From assembly GCA_037043015.1 (NCBI GenBank), contig CM073326.1, positions 5,863,845 to 5,927,844 on the forward strand: a stretch of 64,000 nucleotides of DNA. Reading direction: 5' to 3'. The DNA comes from Bryum argenteum. Taxonomy: Eukaryota > Streptophyta > Bryopsida > Bryales > Bryaceae. Both the position numbers and the translations under genes were made by a program. Within the stretch, counting starts at the first letter, position 1; each line of letters starts with the position of its first letter. Below the pieces are notes generated by a model. It ran no database searches. It was not told the DNA's origin and saw nothing but the letters and a program-made list of their open reading frames with translations. Positions 1 through 64,000 of the stretch are shown piece by piece.

Positions 1-742
1 TAGTGTTCAACTCGCAGCCTTCATCAGACTTAGTTCGTAGAGCGTCCGATTCTGAGAGCTGAAGGACTAATCCCTCTTCGTTGTTCCGACCTGAATGATG
101 ATAGTGGGGAGGCGCTCATGTGGAAGCATTTCGAAATGAGATGCATCGTATAGACCAAATTTAGAGTGATTTGTATTATTTGATGATATTGACATTTCAA
201 TATTTCAATGAATTCCATTTATTTGGAGAAATCCCAATAGATATTTAATATATTTCAATGGATAAAATTTAATAAATTTACAACAAGATGGTAAATTTCA
301 ACAAGTAGATTTAACAATTTTCAATTAAAGTCAATATAGTAATATAATTTTCAATATGTATGCAAGATTAACTAGTCTAAAAAGTTTGATAATATTGTGA
401 AGAGTAGCAAGTTTCATGAGTTTATTATGTGCAATAAGTTTGACAAATTTGTGAAATAATTTGCACCATTGAATTTCATGAGAATAAGAACACCCATTGA
501 ATTCTAAGATAATGATAACACTGTTAAGTTAAGAGATAATAATAATAATATTGTTAAATTGCAATATCTATTGTTCCGAGTCCTCCACCGGCCGGAAGCG
601 TGCATTACTAATCGGAGGTTGGCACCCGTGAATGTGCGGATTACTATGTGCTACGATTGTCGGAAGGTAAGCAACATTCCCCCACTAGTAGCTCCACCCG
701 AGCCCTTACAAAGCCTTGTGCAAGATCATGCGCCCATCACTA
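1..742. other. AT-rich noncoding stretch
   Basis: No coding region is supported. The sequence is AT-rich, with short runs such as repeated aataataata near 540. The short open frames lack homology that I can recognise and lack codon structure. It ends at the target-site duplication of the SINE that follows. Confidence 0.6.
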
Positions 743-754
743 GGGCTTTTTGTA

Positions 755-1117
755 GATAGATAGATAGAAACTCCGGTCCCTTTTTAAGGGGCCCGCGTAA
801 ATGAAGTGTCTGTTCGTATTGCTAATATCCCGATGGCCACCGGACAAGGGGAAATTGGAACAATACTACTTCCCCCTCTCGAGGGTGGACACTATAACTA
901 CGCTAGTTTCTAGCCTAGTTACTAATGCCTTGAAGATACTTGACATAGTATCCCCCCAAAGGGCTTTGAGGTACCCATACAACAAGGTCCAAAGACCCCC
1001 CACAATAGTTGGGTGGACTATAGTGGTGAGCACCACGCCGGCATGGGGAATAGAACCTACGACCTCCTCATTGGGGGACTAAGCCCTAACCACCAAGCCA
1101 AGGCTTGTGGTGCCTTT
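755..1117 (-). mobile_element. Full-length tRNA-derived SINE, 363 bp
   Basis: Read on the minus strand, the element opens with a tRNA-like head. A box-A-like TGGCTTGGTGG lies at about 1089-1100 and a box-B-like GGTTCTATTCC at about 1046-1056, spaced as in pol III promoters. A tRNA-unrelated body follows, and the tail is a (TCTA)n run at 755-768. The element is flanked by a 12-bp target-site duplication with one mismatch: GGGCTTTTTGTA at 743-754 and GGGCGTTTTGTA at 1118-1129. Two 5'-truncated relatives at 45973-46170 and 57487-57594 share the body and tail. Short interspersed elements of this kind are copied by LINE enzymes in trans. The boundaries are seen directly; the tRNA origin is inferred from the boxes. 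Confidence 0.82.
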
Positions 1118-1129
1118 GGGCGTTTTGTA

Positions 1130-2542
1130 CAAACATTTGTGCACTCAATAGTATTTTGTTATTCACTTCGATGGACGCTAAAATTGACAACAAGTAAAAT
1201 CAGTTCACTTAGAGTGGAATCTACATATTTTACTTGCAAAGCATAATGGTGGAAGAGATGGACAACCTCTTTGCGTCGGCAATCAATTCGCCTAGTTGTA
1301 TATTGCAAATTACACCACTTCCTCGATGGCTGCATGAATGTGTTGCGAAGACTTAATCAACAAATCTTCGGCAAGTTGCGTCAACACAATCTATACGCAT
1401 ACCTTTACATGAATATTTATCTACGATTTATTGCCAAGCCAACTGTGGAGCTTACACTACGGCTATTGTTGTAGCGCATGCAAGATCAGTGCCGCTATAA
1501 CATGCCAACGATAGATAAAGTTGGTACCATGATGGTGGGCGATGGTCATGACGACATCACATCAGACTCCAACATTAATATAAAGAAGCCTGACGTGATA
1601 CTGCAACAAATATATGCCTTTCACTCGAGATATACAGTGTTGCACTACGTGTTATTTTTTCCTAACACTCGTCAAAGATGGACAATCATTATGTCGTTAA
1701 TAGAATTAAATACACTACGAATAAGGAGCATTTGAGATCATTAATCCACAAGTTGTACAAGGGAGAGGAGGCGCAAGGTGCATGACGAAGATGCAATACC
1801 ATAAGTACTTGCTGCATCAACGGTAGCATAAAGACCATATATTTTTGGGTGGGTGTTTGCTGTAGCAATACGTGGTGGACGCATGGGCTTGCACAAAGTA
1901 GAATCAATAGCAGCACCTCATTCATCACTAGGCAGACCTTTGATAGAATCTATACTCGGGGTTGACGGATGCACTTAACGCTAGAGATTATGACAATGCA
2001 TAGGTCAACCAACGCATAATCCTACTATTAACATTCTCTCTTAGTGATCAATAAATGAGTTAATTTATAAATATACAATAGCTATTGTGCGCAAGTGTGG
2101 CAAATCAACCGTATGCAAACTTTATGTGCAATTCCAAGTAGCTGGTAATCACTTTTGAGCTTAAGGTTGAGCAAGCGCCACAAGGTCGGCAAGCTTTGGT
2201 GGTTAGAGGGCTCAGTCTCATGTTTAAAGAGCTAGAAACTGACTCCAAGGGCCGCAAAAACTTTGGTGTTGGTAAAAGGTACACTTGGATCAATGAGTTT
2301 TCGAAACGGGGTTGCCTCAAGTATACATATTGCTCATTCTCGATAAGGTATTGAAGCTAATGACGCCCGAAATGAGTGGTGTAATTTAATTTCGACAACA
2401 CAAATATCATAATATTAAAAATAAAAATTATAATAATATAATTTTATACACAAAAATAATAATATATAACTATAATGATTTATATATCCATAAGTATTCA
2501 CATTATTATTATTATTATCATTACTATCGTAGTAGCTGTGAT
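1130..2542. other. Noncoding stretch, no gene supported
   Basis: Only short open frames without recognisable domains are present. Around 2180-2215 a plus-strand segment (AGCTTTGGTGGTTAG) resembles the box-A head of the SINE at 755-1117 and may be the remnant of another copy, but no box B, tail or duplication was found. 2400-2530 is very AT-rich with ATT triplet runs. Confidence 0.5.
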
Positions 2543-2547
2543 CAGGG

Positions 2548-2850
2548 ATGTCACAGCGTCCGGACGTCCGTCGGACGTCCGGCAGGGGTCCGGGGACCGT
2601 CCGTGACTTAGAGATTCTGGTCGTTTTACTAAGGGTAAATGACCAACGGGGTGCGTTCATTGGTCGAACCACCCCGTCGACCGGTCCCCGACCTCTCCGT
2701 CGGCCCGACCGACCGGTCGGCTGGCCAGGGCGACCGGGCGACCGGCCGTCGGCCGTGGGTGACCGGCCTTGGATCCGGCCATCGGCCAGGGCGACCGGCC
2801 GTCGGCCACTGCGACCGGCCCTCGCATCTGGCGACCGCCTATGGCCAGAT
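2548..2850. repeat. CpG-dense CGACCGG island in hAT leader
   Basis: About 300 bp composed largely of degenerate, near-palindromic CCGGTCG / CGACCGG words, in sharp contrast with the AT-rich surroundings. It lies upstream of the transposase TATA box. Similar islands occur at 20280-20505, 22018-22150 and 24880-25215. Long open frames on both strands here reflect the lack of AT-rich stop codons and are not evidence of genes. Confidence 0.75.
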
Positions 2851-2924
2851 GGCCCCTTTGAGCATCCAACGGTTTAGGAGCATTTCAACTTCAAATTGCA
2901 ACGGTTATATTCAGAGTTGGATGG

Positions 2925-2932
2925 TATATAAG
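2925..2932 (+). promoter_or_regulatory. TATA box of hAT transposase
   Basis: TATATAAG lies about 200 bp upstream of the transposase start codon at 3131 and just after the GC island. The placement fits a pol II core promoter for the transposase. Inferred from position and consensus only. Confidence 0.45.
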
Positions 2933-3130
2933 AGAAGAGACATTGAGTCTCATTTCACTTCCGAATTTTGAACACTTTCCAAGAGCTTTGAGCCGCATAA
3001 TTCATTTTATGTGTATATTGCTTGGTAGGTATTGAGTTCGGATTGAGGATTTCCGTAAGGAATTCCTGCCATTTTTTTCCCGTCACGGTCCCACCACTGT
3101 TTAAGACTTTGAGGCGTCCTATTTATCAAA

Positions 3131-5468
3131 ATGGGCCCTGCTCCACATGAGCCTTGGTTTAGAGACATCGAGAAGGAAGGCAAAGCGTCTGGGTCCTTCC
3201 TACAGTGCTCACTATGTCATGTAATTGTTTCGAAGAAGAAGAGTCGGAATTTGAGTCATTATGGGTACGAGAAGATTCCTGGACACAGGGATTCGAGTTC
3301 TGCCCTTTGCCCAAAGCTGTCTAGGGAAATTAGGCAGTTATTTTTAAGATGTGGTGGGGAGTTCCCTCCATATAACAGAGAATTGGAACTATTTTTTGGT
3401 GAATATTCTCTCACTCCATCCATGGACGTTCCAGGTGCTTCAAAACATGACATTCCTGAAACCCCTAGGAGTGACTCTTGTGTAGGGTCCTCGCTAGGCA
3501 CCCCCATGAATTCAACAAATCTTTTGGTAGGGTCAACCTCTGCTTCTTCCATGCTTATGAGAGGAATTAGGGATACTCGCCCGATGTTTGGATCTATGAA
3601 GCAAACGAAGCAATCTTCAATTGAAGCTACTTTTGCAGAAGCGGATAGGCGGGAGTTGGATAAACTCTGGGCAAAATTTTTTTACGAAGCAAATATACCA
3701 TTCTCAGTAGCCCGCAATGATGCTTTCAAAGCTACCGTGATGAAGACTGCGGGATTTCGAAAATCCTATGCTCCACCATCCTACCATGACATTCGGACAA
3801 GGTTGTTAGGAGAAGTAAAGTCGGAGTTACAAAAGAAACTAGATAGTAGACTCTCTGAGAGCCTTCGGAAGTTTGGAGGAACTTTGACTATGGATGGATG
3901 GTCATCTGTGACTAGTCGCCCTTTGGTGAATGCGATGCTCGTGACTCAAGCTGGAGAGCTTTTTCTTGGTGCTGTCGATACTACTGGCCAAGAAAAAACA
4001 GCGGTGTACATGTCAACTCTCATGTTGAAGTACATAGAACAAGTTGGACCAGAGAACATTGTTCAAGTATGCACAGACAATGCTTCTGTAATGCTCAATG
4101 CCTCAAGAATAGTCCTTGAGAAATATCCGCACATTTTCATGCAAGGGTGTGCGACACATGCAATGGACTTGTTGTTGGAGGATTGGGGAAAGGGTTTGGA
4201 TGGATGGCGAATACATTGGTCATGGCGAAGAAAATGGTCAAGTTTATCAAGAGGCGACAAATGCCCCTAGTCGTGTTTCGTAAACACGAGGCGAAATCGA
4301 CCTACGATGCCTAAGAAAACAAGATTTGCTAGTCAATTCATAATGATAGATCGCTTGTTGGAGGTCAAGGAATCATTGGAGCAAGTTGTTGTCGACCCTA
4401 TGTTCATGACCTATGCCTCGAAGAAGACGGTATCTCACTCTGAGATAAGCTTATATTCTCACGTAAGGTCAAGAAGGTGGTGTTGAGCGATGAGTTTTGG
4501 AAGCAATGCAAAAGACTACGGGATATGGTTGCCCCCGTGGTGTACGCTCTGAGAGAATTCGACGGCAAGGCTCCTAGTACGGGCAAGGCATGGCATATCA
4601 TGCGTGATCTTGAGAGACATGTCCATACTTTGCACGCACCGCCCATCTCATTGGAACCACTTGAGGTGGCCACCGCAAAAGAGTAAGGGGTCCACCATTC
4701 CATGACATGCTGGAGCCTAATACTCAAAAACTAGCTCCACATGCATGGTGGGAGTTTGAAGGTGCTTGTGCTAAGCTCCTCTCTCCAATTGCAAAGCGAA
4801 TACTAGCGCAGACCGTGTCCTCGTCGGCTTGCGAACGCAACTGGAGTAGCTACTCTTATGTTCACGACAAAAAACGGAATCGGTTACTACCGGGCAGAGC
4901 TGATGACTTGGTCTACATATATTCCAACTCGAAATTGCTCGCGAATGATAAGTTGAGTGATGATGGGCGGTGGTATAGAGAGAACTTCGATTTAGAGGAA
5001 GACCAAGTACATGAGAATGATGAGGAAGCTGTCGAGGACGAATCAGAGTCTGATGACAATGATGTTTTTGAATTTGGCGATGAAGATGATGATATGACTT
5101 TCTTCCTCGCTTCAAATGATGAAGATGCTCCAAATGTTCATGATGCTAATGGTGATTTTATCGCTCATGGTCTTTCAGCGGATGATCTAGATGATGAGCA
5201 GCCGTTAGCCCGGTTAATGACACAAGGCGGCATGGACAAATCAAATAACATCCTACCTGTTATCGCTACTCGTTTACGGTTGGAAAAGGAGGCGATAGAT
5301 GCGAAGACCACTGCGTGCAACACAACTGCGGGCACTATGAGCTCTGATCCGGCCGCGGAGAATATCGCATCCGGTAGTAAGGATCAAGTATCTGATCAAT
5401 GTGCTACTCCCTGCGCTTTATTTCAACCCTCTATTGGGGAATGCACAGGCGTGAGCGGTGAGCGGTGA
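3131..5468 (+). pseudogene. hAT transposase pseudogene (BED finger, DUF659, hAT C-terminal dimerisation)
   Basis: The transposase would cut and paste a hAT element in the nucleus. Residues about 28-60 form a BED-type zinc finger with CSLC and later His residues. Residues about 240-350 match the DUF659 RNase-H-like part (LTMDGWSSVTSRP, then CTDNASVM and GCATHAMDLLL). The first frame stops at 4270. The middle region continues in other frames around 4310-4480 and 4477-4686 (a stop follows LEVATAKE), and the C-terminal part resumes at about 4700. That last part holds the hAT dimerisation block (SSSACERNWSSYSYVHDKKRN, about 4820-4880) and a long acidic tail. At least three frame changes or stops separate the domains, so this copy is dead. 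The family call is firm. Confidence 0.88.
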
Positions 5469-5490
5469 GCGGTGAGCGGTGAGCAGTGAG
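5451..5490 (+). repeat. Left terminal array of 7-bp repeat GTGAGCG
   Basis: Five units of GTGAGCG (the last reads GTGAGCA) plus a partial sixth run without interruption. The same 7-bp unit appears in inverted orientation as CGCTCAC at 19605-19660. Just inside this array is CCTATTACCACGG, and the inward-facing sequence of the right array carries CCTATTACCGTGG on the opposite strand. This supports paired, decayed terminal inverted repeats. Confidence 0.85.
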
Positions 5491-5780
5491 AAAATTTTCA
5501 AAAAAATCCCCCCAAGTTTACGAATATTAAGTATCCTATTACCACGGTTTAGGGTAAATAAAAATGAAATATTGGTATAGGGTTTAGAAGTAAATGCTCC
5601 CAAACCCGTGGACTTAAGTCACTTTGTTTAGGTTTTTGGGTACAATATACAATAGGTTAGGGCTGACGTCATTACAGACGTCATCACTTTAGGGGTTTAG
5701 GTGGTTTAGGGTTTCTCTCGCTCAAGCAAAAGTCGTGAAGGGCGAGAGAAGGTGACATAATTGTCAGAAGTAGGGGGCTT

Positions 5781-5794
5781 CCTCGTACACGAGG
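5781..5794. repeat. Palindrome CCTCGTACACGAGG, leftmost copy
   Basis: Six-base arms CCTCGT/ACGAGG around a 2-base centre. The flanking GGGGGCTT and GAACCCC extend the dyad imperfectly. It lies between the left terminal array and the 3' end of the methyltransferase gene. Confidence 0.85.
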
Positions 5795-5819
5795 GAACCC
5801 CTAAAAATAGATTTTTTTT

Positions 5820-6120
5820 TTTTAAGAAAAAAATTGTTCGATTTACATATTATGGTTTCAAAATTCCAATTACCTCACAAACATTCTTAATACAAACTGA
5901 GTTTTATATACACCGATTCTCACTCAAACAACAAATTTGATTTGGCGTGATCAAAAAAATATTAGAGCGGTTTAGACATGGTAATTAGAATTAAAACGGT
6001 TTAATATATAACCAATACGCCAAGATGTATAAATAAGTAATAGTAACTCATAAATGAGTTGAAAACATACGAATTCAAAAATATCGAATATTGTTGCCAA
6101 AAGCTATAGGGAGGCTAAGT
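5820..6120. other. Noncoding stretch inside the large element
   Basis: AT-rich spacer between the left palindrome and the stop codon of the minus-strand methyltransferase gene. It would hold the 3' untranslated region of that gene. No further gene is supported. Confidence 0.5.
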
Positions 6121-9100
6121 TCAATAGTAATCAAGAGAATGGTCGCTATCGTGGGGCGTGTCAAATTCTTCATCACATTGGTCAGCTTCAAAATCTATGA
6201 AGCGCAATACACTCTGAGGAAACTTTGGTCGCTGGGCTTGAGCACGAATAGGAGATGGAGCTGCCACCCACTGCTCGGCAAGTCGCTCAGCATACGAGGG
6301 AAGCGCAAATGGCGATGGAGGACTCCGAATGAGATCCGAATGGAGTGATAATCTTCGAGTCAATCCTGCGTGACTAGATTCCAAAGTGAAGTTTAGAAAT
6401 TCCCGTTGACAAAAGCGTCATAAAAAGTTTAAATACAAATAGCAGATATTACGCACCCATGTACTTGCGAGGTTTCTTCCTCCTTGGCTCCACATCCTCT
6501 GTAAGATCTCTGGATGAGCTTGCATCAAGCCGACTTTGCGATTGCTCTAACATCGGTTTCAAGACTGTCGCGAAGATTTCCTCATCTCGCTCCAAGCCGA
6601 TGAGAGAACGATACGTTCGTTTGCATGCGATAACAGAAGCTCCTGTACAAAAACAATTCGAGCAAGTGTTAGTATAAATCACTTGATCACATTTATCCTC
6701 AATCTTGACATAAACCACATACCTGTAGAAACACTCCAATCAAACACGATGTCGTTCTCGTCGGTCAAGCACTCGATAAAACACTGGATGAAATCTGGAT
6801 GCTTCTCCCGAGCGCCCCGCCACGGTTTCCCATCGGGACGTAACATCTGGTCTTCGGCGTGGGTGAAGTTGGTTAAGTTGTCATTGTCGTCCGGGAGAAT
6901 GTCGAGCTGCCCCCATAGACCATTCGATCTCTTTATTTCAAACTTTGCATCCTTTCTTGCAAAGACCTTGATGTGGAAGTTCTGAGTCTACACAATCCAA
7001 TCGGGCGATTAGAAAACCACATTACAATCTATCCAATTGAACGGAGAAAACAATATAGAAATATAAACGCTGTAGATTTACCGTTCTGTCAGAGTACAGC
7101 GCGGACGTCAAACGAAGTGGGTTATAACCCCACCAGTCACGAACAATCTTGAACTGGTAACTATACGTGCACTCGTCCAACTCTCGTTCAATGGCCCTAT
7201 CCCTTGTGTGCATGAGAAGTATAACCCCATCATCCGTTAGATTCGCATCAGCAAATGCGAACACGTTATCGAAATAATCGTCATCTCGCATGTTCCACAT
7301 GGGTACAACGTGTGGTTCGATGAGAGGCACCGTAAGGTTTTCAGGTGCATCAGCGATGATTAGGTCAATGCCGGGATGTTTGGGCTTCATAGTCATGTTT
7401 TGAATGGGCTTATCACGACCTTTCCCAACCTGGACGATAAAGTATAACAATTATTAGTGTCATAAAATCACCACAATTAAAAAGGGACATTGAAAACAAT
7501 ATGAAATTATGAGAATATGGGTTTACCTTACGAATATGCTGCATAATGCGTACAGCCTGAGGTTCCATGCGGGAATTAGTGTCGCTCACGTTCAAAATCT
7601 CACCCATATCTCCGTGCTTGAGGAATATGGGCAAGGGTGATACGTTAGCAGATACTTTCTCAGACAAGTCAGGACGCACCACATCGCGACCGCGAACAAG
7701 CCGATTGAATTTTGTGGCGTGGGATGGCAAGCCATCAACGTCACCAAGACGTTCACTTGCCTGAGTAAGGGAAGGACCAGATTCAGCTTGTGACGAAGGA
7801 CCACCTTGAGACATTGATGCGTTCATGGCTGCAGGTCGTGATCTTGCTGGCACTTGAGCACGTTTCTTCCCAACTTTAGGAGCTCGGTTAGGCATATCGT
7901 CGACGAAGTCTCCTGCATCATTGTCGTCTTCAATGTCGATACGAGCTTGAGGTGCAGAGACGACGCCCATTGACACTGCAAGATCTTGCTCCTCCGTAGG
8001 AACGAACGGGGCGGAGCAGTCCAAAAACCAAGCTCCAGTCTTGAGGGCTACTGTTGAGAACCTCTCGTACTGGCGAGGAGTGAATGCGTTATGCTTGGAG
8101 TCTTTATCACGAGCATCCTTCAGAAACTCGGGAAGAGAAGACAAACGAAGAGCACCTTTGGTCATCAACTCGCGGGTAAAGTACCTGAAAAACAAAATGG
8201 TTTAGAAAACCAATTATTACCAAGTAGAAAGCAAATAAATAAGTAAGCGGGGAGCATAAAATACCTATAGACCAAGAGTTTGATGATCAACGTGCCATTC
8301 TCGAACTTCTTCAAATCGGTTCCTTTGACAAACTTTGGGCCTGCTGTTGGTGCAAGATATGCAAGGTACGCGTGATCCCAAAGGCGCACCCTCCAATGCT
8401 CTACGTAAGCGGATGGAGGGAGAACGTCCTCTTTCCACACAATAGGCATAGCGTGATTTTCGAGGATCTTATTGAACTCTTGTACGAGCTCGAACTCCAA
8501 CTGCAAAAACGATTGTGAATCACGTAAATGAGAATTAAAGCATGATATAGTTTCAGAGATTCGAACAACCCAAAATTCAAGTTTGATCAGAGAGCATGCA
8601 TACTTGTGCCCAAAAAGAAGCCTTCTGAATCCAGGCGTCAAAGGTTTTCTCTTTCATTGACGGTCAAGGAAAACACACAAGTGTCTTTCATTATCCGTGC
8701 TATTCCACCAAGATGACCACTTTGCCTTGAATTCCGGCTCAACATGAGATGTAGCAATCTTTTGAAGTCGCTCAATTGACAACTCGGGTACTGGAAAAGT
8801 CGAGTAATGTGTAGTAATCTGATTAAGACATAACTCACGTCAATTACCATATTACGGGTAATCAAATAGAAAGCAATAATATATTATACGTACCTCGTCG
8901 AAGAACTTGGGGCCATTTTGTGGATTAGCCACCGCGATAAATTTTTCAAAATTTCGACCCTTTAAGATCTTGATGGTCTTTTGTTGCGCATGATGCATAG
9001 CCAACCACACCCCGTGTCCGGTTTGCTTCTCTTTAGCGATGGGTCTCCTTGTAAATCTTTGCAAAGAAGGTCTTGAGCCCGAGAAACCTCTCTCTCGTGA

Positions 9101-10340
9101 ATTACGAAAATCACACAATACAAATTACATAACATTTGACCATAGTCATAAGCGAGATTTGGAAGATCAATACTTAAAATTATTACCTTGAACAAGAATG
9201 CTACGAATACGTCAATCGCCGAGAGAGAATACCAAGTGGTACGCCTTGATTTCTCTTTTTGGCAAAAAGCATATGCCTCTTCCGAAATCAAGTCCCTGAA
9301 AGCCTCAAGTTTCATGGATCCGAACGTCCGAATTCGTTGTAACTTCGCTGGAAGACTACTCTTCACGAAGTCGTTCTCGGTCGACCTACAATTCAAATCA
9401 TATGCATGAGGATGTAAGAAGTTAAGGTTAATGAAAAAAAAAGGAAATCAAACTTCATGGAAGACAACCAACTTACCAATTGACGTCAGCCATGGCATTG
9501 ACGAGAACGCCATTCCTTCCCCGTGCATCAAGCACGATGCAGTCAACCCGAATGTGCCAAGAAGGATCTTCTTGGTGAAACTCTGCAATCTCGCGCATCC
9601 ATGCAGCCAAACGATGATTCCCTTCATAGACAAAAAACATTTTGCCTTGAAATTGATGGAGGTGGACGTCACGAGACAGGTCGTCCTCGAATCGTCTATT
9701 TTCATTCACCCAATGTTCATCCCAAGTGTTGACAATCTCCGGGGAAACAAGGAGATCCCGACTATCCTCGTCATATAACGAGACGTACATGACGCGATCA
9801 CCCTCCCTATAACCTCGGGCAAATTCGTTTTGAAGCCTGTGCACGTCGGCTTCAAGAACAGGTCTAACCTTCGGGTAAGATTGAAGGCGACATAAAGGAA
9901 TTCGAAACCGGGACTTATCTTCCGGTTTGTTGAGAATCCCTTTGATGGCCTTAACGGAGTCCGTCGTGGTGCAAACTCGAATCTCGTGCTCGCTAAACTT
10001 CATATCCTTATCCTTGAGATGTGAAGGATGTTTAGCGGTCTCATCATCATCGGAATCCTCGGAAAGAGATGACGGGCCCTCCATTTGTTGCTCTCTCTCC
10101 GGTGAAGCAAGCCCAAGGGCGTGCGTTGCGTGCACAATAGCAAGATGCTCACTATGATGCACTGCTTGGGCCCCTTCATCCGGAGTAAGCGCTCGCCCGT
10201 CCCCATTCTCAATGTCACCTACGTGATGGCGCGGGGGGATGTCTTGTCCAGTGGATGGTGTCGGGACGTTCGCGATCGCGATCCTCTTCCATGGGTTGGG
10301 TCTCGGAATACTTAAGGGGGAGTATGCTCGCCATTCTCAT
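6121..10340 (-). CDS. ParB/Srx-like domain fused to DNA N4/N6-methyltransferase-like domain, ten exons
   Basis: Exons by eye on the minus strand: about 10340-9477, 9385-9187, 9092-8890, 8790-8604, 8500-8265, 8184-7527, 7429-7082, 6987-6723, 6642-6457, 6365-6121. All but the 9092 acceptor have clear GT-AG borders and consistent phase. Exon 1 carries a ParB-like fold: a hydrophobic strand with FRIPLCRLQSYPKVR, then FFVYEGNHRLAAWMREI (near 9600), like the ParB/sulfiredoxin signature. The C-terminal part matches beta-class methyltransferases: DLIIADAPEN (about 7350) takes the place of the DPPY catalytic motif, and DIVFDWSVSTGAS followed by SLIGLERDEE (exons 8-9) takes the place of the SAM-binding FxGxG motif. 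A basic RRKKPRK near the end may be a nuclear signal. The 5' start is unresolved because the frame is open to about 10340 without a Met. Exon 4 has a one-base frameshift near 8655. ParB-methylase fusions are known in phages and bacteria; a plant copy with introns is unusual. Confidence 0.78.
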
Positions 10341-10344
10341 AATC

Positions 10345-11020
10345 GTCATCGCCATCTCTGTTTGGATAATTGAAAGGGTAAAACACTAAATTAAACTTAT
10401 GCAAACAACAAATGTCAATAGATATATATCAGTAAAAATATGATGATTAATAAACTATCATCCATAGTAATACAAAATATGAATCATTGTATTGTCAAAG
10501 ACAATACAATGTGGAGAGTCAAATCATGAATCAAGTTAAGAAAAAGTTGCTAGCCTAGGAGACCGTCTAGGGGCTAAACGGACCGCATCTCGAGCTTCTA
10601 GTCTCTTCTCACGTGTATGACGTCGCCATTCTCTCATATATAGAGCATGAGCCTCCTTGTCAACAATATTGGATGATACAACATTGGAACGGGAAAAGAA
10701 TCCCCATTAGAGGGCTCACCATGGGAATGATCGTGGCGGGTAAACCTAAGACAACGATACGGTCTCCAATCCAATTTGAACACCGTGACTCATTCCATCA
10801 AAATCACTACTATCGTGTCGGACTCAATGACATGCTCCATGCTATCCGTAGAGAACTCCTGCACACAAAAACAAATATAGCGGTTTAGTCACAATCATGA
10901 GTGCACATTGGCAAATTGAATTAGACATTCTAATCACATCTCAAATATGAACCGTTGATTATTCTTCAGTTCTGAGATTATAATGATCAAAGTTGGCTGA
11001 AATTTTCTCTTGTATACACC
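10345..11020. other. Spacer upstream of the methyltransferase gene
   Basis: Probably holds the promoter or a missing first exon of the minus-strand methyltransferase gene. At about 10540-10670 the minus strand encodes a short basic stretch (MREWRRHTREKRL, then RRSPRLA) that could be an N-terminal exon, but I found no clear donor site. A small dyad, ATTGTATTGTC / GACAATACAAT, sits at 10490-10510. Confidence 0.35.
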
Positions 11021-11023
11021 TAC

Positions 11024-12738
11024 CCTCGTATACGAGGATACCTACCACAAATGAAGTGATGCCCGATTCCAAAGCCCATATATTTAAAATGATTATCAAC
11101 ATTCACAAACTTTTGATCTAACTGGTTAAGATTCGATCTCACCCTCGTATACGAGGATACCTACCACAAGTGGAGAGTGCTTAAGCCCAATGCCCATGCC
11201 CAAAGTGTAATCAAAAGAATAGACAAAAATACGATCAAGAACCGAATTCTTTACTCAACCTCGTACACGAGGCACCCATCAAAACTGTATTTGCTATCCT
11301 TCTTCGTAAACGTATTATAATCAAAATCGGTTCAATAGAGAAAATTTTTAATGCCTACCTTACCTCGTAAACGATAAAAACAACCTGTATTCACAAAAAA
11401 CTACAATAATTTGCAAGAATGGTCAATTTAATCATAATGAATTAAAAGAATTATCTAAACTTAGAAGATTATAGATTTTGAGAGCATTATGAAGACAACA
11501 TAGTAGCAAATATGACTCCCATTACTACAACCTCGTATACGAGGTCACACTGGTTGAACCACCCTACTTCAGCTCTCATGTGTACTTGACCAATCCTTGG
11601 TTTGACCACTCTAATGTCTGCGTGACAAGATCAAAGAGATGAACAACATCACGAATACCAGTACCCGATTCGCTTGAAATCCTCATACCGTCAGCATGAA
11701 TGGATCAGACAAAAAGAGTCATATGTCCAGACGGTGTCCAGCATCGAACACTCCCTCGTGTACGAGGGTACAGGTACAAGTTCATAAATTCTGATTTTTT
11801 TTTTGAACCACCAAAATCACAATTTCGTTCCATCGCCCAGGGGCTCGACGTATGTAGCCTGAGCAGCCACGCAGAACGCGGCCATCACCAGACCCAACAG
11901 AGCCTGACTTCTCACCGAGGCCGCCATGTCTCCCGAATGGCTTGCCAGTTATGTAACTGGGGGAACTTATGCAGCCGGCTTTATACTCGCTGGTCGGTGA
12001 CAGTCGAAGGACCTAGCTCGACTAAGTTGAAAACCCATCCTCGTACACGAGGGCACCTCCGCACTCGCTCACAAACCTACTCGAGCATGAGGATGACAAC
12101 ATCACGAGCATCACGAGCATGAGCATCGCGAGCATGAGGATCCGGAACGGCTGAGGATGACAGCATCACGTGCATGAGCATCACGAGCTCGAGCATCACG
12201 AGCATGAGGATCCTATCACCTTCAACGTCACGAGCATGAGGATCTGGCTCTGAACAATGAATCCCGGTGCCATCCTCGTACACGAGGGCACCCCCGCACT
12301 CACAAACCTCACACACCGCTCACAAACCTACTCGAACATGAGGATGACAGCATCACGAGAATCACGAGCATGAGCATCACCAGCATGAGCATGAGCATCT
12401 CCCCGAATTCATGAGAATCACGAATTCCGACAGTTCCTCGTACACGAGGGAGCCTTCGGACGCAGCAGCCTTCGGACACAGCATGAGCATGAGCATCTCC
12501 CCAGGATCCCCTGCCATCAGTAACCCGTCGACAACCAGGTAATCCAGCTCGAGTTAACTAGAAGAACAGGGTAGAATTGCCTGAAAGAATGCCGGCCCAG
12601 GCAACGCGAGACTCGGGCTATGGGATACGAGCGATGAGATACGAGATTCTATAATCGTTGAGATTCGTTATCTAGGATATTTGAGGTGGTGGGAGGGAGC
12701 CCTCGGACCTAGAACTGAGACCAGCCTCGTACACGAGG
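11024..12738. repeat. Cluster of nine palindromes CCTCGTNNACGAGG
   Basis: Copies with perfect arms are at 11024-11037, 11143-11156, 11259-11272, 11531-11544, 11754-11767, 12039-12052, 12274-12287, 12436-12449 and 12725-12738. A decayed half-site is near 11363. The centre dinucleotide is TA, AC or GT. Spacing is irregular (about 100-290 bp), unlike satellite or CRISPR arrays. Flanks differ between copies, so the 14-bp word itself is what is conserved, as expected for a protein-binding or modification site. The cluster lies in the noncoding core between the methyltransferase gene and the transposase. Confidence 0.85.
12065..12500. repeat. Degenerate GAGCATCACGAGCATGAG repeats
   Basis: Short words GAGCATGAGGAT, CATCACGAGCAT and GCATGAGCATCTCC recur many times, interrupted by three of the CCTCGT palindromes. 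The blocks opening CTCACAAACCTACTCGA at about 12068 and 12328 are a larger direct repeat. No reading frame is supported; this is tandem-type decay in the element's noncoding core. Confidence 0.6.
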
Positions 12739-12739
12739 G

Positions 12740-13640
12740 AGCCTTCGGAACAGGACCACGACAGGACCTAGTTGATTCGGGGCTAGTTGATTCGGCAGGT
12801 GAGTTGTTACACTTCCGACTTCCATGACCACCGTGAAATGGATGGCGCTGAAGCGCGCGACGTACTTCAGCGGATTTCGACTTCCATGACCACCGTCCTC
12901 TTTGTCTAGATCAATCAACACCCTTTGTGGGATCTAGGTTAGCGCGTGATTTGGCACCGTAACCCGGCTTTCGGTTCATCCCGCATCGCGATTCGCTTAC
13001 CAAAAATGGCCCACTTGGAGCTCTCGTTATTCGTCTTTGGGGTTCAACCAAGCAACCCCAGCGGCTTACCTACTTAAAGTTTCAGAATACGTCGAGGGTG
13101 TTACACCCCCGATGCCTCTAATCATTCGAACAGGACCACGACGAACATTATCACGAAGAGCAGTTCATGAGGGTTTAGGCTCATCAGAATGGTTTAGGGT
13201 TTGAACAGGTCGATCTTACCTCTTCTTGTGTGTCTGTCTCAGTCTCCAATTCGGCGACGAATCTCTCCCTTCCTACCTCTATCGAAATGGGAAAACTTTT
13301 CCCACAAGTTCTTAGATGCTCCCAAAACAAATCCTCTGTCTGAATGCTCACCACGTCGACGTCTGCACCCTCCCTTCCGCGCTCCAACATCGTGATCTCC
13401 CCTCCGACTCGGGTTCCTTCTCCAACGTGAATCTCTCCACCAATCTGCCCAGCCATTTCTCTGAAGATAACTTGGAACGGAAGAAAGAAAAAAACGGAGA
13501 AAAAAAACTTCCTGCCGCGAAGAGAGAGACATGGTAGAGCGATGGTAGAGCGATCGTGGAGTCTGCCGAGGGCGCCGAGCCAGTCTCGGTGGCAGCCAGA
13601 ATCGGCGTTCGCAGCCAGACTCGGCGTTGGCAGCCAGCGC
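12740..13640. other. Noncoding core, no convincing gene
   Basis: Several open frames on both strands around 13184-13733 are moderately GC-rich, but none shows a recognisable domain. They overlap one another in different frames and run into the tandem repeat at 13645. I leave them unannotated. Confidence 0.4.
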
Positions 13641-13644
13641 GCTT

Positions 13645-13880
13645 CCGATAGGAGCCGACACCGGAACGGCTGAGGATATTTGATTTTTTTTTTTAAAAAT
13701 TAAACTCCCGGTAGAAGCCAGAACCGGTTTCACACCGGATTCTTGTTTTTTTTTTTTTTTAATTCAAACACCCCGATAGGAGCCAGAACCGGTTTCATAC
13801 CGGATTTTTGATTTTTTTTTTTTTAAATTTAAACTCCCGATAATAGCGAAAACCGGTTTCACACAGCATTTTCGGATTTT
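13645..13880. repeat. Tandem repeat of about 67 bp, 3.5 copies
   Basis: Each unit contains AGCCAGAACCGGTTTCACACCGG-like sequence followed by a long T tract and AAACTCCC. Copies begin near 13645, 13710, 13775 and 13838 with increasing decay. ACCGGTTTCACACCGG is itself partly dyadic. It sits between the palindrome cluster and the small minus-strand gene. Confidence 0.75.
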
Positions 13881-14229
13881 TTGGAATTTTTTTTTCTTCA
13901 CTTCACTCAAGCTAATATCCTGAACCGTTTTCACACTGAAATCTGTGTGATCAATGGACTCTGCTTATATACTAGATTATAGATTATTCATATCTTGTTT
14001 GTTGGATTTGTGACTCTTACCTTTATGGAAATTCAGATGAAATGATTTTTATGAAGCAACCATAAGGGTTTATCTACAAGGAGATGGAGAATATGGTCTA
14101 TTTACTTAACAAAATTGATTTTATACAATCTACAAGGATGTGGAAAGAAAGTATAAAGTTTTCTTTATCCAAATTTCCAAGTACATAGATTAGGCAAATA
14201 GAGAAGTTAATGCGCAATTGAAAAATTAC

Positions 14230-14634
14230 CAATTCATCCGAATCAACTCCTTCGTCTTCATCGTCATTCTCGGCGCGGTGAGAATCACTCTGGGAAGTGC
14301 AATACTTTGAAGCAGTAGAGAAGACCTCGTCTATAGTGTTCTCGCAATCTTCCTCTACTTTTTCATACTCATCGACCTCTGAAACACTCTCTAAGTTAGT
14401 GGCTCGTCTAATACACCTCAGTTGGAATGGGGTTGGCTCCGGCCGCTCCGCATTCCCTTCAAGTTCGCGCTCCTCTCTTGTTCCATCGCATTTGGATTGA
14501 GACATTGACTCTTTCCGCCTCAACGCCATCCGCCTGCGCTGTTTGGAACCACTGAACTTCAAACCTCCTCTCTTCTTCTTCCGTTTCTGTTGAATGTCTG
14601 CACTACTCTCAGGTATTTCAACTATGTCCTTCAT
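14230..14634 (-). CDS. Small charged protein, function unknown
   Basis: The frame opens at ATG 14634 and runs to a donor site (TTG/GTAATT) at 14230, giving about 135 residues; downstream exons were not resolved. The N-terminal third is strongly basic (KRKKKRGG, SKQRRRMALRRK) and could be a nuclear signal. The C-terminal part is acidic (EVDEYEKVEEDCEN, then ENDDEDEGVDSDEL). No family is recognised. It is divergent from the transposase gene at 15435, with a duplicated spacer between them, so the two may share a bidirectional promoter. It could be an accessory protein of the mobile element. Confidence 0.45.
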
Positions 14635-14856
14635 GTAGTCTCTAGAACTGAGAACACCACACAAGAAAACAAGAATACAGCTCTAGATGTCCACTACTTA
14701 AGCTCTCAAGATTAAATGATTTTGAATCCTTGCTCCACTTTTACTATATACCTTGTCCCCGGAACTCAGATTCAATTTTAAAATATAATAAAATATATCT
14801 ACAGTCGGCGCACCCGTCATTCCAATCTTGAACATCTGACATCCTCTATGTTACCG

Positions 14857-15325
14857 GCTTAACATAGGATTATAAATTCTATCTTACGCTTAAAGCGCTA
14901 AGAATATCTACGCGTCTTCCTGACAATGACGGTCGCCGCATCTTTACACGTTTACATAACACCATTGTGTGATCTGCAAAAAACCAAATAAGGCTAATTC
15001 TAACTCAATGTGACTTACTTTTAGTCATGTAGCAAACTTTTAAACCTACTCTGTCAGCCTTTACAGGTGGAGTATACAAATGGCTTAACATAGGATGGCT
15101 TAACATAGGATTCTAAATTCTATCTTCCGCTTAATGCACTAAGAATATCTACGCGTCTACCTGACAATGACGGCCGCCGCACCTTTACACGTTTCCATAA
15201 CACCATTGTGTGATCTGCAAAAATCCAAATAAGGCTATTTCTAACTCAATGTGACTTACTTTTTGTCATGTAGCAAACTTTCAAACTTACTCTGTCAGCC
15301 TTTGGAGGTGGAGTATACAAATGGT
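14857..15325. repeat. Tandem duplication, 241-bp period
   Basis: AACATAGGAT at 14861 recurs at 15102. The following about 220 bp, including TACGCGTCTNCCTGACAATG and a CACCATTGTGTGATCTGCAA block, are nearly identical in both copies. It lies between divergent genes (14634 minus and 15435 plus), so it duplicates what is probably promoter or 5' leader sequence. Confidence 0.85.
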
Positions 15326-15434
15326 TTTATTTATACGAATCTAGGGTTAGAGGTAATAACTATTCAAAATAAATATACTCTGCAGAAAGACTTCCATTCT
15401 CCTTTCTACTATTGTCGTACCTCGTTCTATCATC

Positions 15435-18400
15435 ATGGCATCCTCGTCTTCAGAGCTTACTAGTCCGAACGTTGTCGAAATTCTCTCTCCCGGTGCTCGG
15501 TTCCTCTCACGCATACCAAAGAGGCCCCCAAGGAGTAGCTCATGAATCGCTCAAGTGTTATCAATTAGATTCGGGTTCGATTCGTCGTCTTTGTGGTTAG
15601 AGAAGGACGTTGTAGACCCTATCACCTTGAACGTCATGTATTCCATGGTTGTTGAACCTAGTCCAGTGCTTGTGAATGAGAAGCAAAGCTGGGATCTTAA
15701 TACCGGCAAGTACCGCCTATACGGATTGTCAGAATCTATAATGGCTGCTTCAACTGTCCTACTGACCCCCCGTACTTCTTCTACTCTGTCAACGATCACT
15801 CCCGTTCTACGTCGTATAAAGGTCGAACCATGTGAACGTGTTAGCATAGACCTTACTGAGTCATCTGATGACGAGCGCAACACTTCGGTTCCAAGTAATT
15901 GTTCTCCTCTTCCGCTTCAATCCCCGTCTACTACATCTCAATTGTCTACCCCTATCCCTCAACAACATTCCTCACAAACGTCAAAACCCAAAAACATTCT
16001 CACATGCCTCCTCAAGTTAGGTAGTATGCCCAGTAGCAAGACGATGCTGAAGAAACTAGATTATGCTAGCATCCAGACAATCCGTGTAGTTAGTTTACCA
16101 CCATCTTTCAATGGTGACATTCTCTTCATTCTTCCACCCGTTCTTCTATCTGCTGCTAACAAAAATGCAAAATCCATGGATGGAATGGATAAACGTTACG
16201 ACGGACACTTATGGACTAAAACCATGACCACTAACATCTCCAACACCATGAGCTTGACTTTCAGATCTTCTAATTGTGTTGGTCATGTCCGATGTCGCAA
16301 TCGTAATTGTCCATTCTTCGCGAGAGACCTAAGCGTGCGGAGGTGAACGAAGTTGAGTTCGATGGATCCTCTAAAGACCCATTTGGAGTTGGTGGACCAC
16401 CTCCTTCCGCATCCACGATCGTCTGCGCAGGATTTGTAAGGAACCTCCTATTTGCGTTGCCACTTGTAAAGCTAAGATCTATTATATTTTTGGTGATGAA
16501 AACCAAGAGCGTGCGTGCGTTCATATCGGCAATCACGACCCCCTGTCAAGGTTCGGGACTACTGAGGTACACGGAGCAAGATTGACGAGTTGATTGAAGA
16601 ACATGTCGAACGCAATCCACGAGGCTCCTGTTTCTAAGATTGTTATGGAGGCCAGAGAGACCTTCTAGGAAACTACCTTTTTTTACGTCAAGAGGACGAG
16701 CCTCATACCCACCTATCTTTGAAACAACTAGAGCTGTGTTCGATAGTTGTAAAGACCTAAACTCTCCAAGTATTAAAAACCGTGTCTACACGTTGAGGTA
16801 TCTAAGGCGCTATGGAGTCATGGACGGTATTACCAAACTCGAGAGGGCTCGATGGTGGGCCTTTGTTCGGCGTAACATGTTTCAGGGCAAGGAGACGACT
16901 TGGACAAAGTCTTCATTTTCAAGATGTCGAAGTTGGCCCCGCTAGTGGAGTGGACTGGTCGGCGGATGCAACCTGGTGGTGATCTAGAGCATGCTTGGAT
17001 GATGTTTGATCACGTCAAACGTGTTATCCACTGGACGACCATGGCGTGCCACGCGCATACGACTCGATTACCAACGAGTACTTACAATTGCTTGTTGTGA
17101 TTTTATGTCCGAGGATAGAGAAGCTCAAATTGTTTTTTGGAAGAATCTGAACCATGTGATGTCAAGAAATGGGGTCCCTAAGCCTCAGTTTCAAGGTTTC
17201 ATGGCTGATAGTGCACAAGCCAATTGGAATGCGGTCCGGATCATATACGGTTCTGGCAACCCTACCGTGCCCATGGAAGGACAAGAGAGGACGTGCTTCT
17301 TCCATTGGTCTCAGTCGCTTGAGAAACACACCAAGCAGTACATTCGCCATGAACTACAAGACCAACACAAGCATTTGTGTCTTCAATATAAAAATGCCTC
17401 GTCCATGGAAGAGGCTGAGACACGCTATTTGGGAATCAAAGCATGGTGGACGTCTTCACGCGCTGCTTCCGAGGATGGAGTGAGACATTTGGGGTTTTGG
17501 CTCGCATTCTGGCATTTTCGATATCGCCAATGGGGGGGGTTTATGGAGCTAGTAAGTTCAACCTTACGTGATTCTATGAGTTATGCCTTTTACTACTCCA
17601 GTAAAAAGTAAATTTTTTTACTCAATTTTTTAAATTTTTTTTTAAATCTATATTTAGGAGGCTCCCTCGTGTACGAGGGAGCCCCCTACCTCCAAAATGT
17701 CTTGTGACTTTTCTCATCCTCTGTGACCAAAACTTGATGTTCTTGAACGTAGGAGAAACAATACACTCAAGAGGAGTTAGCGGAGATGCCATCTTGCAAT
17801 CTTGCGGAGTCCGTACACAACAAATGGCTTCAAGCTTCGGGCAACAAAGGTGGAGACCTGTACGTTGCAGCCGTGGACGATTACATTCGAGCCTTCTTGC
17901 AAGTGGTGGCTTATTACCAGTACCTCAAAGGCGGAGCGGGTGGTTACGGACCGTCGAGGAGGAACCCGACTTGAGCAGCCCCAACGACGCGCGCACCGCC
18001 TTTGGAGATCCTTCCTCCTCAACAAGGCAGTCCTTGAGATGCCGGAGCCGAAGAGTTCTGCACTCGTGATGCACATCACGAGGGGAGCCGAGGTTTTCGG
18101 TTCCATGAAACGAAAAGCGCGATGTTCCCATTGGTCTTTGAAGAAGAAACTCATAGACCGGACATCGTAAACTTCTCCCGACCTAAGGTAGGAATTAGAG
18201 TTACTCGAGCACGAGCTCATACTTTGAGCACAATTCGTGAAGAACATGAAGTGGAGGAAAGTCTGCTCAACCTTTGAGCTCTCGCTGGTCCGATATTTAT
18301 GGCGTTAGTGCCGTGCAAGAGACTCGAGTGAACGAGAAGCTATGGCATATTGCCCGTGTCGGTAAGCATTCCGCTAAAGCATGTTGGGCATGAGATGGTC

Positions 18401-19212
18401 AGAACTAGGAAGAAATGTACCGCCCGGATAGTCCTAAACGGGAGGAGCACCCTGACTCCAACTTACACCGGAGTTTGGAACCACCTCGTAAAGCTCCCCG
18501 CAAGGTGGTACAAGAGTTCTTCTTACGTGCGGATGATATTGAGAGGTGCGTGAAGGGATTTCGTCGTAGGTGGATTGAGCCCTTCAGTGAGACGGATGAA
18601 CGACCGCCTATCCCTTTGGTTTGGCCTGTGAAAATCGGGACCAATCTCACGCGTGGTGAAATTGATGCATTGAAGAATGCCGGATTTCAACTTCCTCAAA
18701 AGGAGCGTATCCCTGTAAACCGAACGTTTACGAATGGTGCTCCACCTCGTGATTTGTCCAATGTTCCTGTACCGGATAACGCAGATGTTTTTCCGAAGAC
18801 GCGAAACTCCAAGACCATCTGTCGCTCATGTCCGACAGCCTCGTCGAAGCAAATGAAGAACATATACTCTGCCAAGGCGATGAAGGCAACCATTTTGAAG
18901 GTGACTATGATCCCCGAACCCGGTTTTGGGTGTGTGGTTACGTTGCAGTCTAAACCGCCTCCGACCGAGTCGATCTATCAAGTCTCGATCAGCTCGTTCC
19001 CGGAATGCAATTGCCCAGCATTCAAAGAGACAATGGCTAAGTTAGGTAGACGTGGGAACCCGTATAAAAACTGCAAGCATCTCTACTTTATTCTAGAGTC
19101 AGTCTGCAAACTAGATGTCGAAATGGATCTCTTCATGCATGCGGCTACCCTTAGTTTCAACGAGGTCAAGACAATTCTCGAGAGGGGGGTACTAGACCAC
19201 GTTACTTCTTAG
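15435..19212 (+). pseudogene. Mutator-like transposase with SWIM zinc finger, decayed
   Basis: This would be the transposase of the large element. It starts at ATG 15435 (MASSSSELTSPNVVEIL) but meets an in-frame TGA at 15540. The same frame then continues to 16346 with an acidic SIDLTESSDDE patch and a CRNRNCPFF zinc-ligand motif that resembles a WRKY-GCM1/FLYWCH finger completed in another frame near 16430-16550 (HIGNHD). The catalytic region appears in 16900-17611 over several frames (MFDHVKRV, FQGFMADSAQANWNAV, CFFHWSQSLEKH). An intron at about 17553-17760 carries one CCTCGT palindrome, and the next exon starts EKQYTQEELAEMPSCNLAES. The C-terminal part (18415-19212) has a SWIM finger (CNCPAF ... 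CKHLY, about 19008-19083). Multiple frame changes make this copy inactive. Confidence 0.8.
17665..17678. repeat. Palindrome CCTCGTGTACGAGG inside transposase intron
   Basis: The arms extend here to GGCTCCCTCGT / ACGAGGGAGCC, the longest dyad in the family (about 24 bp). It sits within a probable intron of the transposase gene. Confidence 0.85.
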
Positions 19213-19604
19213 TTCACCCCATTCACTTTATTTACTAGTTTACTCTTTATAGTTTTCCATATTGGCTAGACCTATAAACATTATGTAACACGATATATCT
19301 AAACATTAATATATTTATATGAATACCATGTTTTCCGTGTCACAGTCGTCACTAATTTTGGATATATGATGAATTGTCCAAGTGATCAAACTCGGTTCAA
19401 TTTGGTTGAACAACGTGTCTTCATCACAAAAAAATCCAAAGTATATGCCCAAAAATTCCACGGTTATAGGTACTCAGATCCACGGTAATAGGTGAGAATC
19501 TTGAAAATATTCTTGAAAATATTCGTTTTTTAAATTTTTAATAATATTTTTAGTAATTTTTTTACTACTAATAACTTTTCCTAGCTAAAAAATTTGAAAT
19601 TCAG
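19213..19604. other. Right noncoding end of the large element
   Basis: AT-rich 3' region of the transposase gene leading to the right terminal array. It contains CCACGGTAATAGG, the inverted counterpart of CCTATTACCACGG near the left end. No gene is seen. Confidence 0.55.
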
Positions 19605-19660
19605 CGCTCACCGCTCGCCGCTCACCGCTCAACGCTCGCCGCTCACCGCTCAACGCTCAT
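19605..19660 (-). repeat. Right terminal array of 7-bp repeat CGCTCAC
   Basis: Eight contiguous units: CGCTCAC, CGCTCGC, CGCTCAC, CGCTCAA, CGCTCGC, CGCTCAC, CGCTCAA, CGCTCAT. This is the inverse complement of the GTGAGCG array at 5451-5490. The alternation of C, G and A at the sixth and seventh positions suggests multi-unit amplification. Confidence 0.85.
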
Positions 19661-20061
19661 GCCACAGTAACGTCCACCCACACTTCTTCAGCACGATGAA
19701 GGAAGTGATCATCCTTGCATGTTTGAGGGTTGCAAGTAAAATTATTGGTATTAACTTTGTGACATTCTCGAGGCCAAAGTTTTCCAATGTGATACATCTT
19801 CACATATTTCTTGCACGTCGCCATTCTCCAATATTCCTCCGTTTCATTGGCCCAACCGCTCTCAGCTTTGATGGCCTCATTATCCAAGATCTCGTAGTGC
19901 AACTCATGTCTCGCTCCTTTTGGTTTCACTCTCTTTGACGGTGTCTCATGTAAAACCAACTCAGTCCCCACCAATCCTGCGTTTGTGTTTTCTCTCGCAG
20001 GTGACCTCAAGGTCTGTTCAGAATCAGCTTCCATGTTCGTGTTATCAATATCCGTCGCCAT
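19657..20061 (-). CDS. Cys/His-containing protein of unknown function, copy A (probably truncated)
   Basis: From ATG 20061 the frame encodes about 134 residues, opening MATDIDNTNMEADSEQ and containing ATCKKYVKMYHIGKLWPRE and CNPQTCKDDHF. The spacing of Cys and His suggests a metal-binding domain, but no family is recognised. The product is clearly related to copy B at 25360-26581, which continues well beyond the shared DHF motif. Copy A instead stops within a few codons, exactly where the 7-bp terminal array begins. It may therefore have been truncated by insertion of the large element. A GC island lies upstream in both copies. Confidence 0.5.
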   Translation of the reverse strand: MATDIDNTNMEADSEQTLRSPARENTNAGLVGTELVLHETPSKRVKPKGARHELHYEILDNEAIKAESGWANETEEYWRMATCKKYVKMYHIGKLWPRECHKVNTNNFTCNPQTCKDDHFLHRAEEVWVDVTVA

Positions 20062-20279
20062 GAAGAATAGGGAGTATTTAAAATACCCGGAAGATATCCC
20101 AAGTATGCAAAAATTCGATGCAGCAGCCGCAAGTATCACGCTGACTTCTCCCCGCCACCACAAATGCAGCACACGAGAAGCTAATGCCCACGGTTGCAGC
20201 TCAGTTGAGATGGATGAATACAAGGAGAAGTGAGGGGAAATGAGGCCCCAAAGGCCTTTTATCCCCCCTCCTTCCCAAC

Positions 20280-20505
20280 CCTAGGGACCGGCCGCACGGA
20301 CCGGTCGCTCGGCCAATCACGGCCGCGACCGATGCTGGCCGGCCGGTCCGGCCGACAGATCGTGGCCGGTCGATCCGGTCGACCGATTGGGGCCGGCCGA
20401 TCGTGGCCGGTCGTTCGGGCCGGCCGGTCGCTGCCGACCGACCACGATTGGCCGATCGTGGCCGCTCGATGTCGGCCGACCGATGTGGGCGGCCGCTGCG
20501 GTTTT
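20280..20505. repeat. CpG-dense CCGGTCG island
   Basis: About 225 bp of degenerate GGCCGGTCG / CGACCGGCC words ending in a GGGCGGCCGC motif and a T-rich tract. It lies upstream of the copy A gene. Apparent long open frames here come from base composition. Confidence 0.75.
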
Positions 20506-20532
20506 TTTTTAAATTTTTTTTTCAATTTAAAA

Positions 20533-21555
<1,023 letters not shown>

Positions 21556-22035
21556 CATGGTCTCTAACTTTTAATAAGGATTGGCCCCATGGCCTTTGCT
21601 TTCCTTATAGACAAGGGCATCAACTCCCAATGCCTTCACAAATGAGAAAATTGACCACACTATATTGATTGTTAAATGTTTACTTTGATTCAAGCCAATT
21701 GGGCACAACAACTCAAAAAGTGAGTGTATTGGCGTGGAGATTTGCTCGCCTTAACTCCCCTTGAAGAGAGTCCCTTATTATGGATATATTTAAAGCCGAG
21801 AGTATCTTTGTCATAAAACATTCTCGCGTGGGACAAAGAGATATTCCCGACATTCTCTTGTCAGAAAATTCCCTGTCCATATTTAGACTCCACGTGGATC
21901 ATACAGGCTAAATATAGTACTTTTGAAAATGCAGGTATGCAACGCGAGGAAGTGATCGAAGTTGTGCAAACGGGGAGTTTTGGGGAGAGGCAAGAGGAGG
22001 AGGGGGAAGGGGGGACGCGGAAGGAGCGACCGACC
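21556..22035 (+). repeat. Direct repeat unit, copy 1, leading into a GC island
   Basis: About 480 bp, similar throughout to 24414-24905: TTGGCCCCATGGCCTT, CTCAAAAAGTG, AGAGTCCCTTATTAT, CACGTGGA, then a purine-rich AGAGGAGGAGGGGGAAGGGG run. Both copies pass into a CGACCGG island. In copy 1 the island (22018-22150) ends in a T-rich tract and no gene follows. The unit looks like the promoter or leader end of a mobile element. Confidence 0.75.
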
Positions 22036-22150
22036 GGTCGCCCGGGGGACGTGGTCGGTCCCCAGACCGGTCGGCGGTCGCCGGGCCGGTCGCCGGACGC
22101 CGGGCCGGTCGCACGCCCGCCCGATGGCGGCCAACCGATATGGGCGGCCG
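22018..22150. repeat. CpG-dense CGACCGG island
   Basis: About 130 bp beginning GCGACCGACCGGTCGCC and ending GGGCGGCCGCAGTACAG, then T-rich. The start is the same as the island at 24880, and the GGGCGGCCGC end matches the island at 20280. Confidence 0.75.
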
Positions 22151-22159
22151 CAGTACAGT

Positions 22160-24413
22160 TTTTTCTTTTTCTTTTTTTAATTTTTTTTTTCTCCTTAAAT
22201 ATATAACTAAAAGCAGATAAAATTGCATAGGATCCTTTTTTTATTTCTCAAAGATTTCTGTTACTCGATTTTCAGTAATTACTACACAATGAAAATGGAA
22301 TCCTATGTTGATTTCTGAAATGCTAAGTATTCTTTTTTCACGGATACATTTGAACATTAAATCTTAAGTTCATAACCATTTCGAGTGGACTCCATAAAAG
22401 TATAGATCTTCACGAATTCAAAGATGTTTCGTACAAACACTACTTCAGTACTCATACGTTATGATCTATGAGGCTCTATCAATTAAACTCTGAGCCACAT
22501 GACCTACAATAGTAACTCTATTCCAATATTGGTTTAAAATAGGCTATGAGATTGAAGACTCTAGAATCATAATTCGTATGTTGATGTTGAATATTGTACC
22601 TATATATTCTTTGCAATAAATGTGTGATTTATCCCATGTCAATAACATCTTCAATCAAAAATGATAAATACAAAATAGATTATTTTGCACACATTAAGTA
22701 TGCGATGTAGAGAAGTGCAACTTGTATCCATGTAAAATATAATTGAGAACTACACCATACATACATTAATCCATTATTTTACATCCACACACAATTGTGT
22801 TTGCAAAGCTTTGCAACACAAAAACTAGGATTAAAATGAAATCCACCCCAAATCCTCAAGACCATAAACCCTAAACCCTAAACCCTATACCCTAAACCCT
22901 ATACCCTAGAGGCCTACATAGTAATTCATACATCTTTAACCAAGAACTTAAAGTTTATCCACAAGAGAATGTATCCATTACATACTGTAAATGAAGAATT
23001 GATGGCTCTTGAAAATATTGTATTCCCAAATCAATCAATCATAGTATACGAATAATCAATTTGATATAACATCTAATCTTAGTACTAATGTACTATACGT
23101 GTACAATATCAAATATGCTTAAAAATTTAGAAGTTGATGCCATTATTGCCATATGTTAAACACTTATAGGGTGGGATATTTTTTAAAATTTATTTGTCTC
23201 CCTATTTATTTCTCTTATTTTATGATTGCAAAAATAGTAACAATGAAAACTTATTTCAATTACCTTTGTAAGAGGGAAATAAGTAACTATTCAAATCCAT
23301 ACAATAAGAATAATGCTACAATTAATCATATGTACTAGATTATATATATTCTCCTAGGTTAGTTGAAGGTTGTCAAACAAAAAATAGCGAATAATAGAAA
23401 TAATTGTTTATGCACCATATTTTTTATAATAAGTACTACTAATTAGAATACACAACGATGGAGTAATTTCCAAATACCCATCAATTAATATAGACCATAC
23501 AATGTGGAAAAGTTAAGGCCCAAATAGAAAGTCTAAATATTGACAAACTCAGTAAGACCAAAGTTATGAAAAGTAAATGCTCACACATGGTCACCTACAT
23601 TTCATATATACTTGGATCTCTCTAATGTGAGACATCAATATACTCTCACCAAGGAATAGGTAAAATTTATGGAATGTAATCAGAGAGGATTTAGGATTTT
23701 AGGGCCACCTCAGGGTACACAGTAAGGGACTACGGGGCAAGTCATGAATGGGGGCCAAGACATGGCAAAATCTCCTAGTGAGAATGGATAACTTTTGACA
23801 AAAGTTGGGAGATAGAAGAAATGAATGTGAATCCATGGGAGCTTGCAATACTAGCACTCACCACTATGAACTATGATGAAACCACCTAAATGCGGGAGGC
23901 AAAGATTCTTTATAAAGATCTCACCTCCCGTGCATTTACATTATGCGTACATATTTAGGGTGCCCGCCTTTAGGCTTCTCCTTATAAAATTTTTATTTCT
24001 TTATGTGTGTGCTTTAAAAAAGCACATAAATAGGGTTAGCTTGTCTTTCTCTATTTCCTATCCGTGAAAAATAGTAACCCACTCCTTTCTCACACCAAGT
24101 ATATAGATTCCCTCAATTTTCCTTAAGTGTACGAGAATAGGTGGTTTCACTATAAAGGGGCTATGTCCAATATTTTTGGATATAGTTTATAATTTCAACC
24201 ATAGGATCTTGAGTAGACTACCATATGTAGTAGTGTGAAATCTTCAACCGTCGGATCATCACTAGATGCGAGATCATAACATTTGAAATTGAATATGAAA
24301 CATTTTTTGGCCGTGACGATAAAAGACGAAATGGTGGCCATGGTTGTTAAGGTGTTAGGGAAGAATAATTCAAAAAAATAAAATATAAAAAATAAATGTG
24401 TACAAATAAAAAA
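22160..24413. other. AT-rich noncoding stretch with telomere-like tract
   Basis: No gene is supported. 22260-22520 resembles 20650-20960 (CACACTGAAAA-like, GAATCCTATGTTGATTT, CATAACCATTT), so part of it belongs to the same dispersed repeat. A CCCTAAA tract lies at 22866-22908. Confidence 0.55.
22866..22908. repeat. Short interstitial telomere-like tract (CCCTAAA)n
   Basis: Six to seven units of CCCTAAA with CCCTATA variants. This is the plant telomere motif; a tract this short inside AT-rich DNA is usually a repair scar or chance expansion. Confidence 0.8.
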
Positions 24414-24905
24414 CATGGACTCTAGTTAATAATAAGAATTGGCCCCATGGCCTTGGCTCTCCTTCTAGACATGGGCTTCAACTCCAAAGGACTTCACGAC
24501 TCGGAAAATTGGCCCCACTAAATTGGTTGTTAAATGTATTGTTCAATTAAAGCTAATTGGGCAACATAACTCAAAAAGTGCGTGAATTGGCTTGGAGATT
24601 TGTTGGCCTTCCCTCCTCTTGCAAAGAGTCCCTTATTATAGATTTATTTAAAGCCGATAGTATCTTTGTCATAAAACATTCCCGTTTATGACGAAAAGAC
24701 ATTCCCGACATTCCCTTGTCAGAACATTCCCTGTCCTTATTTAGACGCCACGTGGACCAAACAGGCTAAATATAGTAGTTTGGAAAATGCAGCTATGCAA
24801 CGTGGGGAAGACATCGAAGTTGTGAAAACGGGGAGTTTTGGGGTGAGGCAAGAGGAGGAGGGGGAAGGGGGGACGCGGAAGGAGCGACCGACCGGTCGCC
24901 GCCGG
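24414..24905 (+). repeat. Direct repeat unit, copy 2, upstream of copy B gene
   Basis: Second copy of the unit at 21556-22035 in the same orientation, 2.86 kb downstream. Here the GC island and then the copy B coding region follow, suggesting that this unit is that gene's promoter or leader. Confidence 0.75.
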
Positions 24906-25215
24906 GACGCGTGGTCGATCGCCGACGGCCGGTCGCCGCCCGGTCATTGCCGTCGCGGCGGCTTTCCCGGCCGGTCGCATGGCCGGATGCCGGTCGACCG
25001 ACCGGTCGCCGGTCGACCGGATCGGTCGGCCGGGATCGGCGGCCCCGATCGACCGATCGGCCGCGCCATCGGACGGCCTCGATCGACCGATCGGACGTGC
25101 GACCCGATCGTCGTCGGCCGGCCGCGCCCCGGCGGCCGGATCGCCGATTTTGGGTTGCCGGCCGCCGATCGGACGGGCGATCTACCGGTAGCCAATGGCG
25201 TCCGATCCCGGTTGG
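24880..25215. repeat. CpG-dense CGACCGATCGG island
   Basis: The longest of the four islands (about 335 bp), built from GATCGACCG, CCGGTCGCC and CGGCCGG words. It lies immediately upstream of the copy B gene. Long open frames on both strands are compositional. Confidence 0.78.
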
Positions 25216-25359
25216 CATGAATAGGAGGGGAGGGGCTCATTGTCCCTCACTCTGGTGAACGAGCTGTACGTTGTGGCTTTTTTTAAAGCTGCATCGACTG
25301 CGTTACTCAGAGTCCGCGTTGGTCACCTACGCCCACACCGCGCATGCATCTTGTCGGCC

Positions 25360-26581
25360 GATGGGAATGGCGCCAAGTTTTCACGTTCGAGGGGCGAGGC
25401 CAAGTCTCCACAACCAAAGGGCGACCCTCCAAAAATGGATTGGGAAGCATGGAGTGACCCAAAGCGTGTTGCGAGCCGGGTTGGCGAGAGGAGAGGCGGA
25501 CATTTGGAATTGCACCATGTGCAAGAAGTGCGTGAAGATGTACCACATAATGAAGTTATGGCCGCGGCACGAAGCAAAGAAATATGGTCCTCGTCGCGAA
25601 GGCCCGGTGAAGAGTTGCAAGAGCGACCATTTTTGCGCATGAGATATCATGAAGTCACAATTGCGGTTGGAATCAAAGAACAGGGGCAGAATTGATGTTG
25701 TATTCTACCATGGCCATGGTGTGGGTGAAATAGTCCCGCACAAGGACATTGACTGGACCACTGTGATAGGTTTGAACGTGCATTTATTGGATCGCAAAGA
25801 ACCGATTCATTCCCACAAATTGGATGGGACCAAGCGATTGTTATACTACTTATTCAGAACGTTCTGCTGATATGGATGCCCAACTTCAACAACATAGAAC
25901 TCCAAGGGCATATGGGGGCACTCATCAAGACTCAAACCATGACGATCGTCAAGCACCAGTATCCTTTGGGCGGGGAAGTGAGGGGTATTACCATGGAAAC
26001 CACCAATTCAAGACTCGGTGAGTTATATGCCACCTCATCAGCAAAACACGTACGGAGCCGAACGCGAGTACGGTAGAGGTGGATCTAGTTTGAACTACCC
26101 ATCTCCAATGTATACAGGAGGTACACATGGTTTAGGAGGTGAGCAGGGTAGCGGATCCAATGCTCAATGCAACTCAAGCCCAACTCATCCTATAAACCCA
26201 TACAATCGTGGAAACCAATACGGTACAACATTCGGAAGTCCCGAGTACCGTAGGCCATCACACCCGAAAGAAACATACGAGTATGGAGGTCAATATAATA
26301 GAAGATCAGACATTGTTGGCTACACAAATTATGGATATGGTCAGAATGCATACGGAAGTAACGACCTGCATTCAGCACCTTATCTATCTCCGGAGGACGA
26401 AGAGGCGAGGTACCAACGAGATCTGCAACAAGCCACACTTCTAAGTCAGCAGGAATACATTGAACAGCTTGAAGCCGAAAGAAACTTTAGGCAAACGTAC
26501 TTGTTTGGAGAATCTTCTCGAGGACCACCTTCTTACGGCGCTGCGCCAAGTCGTAAACACGATGATGAAGAATCGGATTAA
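25360..26581 (+). pseudogene. Cys/His-containing protein of unknown function, copy B, with Gly/Tyr/Asn-rich tail
   Basis: The shared domain (CTMCKKCVKMYHIMKLWPRH, then SCKSDHF) lies at about 25510-25635 and is closely similar to copy A on the other strand at 19.7-20.1 kb. After a frame change the region continues HEVTIAVGIK, then GRIDVVFYHGHGVGEIV (about 25690). A low-complexity C-terminus (26018-26581) is rich in Gly, Tyr, Asn and Pro and ends in an acidic EEARYQRDLQQATLLSQ helix and KHDDEESD. At least three frame changes interrupt it, so this copy is probably dead. The disordered tail looks like a prion-like or condensate-type region. No family is recognised. Confidence 0.5.
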
Positions 26582-26599
26582 GAATGACAAATCATCATA

Positions 26600-27298
26600 C
26601 ATAGTGTCATTATAGTGAAGGTTATGTAGTTTTTGGCAACGGATAATGTCTACACCATTATCGCCTTGCTAGGGGCCAGTTTTGAGGATACAGAAATCCA
26701 TATTTTGTTTATGAATGGATTATCCAATATCGGACTATATCGTTGTATATTAATATACTATGCAATTTGTTATTTCAAGGATTTTATCGCGATGTCTTTG
26801 TAGTTTATACTATAAGTTCACTTGGTGGTAATAATTTCTTCTGTTTGGCTTTAAGCCTTTTTTCACAGTCTCACACTCTCACCTAACATATAATATGTTC
26901 ATCAATTCATTAAAAAAAAAGCATATGTAAGAAAAGTCATATTATGCTTGAGCTGACTTCGCACAAACCATTAATATCGCAACTACGCAAGGTTGATGTA
27001 ATGAAGAAGTTCCACAATTCATTATACATTCTCAAATATTGTTCATGAAGATTTGGAGATATTTCTATTGAAGGTAAGAAGTAATAAAATAAAATAACAA
27101 ACAATGGAGAAGAAGTCATTCATTAGAATCATTGCAAGGTATATATAAACAAGAATGTACTTGAAGCCGATACATATAGAAGACATGTAATACATTTTAC
27201 TACAAAAAATTTGCCTACATCTACATCAGAACTTCAATGAAGAATCTAAAAATCTAATAAAGCCGCAAGAACTAAAAGAAATGCGCATAACTAATTTG
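26600..27298. other. AT-rich noncoding stretch
   Basis: This lies between the copy B gene and the 3' end of the minus-strand kinase-like fragment. No gene is supported. Confidence 0.5.
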
Positions 27299-27755
27299 CT
27301 AATCATACTTGGTGCGGTAATGATCATTTGGCACCGGCCAATGGAATGATTCCATGAAGCGGTTGACAACGTGGGTCAACGTATACTTTGCATCAGCGAC
27401 CATCTCCAAGTATTGGTCAAAAGCATTTGCCAAGTCTTGATTGCACCACCGGTCAGGCCCCGTTGTACTTTGGCAATTCTCATAGGCCTTCGACATGCTC
27501 TTCTTGAGGATGCGTTGTGCTATTCGTGGCGTAGCAAACTCCTCCGAAGCGCAATCAAGAAGGGGAATAACGTGAATGTCATCACTCCATTTGTACAAGT
27601 ACGCCACCCGAGGATCTACCCAATATCGTGCTTGTAGAGTATCAATTCGCTCTTGGGGTTTTGTGAACGTATACAAGGACCTCATTTTATCATCCATGCT
27701 CGTAGTTAGCCCCCAATCACATACTCCAATATACACCCGTGATTCATCTTGAGGG
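27299..27755 (-). pseudogene. Kinase-like C-lobe fragment cut by LTR element
   Basis: The minus-strand frame ends at 27299 and opens within a few codons of the LTR remnant at 27769. VYIGVCDWGLTT resembles the DFG metal-binding loop of protein kinases with W for F. RYWVDPRVAYLY occupies the place of the activation-segment APE motif, and an alpha-helical tail follows. The N-lobe and catalytic loop are absent on this side, and I could not find them beyond the retroelement. The kinase assignment rests on two short motifs and is tentative. Confidence 0.35.
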
Positions 27756-27963
27756 AAGTGAAGAAGTATGTTTCCGTGTCCCTGACAGTTTGTCGAGACT
27801 ACCTTCTCACAAATATCAGAGTTAGTCCTTTCTTGTTAGAGAGTGGATTACCCCTCTTCTCGAAGGTGTGCTGGTGCTTTAGAGGTTGCGGATTACCCTC
27901 CTCTAAACCAATATTGTTCTCTTGTCAAATTTTTTCTTTTCTTTCGTAGATCAAGACGTTAGT

Positions 27964-28920
27964 ATGGCTGAAAATTTGGAATCCAAATTGGACGCCATCA
28001 TGAGTGCTCTTGCTGCATTATCACATAGACAAGCGGAGATAGAAGGAGCCATGGCAAGACTTCACAATGACGGAGCATCCGGGATAACATCATCCAGGAT
28101 TCACCGGTCTCAAGCAACTACACCGGAGGAGGCGACTACACCTTTGGTTCAACAAAACCCAATGATTCAACAACGGAAGGAGCCTAGAGTTAGTCTTCCC
28201 GACAAGTTCGACGGAACGCGTTCCAAGTTTCGAGGTTTTGTCAACCAAATCAAGTTGATAATGATTTTACAAACTGAACGATATCCGACGGAGGAGGCGC
28301 GTGTTGGACTTGTTGGAACTCGCTACATAGGGGCAAGCTTTGTCGTGGTTTGCCCCTTGTTCGAGAAACGATCGCCAATTTTCGAGCAACTTTGAGACGT
28401 TCTTGGAGGCATTTGCAGAAGCATTTGGCGAACATGACAAGGTCCGATGGGCTACAACAAAGATCCGATCACTACGACAAGGAATGCGCTCTGCATCAGT
28501 CTACGCATCGGATTTTAGACAACTGGCTAGTGACATCAACTGGGGCGAAGAAGCATTGGTGAGTCAGTTTTATTGGGGTTTGAGGGATGATGTGAAAGAC
28601 CTACTTTTATCTCTTCCTGATCCGCAAACGCTCAACGAAGCCATTAGCCAAGCTATAAAGTGCGACAACCGTTTATTCCAGCGTCGTCAAGACCAGCGCC
28701 CAAAATACCAAACGAGTCGCTACACCACGAGTATGTCGGCAAACAATTTGAGTTCTCATTCGGAGGCAGAAGCCATGCAAATCGACGCGGCACGTGTCAA
28801 AGCTCTTACTCCAGAAGAGAAGAAACGGCGTATGGAAGAAGGACTCTGTTTGTACTGCGGAGAAGAAGGCCACAAGGTTGGAAATTACCCCAAGAAGCAG
28901 AACCGGCGCATTGTTAAGAC
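27964..28920 (+). pseudogene. gag pseudogene with altered zinc knuckle
   Basis: The start at 27964 (MAENLESKLDAIMSAL) opens a coiled-coil-like N-terminus. The capsid region (RVSLPDKFDGTRSKFRGF) is followed by a frame change near 28325, and the second half (FLEAFAEAFGEHDK, ASDINWGEEALVSQFYWGL) is in another frame. The nucleocapsid knuckle reads CLYCGEEGHKVGNYP: the last Cys of CCHC is Tyr, which should abolish zinc binding. Function was virus-like particle assembly and RNA packaging. Confidence 0.85.
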
Positions 28921-28974
28921 TAGGAGTGCGGTGATCCCGGAAAACGACGATGCGATCTTGACTCTGAGGGAACC

Positions 28975-31900
28975 ATGCGGTGGGACGATTCAATGCCACA
29001 ACAACAATCAGGTTCCTCTTTCTCTGTCCAACCTGCCCGTTGTTTTACAATTCCTTTGTCTCTTGATCCTCAAAAACACAAAACTTTAGCTCTATTAGAT
29101 TCGGGAGCATCTACTTGTTTTTTAGATGAAGAATTTGCTAAGCGCCACAAGATTCGTCTAGTACAGAAGTCCAAACCTGTTTATGTAGAGGTGATAGATG
29201 GACGACCTTTATTGTTTGGCAGTGTCACCCATGAATCAGTACCTATAGAGGTGGCGTTTAAGGACCATAGTAGTTACGTCGTTTTTAATGTCATTAGAAC
29301 CCCGTCAAACCCTGTCATCCTAGGTCTCTCTTGGTTAGAACAACATAACCTACCATAGATTGGAAGTTGCGGAAAATAACTTTTTCCAAAGAACATTCCA
29401 AGAGCCAACCTAGTAGACACCCCAAGATAGGGAAACCATTGTTTATTGGAGCAAGGGCGTTCGTACGATTATCCAAAGAAGCAGCACCCTTTGTCATCTA
29501 TGCAGCCCCAACTAGCACGGAGAAGAGTTCGACGACAAGCATACCAGAGCAATACAAGGATTTTGAGGACGTGTTTCAGAAGAAGAACGCGGACATACTA
29601 CCGGAGCATCGGCCATACGACTGCGCCATAGACCTGCAAGAAGGAGCACAACCGCCTTTTGGCCCAATCTACAATCTCTCTCAGACGGAGTTAGCGGAGC
29701 TGCGAAAGTACATTGACGAGAATCTAGCGAAGAACTTCATTCGTCATTCAAAGTCGCCAGCTGGGGCACCGATCTTGTTTGTAAAGAAGAAGGATGGCTC
29801 CTTACGAATGTGCGTGGACTATCGAGGCCTCAACAAGGTAACTAAGAAAAATCGTTACCCGTTACCCTTGATTTCTGGTCTCTTGGAGCAGCTCGGGCGT
29901 GCAAAGATCTTTACAAAAATTGATCTGAGGGGAGCTTACAACCTCGTACGGATCAAGGAAGGAGACGAGTGGAAGACAACGTTCCCGCAAGGTATGGCCA
30001 TTTTGAATATAATGTCATGCCTTTTGGCCTTACCAATGCTCCGGCTGTTTTCCAACACATGATGAATGACATCTTTCGGGAGCACCTTGACGACTTTGTT
30101 GTCATCTATCTGGATGACATCATGATATTTTCCAAAAACGAAGAAGAGCACGAGAAGCACGTTCGTTTGGTCCTCGAGAAACTACGAGAACGAGGACTCT
30201 ACGCCAAGTTGGAGAAGTGCCTATTCCACCAAACCGAGATGGAGTTTTTAGGGTTCATTGCAACTACAGACGGCTTGAAGATGGACCCTAAGAAGGTGGA
30301 AGCAATTGTATCATGGGAGGTTCCGAAGACGGTTAGAGACGTACAATGTTTTCTTGGATTTGCTAACTTCTATCGAATCTTCATCAAGAATTATTCTCGA
30401 GTCGCTGCTCCACTCACTCGGTTGACTTGTAAGGACAAGCTCGAATGGGGACCTCAAGCAGAAAAGGCATTCCAAGACCTCAAGATGGCATTTATCACAG
30501 CTCCAATCTTGGTACATCCTGACTTTACAAAGGCCTTCTATTTGGAGACCGATGCTTCTGATTTTGCTTTGGGAGCCGTACTTTCACAGATGGACGTGGA
30601 CGGGAAGCTTCATCCAGTGGCGTTCTATTCTCGAAAGTTTTCTGCTGCTGAAATCAATTATGAAATCCACGATAAGGAACTTCTTGCCATAGTAGATTCC
30701 TTCCAAGAGTGGCGACACTTTCTCGAAGGCGCTGCACATCCAGTGACCGTATACACGGATCACAAGAATTTGGAGTACTTTATGTCGGCTCGAGTCTTGA
30801 ATCGACGTCAAGCTCGATGGAATATGTCGTTGTCACGATTTGACTTTGTTATTACCTATCGGTCTGGGAAGCAACAAGGACTATCCGATGCCTTATCGAG
30901 GAGATCGTATCCGCGCCTAAATTTGGAGAAGCGCGTTTGATCAACAATGCACGCATTCTTCAAAAACGGAGCATTTTAGAATTTGCGCTCATTGTCATGC
31001 CGGTGACACGGACTTCCTTAAGCGAGATACGTCTTGCGACAATTGAAGATTCTGTAGCTCTCGAGATCGAAGCGTCTTGATAATGACAAGTTCAAGGTGG
31101 AGGAGATCTTTTGTACTTTGAAGAAGCGATCGTGTATATTCCTAAGGGACGAACACGACTTCGAGTCCTCCAATCACGCCATGACTTTCAAAATTGCAGG
31201 ACATTTTAGATACAACAAGACATTGGAGCTTATTTCGCGAGACTTGGTGGCCCCAAATGTGGAAGGATGTGAAGGAGTTTGTTCTCTCTTGTGATATTTG
31301 TTCAAGGTCGAAGAACCCTCGGCATCGCCCCTATGGACTTTTTGCGGCCCATTGCCTATCCCGCATCGACCGTGGTCTTGATTTCCATGGATTTCATTCT
31401 GACGGACTGCCGCCGCCTTCAAACTCGTTTGACAACATCTTTGTTGTGGTAGATCGGTGACGAAGATGGCGCATTTTGTTCTTGCAAGAAGACATCGTCG
31501 GCGAAGATCTGACAAGACTCTTTCTTGATAATGTATATCGTTATCACGGCTTGCTTAGAGATGATATTGTGTCGGATCGCGGAACCCGATTCGTCTCAAG
31601 TTCGAAATCTCTATTTGAGATATTGAAGGTGGATATCAAGCTTTCTTGGCATTTCATCCTCAAACCGACGGACGAGGCGGAGCGGGTGAATCAAGTATTG
31701 AAGCGATATCACGTTGCACCATCAACTATCAGCAAGACGATTGGATCGAGTATCTACCGCTTGCCGAGTTCGCCTACAACAACACTATTCATGCGTCGAC
31801 CCAACAAACACCATTCTTTGCCAACTACGGATACCACCCGAAGCTTGATTTATGGAATTCAGTGGCCAATAACAACCCAGAAGCGAGAAGATTTTGCGAA

Positions 31901-32390
31901 GCAGCTATCGGAACTTCAAGCAACGCTGAGACTTCAATTGCAAACTGCCCAAGAGTTGTACAAGGCGTCCGCAGATAAATTTCGGAATGAGGCACCTACT
32001 TTCAAGATCGGAGATAAAGTATGGCTGCTTCGACGGAATATCAAGACCAAGCGGCCGTGTGATAAGTTGGACTATCGAAGATTGGGACCATTTGCCATCC
32101 AGAAACAAATCAATCCAGTGGCGTATCGGTTGGAGTTACCAGCTACTATGAAGGTACATCCAGTCTTCCACGTGTCTTTATTGGAACCTTATCGAGAGTC
32201 GACTTTTCCGGGAAGAGTGCGAGGGCCGCCACCTAGTATCGAAATTGAGAACCACGAGGAATATGAGGTGGATAAGGTCTTTGGATTCACGGCGCGAAGG
32301 AAACTTGGAGTATTTTGTGCATTGGAGCGGATACGACATCAATGAAAGAACGTGGGAACATACGCGAAAAATCTTGTAAATGCGCCGGAA
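28975..32390 (+). pseudogene. pol pseudogene: protease, RT, RNase H, integrase, chromodomain
   Basis: Protease has LLDSGAST (about 29090). RT has [18 protein letters not shown], then after a frame change near 29990 it has the [13 protein letters not shown] block and YLDD at about 30107. RNase H has LETDASDFALGAVLSQ and YEIHDKELLAIV. The integrase zinc region (CDICSRSKNPRHRP) and core are spread over three frames (31097-31980). The GPFxI-type C-terminus (RRLGPFAIQKQI) precedes a chromodomain that begins EYEVDKV and finishes in another frame (YFVHWSGYDINERTWE) near 32330. Chromodomains guide integration to marked chromatin. Clearly inactive. Confidence 0.9.
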
Positions 32391-32961
32391 AAGGACAGGG
32401 AATTTCATCAACGATATCCTCATAAACCTAAGCCTTTCCGACGATAACTTCTCTCCGACGCTTGCCCACTCGGGAGAATAAAAGGGGAGAGTGAACACAA
32501 CCTTGATTCACATTTGATTTACATATTTTGTTCTAGATAGAATTTCTCTATAGTCATAGTTTGGTTTTTAGTCATGGATAGTCAAGAGATAGATAGCATA
32601 CTGGGTTATGCCATCTCAACCAACCAACTCTCGAAGGCGACCAGGAGATGAAGAACCGCCTACGCCACGACGCCGACGGAGGATTCGAGCAATCGATCGA
32701 TTGGTGATTGTATTTGGTCGAGCCCGCTTTCAATGGTTTGCCGGAAGGTGTGTTTGCGGGACAATTCCATAACGAAGACATACGAAGTTCACGCTTGGTC
32801 GGAAGTGGAAGGCGTCGGCCACTATCGTTGGCTTCAAGGACCGATGAACCACTTGCGCCGTGAACAACAATTGGAGTTTATTGCGGATGTCATGCGGCAG
32901 ATTTTCATTTTCTGCGTTGGTATTATTGACTAACAACAACGTTTTCCGGAGACCTCGAAGC
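32391..32961. other. Spacer between pol and the polypurine tract
   Basis: About 570 bp with no recognisable domain. A 66-residue open frame at 32733-32933 has no family resemblance; it may be a vestige of an additional element-specific frame. Confidence 0.4.
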
Positions 32962-32976
32962 TAGAAGGGGAGGTGA
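32962..32976 (+). other. Polypurine tract
   Basis: AGAAGGGGAGGTGA immediately precedes the TG of the 3' LTR, the expected position of the plus-strand DNA primer. Confidence 0.75.
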
Positions 32977-32994
32977 TGTCACGGACATACACAA

Positions 32995-33160
32995 GAAGTT
33001 TCTAGAAGGTTCTTCTAAAATATTCTCTGAAGATTCCCTAAAAGATTCCTCGAAGATTCCTTGAAGATTCCCTGTGTCACGGCCACGTACTAGGTAGACA
33101 ACTTAGGAAGATTCTAGAAGGTTCTAGAAGCTTCCGGAAACTTCCGGGAAGTTCTGGAAG
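32995..33160 (+). promoter_or_regulatory. Heat-shock element arrays in the LTR
   Basis: HSF trimers bind alternating nGAAn and nTTCn units at 5-bp steps. At 33107 to 33144, eight consecutive units (GAA 33107, TTC 33112, GAA 33117, TTC 33122, GAA 33127, TTC 33132, GAA 33137, TTC 33142) keep exact 5-bp phase, and three more (GAA 33148, TTC 33152, GAA 33157) follow with a one-base slip. A second group GAAgtTTCtaGAAggTTC is at 32995-33012. More scattered copies continue to about 33280. Heat-driven transcription is inferred by analogy to the Arabidopsis ONSEN LTR. Confidence 0.75.
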
Positions 33161-33290
33161 TCTCTGGAAGTTTTGGAAGGTCCTTGAAGTTTCCGGAAGG
33201 CCCTGGAAGCACGGAAGGTCTTGGAAGTTCTTGAAGGTCCTAGAAGGTCCTAGGTTGAGGAAGGTTCTGGAGAACCTTCTTCTTAGCTAG

Positions 33291-33298
33291 TATATATA
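33291..33298 (+). promoter_or_regulatory. LTR TATA box
   Basis: TATATATA lies about 130 bp downstream of the phased heat-shock array and about 160 bp before the LTR end, a normal position for an LTR promoter. Transcription from here would run into the flanking gene-fragment cluster. Confidence 0.6.
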
Positions 33299-33939
33299 GG
33301 AGTCGAGGCTGAGGGCAACCTCAGTCTCGACAACGCATCTCTTGGAGCTCTAGCTCATCTCTCTTGTTGTTGTTCATGTACTCTTCTTGTTAATTCAAGC
33401 TCCTGTCAGTTCTTGTTAGTTTCCACATATTCTTATCATCTGTTTCCGTGTCCCTGACACTAGGATCAGAAGATTCCTTGAAGAGAAGGATACACCAAAG
33501 AATGAGTATCTACAGTTGCCATTTTGATATAAATTGTATTCCGTTCATGGCAAGGCAACCATTCTAGATTATGTCATTCACAATGCGAATATGTGTAAGT
33601 GTCCCAAAATGAATTAGTGCACTTGTTTGCTGATGGTTTAGTGTTGGTCGTGCTCTGAAGTAAAGATGCTAGAGGCATCCAGCCTTGCTTTCATTTGAAA
33701 GGAGATGATTCGGAAATATGTTGAAATATGACGAAGTGCACAAAGGATGTAGTACATGCTAATTTTTCCTTTAGTCAATAATGATGAATCAAGAACCAAC
33801 ACATGATTCTACTTAGTTGCAGTTCACTCCAACTACGGGAGTGGTGAATATTTTTGATTAATTCCCTCTCAGTTTCATCCGGTTGTGGTAATTGTCTTGC
33901 ATTTTGGAATTTTTAACAGAAAGTGATGGTGGCGGTCGG

Positions 33940-34309
33940 TGGAGCTCACTCGGCCTTTACTTTTGCTCGCGCTTTTTTATTTGCATATGGGGTCTTCGAT
34001 CAACGTATAAGATGCACGATGTCGTCTTGCAGAAAGTGATATCAGCTCCTATCACTTTCTTTGACCGCAACCCCCGTGGTCGCATTTTAAACAGGTGAAA
34101 CTACTTGAAGACCCATCATAACACAAAATTGAGCGTAGAAATCTAGTGTTGGAGATGATATGTTGCAAGATTGACTATCCTCTTACATTTCTGCAGGTTT
34201 TCGTCGGACCAGTTCTCCGTAGATGACACCCTACCGTGCATAGCCAATATTTGCCTTGCCGAGTTCTTTATTCTTCTGGGGACTTGTTGTGTTCTCTTGT
34301 ACATCGAGG
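33940..34309 (+). pseudogene. ABCC-type (MRP, ABCC10/ABCC13-like) transporter fragment, two exons
   Basis: Encodes part of a transmembrane domain of an ABCC transporter. TFARAFLFAYG is followed, after a one-base frame change, by YKMHDVVLQKVISAPITFFDRNPRGRILNR (cited in part: APITFFDRNPRGRILNR). Exon 1 ends at 34094 (AACAG/GTGAAA). Exon 2 runs from 34196 (GCAG/GTTTTC) to 34309 before GTAAAT and reads FSSDQFSVDDTLPCIANI, then LLGTCCVLLYIE. The splice phase joins NR to FS correctly. No nucleotide-binding domain is nearby, so this is an isolated fragment, retained as genomic DNA with its intron. Confidence 0.8.
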
Positions 34310-34433
34310 TAAATAAGATCCATTCTTCATGAACTTCCCCTTCATTAATTGGTGGTGTAATTGATGTATGATAATTCTGATCTTCGACATGAGAAGGTGT
34401 TTCAGGGGCATGTGTAAGGCGTTCCTCACTTAA

Positions 34434-34666
34434 ATCTACAACCAATCTTTCCTCTGAAGTGGAGCTGAAGTGAAGGTACAGTTGCATACTTTATTTTTAG
34501 TTTATGCTTGTAGATTACTAGTAGTCATTAGAGCAAAAGCTTTAGTTTTAAATCTACATCCAATCTTTCCGGTTGAAGTGGAGCTAAAGTGAAGTTACAG
34601 TTATATACGGTATTTTTACTTTTCACTTGGAGATCATTAGTAGTCATTATAGTAAAAGCTTTATGC
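34434..34666. repeat. Tandem duplication of about 117 bp
   Basis: AAATCTACAACCAATCTTTCC at 34434 recurs near 34550 as AAATCTACATCCAATCTTTCC. The following GAAGTGGAGCTNAAGTGAAG, TAGTAGTCATTA and AAAAGCTTTA are shared. Noncoding. Confidence 0.75.
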
Positions 34667-34784
34667 TGATGACATCTTCATTTGCATTATATAGGGAAAT
34701 TATATATTCGCATTATGTATCATTAGCATTTAGATTTTGGAGAGAACTGTCTCAAGTTTAGCGTGTTTCAATTTTACTGGAATC

Positions 34785-35459
34785 ATGGCTGATGAGTTTC
34801 GGATTCCTGATGATCAGTCAAAGGTGCTTGAAGGTTTACGACAAAATTGGACACTTCAACTCGCGCTTTCTTGTCAAAGAACAACCTTTGCTGCGCGCCG
34901 CTTGCGCACCACCCACCCGGCCGCTTTGGCGGTGGTGGTTAAGCAAGAAGAATCTGCACCTGCCCACCCTCAACCTACGCCTGCCCAGCACCAGCCTGCT
35001 TCCGCGGAGAAGGTCAAACCTGGAGAGTCATCAATCCAGCGTAAGCATAAGAAACCATCAGTCCTACCTATGAACATTGCAAAAGGCCCTAATTACATTG
35101 AGCTCTCAAGCAGCAGCGACGAGGAGGACGTGCCTACTGAAATGGTGGCTAATTCAGGCACTGGGAGAAAAGAGCCTCTAGCCTTGGAGTATTTCACACA
35201 ACCGGAACAATAGTATGAAGTTGAACAGGGGGTGGGTGAAGGTGAGCAGGAGCGTGAAGGTGAGGAGGAGCGTGAAGGTGAGGACGAGCGTGAAGGTGAG
35301 GAGGAGCGTGAAGGTGAGGACGAGCGTGAAGGTGAGGAGGAGCGTGAAGGTGAGGACGAGCGTGAAGGTGAGTGGGATTTGAGAGAATTTGTATATTGTG
35401 TGGTTCATGAATGCGCACGGTGCAAAAAAGTGACTTATTGCTCCAAGCGAAATAATTAG
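34785..35459 (+). pseudogene. Acidic repeat-rich protein, one in-frame TAG
   Basis: From ATG 34785 (MADEFRIPDDQSKVLEG) the frame is open to TAG at 35211-35213 and then remains open in the same frame to 35459. It contains a Pro/Gln-rich stretch, a GPNYIELSSSSDEEDV acidic patch similar in style to the patch in the Mutator-like transposase, a long Glu/Gly/Arg repeat, and a terminal CARCKKVTYCSKR that could bind metal. The stop replaces a likely Gln codon. Function unknown; it may be a transposon accessory or transposase N-terminus. Confidence 0.4.
35239..35372 (+). repeat. Coding minisatellite, 18-bp unit in 36-bp higher order
   Basis: About seven units of GAGGAGCGTGAAGGT-type sequence alternate GAG GAG and GAG GAC, encoding EEREGEDEREGE repeats. 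The minus strand shows a spurious TFTL repeat frame. Confidence 0.92.
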
Positions 35460-35461
35460 AC

Positions 35462-35649
35462 ATAAATGTAATTATGCAAACATTAATTTATTTGATTTTT
35501 CAGCAGTTCCTTGCTTGTTTGCGTTACCTCGCAGCTTGAAATTCAGTCTACTCATCTTAACTTATCGGTTTACTAACTATATAGTCAATGATAAAGCCAT
35601 TTGAGCTTCAGCTAAAAAAAGGTTTGGCTAAGGTGAACGGAACAGCCAG
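35462..35649. other. Spacer before the kinase fragment
   Basis: Short AT-rich spacer. The kinase similarity begins abruptly at 35650, with no upstream exon encoding the glycine loop or VAIK lysine. Confidence 0.5.
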
Positions 35650-36330
<681 letters not shown>

Positions 36331-36494
36331 TTCCATCTAGACTTTCATCCAGATTTTCAGTGAACTGTAGTGTCGTCGCCTTTTGCGGGCGGCACTGCAA
36401 GCTCAGAGAAGCTTATGTCGTCGGCCCTCACTGCCGAATCCATTTGCGGAAGTTTTAGTTCATTTGCGATTTAGGTTCGTTTCGTTCTCTAGCG

Positions 36495-38028
36495 ATGGGT
36501 TCGTCTTCGCTCCCCTGGAAGTGGATCGCCGAGAAGATCGTGGACAGGGGAGGCTCCTCCCATGCTGCGTTCGTTGATATGATTCTGACCGCGTTCGTTC
36601 CTGAAGAAGAGCACACCCCGATTATGCTACGGGGAGCGTTGAGGAACCTTGAGAGGATGGCGATCACACACGAAATCGACGTACGGGCAATCTTGATAGT
36701 GAATGTACTTGCTCAGCAGGACTTCGGAGCTCTCGCCGGGGCGTCTACAGGTGGAAAGCGATTGACTATAGAGGAGGAAGACCTCCTTCTTCGACTTCGA
36801 ACAGAGGTTAGTTCTCAAAATGCTTACCTGTACGGTTTGTTTGATTATCTATGTCTATGGTTTTCTTATCGTTACCTAGGGTTCACCGCTTTTGACATAA
36901 TCACGGTTTGTGAATCATTTTCCAGGTTGTTCTCTCTGTTTTGCGGGAAGGTGAAGAAGCGACTCCAGACTGGCTAAATTTTGGAGCAGTGCTGGACAAA
37001 GTCTTTGGAGACGCAAACGGAGATAATTGCCTGCTCAAGCGTAAAAGCGAACTCAGCGCATTGCTGAAGGTAGGTGCACATGACCAGAATCGTCAAAATA
37101 GAAACTAAAGAGACTCTATTAACCCTTAGAAACTTCATGTAGTTGCGGAATTTTTTCGTCATCAACAAATTAGGTTGAAGATCAACAACATAAAGTAAGC
37201 ATATTTCTACATTTCATAGTTCGTAGCTCTTGCACATTTTGATGTTGATTCGTAAAAGAGGTGCATGTTCTGGTTTCGTAGGTGACAGCTTTTACTTTTG
37301 CATTTGTGAAAAGCAACATTTTTTAGCACCCATCTCATTTTATAGATGACTAAGCAGGTGAGAAGGGGGTGTGTAAGGAATGCCTTAAGTTTGATTAGGA
37401 TGCAATTTTGTTTCTCACTTTTGATTTTAACATCAAGTTGGTTTGTATTTGCTTTTCTCCATACTTGAGGGCTACAACATTGCGAACCTGTGGATCAACA
37501 CCTACCATTTGAGGATGTTGTGAAGCTGACGTGGTAATCCTGACTAGTGCAAGAGAAAAATCCACACCGACTATATGAAAACTGACTTCAGAGGAAAAAA
37601 TTCACATTCATCTGCTATAATACCGTAAACTTGCAAGGTCTTTGTAGGAAGTGCTCAAAACCAGAAATCTCACCAAAAAAAGAGACGAAATGACTAACCT
37701 TCAGGAGTATACTACATTAGAAGCATACGTTGATTTGTGGACTTCACGCTCCACGGTAGCAAGAAGCCGCACGCTGTTACAGTTAAATGCAAATGCATTT
37801 AGTTCAAGGACACGAGTGTTGCTTGTTGTAATCCGAAGTGAGCAGTTAGTTAGAGTCTACCAATTTCAATCACTAAAAACAAAAACACTGCTCGATCTTG
37901 CTACCTTTCCTTCTTTGGATCAGAAGAACTTCAATCAATGTGCACGTACTCATGGCTCGAGTTCTCTGTTTTCGACATTCTGCTCAAATCATACGCTGTA
38001 TGTGTATCAAGCCTCCCACCGTGAGTGA
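36495..38028 (+). CDS. Multi-exon gene of unknown function
   Basis: Exon 1, 36495-36806, opens MGSSSLPWKWIAEKIVDRGG and includes AFVDMILTAFVPEEEHTPIM. Exon 2, 36926-37069, encodes VVLSVLREGEEATPDWLNFG and KRKSELSALLK. Exon 3 begins about 37648 with EVLKTRNLTKKRDEMTNLQE. All three joins are GT-AG and phase 0, which argues for a real gene or gene fragment. Exon 3 may end before 38028, and further exons may lie near 38480-38800. The predicted product is helical and soluble. I do not recognise the family. Confidence 0.5.
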
Positions 38029-38029
38029 G

Positions 38030-39214
38030 TGCTGATCCTCAAGTGTTTCAGGGCTTCCTAACCCCTGAAGTTTGTTCTCTTTAGCTTTTTCAGATCGAGT
38101 TTCATTCTCTCGTTTTTAAACATTGTGATGGATGTAGAGAAATCAAAGAGCTTCCTGGGAAACTATTTTCTAAAGAAAGAGGACATATAATGTATACATT
38201 ATCAAACTTTTTAGTTCTCGAACCTAACTGAGTTGGCTAATTTTATTTTATTTTGAGGTAAAACAAATCTTCCTCATAACTCGACTTTCTGTCTCGTAAC
38301 ACAAAATCTTCCCTCGGAAGTTGATAGCCAATTGTGTTTAGAAAGACAAACGCACCAACAAGGATCTCTACCAAAAGTTCAGTTAACTGCGGAAGAGAGG
38401 TAAAAACAGAGTTCTAAACTTCTAATCACGCATCTAGCAGACTGAAACACAAGCAGGAAGTTTAACATTTGTTGAACTTACAGTGGGCAGAGGTTTTCGC
38501 GCCGCGGATTCTTCCTTCAAGCAGCTTGCGACAGAACAGTGTCCAGAAATTGTGCGCCAAAAGGTGGTGCACAACTTACAATCATTGATTCAAACTGTAG
38601 CTGCAACCTCGATAAACATTACGAGGAGTGATGATCAACAAAGTGGTAGGGTTTCGATCCTGCATTCTTGCTTGCTTGCTGCGAAAAAGGCGGGATCAAT
38701 GGCGAATCGGACACATTTCAAATTTTTGTCAAGGCATCTCCCTTTCATCGTGGGGGCACGCCCATGGATTCCTCTAAGCTACACTGAATATGAGAATTAG
38801 TATTCGCGAAAGATCATTGTAATGCAAGCATGACATAAGAAAACCAGTTCTGATGGTATTTGTCAACTCTTGAGAAATTATAGAAGTTCAGTTAATGTAA
38901 TTGTATAGTGTTTTTTGTGCAAGGCACTGTAATTGCGAACATCGCTCTAAATATTAAAAAAACCTACTTTTGTAGAAACACTCATTGTGAATTCTAACAC
39001 TATTTACGAATAACAGTAACTTTTTGACATTGTGATCTTTTGGAATATGGATTTCTAGGAATGAAATGTGGATATTTTTTTGATGGAATGAATGGAATTG
39101 GATGATTTTAGAAAGTAAAGCAAGAAACAATTATTTCAAATGGCGGATGCAAAGAAAAAGTCAAGTGCAAATGGCGGGTGCGAAGAGAAATGGCGACATA
39201 TGCAGCCATCAACA
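38030..39214. other. Mostly noncoding; possible further exon near 38480
   Basis: An open frame at 38483-38800 follows a possible acceptor (TTACAG/TGGGCAG) and could belong to the gene upstream, but no domain is visible. The rest is AT-rich. Confidence 0.35.
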
Positions 39215-40184
39215 TTAACCCCTAAACGTCCCAGCCTATTTTTAGCCAAAAATCACATTTCCAAAAAAAAGTGTCATAGATGAAAATGAATATAAGCTAT
39301 TTAGATCTCAAGCGTACAAACTTGTAATAGATTTGTTGTAGGTCATGTGGATCAAAATTTGAGTCATGAGGCCTTATAGATTGCAAGACCATAACATATT
39401 AGTGCGCAAAACAAGCTACAAAATTTCATCATTTTCACTTTAGAGTGGAAAATCTACCAACAAAGCCTACTCCAATGAAAAAATCTTCAACTAGAAAGTT
39501 GTTCATCTTCATCTCAATAGTACCCCTCTGTAAAAAAAATCATCAAAATAATTACTTGGCTCAAAAAATACCCTTGCAATGGTGAAATCTACCCAAAAAT
39601 TTACAAAGGGAAAATAGTCCAAAACTAGTCCCTATGCACTCAAATCTACGACTTATCTACGAAACATCTTCGATTTGGTCAGAATTTGTACTACTGAGAG
39701 TAGACTCTAATAGAATCCATCCAAAAAAATAAAGTTGGAATTTAACGATGGATGAAAAAGATACAGTTGTTCAAAAATCATCCATTTTTCACTTTTTTCA
39801 TTGTGGAAACATCATTGAAAATGTAATACCAAATGTATTTGGATCAAAAATCTTCCAAGTAGAAACTTGTTAGATTTCATCTAAAGACCATGTTCATGTA
39901 AAAAAATTTCATCAAAAACTATTTCTGGTTTCACATAATTGGCTTGTAATGATAAAACATGCATAATATCTAAAAACCCAAAACCAAAAGCTACCTTCAC
40001 TAAAATTCATGCCATTAATTCATAGTTGATTGTATGGCTCTGAAAGTTTTACCATACACACTAGACTTGATTTGGGACCCAACCCAAGTGATTTGGGACC
40101 CAACCCAAGGCGTTATGGCTCTTCAAAGTTTCTGCCCTCCATCCAAAATGTAGAAAAACGACATTGGGGACGTTTAGGGGTTAA
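39215..40184 (+). mobile_element. Nonautonomous DNA element, 970 bp (MITE family 1, copy a)
   Basis: Bounded by TTAACCCCTAAACG and CGTTTAGGGGTTAA, perfect 14-bp inverted ends consistent with a TA or TTAA target duplication. No coding capacity. Copy b at 41357-42338 is its inverted partner, and decayed relatives occur at 54420-56372. Confidence 0.82.
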
Positions 40185-41356
40185 GTACCCACAAATTGAC
40201 AAATAGTGTTAGAAAGATAGTAAGGGTGATCATCACCTCACATTTTTGTAATGTAAGTCATTTTTGTAAGAAGTTTCACCAAAATGTTGAACCCTTTCAT
40301 CCTATGAATTGAAGGATATAGAAGTATTTGAATAAAAATAGGTAAGTGCATTGTTTCCAAACAGAAGGACATTTGACTTTGAGCAAGCACCACCACTTCA
40401 TACTGTACCAAAAACACTACCATTCTTGGAATAGCAACTGTACATAGAATTACTTGCCATTACCCAAAGGCTTTGAAACATTGAAGGTACACATAATTAT
40501 CAACCCCTAAATCTCCTTGTTGTTTTGGGAGCAAGAAGTCTCAAATCCGCCTTCCAAGTCCCCTGCACTCGGGGCCATGTGAATCAAAAAAAAAAATTAA
40601 AAAAATCTACTTTTAGACTTCCAACCGTAGGATCTTGTACCTTACTTGTATTTGAGTTGCTGCTAAAAGTTTCAATTGTTGAATCTCCTTTGTTTATGAG
40701 AACATGACATTCAAAGTTGATGCAGAAGTTTTTTGGCTGTTGTCCGGGACACATGGTGTAAATGGTGCCAGGGGCAAGTTGGAGTTTGTTACCCCAAAAA
40801 ATTTGAATACATTTTTTTCTATGTAGGTAAACAAGTTGTGTACCCTCATGCAAAAGTTTAAACACTCATTCCGCTTTTTTGACCTTCGTGCAAATTGTTT
40901 TATGAAAGGTCACAAAACCACGACATAGTAGAACATGCGTTTCATTACATATATTCGGTTTAGGAAAAAATTGAACGACAAGTGGTGCCTCCATGGGTTT
41001 GTGAGTTTTGAGAGAAAAAATCTCAATAATTTAGATTTTTTGAATTTCGACAACTTTTGTAGGAAATAATTTGAAGATTACTAGAAACTGTGAAAAAAAA
41101 TACTGTAATTATTGGAGGTTTCTCTTGTGAAATCGGCACATTTTTTGACTGAGGTCACTTAACTGTCTCTTTTGGACTTGAGACTTAAATTTCTCAATGA
41201 AGGTTTTAAGATTGGAATTCAGCTTTGCAAATTTTACCACATTCACTTTGTTGTATAAGGAACACCCTGTAGAAATCTTAGGCAAAAATATTAATTTCAA
41301 CCCCTTCAAAATGGCTGTCCGAAATCGCTAAATCCCACTTCCAGTTTTAAGGGTAC
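40185..41356. repeat. Spacer of the large inverted repeat; dispersed repeat
   Basis: Noncoding. 41070-41345 is shared with 21160-21520. The outer border TTAAGTACCC next to copy a reappears inverted next to copy b, so the inverted duplication may extend slightly beyond the elements themselves. Confidence 0.5.
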
Positions 41357-42338
41357 TTAACCCCTAAACGCGCAGAATGTCCAAAAGCGACATTTTGGAT
41401 GGAAGGCAGCAACTTTGAATAGCCATATCTTCTTCATCCGAGGTCCGTTTTGGATGAAATTACTTGAGTTAGGTTTCAAATCAAGTCTAGTGTGTGTTGT
41501 AAACTTTGCAAGCCTATACAATAAAGTATGAATTAATGGAATGCACTTTAGTGAAGACAGCTCTTGATTTTGGGTTTCCAAGCATGGGCATGTATTACCA
41601 TTGCAAGCCAATTATGTGAAATTAAAAATAGTTTTCATGAATTATTTTTTTCATGGTCATGATCTTAAGGTGATTCTTAACAACTTTGTAGTGAGAAGTT
41701 TTTTGATCCAAATGATTTTGCTATTGGATTTGCAATGATGTTTTGTCAACAGAAAAAGTGAGAAAATGGATGATATTTGAGGAGCTATATCTCCTTCATC
41801 CACCGCTGGATTTCAACTTAATTTTTTGGGATGGCCTCCAATTAGATTCTAGTCTAAGTGGTAGAAACCTTAACAAGATTGAAGATGTTTTGAAGATAAG
41901 GCATGAAATTGAATGCAAAGGGTCCAATTTTGTACTATTTTTCCTTTGTAAAATGTTTGGTAGTTTTTACCATTGCATGGCTTTTATTTGAGCCAAGGAA
42001 TTTTTTGATGAATTTTTGTTGGGTAAAGGACTTATTGAGATGAAGGTGAACATCTTTCTAGTAGGTGATTTTTTTTTCATTGCAATAGGTATATTGGTAG
42101 CATTTCCACCTCAAAGTGAAAATGATGAAATTTTGCGGTTTGTTTTTAGTATTAATATGTTATGATCTCCCGATCTATAAGGCCTCATGACTCAAATTTT
42201 CGTCCACATGATCTTCAATAAGTTTATTACAAGTTTGCACGGTTGAGATCTTAATAGCTTCTCTTCATTTTCATCTATGCCGATTTCTTTGGAAATGTGC
42301 TTTTCTGCTAAAAATAGGGTGGGGCGTTTAGGGGTTAA
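41357..42338 (-). mobile_element. Nonautonomous DNA element, 982 bp (MITE family 1, copy b, inverted)
   Basis: Ends TTAACCCCTAAACGCG and GGGGCGTTTAGGGGTTAA. Its reverse complement follows copy a throughout (CCTATTTTTAGC, GATGAAAATGAA, TTAGATCT-like, ATGAGGCCTTATAGAT). Confidence 0.82.
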
Positions 42339-45290
42339 TGGTTAATGAGGCAAAAGTCCTCAAAAACTAGACACTTTGTAAATGGGCATTCCAAACTACA
42401 TTACATTAGGAACCTTATAAATAAAAAATTAATAAATGGGTATCTCAAAGTACAAAAAAGTGCATACCTTTGGAAAAAGGATCATTGGATGGGCATTCCA
42501 GCTTGTCGCTTATGTCACTGAAGTTATTTGATTTTTTTCTAATGATGCAAATAATATCTCAAAGGTATTATTAGGTCAAGTATAACTTGTTCCATCATGT
42601 GGTATTAGGATCATCTTGGACTATATGAACATTAATTCTCATCTTCTGGTTTTTCACATGTACAAATTCACTTTAGTTAGCAATTTCCGTCATTGCGCAC
42701 GTTGTTGTTGTTGTCACGTACACATACTCAATCGTTTAATCAGCACACTCATTCCGAGAGCACTTGATGATGGTTGGCATTGACATTTTGCCATCATAAG
42801 ATATTGGTCGTAGTTTCATATGTCGGCTAGAAATGATGAATGTGTGGTACATCTTGTGATGTGGGCAGGCGCAACAAATCCAGTCCTACCCCTCAAGCTC
42901 ATTATTATACCCGAGTATTCATATTTCACTTAGTCTCACTTTCGGTGATATTTCAATACCCCCCCCCCCTCCCCCCAAAAGGGAACTCACAGTAATAGCT
43001 CAATTATACCGAGAAAATATGTCGCAAAGACTTAATGTTTAACCCTTGAATGTCCCTTGGGAGGTGTAGAGAAGTGATCGTAGAGCACACATACGTTCCG
43101 CTCTTCAAATTTAGGAGGATAATCAAAGGTATGTTTAGGGAATCCAACCGTATGGGTGTAAGAATTAATGTGCACCTTGTCCAAAGAATTTTTGTGGGGA
43201 GTGATCAATCCCGGGGTTTTGGTGAGAATGCACGAAATAAACCACAAGACAATGAGTTTATATTAGCCGTAGGCTTTTGACATTTTTAGAAAAGTGCCCG
43301 TGGCACCACTCTAAAATCCTTGTTGATCACAAAGTATGTCTTAGAATGGGACGAGCAATGTATCAAAAGGAAGCTATTTGTCTCTTCCTTTCAGAGTAGA
43401 CTCCAAGGTACAGACGAGAAGACGTGCAAATACGCAAAAAAACACGATATATTGGTCGCAACGGCACACTCATACCTCTCAGGGTTATAAAGTGCTCGTG
43501 CCGAATTGTTTGTTGAAAAGAGCAGAGCATGCATCATATCAATCTGGCCTCAATTACAATGGATGGGGAAATTGGAGTAAAACATTGCTTTGCGATCGTA
43601 AACTATATTCCAATCGAAACAAAATGATTTGTAGCATGCTAAGTCTTTACGTAAGGGAAACATGTCATAAACTCCTCATCTTGGGATTTCTCAAAAAAGA
43701 GATTGCATAGATAAGGAAAACGTTTCCAACGGGAACTACATTTGTCCCTTAAATATGTAATTCATCCATTTTTATCACACTTGCATGTACATAAGAGATC
43801 TAAACTAGAAAAGGTCTCTATGTTGCCATTATTGGTGACAAATACAAGGCTAGAAGAATTTTCAAATCGAGGAAATCAAGTAGTTCTAAATTATGGGTTC
43901 CCCATAACGTGAGGTGTTCATATATCCATGCATTTATGATTCTAGAAATATGAAGTATTAAAAGAATAAATCCCCATCCTTATATTTAGACAAGGGTTGT
44001 CTTATGAGACAAAATTCCTACACACATTTGTCATACACAATTTAGACATCTTTAATGTATCAAATGTACATCTCATCTAAATTGTCTCTGACAAATGAAA
44101 AGGAATTTTGTTTGACAAGACAACACTAATTTAGACTTCAAGAAGTATTTATCTTTTAGGCTTCAAATATGCCAATAGAAGAAAAAAAAAAAGTTAGCTC
44201 TTTATGTATTGTGCATCTAACCAACTTTTGTTTTTGTTGTTTCACTTTCAAAAATATCCATAGCTTGGAGGAAATGTGCTTTTTGCCGCGGCTAACATGT
44301 ACTTGTATGTGCTCGTGGAGTGCAAAGTACTCGAGAGAAGGGACATGAGAATTATCTCTTCCATGAGGTGAAGAGCTGAGGGGGATGGCGGGTAGGCTCT
44401 GTCACGAAAGGGACCCCGTCGCGCCCCCCCCCCCCCGGCGGTTGGTAGCCTCCCCCCCTTATCATTGGAATTGCAAAATGAGAATTGGTGGTCCTTGCGT
44501 TCTTGTCTGCCTTGGCCTTTTCCCTTTTACCACAACGTCCATCTCATAAAAGTGCTACTATTTCAACATACATGCTTTGGAACATCAAAAATATAAAAAT
44601 TTGGAATTTTTTTTGCTACAAGGTGAGACCACTTAAATTGTTCCAAGTTGTGGTTTATAGGGTAAGAGATTTTAAATCGGTTTGCCAAACTTTCATGATT
44701 GGTGAGTTGGATGTCTTTAATAGCAATTAGTGTAGTAGCAATTAGTATTATCACCCTGACGATGCTACGAGGGAAGTTTTGACTTCTCTTGCTTGGCATT
44801 AATTTCTTATGTAATGTCAAGCATATCATTGATCATGCATAGAATATGTTTAGAACATGTTTCTTTGGATGGGCACTCACCCATTTAACGGTATTCTACA
44901 CATTTGGTCTTAGAGTTATCGATGATAAAGTTAAAAGTTTTTGTCAATTTCTTTTAGGTGTGTCAAAAGTGGGTTGGCAGTACACCAAGTACGCACTCTT
45001 CCAACTAAACCAAATACGCTCCATATGAGCAGCAATATTTGTAAGCTTATGCTTTCATGACAAGCACGTATAACATTTCTTTAGTAACCTTGTCATGAAT
45101 GAAACTCTAGATGAAAATTATCATCACTTGCATGATGTTGTCCTAATTTTAACAAAAGCTGCATACCTCAAAACAATCCCTAGCTATTGCACTTTGCTGC
45201 TGCAATTTTTTTCATTAGTAGTTGCTTCCAATTTGTATGTCCATTTGTATCTAATCCTTACATCCAAAAAATTGCAAAAAAATTGAAAAC
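42339..45290. other. Noncoding stretch
   Basis: AT-rich with homopolymer C runs at 42961-42977 and 44427-44439 beside CCCCGTCGCGCC. Short open frames (for example around 43050-43280 and 43378-43710) show no recognisable domain. No gene supported. Confidence 0.5.
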
Positions 45291-45522
45291 AACCCCAATG
45301 GCATAATGTTGCTAAAATGGCATACCCCAACTTTTTTGACTTAAAGTTCAAAAACCATGTGATATTACAGAATTTGAAGATGGCATTCTGAAAAATAAGT
45401 GATGATGTATCAAAAGGAGTGATATTACAAAAGAATCTATGATATTACAAAATACACCATTCCGTATGGGTACGTAAGATCATGGTGCTTGGAATAGCGC
45501 CATTTTAACGGAATTGGGGTTT
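45291..45522 (+). mobile_element. MITE family 2, copy a, about 232 bp
   Basis: Left AACCCCAATGGCA and right GCCATTTTAACGGAATTGGGGTT form decayed inverted ends. The interior CAAAAACCATGTGATATTACA, GTGATATTACAAAA and CCATTCCGTATGG matches copy b at 54949-55204. Confidence 0.8.
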
Positions 45523-45972
45523 AAAAAAAAGCCATATTGCTTTTGGAAGGGTGAGCGGGGTGATGTCAACGAGGGAGTGATGATGGGCATCACAGAAACA
45601 TTGTGTTTTCACCCAACCACCCTGCAAAAGCCAAAGGCAAAACACGAAGAAACAATGAGAATGAATGACATGACAACGATGTTCAAAAGCGAGTTAGAAA
45701 GTTTATAATGTAATTTGAGTGAGGGCGGCAGCAACAGTACTCTTTGTCTATAAGTCAAACCTAGTAAGGTGCTCATCCTCAGTTCCAAGTTTAGCATAGA
45801 TACTCATACCCAATACATGAGTAGAAAATTGCAACAACTAAACCACCCAATTGATCGATCTCCTCCCAATTGCAATGTTAGTGACATGCATCCATGTCAC
45901 ATTTAGCATAAGAATATCATACTCCGATCCGATAATCCGATCCGATACGTAAGATGCGTGTAAATCCAATAC

Positions 45973-46170
45973 GGTAGATAGATAGAAACTCCGGTCCCTT
46001 TCTAAGGGGCCGGCGTGAATGAAGTGTCCGTTCGTGATGCTAATATCCCGATGGCCACCGGACAAGGGGAAATTGGAACAATACTACTTCCCCTCAGTCT
46101 CGAGGGTGGACACTATAACTACGGGTTAGTTTCTAGCCTAGTTACTAGTGCCTTGAAGATACTTGACATT
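45973..46170 (-). mobile_element. SINE, 5'-truncated copy with perfect 13-bp duplication
   Basis: Same family as 755-1117: (TAGA)n tail, ACTCCGGTCCCTTTCTAAGGG and CCGATGGCCACCGGACAAGG. The flanking GTAAATCCAATAC is identical at 45960-45972 and 46171-46183. The tRNA-like head is missing, as expected from incomplete reverse transcription. Confidence 0.93.
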
Positions 46171-46183
46171 GTAAATCCAATAC

Positions 46184-48876
46184 ATAAGATACGTGTAAGT
46201 GTTGTGTGTAGTGAAGAACTAGGGTTCACGGTTAGGGTTTAGGGTTTACGCTAAACCCATGTTTTTATTCCATAATGGATTTTATAAATCAACAAATCAA
46301 AGCACAAACTAGTAAGAATCATTGTGGAAAATTTGAGACTCTTTTGGAACCAACCTCATTCTACATTTTTAAGTTGATGACCTTGAACCAATCAAGGAGT
46401 GCAAGACAATTCTCTATCTTATGGCTGAAGTAGCATTTTTGAAGCAAGTAAAAGGTTGGTTTATGTGGGGATGGTGGTTAGTGGAATAGTACTCCTATAA
46501 TGTGTATTATGCACTAATTAAAGGCATTAATAAATTGATGACATTATGAAGTGTGCCACTTGGACCCCCTTGTGGGGTGCCGCGTGGCACTTGTGAAATC
46601 AGGCAAAATGAATAAGTGTGAATTGGAGAATTAGTGCCGGTTGATGAATTAGCATATCAACCGAACACCCTTTCAATTTTCTCCACCCACAACTCTCACT
46701 CTATATACTTCGTCACGTTTTTTTTTATTTTTATTCTCAAACAATATGGGACAAATTCCCATTTCCATACCATACATACCATCATCATACCCCTGATCCC
46801 CTCACCTTACCAAACCCAGTTAATTAATTAATGCCTGAGTGGCAGACATATTTCAGTGTATAGTAATTCTATGCTAAGTATTTGTACAAATTTGGAAATC
46901 AAACAATACCCCCAAGTTTTGTTGACATTATTCAAGAATTTTGAAAAGAAATCACTGAGATCCTTCTACGCCGTGGAATTTATTGGTTTTTTTTTGTCAA
47001 ACTAAGTCATTTTACTACATGTTGAACAATAATGAATAATGTAGATGAACTTACTTCTTCTCATGCTTTTTATGTTGAATTTATGAACTAGTGTTATACT
47101 TGAAGACCAAGAAACCTAATTACATTTTGTTGAAAAACCAAACTTAGGTCAGTAGGTTCTTTAGGGAAAGTGACAAACTTAATAATCTATTTCGATGTTA
47201 TTAATAGTACGAAACTACGAATTTAAATAGGCACTCTTGCATCATGAGGGGCAAGTCACTACTTAGTGTTCTTTTTGGTGCTGATTATCTCCTAATGTAT
47301 GAGGACACAAGACCACAACACCACTAGTATTTGCAAACTTTGAGAGGTGATATTTCCTAATGTATTAGGACACTAGAAGTATGAATGGTATTATTGGAAA
47401 CTCGGAAAGGCATGAAAAATCTCTACAATCTGCAAAAGGTTGGAGCATCATACGATCTAATATAGTAATTCAGAGGTTGCCCAAAGTAAAAACGGCTAGA
47501 TTTTGGCATCTGCAACTTTAAGGATTAAGAAACTCCATGGGTACCTTGAGGAGCTTCAACTTACCAAAGGCAAACTTGAGCTAGATGTTAAAGATGTCAC
47601 CAATCTCACACAAAACTCTTTCCAACTCCCTCTCCACACACAAAAACAATTTTGCCTTTGAGTTTCCTCTCAAGAATGGTAACTTTCCTGTGATGAAAAC
47701 GCAAGACACTCTTCCTGTACTGTGCATCTTTTTACTTGTAAAGGGAGTCATTATGCCGCTTCCAGTAAATTCTCACATGATGTAACAACCAGAATTTCCC
47801 CAAGTAAGAAAACAGGAACTTTTACATGAGGAAGCAGGAATCTTGGCAATGATGGAGGTGAAGCATGGGGCCGGTCAGGCATTCCATCCTTTTGTATGCT
47901 CCGATGTCGTGGTGGGTACGTCGATGACGACCACGACCACCAAGCGGACCCAACCACGCGGGACCTCGATTGTTTGATTTCTCGCCAGCCCTTAGTTCCG
48001 TCACCCACTGACTCACTCCTCAAATTCTATGCCCCACTAACAAAAAGAGCAAACTAACGCAGAGCCACCGGTGCCTGCAGTAAAAAACAAAAGCAACACA
48101 ACAACCGAATGGCAATACCGGTAACTAACTTAAATCAGTGATAAAAGAATTGTGTGTGGAGCGACAGACAATGCAAGGGCCGGGGCGAAGGGGTACAATG
48201 CAGCCACGCACGGTCCTTTCCTCTCCAAGTTGGAGTGAGGTGAATTGTCAGAGCCTCGGGGGCTGTCTGTCCGGCCTCGATCGACGCTTATAAGCCTTGC
48301 AGTGTCGCAGTGGTAAGGTAGTACTACTGCTGCAGCCAGACTGCTCTGAGGAGACTGCCATCGCCTTCACCCAGTTCAAGAAAAAAAAAAAAAAAAAAAA
48401 AAACAATAAAAACCTCGTCAGGGTCGGCCGGCCGGTCAGATTCCTGCTACAACTAAGTTATTACGATGTTTCCTTGTCCATTCCACACATGTTGATGCAG
48501 TTGCAGTTCACCAGTTTCCATTCCTTGGGCGCCGCGCGCGATACCTGTCTAGCTCTCTGTCGTTCAGTTGACATTACCATCCTCACAGCTTTGCTATGGC
48601 GTGTACCCCAACTCTGTAACATACATTACTACTACTAGTAAGTGCCAATTCTGACAGTGGAAGCCAAATCTAGGGATAAGAGTCCATGGAGATCCAAGGA
48701 CGGCGCTCTGCTCTGTTACCTTAGCTAGGGCACAACCATGAGCCGCCTGGCTACTTCTACCTGAGTGCTGTAATATGCTATAATGCAGATGCCGAGTGTT
48801 GATCGAGTTTCGCTCAGATATGCGTTTAAAAGTGTTTTTGAGTTTCGAGGGATTGACCTCTGAGGGAGCTTCTGTG
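46184..48876. other. Noncoding region upstream of the EPFL gene
   Basis: AT-rich to about 47750, then more balanced sequence that probably includes the EPFL promoter and leader. A 23-base A run lies near 48380. A short GTTAGGGTTTAGGGTTT tract is at 46231-46247. No gene supported. Confidence 0.5.
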
Positions 48877-48897
48877 ATGGTTTTTCATATAAGAAGA

Positions 48898-49606
48898 ATG
48901 CCAGTTCGACTGTTGCTTCTTCTTCAGCTTCTGACAATGGTGGTGCACCAACCGTTTCTTGCCGTTGCCGGTCGACACATTCCTGGTAAGTTCGTACGCC
49001 ACTGCGATCGTTTCGAACGTTGCAATAAGATTGTAACTAAGTCATGGTTCTGTTCTCTCCTCTCTAGCAGCAGCTGCACCTATGGTTAGTACTGCAAGCT
49101 CCACTCCCACCCCCCAAATAGAGTTAAGCATCGCAGCAGACGATCACGAGACGGAATTTGCACTTGTATCGTGGAAACGCGGTCGTCACTATCAGGTACT
49201 CAACTTGCACGCTCCTTGTTCGAATTCTCGCAACTACAGTCTGTCTGTATGTGCTCATAGATAGCTCGTCGATCGAGCTTCTCTCGGTACCGAACTTGAA
49301 TGAATGTTTTGAGCAAGTGTTTTATAGGATTGAGAGTGTGTAAGTTTATGTGCATTGCAGGATTTGCGACCTCCTCTCAGAAACATATTGCGAGGAAACG
49401 TCGATGGAGCGAGAGAGAAGACAATCTACGGGCACAGGTTGCTTCTTGGCTCGGCTCCGCCATCTTGCCAAGGTAAATGCGGATCGTGTGTACCGTGCAG
49501 TCCAATTCATATCTCCTTAGGCGGACCACACGGTTCGGTGACGCAGCAGGAGTATTACCCAGAAGCATGGAGATGCAAATGCGGCAACAGGTTCTTCATG
49601 CCCTAA
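48898..49606 (+). CDS. EPFL: EPIDERMAL PATTERNING FACTOR-like secreted peptide
   Basis: Exons 48898-48985, 49068-49195 and 49361-49606 with GT-AG introns and consistent phase give about 153 residues. The start is chosen at 48898 because MPVRLLLLLQLLTMVV forms a clean signal peptide; in-frame Met codons at 48877 and 48820 are alternatives. The mature C-terminal domain (exon 3) has six Cys in the EPF pattern: GSAPPSCQGKC, GSCVPC, and YYPEAWRCKCGNRFFMP. The ending YYPEAWRCKCGN is closest to the EPFL4-6 (CHALLAH) group rather than EPF1/2, which have two extra Cys. Family members are processed apoplastic ligands of ERECTA-family receptors controlling stomatal spacing and organ growth. No break is seen; this is the best intact host gene in the window. 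Confidence 0.92.
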
Positions 49607-52600
49607 TTCCATTGGCAGGAGTAGCTGCCTGGTGACCAGCTAGTGGCCATAGCTCCAAGAGCTGACAGTGTACAGCCTTGCGAAATCTGATCAAATAGTT
49701 CAACTTACCATCGATTGCATGCAGCAGCAGCAGCAGCTAGCATTGTACCCAATTAGTTCTGAAGTAATTCCGCGCGTTAAGTTAATTATAGAAAATTGTA
49801 CAATAGACTGACTCTTACTGATTCTTCTACTACCTCCTCCTCCTGTGTGTATATTACGCTGAAATCGAATAGAATCTGCAATAAGCCATGTGAGCAGAAA
49901 CTTACAGTCTGTAGCTAGTACTGTTTTTTTGAGAATCGTGAGCCGGGCAAAAAAAAGTTACCCTTTTTTACGTACTTTTCTAACTGACTGGTACCACCAG
50001 AGTCTGAATTCCGGGATGCATGATTGCTGGTTTCGTCTGTCTGGTCAATTGTTGACTGTAGGGGCGAGGCGGCTCACGTGAATGATGGGTGCTGTGAGGA
50101 GAGTGATGAATGATTCCTGATGGAATGAGCTGCTTTTGTGGGATAATAATGTTCGAGTTAGCTACAGCAGGAAGGAGACAAGCGGGATAAAGACATGAAG
50201 GGTGTAACTCGAGAACGTGCATCGTGTGGATGGATTGCGACAATGCAGATCGGACACTCGCTCCCAGACAGCCCATCTTTGGGTTGATTGATCGTCGGAG
50301 TTCGTATCATGACCGATCAAGTTTTTACCAGGGTTGTCTTACACTCTTACATGACACACTTTCGGTAATCTCTGTCTACTTTTTCGTATTCATCGTGTCC
50401 GTCTGACGTCAAGTTCGAGAGGAATGTCCAACCAATACTAGAAAATGCATAGCAAGAACATGAACATTTGCCTCTTTGATGTCTTCTGCTTCTTGTGAGG
50501 GCGAATGTTTGTTTCACTATCGTGTCTGTGTGACATTCGTCAATGTCTGTGTGACATTCGTCAGTGTCGCATGAGACAACCCTAGTATCAACCATTGCAA
50601 AACTTGAGTCACCATCTTTTGTCTATTATCGTGCCTCTAAGGACCCGCATGATCGTGGCATATAAAATGTAAGGAATGAGAGTTTGGGGGGGGGAACAAA
50701 AGTGATATTAAGAGCTCAACGAACAAATTTGAGCTTGCTTCTGCAACTATGTCACTTTTAATTTCAAAAATTATGTGTCTTCAATAGAGAGCTTTTAATT
50801 GATATGGTATATTTTTATTTTAGCTTCTTCCCTAAGATCTTCCTAGTACTCTTTTATGACGTGGTAAGTTGTCTGATCATACAATCTTCACAAATAAACG
50901 ATAATTACATGTATGATTGTGGTAGAAGTTTTACTCACATGTCCAAACTTTTGATTACCAAATTCAATATGTTGCGACTCATAGTAATGAGTATTATCTT
51001 ATTTTTTCTAAATTCTACATGAAGTAGCAGAGGTCAAAAGCATTTCCTAGGTGCATTTCCTTGTTACAATACTATACTTTTCAAATGTCTAGAGTGATAT
51101 ATCATAAAAAGTAAACACTTTAATAAGAAGAGATGTTCCTCAGAATTTATCCATTTTGAATAAATCTATCCACAATGACTCACTACAACTTCACACACTT
51201 TTCTTTTATTAAGTGAATCAATCACTAAGCATAACATTTTCCTATGAAGCAAACAACAAAATTGTTAAAATTAGAGAAATTTAAGGTAGAGATAAAAGAT
51301 AAGCTACATGACTTGTCAATGCTCAACACGTCCATCCATCCACATCATCCATCCATCCACATCATGAAGCGCATTAAACATCTAAGTCATCTTCCTCAAG
51401 CTCTCTTCAAGTTCTGGATTTAATACTCACAATCACAAGCTGCTAAAGAGATACAATTTGTTTGTCTCGATTCATCGATTCAATCCATCGTGCTTCGTAA
51501 CATTCTAACCTTAATCAATCATCGATCGATCTCCAGATGATGCGCTTCAGCACGATTCACTGATCGAAACCTTTGATCAATTGTAATCTATCAGTAGCCA
51601 GGAGAAACGCCGTGATGGCCATGATTGGGGTAAACCGCCACTGAGTCTTTACATGCACTTGTGATTGGAAACTTTCCACTCGATGAAAGTGAAAAAGGGG
51701 CATGCAAGTGATCTAACTTTCACTATGGCGGAGTGCATGCTCAGATATAAGTTACTTAGTTATTTAGATTCACTCTTAGCATTGCATTGAAGGAAAGCGG
51801 GCATGGCAGGGAGCAATTGGTGTCTGTCGTTGACTTGTCAGGCCCATGCAGTCTAAGAAGAACCCCAACTGTAAGTGTAGTAGCATAACACTGACACACA
51901 GAAACTGAAGCCATGGCTCAAGTTTCGGTCCATCCCAACAGAAGCTGCGTTCATTGATTATCTAACAGACTCTCTATTGATTAGGAAAAAGGAAAAAAAG
52001 TAAACCTGCAGGCTGCTGCTGCTGCTTCTCGACCTCCGAGTCAATAAGGCCGAACAACTCCTAAAGTCGGACACTCTCTGACCACTCTCAGTAGCTTTTT
52101 ACCCCGTGATCAATAATATCGTTGGATCCTTTTTGTTTCCTCGTATATATTCAAGTCTCCCAAATTTCTTATGTTCTCAACAAAAGAGACAACGTTCTGC
52201 AAAAGTGGCACTTTCCAGGGTTATTATTCAGTAAATGGAAAGGGTGATGCGGCAAAGAAACGATGGGTGTAAATTTGCCACCACATTAGTGTGGTTTATC
52301 AAAATGACACGGATTTCATTTAAGAGAAATGCTCATTTTTCCAGTTTAATAAATGGATGATTTCTTCCTTTTTAGAACATAAATGGAGTTTTCATGTGAC
52401 CGCAGTTCAATCTCGCCATGTATGTACACTTTGTCTCATATCGAAAGATTGTTGCATTTGTCAATCGACAAAGCTTTTATAGGAGAAACCTGGTGCACCT
52501 CGGCCGTCGAGTCAACAGGGAACAAACCTTAAAGTCGGACAGTCTGACGACGTTCAGTAACTAATTGTATCTTCCTCTGCAATTCTCACGAGATGTGATG

Positions 52601-53911
52601 ATTATCCTTGTATTCATTTATCACATTCGAGAAGATTCCCACGAAAACAGGACGTAATAATCCATCTCATGTGTTTCATGCTACTGTCCGAAAGGCGGAT
52701 TGTCAGCGGTTGTATGCAAGGGTTTGAAATGTAATAGTTCATTATTTGAAGTGTCCAACAAGTGGGTGATTCCTTGTAGTCTCATTTTTATACTCAGCTC
52801 AAAGAGTACACAACTATAAAATAATTTTGACACAAGAATGTAAAGTTTGCCTACATCTACACTTTGTTCAACCACCGTAGATTTCATTCCCTTCCAAAAC
52901 AAACCCATTCCCATGCTTTTCTCAATACGGTCATGTCGTCTGCTGCCAGAACCTTGTTGTAAATGTATCCATGAAGAATGTCTCATTAGTTTCGTCTAAG
53001 GCAGTGCCTAGAAAACTATTCACGAAAAGATCACTGGTACTAGTATTTCTTCGATCTGGACGAGTCGTCTGTTCACACTTGGAAGTGTTCTCAATTTCAT
53101 TTCTTGTCATACATTCAAGAGACCAAATATACAAATTCGAAATTTGTTCTTATTGTTTCCTCAATGACAAATATTTGCAAGTTTCATAAGCTAACAAAGA
53201 GTTTGCAACCAAACGAAAGGAGAATCTTCTCAAAGAAGATACTCGAGATTGCATCATAGAGACTCGTAGGAAGTTGCAGTGCATGAGTAGTGGTACGAAG
53301 AGAGTGCAGTTAGCAACAATCAGTACGTGGGACATGAATTGGTCATGGAGATTCTTCACAATCTGCACTTCCTTCTGCTTCAATCTCTAGGCACCACCGC
53401 CCAATCATTCTGTTCCCATTCTTCGTCTTCATTGGAAGTATGTGATATTTCTACAATTGGGGTACTGTACTACTATTTCCACCACCTTTACTTTGATTAT
53501 CAATGAAGTATACCAGTACAGAATACCGCAGTTTCCAATTACGAACTGTTTTGGCCATAGCGATTTTTCTGAAAGCAGCAAAGCAATCCAAGTTGGTAAT
53601 GGCACCTTTTCTGTGAAGTATGCAATATTCTACCTTTCAGAACTTATGTGTAATTATATAAAATTAAACTGTTTGCATAACAAACTGTCGTTGCATTCAA
53701 ATCCTGTTCTAGCTACAAGCGTTGTGCAGAAATGAACTTCAAATATTGTCAGGAAGTTCAAAGATTGTGGCTGCTGAAATGGTTAGTTCTGATGCATTAC
53801 AATTGGGGACCTGAGATGAGATCGAGAATTTCCGAAAACCAGCCTCTGGTTGACTTGAAGTCTAATAGATGCAACCGACATGGCGGGATGATAGATTGAC
53901 TTTTACAGGTA
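49607..53911. other. Noncoding stretch downstream of EPFL
   Basis: Contains the EPFL 3' region, then AT-rich sequence. A short direct repeat (about 52030-52100 and 52500-52565: CGAGTCAA, AAAGTCGGACA) is present. Minus-strand frames at 52681-53134 and a plus-strand frame at 53442-53735 have protein-like stretches but no recognisable domain or splice structure, so no gene is called. Confidence 0.45.
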
Positions 53912-54180
53912 TTAACCCCTTAACTCTCCTTAAAACCCGAAACGGGTTTTGGAGGTTCCCTCATGGGAAAAACTTAGCCAACTTTGACCATTATAATCTC
54001 ACAAATGAAGAAGAATGAACGGTTCAAATTTGGTATGTGGGAAGAATGTCAAGTGAACATTGAGATCTTACGGTTGAATCTTTCAAATAATGCTTAGATT
54101 GAAATTTCTTAGGCTTAATCTAAAGGAAGGTCAAATTTTGTGACTTAGACCGTTTTGCAACAAGGAGATTTAGAGGTTAA
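53912..54180 (+). mobile_element. Small TTAACC-ended MITE, 269 bp
   Basis: Ends TTAACCCCTTAACTCTCCTT and AAGGAGATTTAGAGGTTAA are inverted with about 16/19 identity. Just inside is the perfect hairpin AAAACCCGAAACGGGTTTT. The interior is unlike the other families listed. Confidence 0.65.
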
Positions 54181-54419
54181 GATTAAAATAGATCCATTGG
54201 ATGTTCTGCCTCAATGCTCTATGGAAAATTGGTAAGGTTTACATTTTTGCTCTTCGAGTGGCAATGTGCTACAACCGCAATTGCTTTGGCATACGCTGTA
54301 TACGTATACATGGACCGTGTACATTTTCAGTTTTTACAAATAGCCGCATCTCTCCAAGGAACATAAATGTGGCTGTTTGTAAAAATCACAATAACACATT
54401 GTCAAGATAATTCAGTGTC

Positions 54420-56372
54420 ATGGATGATAATGAAGGTAAGTTATTTAGATCTCAACTTATAGTAAAGTTAGTGTAGGCCATGTAGGTCAAAATTCGGCCT
54501 CATAGATTGTGAGTTCGTAACATATTTTAATACTAAATAGAATCGCAAAATTTCAACATTTTCACTTTGAAGTGACAATACATCCAATAGACTTGAGCAT
54601 TGCAGCAAAGAGATCACCAACTCAATAGTTGATCGCATTTATCTCAATAACAACCTTCAACAAAAAGAAAACTTGATAATGATTTCTTTCTGAAAGAAAT
54701 GGCCTTGCATCTGAGAATGTGCCCCTAAATTATGAAGAATCTAGACCCATGCACAAAAATAAATGCCATAACTTCCTCAAATCTTGGACAATTTTAAGGT
54801 TTTTGACTCAAAAAATTAATTCAAATTCGACTCCAATTCAACAAACAAATTTGATATCCAACCGTGGATGAAGGAAAAAAAACCCCCTAAAAGCCATGTA
54901 TTTTTACAATATAGAAATGTCATTGCAGATCCATTACCCAATATATTTAACCCCAATTCCACTAAAATGGCATTATTCCGGTAAAATGGCACACCTCAAC
55001 TTTCTGAACTGTAGTTCAAAAACCATGTGATATAACAAAATTCTAAGGTGATATTAGGGAAAATGAGTGACAATGTATATAAAGAAGTAATATTACAAAA
55101 AAAATGTAATATTACAGAATATATCATTTTATATGAGCACAAATGTAAGATCTAGTGTGACAAAATGGCACATGGCATAGTGCCATTTTAACGGAATTGG
55201 GGTTATTTATAGAAATTGAAAATCTTCCGACTACAAAGTTGTTGATGTTCATTCATGTTGTTGGTATTCATCCGAAGATCATGCAAAACTTATGTAACAT
55301 TGGGTTTGACAAAACTAACATGCGATAGTAAAACACGCCTTCATGTTTGAAAACCCAACAACACAAGTTGCCTTCGATAAAATGCATGCCATATATTCAA
55401 AGTATTTCTTCGATGGATCTTGGATATTTACCTCATAAACTCATTTTCAAAAAAAATGTCATAAATGGAAATGAAGGTAAGCTTTTTAGATCTCACTTAT
55501 ACAAACTTGTAGTAGACTTCTTGTAGATTATGTAAAACAAAACTTGTCTCATGGGACCTCATACATTTGAAATCATAACGTTTTAGTGTGCAAAACAAAT
55601 TACAAAATATTGTCATTTTCACTTTGAATTGAAAATACTACCAACAAGAGTTTTAAAAACAAACATTACCAACTATAAAGTTGTTCATCTTCATCTCTAG
55701 TACACTCTTGTACCAAGAAAATTAACCAAAAGAATATCTTTGCTCAAATGATACCCTTACAATGGTGAAAACTGCCATAATTTTCATAAAGAAAAAATAG
55801 TCCAAAACTAGATCCTTTACACTCAAATTCATGCCTTATCTTCAATATTTCTTTGATTGGGTCTGGGTTTCTACAATTATAACCAAAATATGATTAGAAT
55901 TCATCCTAAGAAATAGAGTCAAATGGTGGATAAAGGAGATCTAGCTCCTCAAAAATCATCCATTTTTGAAGTAATTTCACTGTAGAAACATTGTTGCACA
56001 TCCAATAACAAAACTAATTGGAACAAAAAAAATTCCGACTAGAAGGTTGTTGGGATGCATCTAATTATCACACTTATGGATTTATTTATTTATGAATCAC
56101 CATTCTTATATTCACATAATTGGCTTGCAATGGTAAAACATGCAAAATATTTGAAATTCTAAGAAGAATAGTTGCCTTTACTAAAATGCATGCCATTTAT
56201 TCATACATTATTGTTTGGATCTGCAATTTTTACCCCACCAACAAGGCTAAATTTATTATCCAACCTAAGTGGTTTCAACAAAAACAAAGCCTAGATAAGG
56301 ATGAAATTAATGTACAAAATTTTTGCACTTCATCCAAAATGTCGTTTTTCCACAATAGGGACGTCTAGAAAT
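54420..56372 (+). mobile_element. Two decayed MITE family 1 relatives in tandem
   Basis: 54420-55430 (interrupted by a family 2 MITE at 54949-55204) and 55435-56372 both follow copy a at 39215-40184: AATGAAGGTAAG, TTTTAGATCT, ATTTTCACTTTG, AATCTTCCGAC, AAAATGCATGCCAT. The second ends AATGTCGTTTTTCCACAATAGG near the position of the copy a end. Terminal repeats are mostly lost. Confidence 0.65.
54949..55204 (+). mobile_element. MITE family 2, copy b, nested, 256 bp
   Basis: Ends AACCCCAATTCCACTAAAATG and CATTTTAACGGAATTGGGGTT. The flanks are consistent with a TA target duplication. It sits inside a decayed family 1 element, so family 2 inserted later. Confidence 0.85.
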
Positions 56373-58365
56373 CGATTCTTAAGAGCCCAATCAACCATTT
56401 TATGGTTGATTCCTAGTTTTGAGGAGTTGTATCAATCTAAATAAAGATTTTTTCCAAATTTTCCTCTACTTTTCAAAAATTTGGTGAGTTCAGAACCACA
56501 TTCAATTTACAGAACCTTGTTTGAATTCATAGATTGTTTACAATAAGCACTTTGAAGACAAATAGGCCAAGGTTTCCTTAGTGTTAAAGAACTTACTATT
56601 TTGGGAAACTAATATTGTTTCTCTTAGGTTATTGGTGGCCTTTCTCTATATTATCATATAAAATGTTATTTTAACCAATCATAACAATTTTCAAGTATTA
56701 ATAATAGAAAATGTATTTTCTATTGATTTTCAAAGTGAGTTATACTCTTTTTAATGCAAATTTATCATTTTAAGAAATTTAACAATATTGATCTGATGTA
56801 AGTATTATGATCTTCATGTTTTCGTTTCAGCAAAACTTCATAAGAATTACGGAATGCATATTTTATAAGACATTTAAGTTTTTCACCAAACTCATTCTGC
56901 CTTTAAAAGTGAAGGGCAAAGTCCAAGTAATTATGTTGTCATACATGCTTACAACTTGTGCATAGCAAGATTTCTCAATCAATTAGCACTCAAGAAGACA
57001 AAAGCAAAACCCTACTACTTGATCGATCATCATTCACCAAAATATTAATTGAGGTTCCTCCTACACACTTTGTGGCACGCACGGTGAGGCACCGAGGCAT
57101 GCTACAGCCAGTATCGGGTGAGTTGTTTCCTACCGACCGAGGGCGATAGCAAGAGATTGGTAAGTAGCAACAAGTTTGGTGCAAGCCGACGCACGGCGAA
57201 CCCTACCGCTACGCGACGTAGCGAGTCAGCCGTGCGGCGAATGTGGCTCCCTCTGACACGTGCCGCCTATCCTCTGACAAAAGCTTCTCACCTTCTAGAA
57301 TTCCAGCCTCAGTATTCATCCTTTGTAAACACTTTTTGTACTGACGTTAAGTTTATGAAGTGCTACTTGTGAATGGAGTCACTCTATTACTAGAATGAAC
57401 AGTGTGACTGACCTCATTTGCAAGAGAGCTAGCAAAAGGTGCTACAATTACCAAGATCCCATTGGAAGCCAAACATCCTAACTGCAGATAGATAGATAGA
57501 AACTCCGGTCCCTTTCTAAGGGGCGAGCGTGAATGAAGTGTCCGTTCGTAATGCTAATATCCCGATGGCCACCGGACAAGGGGAAATTGGAACAATCCTA
57601 ACTGCACCAATTGACTTCACGGATAACTGCAAAAATATCAACTTCAAAGAAATGGTGTAATCTCAAGAAAAAAATTTACTTGTTTCAGAATTCAAATCAT
57701 ATGACAGACGCTTTAATCAAATCTAGATTTAGGCCTAACTCTAAATAGATAGAAGGAATGATTCACATATATGACAAAAGCAAGATAAAGAGCTTCGTTG
57801 CAAAAAAACTAAGTTATTTCTATGATAAGTTGTCATAAACTGCAAGATTAAGTGCCATTACCTCCATGCCTACTTTAGTATGCTAGATACTTGTTTTCAG
57901 ATGACAATGAGTGATGAATGGCGTGGTAGTACTCATTCAGGACAAAGAATTGGTTATACTTATCGCCACCATTACTTTCACACCTGCATACATGAGATTC
58001 CAGAGAACCCAACAATAAAACAATTGTTCCAAGTCGTTCAATGGAGCTATGATAAATACATTAGCTATCCTACTAGGTCGTCATATTATTTTCGTGGGTA
58101 GTTATATCATACTTTGCAATATTTACTATTTTTGAAGAAGGTTGGACTCGCGTTAGTTACCGACTGTATTTGGGGCGTTGAGAGCTAATCGGAAATCGCC
58201 TAGCCGCGCGGCTGTCTACAACAATTTGATTACTTATTGTAACTTGTACACCACCTTTTGGTGCACAAATTCTAGAAATTCTGCTGCTGTAGTACTGGTA
58301 GGCAAATTGGAACATGCACGCCGAATTTCTATACGCAATTGGAACACACACGCCGAATTTCTATA
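56373..58365. other. Noncoding apart from the SINE
   Basis: No supported gene. A locally GC-richer stretch at 57060-57260 gives short open frames without recognisable domains. A 31-bp near-duplication (ACGCCGAATTTCTATAC) lies at about 58318-58365. Confidence 0.45.
57487..57594 (-). mobile_element. SINE, strongly 5'-truncated copy with 12-bp duplication
   Basis: Only the last about 108 bp of the family plus the (TAGA)n tail. ATCCTAACTGCA flanks it at 57475-57486 and 57595-57606. Truncated at a different point from the 45973 copy. Confidence 0.92.
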
Positions 58366-58638
58366 CACTAGTGTAGAAGAACACGTTCATTTGACTAAAA
58401 AATGTAGTCATGTTATTCAAAATGACTAAAATTTCATGACTAGGAATTTGACTGCTAGTAGTCATTTGAAGTGAATTTCATGACTATCTATAATCATGGT
58501 TCTAGTTATAGGATTTAAAACACTCATAGTATGTATTTCAGATGATTATCAAAAGTCAAATTCCTAATCATATAGATTTAGTCATTTGAACAACATGACT
58601 ACATTTTCTAGTCAAAATAATGTGTTTTTTTACGAGTG
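58366..58638. mobile_element. Hairpin MITE with CACT ends, 273 bp
   Basis: Begins CACTAGTGTAGAAG and ends CTCGT-type complement AGTG. Nearly 75 bp at each end pair with each other (TTTGACTANAAAATGTAGTC, CATGTTNTTCAAA, GGAATTTGACT), so the single strand could fold into a long hairpin. CACTA-type or related nonautonomous element; target duplication not clear. Confidence 0.75.
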
Positions 58639-58899
58639 CTATGTCCCGGAATTTTGAGTCATTTTACATAGGCAAGTAAAATCTCAAACAAGTAATACTT
58701 CACTTTACATTTTACTGATTCTTGGTTTCTTAATATACAATGTCCACCTCGAGAGGGAGTTACTTAGTAGTCCTAGACCACTCTTGTTATGCCCTCTAGG
58801 AATATCAAAGGTAGGTCGAATAGACATTGCATTCACACCAACCCGTAAGGATCTAGTGTTCTTCTCATAGCGATGTTGTCTTGAGAAACTTGAAACCTC

Positions 58900-59268
58900 T
58901 TAACCCTTAAACGCCTCGCTATACGGATTTGGGCAGCCCAATATTGGATCACAACATCTTTTGCACTTGGGCATCATGAATAGTGCACTTTTTGAACTTG
59001 AGCATCATGAATGATCCAATCAATGGTGAGCTTGCAACCTCCTACAAGTATTATACAACCCCAACCTACCTACCACAATCCTTTCAAAGCACAAAATCAC
59101 TCACACAAATTGTGATTTGAATTCTAAAATTTCACATTTTGAATGCATGAGAAGAAGGTGACCAATTTGACATCAAAATATTAGTGAAAAGTTATTGTGT
59201 TTGAGAGCTACAGAGGAGATTCTCTTGGAAACGGCTCCCTCGGGGCCGCTCAGGCATTTAAGGGTTAA
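58900..59268 (+). mobile_element. TTAACCC-ended MITE, 369 bp
   Basis: Ends TTAACCCTTAAACGCC and GGCATTTAAGGGTTAA. The terminal word resembles that of MITE family 1 (TTAACCCCTAAACG) while the interior differs, suggesting one transposase serving several nonautonomous families. Confidence 0.7.
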
Positions 59269-59453
59269 GAATACCAGTTTTTGGTAACGAAAATTTTTCA
59301 TTGGTGAACTGGCAAGCGATCGAGATGGGTTGGAGTTGAAATAGTGAGCCTCTTTTGAAAAAGTGGCGTCGAAGAGAAGGAGACTTTGACTTTCGAACGA
59401 CACTCAGAGAGTCCAGCTAAGGGCGGCTACTGAACAAACAGTGCCGGGGATTT

Positions 59454-61348
59454 TTACTCATTTGATTGCTTCCTTAGTTTGTGAAGCCGTACTGTAATTT
59501 GAGGATGCGAGGCAAGGACCTTGTTTGACTTATTCACATGAGACAGGTGCCACTCACTCGCTCGCTCATGTAATTCTGAATAAAAATATTGGTCCCTGAA
59601 AGCGTAGAATACGTCAACGTGGATTGGAATTAGGCAAGTTCGCAGTTCGACACTTCCCACAATCCCGCCAGCTTCTCGGTCTGTAGGAAGATGCACGCCA
59701 TAAAGCTTCAACTCAGGGTCGGAGATGTGTGCCATTTCAAGTGAACGCTATGTTACTCCGCACAATTGCTCCCAGTACCGACAGTTCACGATATCAGATA
59801 TATGGTAGACTATAGCAGCTACATGGTTGTTGTTGTTTTGAGGAACGTACCACAGCAGCTGCAGAACTCAAGCTAAGGAGTAAGAGTCACTGCAAGTCAA
59901 GATTTCCACTTGTGTTTGAGGATGTGAGATGGCGAGAGAGACGAAGAGAAATTCTCGGTAGAAACGTGCTGAAGGTGAGTCGTTTCCTGCTCACACTTGT
60001 CTTCTGTACGTTCCGAGGCTGATTCTTGTCCTCAGCTTCAGATGCCGCAACTACTCTCTTAGGGTTAGGTCATGAACAGGGGCACAAAGTTTTCGAACTT
60101 TTTGTAGGTTGTTTTTGAAGGAGAAATTCGCTGTGGAGAAGCCTCTGGCAACATGTAACCACGGAGGGTAGATTTACCACTTGTGTTTCTGCCAGATGCG
60201 TGATTACAACCGTGTTTGTACGTCTCTTTCGCTGTCAAGTGAATCTTCTTTTGTGATCATTGTCGATATATTTGTGTTTCCCAAATCCTCTTTCTATAGA
60301 AAATTATTTTCAATCAAGCTCTTTGATTTCACTACATCCACCACAAATTTGAAAATGGAATCTGAATAGAACTTGATCTGAAAGCGATAGAAATAAAAAT
60401 CTTGAGGGGTTAAGAAGGTCCCCAAACACTTGAGCTATCAGCAGAGGCTCAGCACCCTCAGGGTGTGCGAGGCTCGAAATGTAGAATGCGTGGTCATGAG
60501 GAGAAAATAATAAAGGAATCATCGGAAATTGAGCCATGAGTGCTTCCCCTGCTTCCCCCCTGGCTGAAGTTCTTGAGAGTAAATGAGAGCTTGCAAGAGT
60601 GCACACGTTTTTTCTATTGAGTGTATAACGTTCGTACCGGATCGTGACTGCCCAGCTGGGGTTGCAAAGAGCAACGCTCATGGCCTTAAACCAACTGCAA
60701 TCCGCGTGTGTGTTCAACTCTTACAGCGTGCGGCTTCTTGCTACTGTGGAGTACGAAGTCAAGAGATGAACGTATGCTTCTTTTGTTGCATATTCAGGTT
60801 AGTTATTACGTCTCCTTTCTTGGCGACATTCTGATAGTTTGCATGACCCACAAAGACTTGTTGATACTGAAGCAGATAAGCTGGAACTGCACCTTCCTGA
60901 TTCTGAAGTAGAAAAGCTGAAGGTGTTGCTCTGAAGTCAGTATTCATGTAGTCGGTGGGAATTTTTTTTTGAATTTGTCAAAACAACAACATCTCCTTCA
61001 CAACCTCCTCATTTGGTAGTTGTTGACTAATAGGCTGCCGAGCTGTGATAATTCATGGCGTAGTATTGATAGAGTTACATACAAAAACGTGCTTACATGT
61101 ATAGAACATGGCCTTGGCAGTAGGAGATTGACGCTTAACGGTGAACGTACCCTTTCAAAAGGGGGCAAGTTCTTGACGTCTGCATAAAGTGCAAGAGGCT
61201 GTAAACCATAGCTTGGGCCGACTGAGTTGTAAAATTTTTGCGGAGTCCTTAAATGACTGCAGAGGCGTGAAGGATCAGGAGGACCAGGGGCCAATTTCTG
61301 AGCCAGCTTGAGGGTACCGTGAAGCGCCATCAACATGGAGAAATCCAT
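59454..61348 (-). other. Possible minus-strand gene, unrecognised, low support
   Basis: Protein-like minus-strand frames lie at 61348-61000 (ATG 61348, MDFSMLMALHGTLKLAQKLA, possible donor GTAAGC near 61090), 60947-60759 (QNQEGAVPAYLLQYQQVFVG), 60560-60310 and 59735-59454 (REAGGIVGSVELRTC). They could be exons of one gene divergent from the TIR-NBS gene, whose start they overlap. I recognise no family and could not verify the joins. Confidence 0.22.
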
Positions 61349-63265
61349 GATCTCATGTCGAGGGTCGAAACGCTCGGGTGGAAATGTTTCAGAGGAGGCT
61401 GGTGCTGATGAACATGAGCTGCTGGAAAGTTTGAAGAGTTAAAAACGTCGTCGAACCAAATTTGATATATTCATAAACCACCGGGGGCCTAATGGTAAAG
61501 CTTTTGCCTCTCATCTTGCGGAAGCACTTATGTTAAAAGGGTACGCTCCTTTCTTTGATCAGACTGGACTGGTGCGGGGGGAGCGTGTCCCCGAGGCGAT
61601 CAGAGCTGCCATTCAAGATGCGTGCGTTCACTTGGCAATATTCACCCCTCTCTACGCGAAGTCCAAGTACTGTTTGGATGAGCTAGCTGACATGGTGGAG
61701 TGTGTAAAGAAGGATTCTCATGGCAGCGTGATGTTGATACCTATCTTCTTGAAAGTGACTCCTTCGAGTCTTCGGTGTGTAGAGAGAGGGCCTTTCCATG
61801 AAGCATTCGAGCACCATAAGCAGAGAGATCGAGGCTCGCGCATTCATGTTTGGAAGGATGCTCTTCATGAGGTTGCCGACATGATGGGCTTTGAAAGTGA
61901 TAAATTCAAGTAAGTCCTGAAGCATCATACATGAATGATACTTTTGAATTAGAAATATTGTGATTGACAATGAATAGTAGATTGAGCGCATGCTGTATTG
62001 AGAGACAAAGCCCAATAGTACTGACCTCTTTATGGATATTATTTTTCTTAGTGATAGAGTATGAGTCAGTTTTGTATGGATCTTGATTGTGTGCAGGAAT
62101 GAAAGTGAGCTCAAAAATGCTATTATTAATCGAGTTGAAGAGATGATCGATTCACTGCAAGTCGAAAGATCACAATGTGTTCCAAATTGTGTTGTTGGTC
62201 GTAAGAAGCTGCTTGGATCGGCTCTCAGTAAACTTGAATTGATGGGGAATAATGTTGCCATACTTGGTATTTGGGGCGCGGGTGGCATTGGCAAAACAAC
62301 TCTTGCGAAGGAATTATACAATCATTACTCAAGGCAACGATCATTTGGGTACCAAGCCTTCTTGGAGCTAGGCAAAGGTAAAGATGTGGTGCATTTGCAG
62401 AATCAAGTACTTCAGCTGCTCGGCAAGAAGGAGAAAAATGTGGCTGAAACGTACGGAGGTTATTTCAAGAAACTTGGTTAGTGTGAAGGCACTTGTGGTA
62501 GATGACATCTCCTACTTGCAACATTTCACAAAGCTCATACCTGACTTGAAGAAACTTGGAGGTGGAAGTCGTATCATTTTAACATCACGTGACAAGGATG
62601 TCTTAGATTTGGCCTTCAAGGAAGCACCTCAAGCTCACTATCTAGTTGAGATGCCGGTGCTAAACTTTCATGAGTCATTGGAGTTGTTTTGTGTTCACGC
62701 ATTTGTAAACAAATCAATTCCAAACCATAAGCACCCATTTTACCCTCTTGCAAAGAAAGTAACAGATATGTGTAAGGGATTACCATTGGCGGTGGAGATC
62801 ATTGGAAAGCACTTATATAATAGGTCGGAAGAAGAGAGGGAAGAGGAAGCTAGAGAAATGAGCCCCAATTTGGACGTCCTTGATACACTAAGTATGAGCT
62901 ACAAGGGACTTCGTTTGAAGTCGGACAAGATGATGTTCTTGGATATTGCTTGTCTCATGGTTGGACTTCCAAAGGAAGATGCTATAGACATTTGGGAGTC
63001 TTGTGCGTCACGTGATTCGAATCCTCTGTGGAGGCCAAACTACTGTTTGACCTCTAGAAAGGTGAAGGGCTCCTTGCAAACTTTAATAAACAAGTCTCTT
63101 GTGAAAGTGAGCTATGGCGGGAGATTGACCATGCACGACCTCATCCAAGAGATGGGTAGAAAGATGGTTCAAGATGAGTTGGTAGATGGAAAAGCTCGCA
63201 GCCTTGAAAAATACAGCCACTTGTGGGATCCTGCAGATGTCGAGGATGTTCTAAATAATGAAGAG
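61335..63265 (+). pseudogene. TIR-NBS disease-resistance-type gene, partial, two lesions
   Basis: Intracellular immune receptor family. ATG 61335 opens MEKSMISCRGSKRSGG; an in-frame TAA at 61440 precedes the TIR domain (FDIFINHRGPNGKAFASHL, then CLDELADMVECVKK). Exon 1 ends at 61909 (AA/GTAAGT) and exon 2 starts at 62097. The NB-ARC has P-loop GIWGAGGIGKTTLAKEL, a one-base insertion near 62478, kinase-2 KALVVDDI, RNBS-B GSRIILTSRD, GLPLAVEIIGKHL and MHDLIQEMGRKMV. It ends at a donor at 63265; leucine-rich repeats would lie in later exons, possibly beyond the window. The Glu of the TIR NADase motif appears present as CLDEL. Nonsense and frameshift suggest a pseudogene. Confidence 0.85.
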
Positions 63266-64000
63266 GTATGTATATTAAACATCTTTGTATGTAGTACAAT
63301 CCAACATGTGTTGCAATTCTTTTTGCAATTTTGGAACTCTTTGAATTGTTTTACTTTTACTTTTCTAGTGTAGGAGTATTATGTGGAATTCATCCTATTT
63401 AATCTTATGCGTTTTGGATCCTTTAGGTATATGGAAAGTATTAGTGTCTCAAAATGAAAACTCTATTTTGGGGAATGATCTTGTCATATTCTTTGATTTC
63501 TTTAATAAAATCATTGAGTAATATATATGGTAATTTTTTAAAATCTAATTTTATCTTTGTATGGGATTCATTATTGGCTATATCGTTTGAAATTCAGAGA
63601 CGTACTGTATGTAGTAAAAAAATCTCCTGTTTGTGACTCTAAAGTATTTTCTGAAATTTCTCTCCTTTGTATTCAAGCTTGAGGCAATTGAATTCAAATA
63701 TTAGATCTAGATTAGATCAAACATAGTGAAAGAAGGTATTTCCACAAAAGTATAGCATTGTAGAGGCCCAACATGACATGAAGTTTACAACATGTCGTTA
63801 TAAATAGCAACTATTTCATTATAAACTAGAACACCTACTACCACCAAGTTCTAACACCTAAAGTTGCTATTAGAGCTTTGGTTAGGCATTGTATAAACTA
63901 ACTTCCTAATACTTTCTTGACATACATTCTCCTTTGCCAAATCGTCTAATGTGCATGTTTTGTTTTTACTTTGTGGTCTTTTATTTAAATTGATTTGGTC
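63266..64000. other. Intron or 3' region of the TIR-NBS gene
   Basis: AT-rich, no coding frame with recognisable repeats. Probably a long intron before leucine-rich-repeat exons outside the window, or degenerate 3' sequence. Confidence 0.4.

Follow-up and report, generated by a model that had tools for sequence, protein, structure and literature searches.

In the 64,000-nucleotide stretch of Bryum argenteum DNA analysed here (the window), a DNA transposon of 14,240 bp occupies positions 5436-19675, without assigned strand; its left end was read in nine other copies and its right end in two, and in copy C6_8.75 three alignment pieces together span 5436-19676. The element opens with a terminal inverted repeat of tandem GTGAGCG heptamers (5436-5490, plus strand), closes with one of tandem TCACCGC heptamers (19601-19675, plus strand), and is flanked by 10-bp target-site duplicates, ACCCTCTATT at 5426-5435 and ACCCACACTT at 19676-19685, both given on the plus strand. 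In the three complete copies these duplicates agree at 10/10 bases (C6_8.75), 9/10 (C4_10.2) and 7/10 (the window). Between the ends lie two divergently oriented genes: a ten-exon gene on the minus strand (10084-6121), with the first ATG of its open frame at 10084, and a transposase gene on the plus strand (15436-19212), whose frames are broken in the window copy and suggest an intron at about 17589-17759. A third open frame (14101-14682, minus strand, 194 codons between stops) gave no Pfam match at E 5.

The Mutator superfamily (MULE) is characterized by target duplications of approximately 8-11 bp, a transposase of the IS256-type DDE fold, and the presence of a WRKY-GCM zinc domain and a SWIM domain. 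The 10-bp duplications fall within this range, and the resemblance of the transposase to IS256-type transposases, judged from the fold of a relative, would fit Mutator-like elements, which are the best fit for this transposon. Pfam searches with the transposase relatives P0005, P0006, P0007 and P0027 gave no match at E 10, and PF10551, the MULE domain, a model that need not cover all members, gave none at E 5 in the transposase pieces of the window; a search of viral contigs with P0006 also yielded no relatives.

The element is present in the genome in at least 32-34 copies that are 95-100% identical over the tested pieces, its amplification to more than 30 copies being recent. With exon 1 as query, 41 genome matches were obtained, 32 of them near-full at 95-100% identity, and with exons 7-8, 34 of 40 matches were near-full at the same identity. 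The methyltransferase-like gene occupies the same position in all copies compared. Its linkage to the transposase rests on four copies compared over the right half, three of which (C4_10.2, C6_8.75 and C8_7.7) align along the transposase gene to the end of the pieces, and the fourth of which, C1_14.4, counts only in part, its alignment covering the first part of the gene, to 16097. The shared ends, the copies and the presence of a transposase in the same element bear out the proposal of the initial annotation that a mobile element carries the gene as cargo. Contamination was ruled out as a source by the introns and by the spread of more than 30 copies over at least ten contigs.

On the minus strand, the gene is made up of exon 1 (9477-10084), which contains the region of the ParB/Srx-like motif GNHRL and encodes a putative ParB part, exon 2 (9187-9385), exon 3 (8894-9095), exon 4 (8604-8782), exon 5 (8265-8500), exon 6 (7527-8184), exon 7 (7082-7429), with the motif IV position DLIIADAPEN, exon 8 (6723-6981), where the SAM motif starts as DIVFDWSVST, exon 9 (6457-6642), which holds the remainder of the SAM region from ASVIACKRT to IGLERDEE, and exon 10 (6121-6365), with a conserved tail and the stop. 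The exons total 3120 bases, and their phases join, except that in the window copy exons 3 and 4 are each internally frameshifted. As drawn, all nine donors are GT and eight of nine acceptors AG, the exception belonging to exon 3 in the window copy; the ten exons with mostly canonical borders described in the initial annotation, as well as the interval 6121-10340 that it assigned to the gene, are retained.

In nine other copies compared, exon 3 is uninterrupted in five and exon 4 in five, not the same ones, and no copy among the ten, counting that of the window, has a frame that stays open across the full gene. The frameshifts may represent either decay or assembly error. CpG-linked miscalling gained no support as their cause: deletions are hardly enriched at CpG (0.123 versus a background of 0.105) and substitutions slightly so (0.144). 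The ratio of nonsynonymous to synonymous changes between copies is 0.57 (eight of ten exons), variability is a little higher in exons than in introns (9.1% versus 7.7%), and variable columns are distributed nearly alike over the three codon positions (75, 76 and 91).

Four annotated proteins of Ceratodon purpureus, P0001-P0004, match the gene with E values from 1.2e-174 to 7.3e-76, and identity to Ceratodon reaches 41% along 70% of the protein's length. The alignment runs across the last exon join (..YMGL..), and P0004 combines a GNHRL part and a methyltransferase part within a single protein, both of which lend support to the gene model. The matches listed by two protein searches with the gene were all Ceratodon proteins, four in the first and at least three among the 7983 candidates covered by the second, and viral contigs searched with the family alignment yielded no relatives. 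An AlphaFold model of P0004, built on a 10-row alignment, had a mean pLDDT of 40.3 and was set aside.

The C-terminal part of the product is a domain of the N4/N6 amino-methyltransferase type, matched by PF01555 at E 8e-5 with 23.1 bits, below the cut-off of 26.7; in Ceratodon, P0004 exceeds this cut-off with 30.4 bits, and P0001-P0003 score 14.5-18.3 bits. A SAM-binding region, DIVFDWSVSTGAS..GLERDEE, is present, and DpnA in the PDB matches over it at E 4e-4. Motifs and matches support the order proposed in the initial annotation, in which the catalytic position precedes the SAM position. The catalytic motif of the window, however, reads DAPE and not DPPY, and the canonical pattern [DNS]PP[YFW] is found in 0/9 family sequences (the window, P0001-P0004 and L035-L038), with P0004, L036 and L037 reading DTPF, which retains D, P and an aromatic residue. 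The SAM region is conserved while the canonical catalytic motif is lost in each of these nine sequences, a combination that makes the family a good test case for repurposed methyltransferases.

The motifs named in the initial annotation, namely FFVYEGNHRLAAW, DLIIADAPEN and the SAM-type motif with GLERDEE, are all present. Of the ParB-methyltransferase fusion that it put forward, the methyltransferase half stands with the qualification given above; a ParB domain in the exon 1 region is, on the following comparisons, not confirmed. The GNHR motif is conserved in the family, and the ParB half rests on the single motif GNHRL. PF02195 matched 0/6 family members at E 10 and nothing in the genome at E 1, whereas 11 of 14 control genomes give matches. 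Weak matches of the family were to a phage ParB-like protein (E 0.8) and, in one of six members, to phrog_1033 (E 0.047). Comparison by hhalign gave no match with a first phage ParB set; with a set of 73 of 74 motif-selected phage segments, L064 having been dropped by eye as not ParB-like, the alignment covered 27 columns at the motif only. In the profile comparison, shuffles that keep the motif reach the score of the real profile, and the pattern DGNHRLxAW does not occur in the viral contigs. Fusions of this kind do exist in phages, as the initial annotation stated: in three of ten viral loci (L042-L044, L043 and L044 encoding the same protein) a single open frame, read by eye, encodes a ParB-type domain and, after it, one of methyltransferase type, as proposed for the moss gene. 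They differ in having DPPY (L043 and L044) and no introns, and the hhalign comparisons detected no similarity of the moss family to ParB outside the motif. For the capture from a bacterium or phage suggested at the outset, no donor was found.

A 14-bp palindrome, CCTCGTRYACGAGG, has 11 exact occurrences in the window, all of which lie in the element; none falls in the modelled exons (0/11), and the rest of the window has none. Nine sites form an intergenic array between the genes (11024-12738, plus strand), one lies near the left end (5781-5794, plus strand) and one in the presumed transposase intron (17665-17678, plus strand). With one mismatch allowed, two sites fall in modelled exons and one of 15 outside the element. 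Genome-wide there are 313 sites, as opposed to one for a backwards control; among the 50 listed, the distance to an element landmark is at most 15 kb for 48 and at most 25 kb for all, whereas 1.3% of random places come within 15 kb. From copy to copy, the palindromes show no stronger conservation than the sequence around them (difference rate 0.070 versus 0.052, a rate not exceeded in 1516 of 2000 random sets), and one of five sites compared is missing or altered in several copies. This array, the frameshifts, the departure to DAPE, the element ends at 5436 and 19675 and the copy number are additions to the initial annotation.

Epigenetic helpers carried by transposons are already known from Arabidopsis, fungi and oomycetes. 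In VANDAL elements of Arabidopsis, the targets of VANC proteins are tandem repeats that lie in noncoding sequence and contain short motifs (PMC10398659). The moss element resembles this system in joining a Mutator-type transposon (termed MuDR in PMC12730594) to an accessory gene and in its short-motif array in noncoding parts (PMC10398659, PMC5735166); it differs in the methyltransferase-type domain of its protein and in a motif that is a 14-bp palindrome, VANC being likened by description. Fungal DNA transposons with TET/JBP dioxygenases and oomycete HarbingerS and MuDR elements with SET methyltransferases likewise carry an epigenetic modifier, but with other enzyme folds, and the parts of PMC12730594 covered mention no amino-methyltransferase among transposon-borne modifiers. 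DIRS1-like elements are also eukaryotic mobile elements with a methyltransferase domain, but are retroelements that hold it in the pol region (PMC2685390). The bdelloid N4CMT (PMC8885841) and a Marchantia 4mC methyltransferase (PMC12344493) are bacterial-type amino-methyltransferases in eukaryotes; unlike the moss gene, both are host genes, and N4CMT has a canonical SPPY. A search of the open-licence PubMed Central literature with narrow terms found no description of such an element or gene.

By analogy with VANC, the second protein could be an accessory, self-targeting epigenetic factor built on a methyltransferase fold, a tentative reading, the best of those considered, to which we give somewhat less than an even chance. 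Such a protein would bind the element's own CCTCGTRYACGAGG palindromes or its heptamer ends, would rely on SAM or its methyltransferase fold either to recognize DNA or to modify it in an altered way, and would hold the element's promoters in an open state or under a mark that counters host silencing, the role of VANC in Arabidopsis VANDAL elements. In its favour are the shared ends and the copies of the element, the methyltransferase-type domain, the identity to Ceratodon, the ratio of 0.57 and the concentration of the palindromes in the element; against it count the variability of exons and codon positions, the ordinary conservation of the palindromes, the one-mismatch sites in exons and outside the element, the diverged pieces that lack the palindrome and the unconfirmed ParB half. 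The lack of any copy open throughout shifts weight from this factor toward passive cargo, namely a captured host or bacterial gene decaying in the element without function for it. Mutator-like elements do capture gene pieces, and a fragment of 28S rRNA is likewise present in the window copy; the identical place of the gene in the copies compared, the extent of its identity to the Ceratodon protein and the ratio of 0.57 speak against mere cargo, which we consider unlikely. We regard as quite improbable an active DNA amino-methyltransferase that marks the element with 4mC or 6mA in the manner of N4CMT in bdelloid rotifers: the PF01555 match, above cut-off in P0004, the conserved SAM region and the residues kept in DTPF are in its favour, but the canonical motif is absent from all nine sequences, and changing SPPY to APPA abolished N4CMT activity (PMC8885841).

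The palindromes might also be transposase binding sites or spreading short repeats unrelated to the methyltransferase-like protein, a doubtful though real possibility, and one that conflicts with none of the accounts of the gene given above. Two sites lie inside a 40-bp imperfect inverted repeat (I5), and some adjacent sites look in sequence like tandem duplicates; transposase sites, on the other hand, usually sit at element ends, and 9 of the 11 lie mid-element between the genes. In a bolder version of the self-targeting factor, which we hold to be rather unlikely, a Mutator-like lineage of mosses would have recruited a ParB-methylase fusion of phage type, which would read the palindrome array sequence-specifically and modify or shield the element's own DNA; this would be an anti-silencing system that arose independently of VANC, possibly with new chemistry at DAPE. 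If true, the self-targeting reading would extend the known helpers to a Mutator-like element of a moss, in which a helper with a methyltransferase fold is paired with a candidate target array; how such helpers arise could then be tested directly through assays of binding and of methylation.

No CCTCGTRYACGAGG site occurs in the diverged pieces L034-L039, L182 and L183, and a search for an alternative palindrome in L183 gave nothing. L182, a subfamily piece, carries a different palindrome, which lies inside a repeated unit; a control pattern obtained by wrong extension of this palindrome has 46 sites in the genome, with no two of those listed within 30 kb of each other.

The ten-exon structure proposed by the initial annotation at 6121-10340 is borne out as a minus-strand gene with its ATG at 10084, its stop at 6121, GT at all nine donors and AG at eight of the nine acceptors as drawn. 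Four Ceratodon purpureus proteins, out of a database of 5.8 billion, match its product (E 1.2e-174 to 7.3e-76): three are 41% identical to it across 70% of the query length, and the longer P0004 is 27% identical across 87%, holding the N-terminal and C-terminal parts of the gene product within one protein. The last exon join is crossed by the homologue alignment, and the joins are supported by these homologues.

The gene lies within a 14,240-bp element (5436-19675), whose limits were set by comparison with other copies and whose inverted ends are built of tandem heptamers. Insertion occurred within a hAT transposase gene at 3113-5465 on the plus strand (DUF659, E 2e-33; hAT dimerisation, E 1e-12), and the 10-bp target duplications are exact in one complete copy, match at 9 of 10 positions in another and at 7 of 10 in the window. 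Genome-wide, with the window counted, exon 1 gives at least 41 matches, including at least 32 that are nearly complete and 95-100% identical (40 of 91 candidates scored, hence a lower bound), and exons 7-8 at least 40, with at least 34 near full length at 95-100% (likewise a lower bound, from 40 of 102). Diverged members are also present, P0004 as query giving at least 79 matches with 40 of 2217 first-look candidates scored; these GNHRL-type proteins constitute a large expanded family in the genome, several of whose members have long open frames at 36-49% identity. The element further contains a eukaryotic 28S rRNA fragment (12730-13176, minus strand; Rfam RF02543, 171 bits), spanned by the alignment only in copy C6_8.75 among the seven other copies aligning beyond it, and a third open frame of 194 codons (14101-14682, minus strand) without a Pfam match.

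Comparison of the window with nine other copies, excluding an eleventh, the fragment C6_18.0, reveals that none of the ten is open across all ten exons. Exons 3 and 4 are frameshifted in the window; each is uninterrupted in five of the nine others, in differing sets. Across eight of the ten exons, the N/S ratio between copies is 0.57 and variable columns by codon position number 75, 76 and 91; since these positions are almost alike and variability is slightly higher in exons than in introns, constraint among element copies is only weakly indicated. Copies approximately 95-98% identical show recurrent small indels at matching exon positions, gap columns being commoner in exons (64/2739) than in introns (13/844); either assembly error or real decay may be responsible, and CpG context does not explain them.

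The claim of a methyltransferase-type domain holds, in that exons 7-10 match Pfam N6_N4_Mtase (E 8.2e-5), though at 23.1 bits the match falls under the 26.7-bit cut-off; among the Ceratodon homologues, P0001-P0003 reach 14.5-18.3 bits, and P0004, at 30.4 bits, clears the cut-off along almost the full length of the domain. A profile of five family members recognizes the solved structure of DpnA (E 4e-4) and, weakly, that of CcrM (E 0.31). P0004 also matches DNA methyltransferases in PHROG (E 6e-6) and has 99 matches in phage records (E up to 0.1), the best of which (E 7e-5) is unannotated and is followed, among the 20 listed, mostly by records annotated as methyltransferases of DNA or adenine, beginning at E 2e-3. 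The catalytic position precedes the SAM position, which is the beta-class order. The SAM region is retained in the family; the canonical [DNS]PP[YFW] motif is kept in none of nine family sequences (window, P0001-P0004, L035-L038), its place being taken by DAPE in the window copy and P0001-P0003, DYPD in the diverged piece L038, DTRE in the decayed L035, and DTPF in P0004 and its close relatives L036 (G000:C4:20498248-20502105) and L037 (G000:C7:9878379-9882234). Segments of the latter two are 63-85% identical to P0004, and they may represent a family gene that has been conserved or domesticated. In the element lineage, the simplest interpretation is a fold that binds SAM, or once did, and whose catalysis has been lost or altered; the DTPF lineage is the better candidate for activity.

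The proposed ParB domain fares less well. The N-terminal region has an invariant GNHR preceded by a hydrophobic strand; PF02195 has no match anywhere in the genome (E 1) or in any of six family members, though the same profile matches in 11 of 14 control genomes, and comparison with solved structures yields no meaningful match. Exon 1 has a single phage match at E up to 10, a record labelled ParB-like (E 0.8); its three plasmid matches (E 3 to 9) include none labelled ParB, and a ParB-like PHROG is hit, at E 0.047, by one member of six. When the region is aligned, profile to profile, with phage ParB segments selected for carrying the motif, the match consists of 27 columns at the motif (score 31.7); 40 shuffled versions with the motif left intact do just as well (mean 33.1). 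Because the standard tests leave ParB unconfirmed and the shuffles equal the real score, the ParB label serves as a lead. Phage ParB-methylase fusions do exist (L042-L044).

The palindrome CCTCGTRYACGAGG occurs at 11 sites in the window, all inside the element, none in modelled exons and nine between the two divergent genes. With one mismatch permitted, its 12-bp core has 15 window sites against 0.87 expected, 14 of them inside the element and two of those in modelled exons. Genome-wide, CCTCGTRYACGAGG occurs 313 times against once for a backwards control; among 50 listed sites, all on contig C1, 48 are no more than 15 kb from an element landmark and all are no more than 25 kb away, a distance of 15 kb or less being found for 1.3% of random places. 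A different palindrome has 46 sites, which are dispersed: palindromes in general therefore outnumber the backwards control but do not cluster. The CCTCGTRYACGAGG sites are no better conserved between copies than their surroundings (0.070 vs 0.052, with 1516 of 2000 random sets giving the same value or a lower one), and thus no selection on them is demonstrated; some neighbouring sites resemble tandem duplicates. CCTCGTRYACGAGG is absent from the diverged pieces L034-L039, L182 and L183. L182 (G000:C1:39693900-39697400) has repeated units with another palindrome, GCCATNATGGC (four exact), located upstream of a diverged subfamily member.

Work on Arabidopsis VANDAL elements describes the VANC protein as binding noncoding regions of its own element that hold short-motif tandem repeats, and as inducing loss of silent marks (PMC10398659; PMC5735166). 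The moss element likewise combines a transposase, an accessory gene and a private motif array in noncoding DNA, and by this analogy we infer that the accessory protein would act upon its own element through the palindromes as a candidate target array. Three rivals should be weighed. The accessory gene could encode an active methyltransferase, a proposal that has the Pfam match and SAM region on its side and the altered catalytic position against it. It could also be passive cargo, with the interrupted copies in favour and the Ceratodon homologues and N/S ratio to be set against them. Finally, the palindromes may serve the transposase; their place between the divergent genes speaks against this, as transposase sites are usually found at element ends.

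Epigenetic enzymes encoded by transposons are of an already known kind: TET/JBP enzymes are reported in fungal DNA transposons and SET proteins in oomycete elements (PMC12730594), and DIRS1-like retroelements include a methyltransferase domain (PMC2685390). Amino-methyltransferases of bacterial origin are similarly described as functioning host genes in bdelloid rotifers (PMC8885841) and Marchantia (PMC12344493). In the open-licence literature, judged mostly by listing, no paper was found on the combination of transposon, methyltransferase-like gene and palindrome array. Elsewhere in the window, open frames assessed by eye indicate a Ty3/gypsy-type polyprotein (28331-32342) and a TIR-NBS type resistance-like gene (61443-63370), both on the plus strand.
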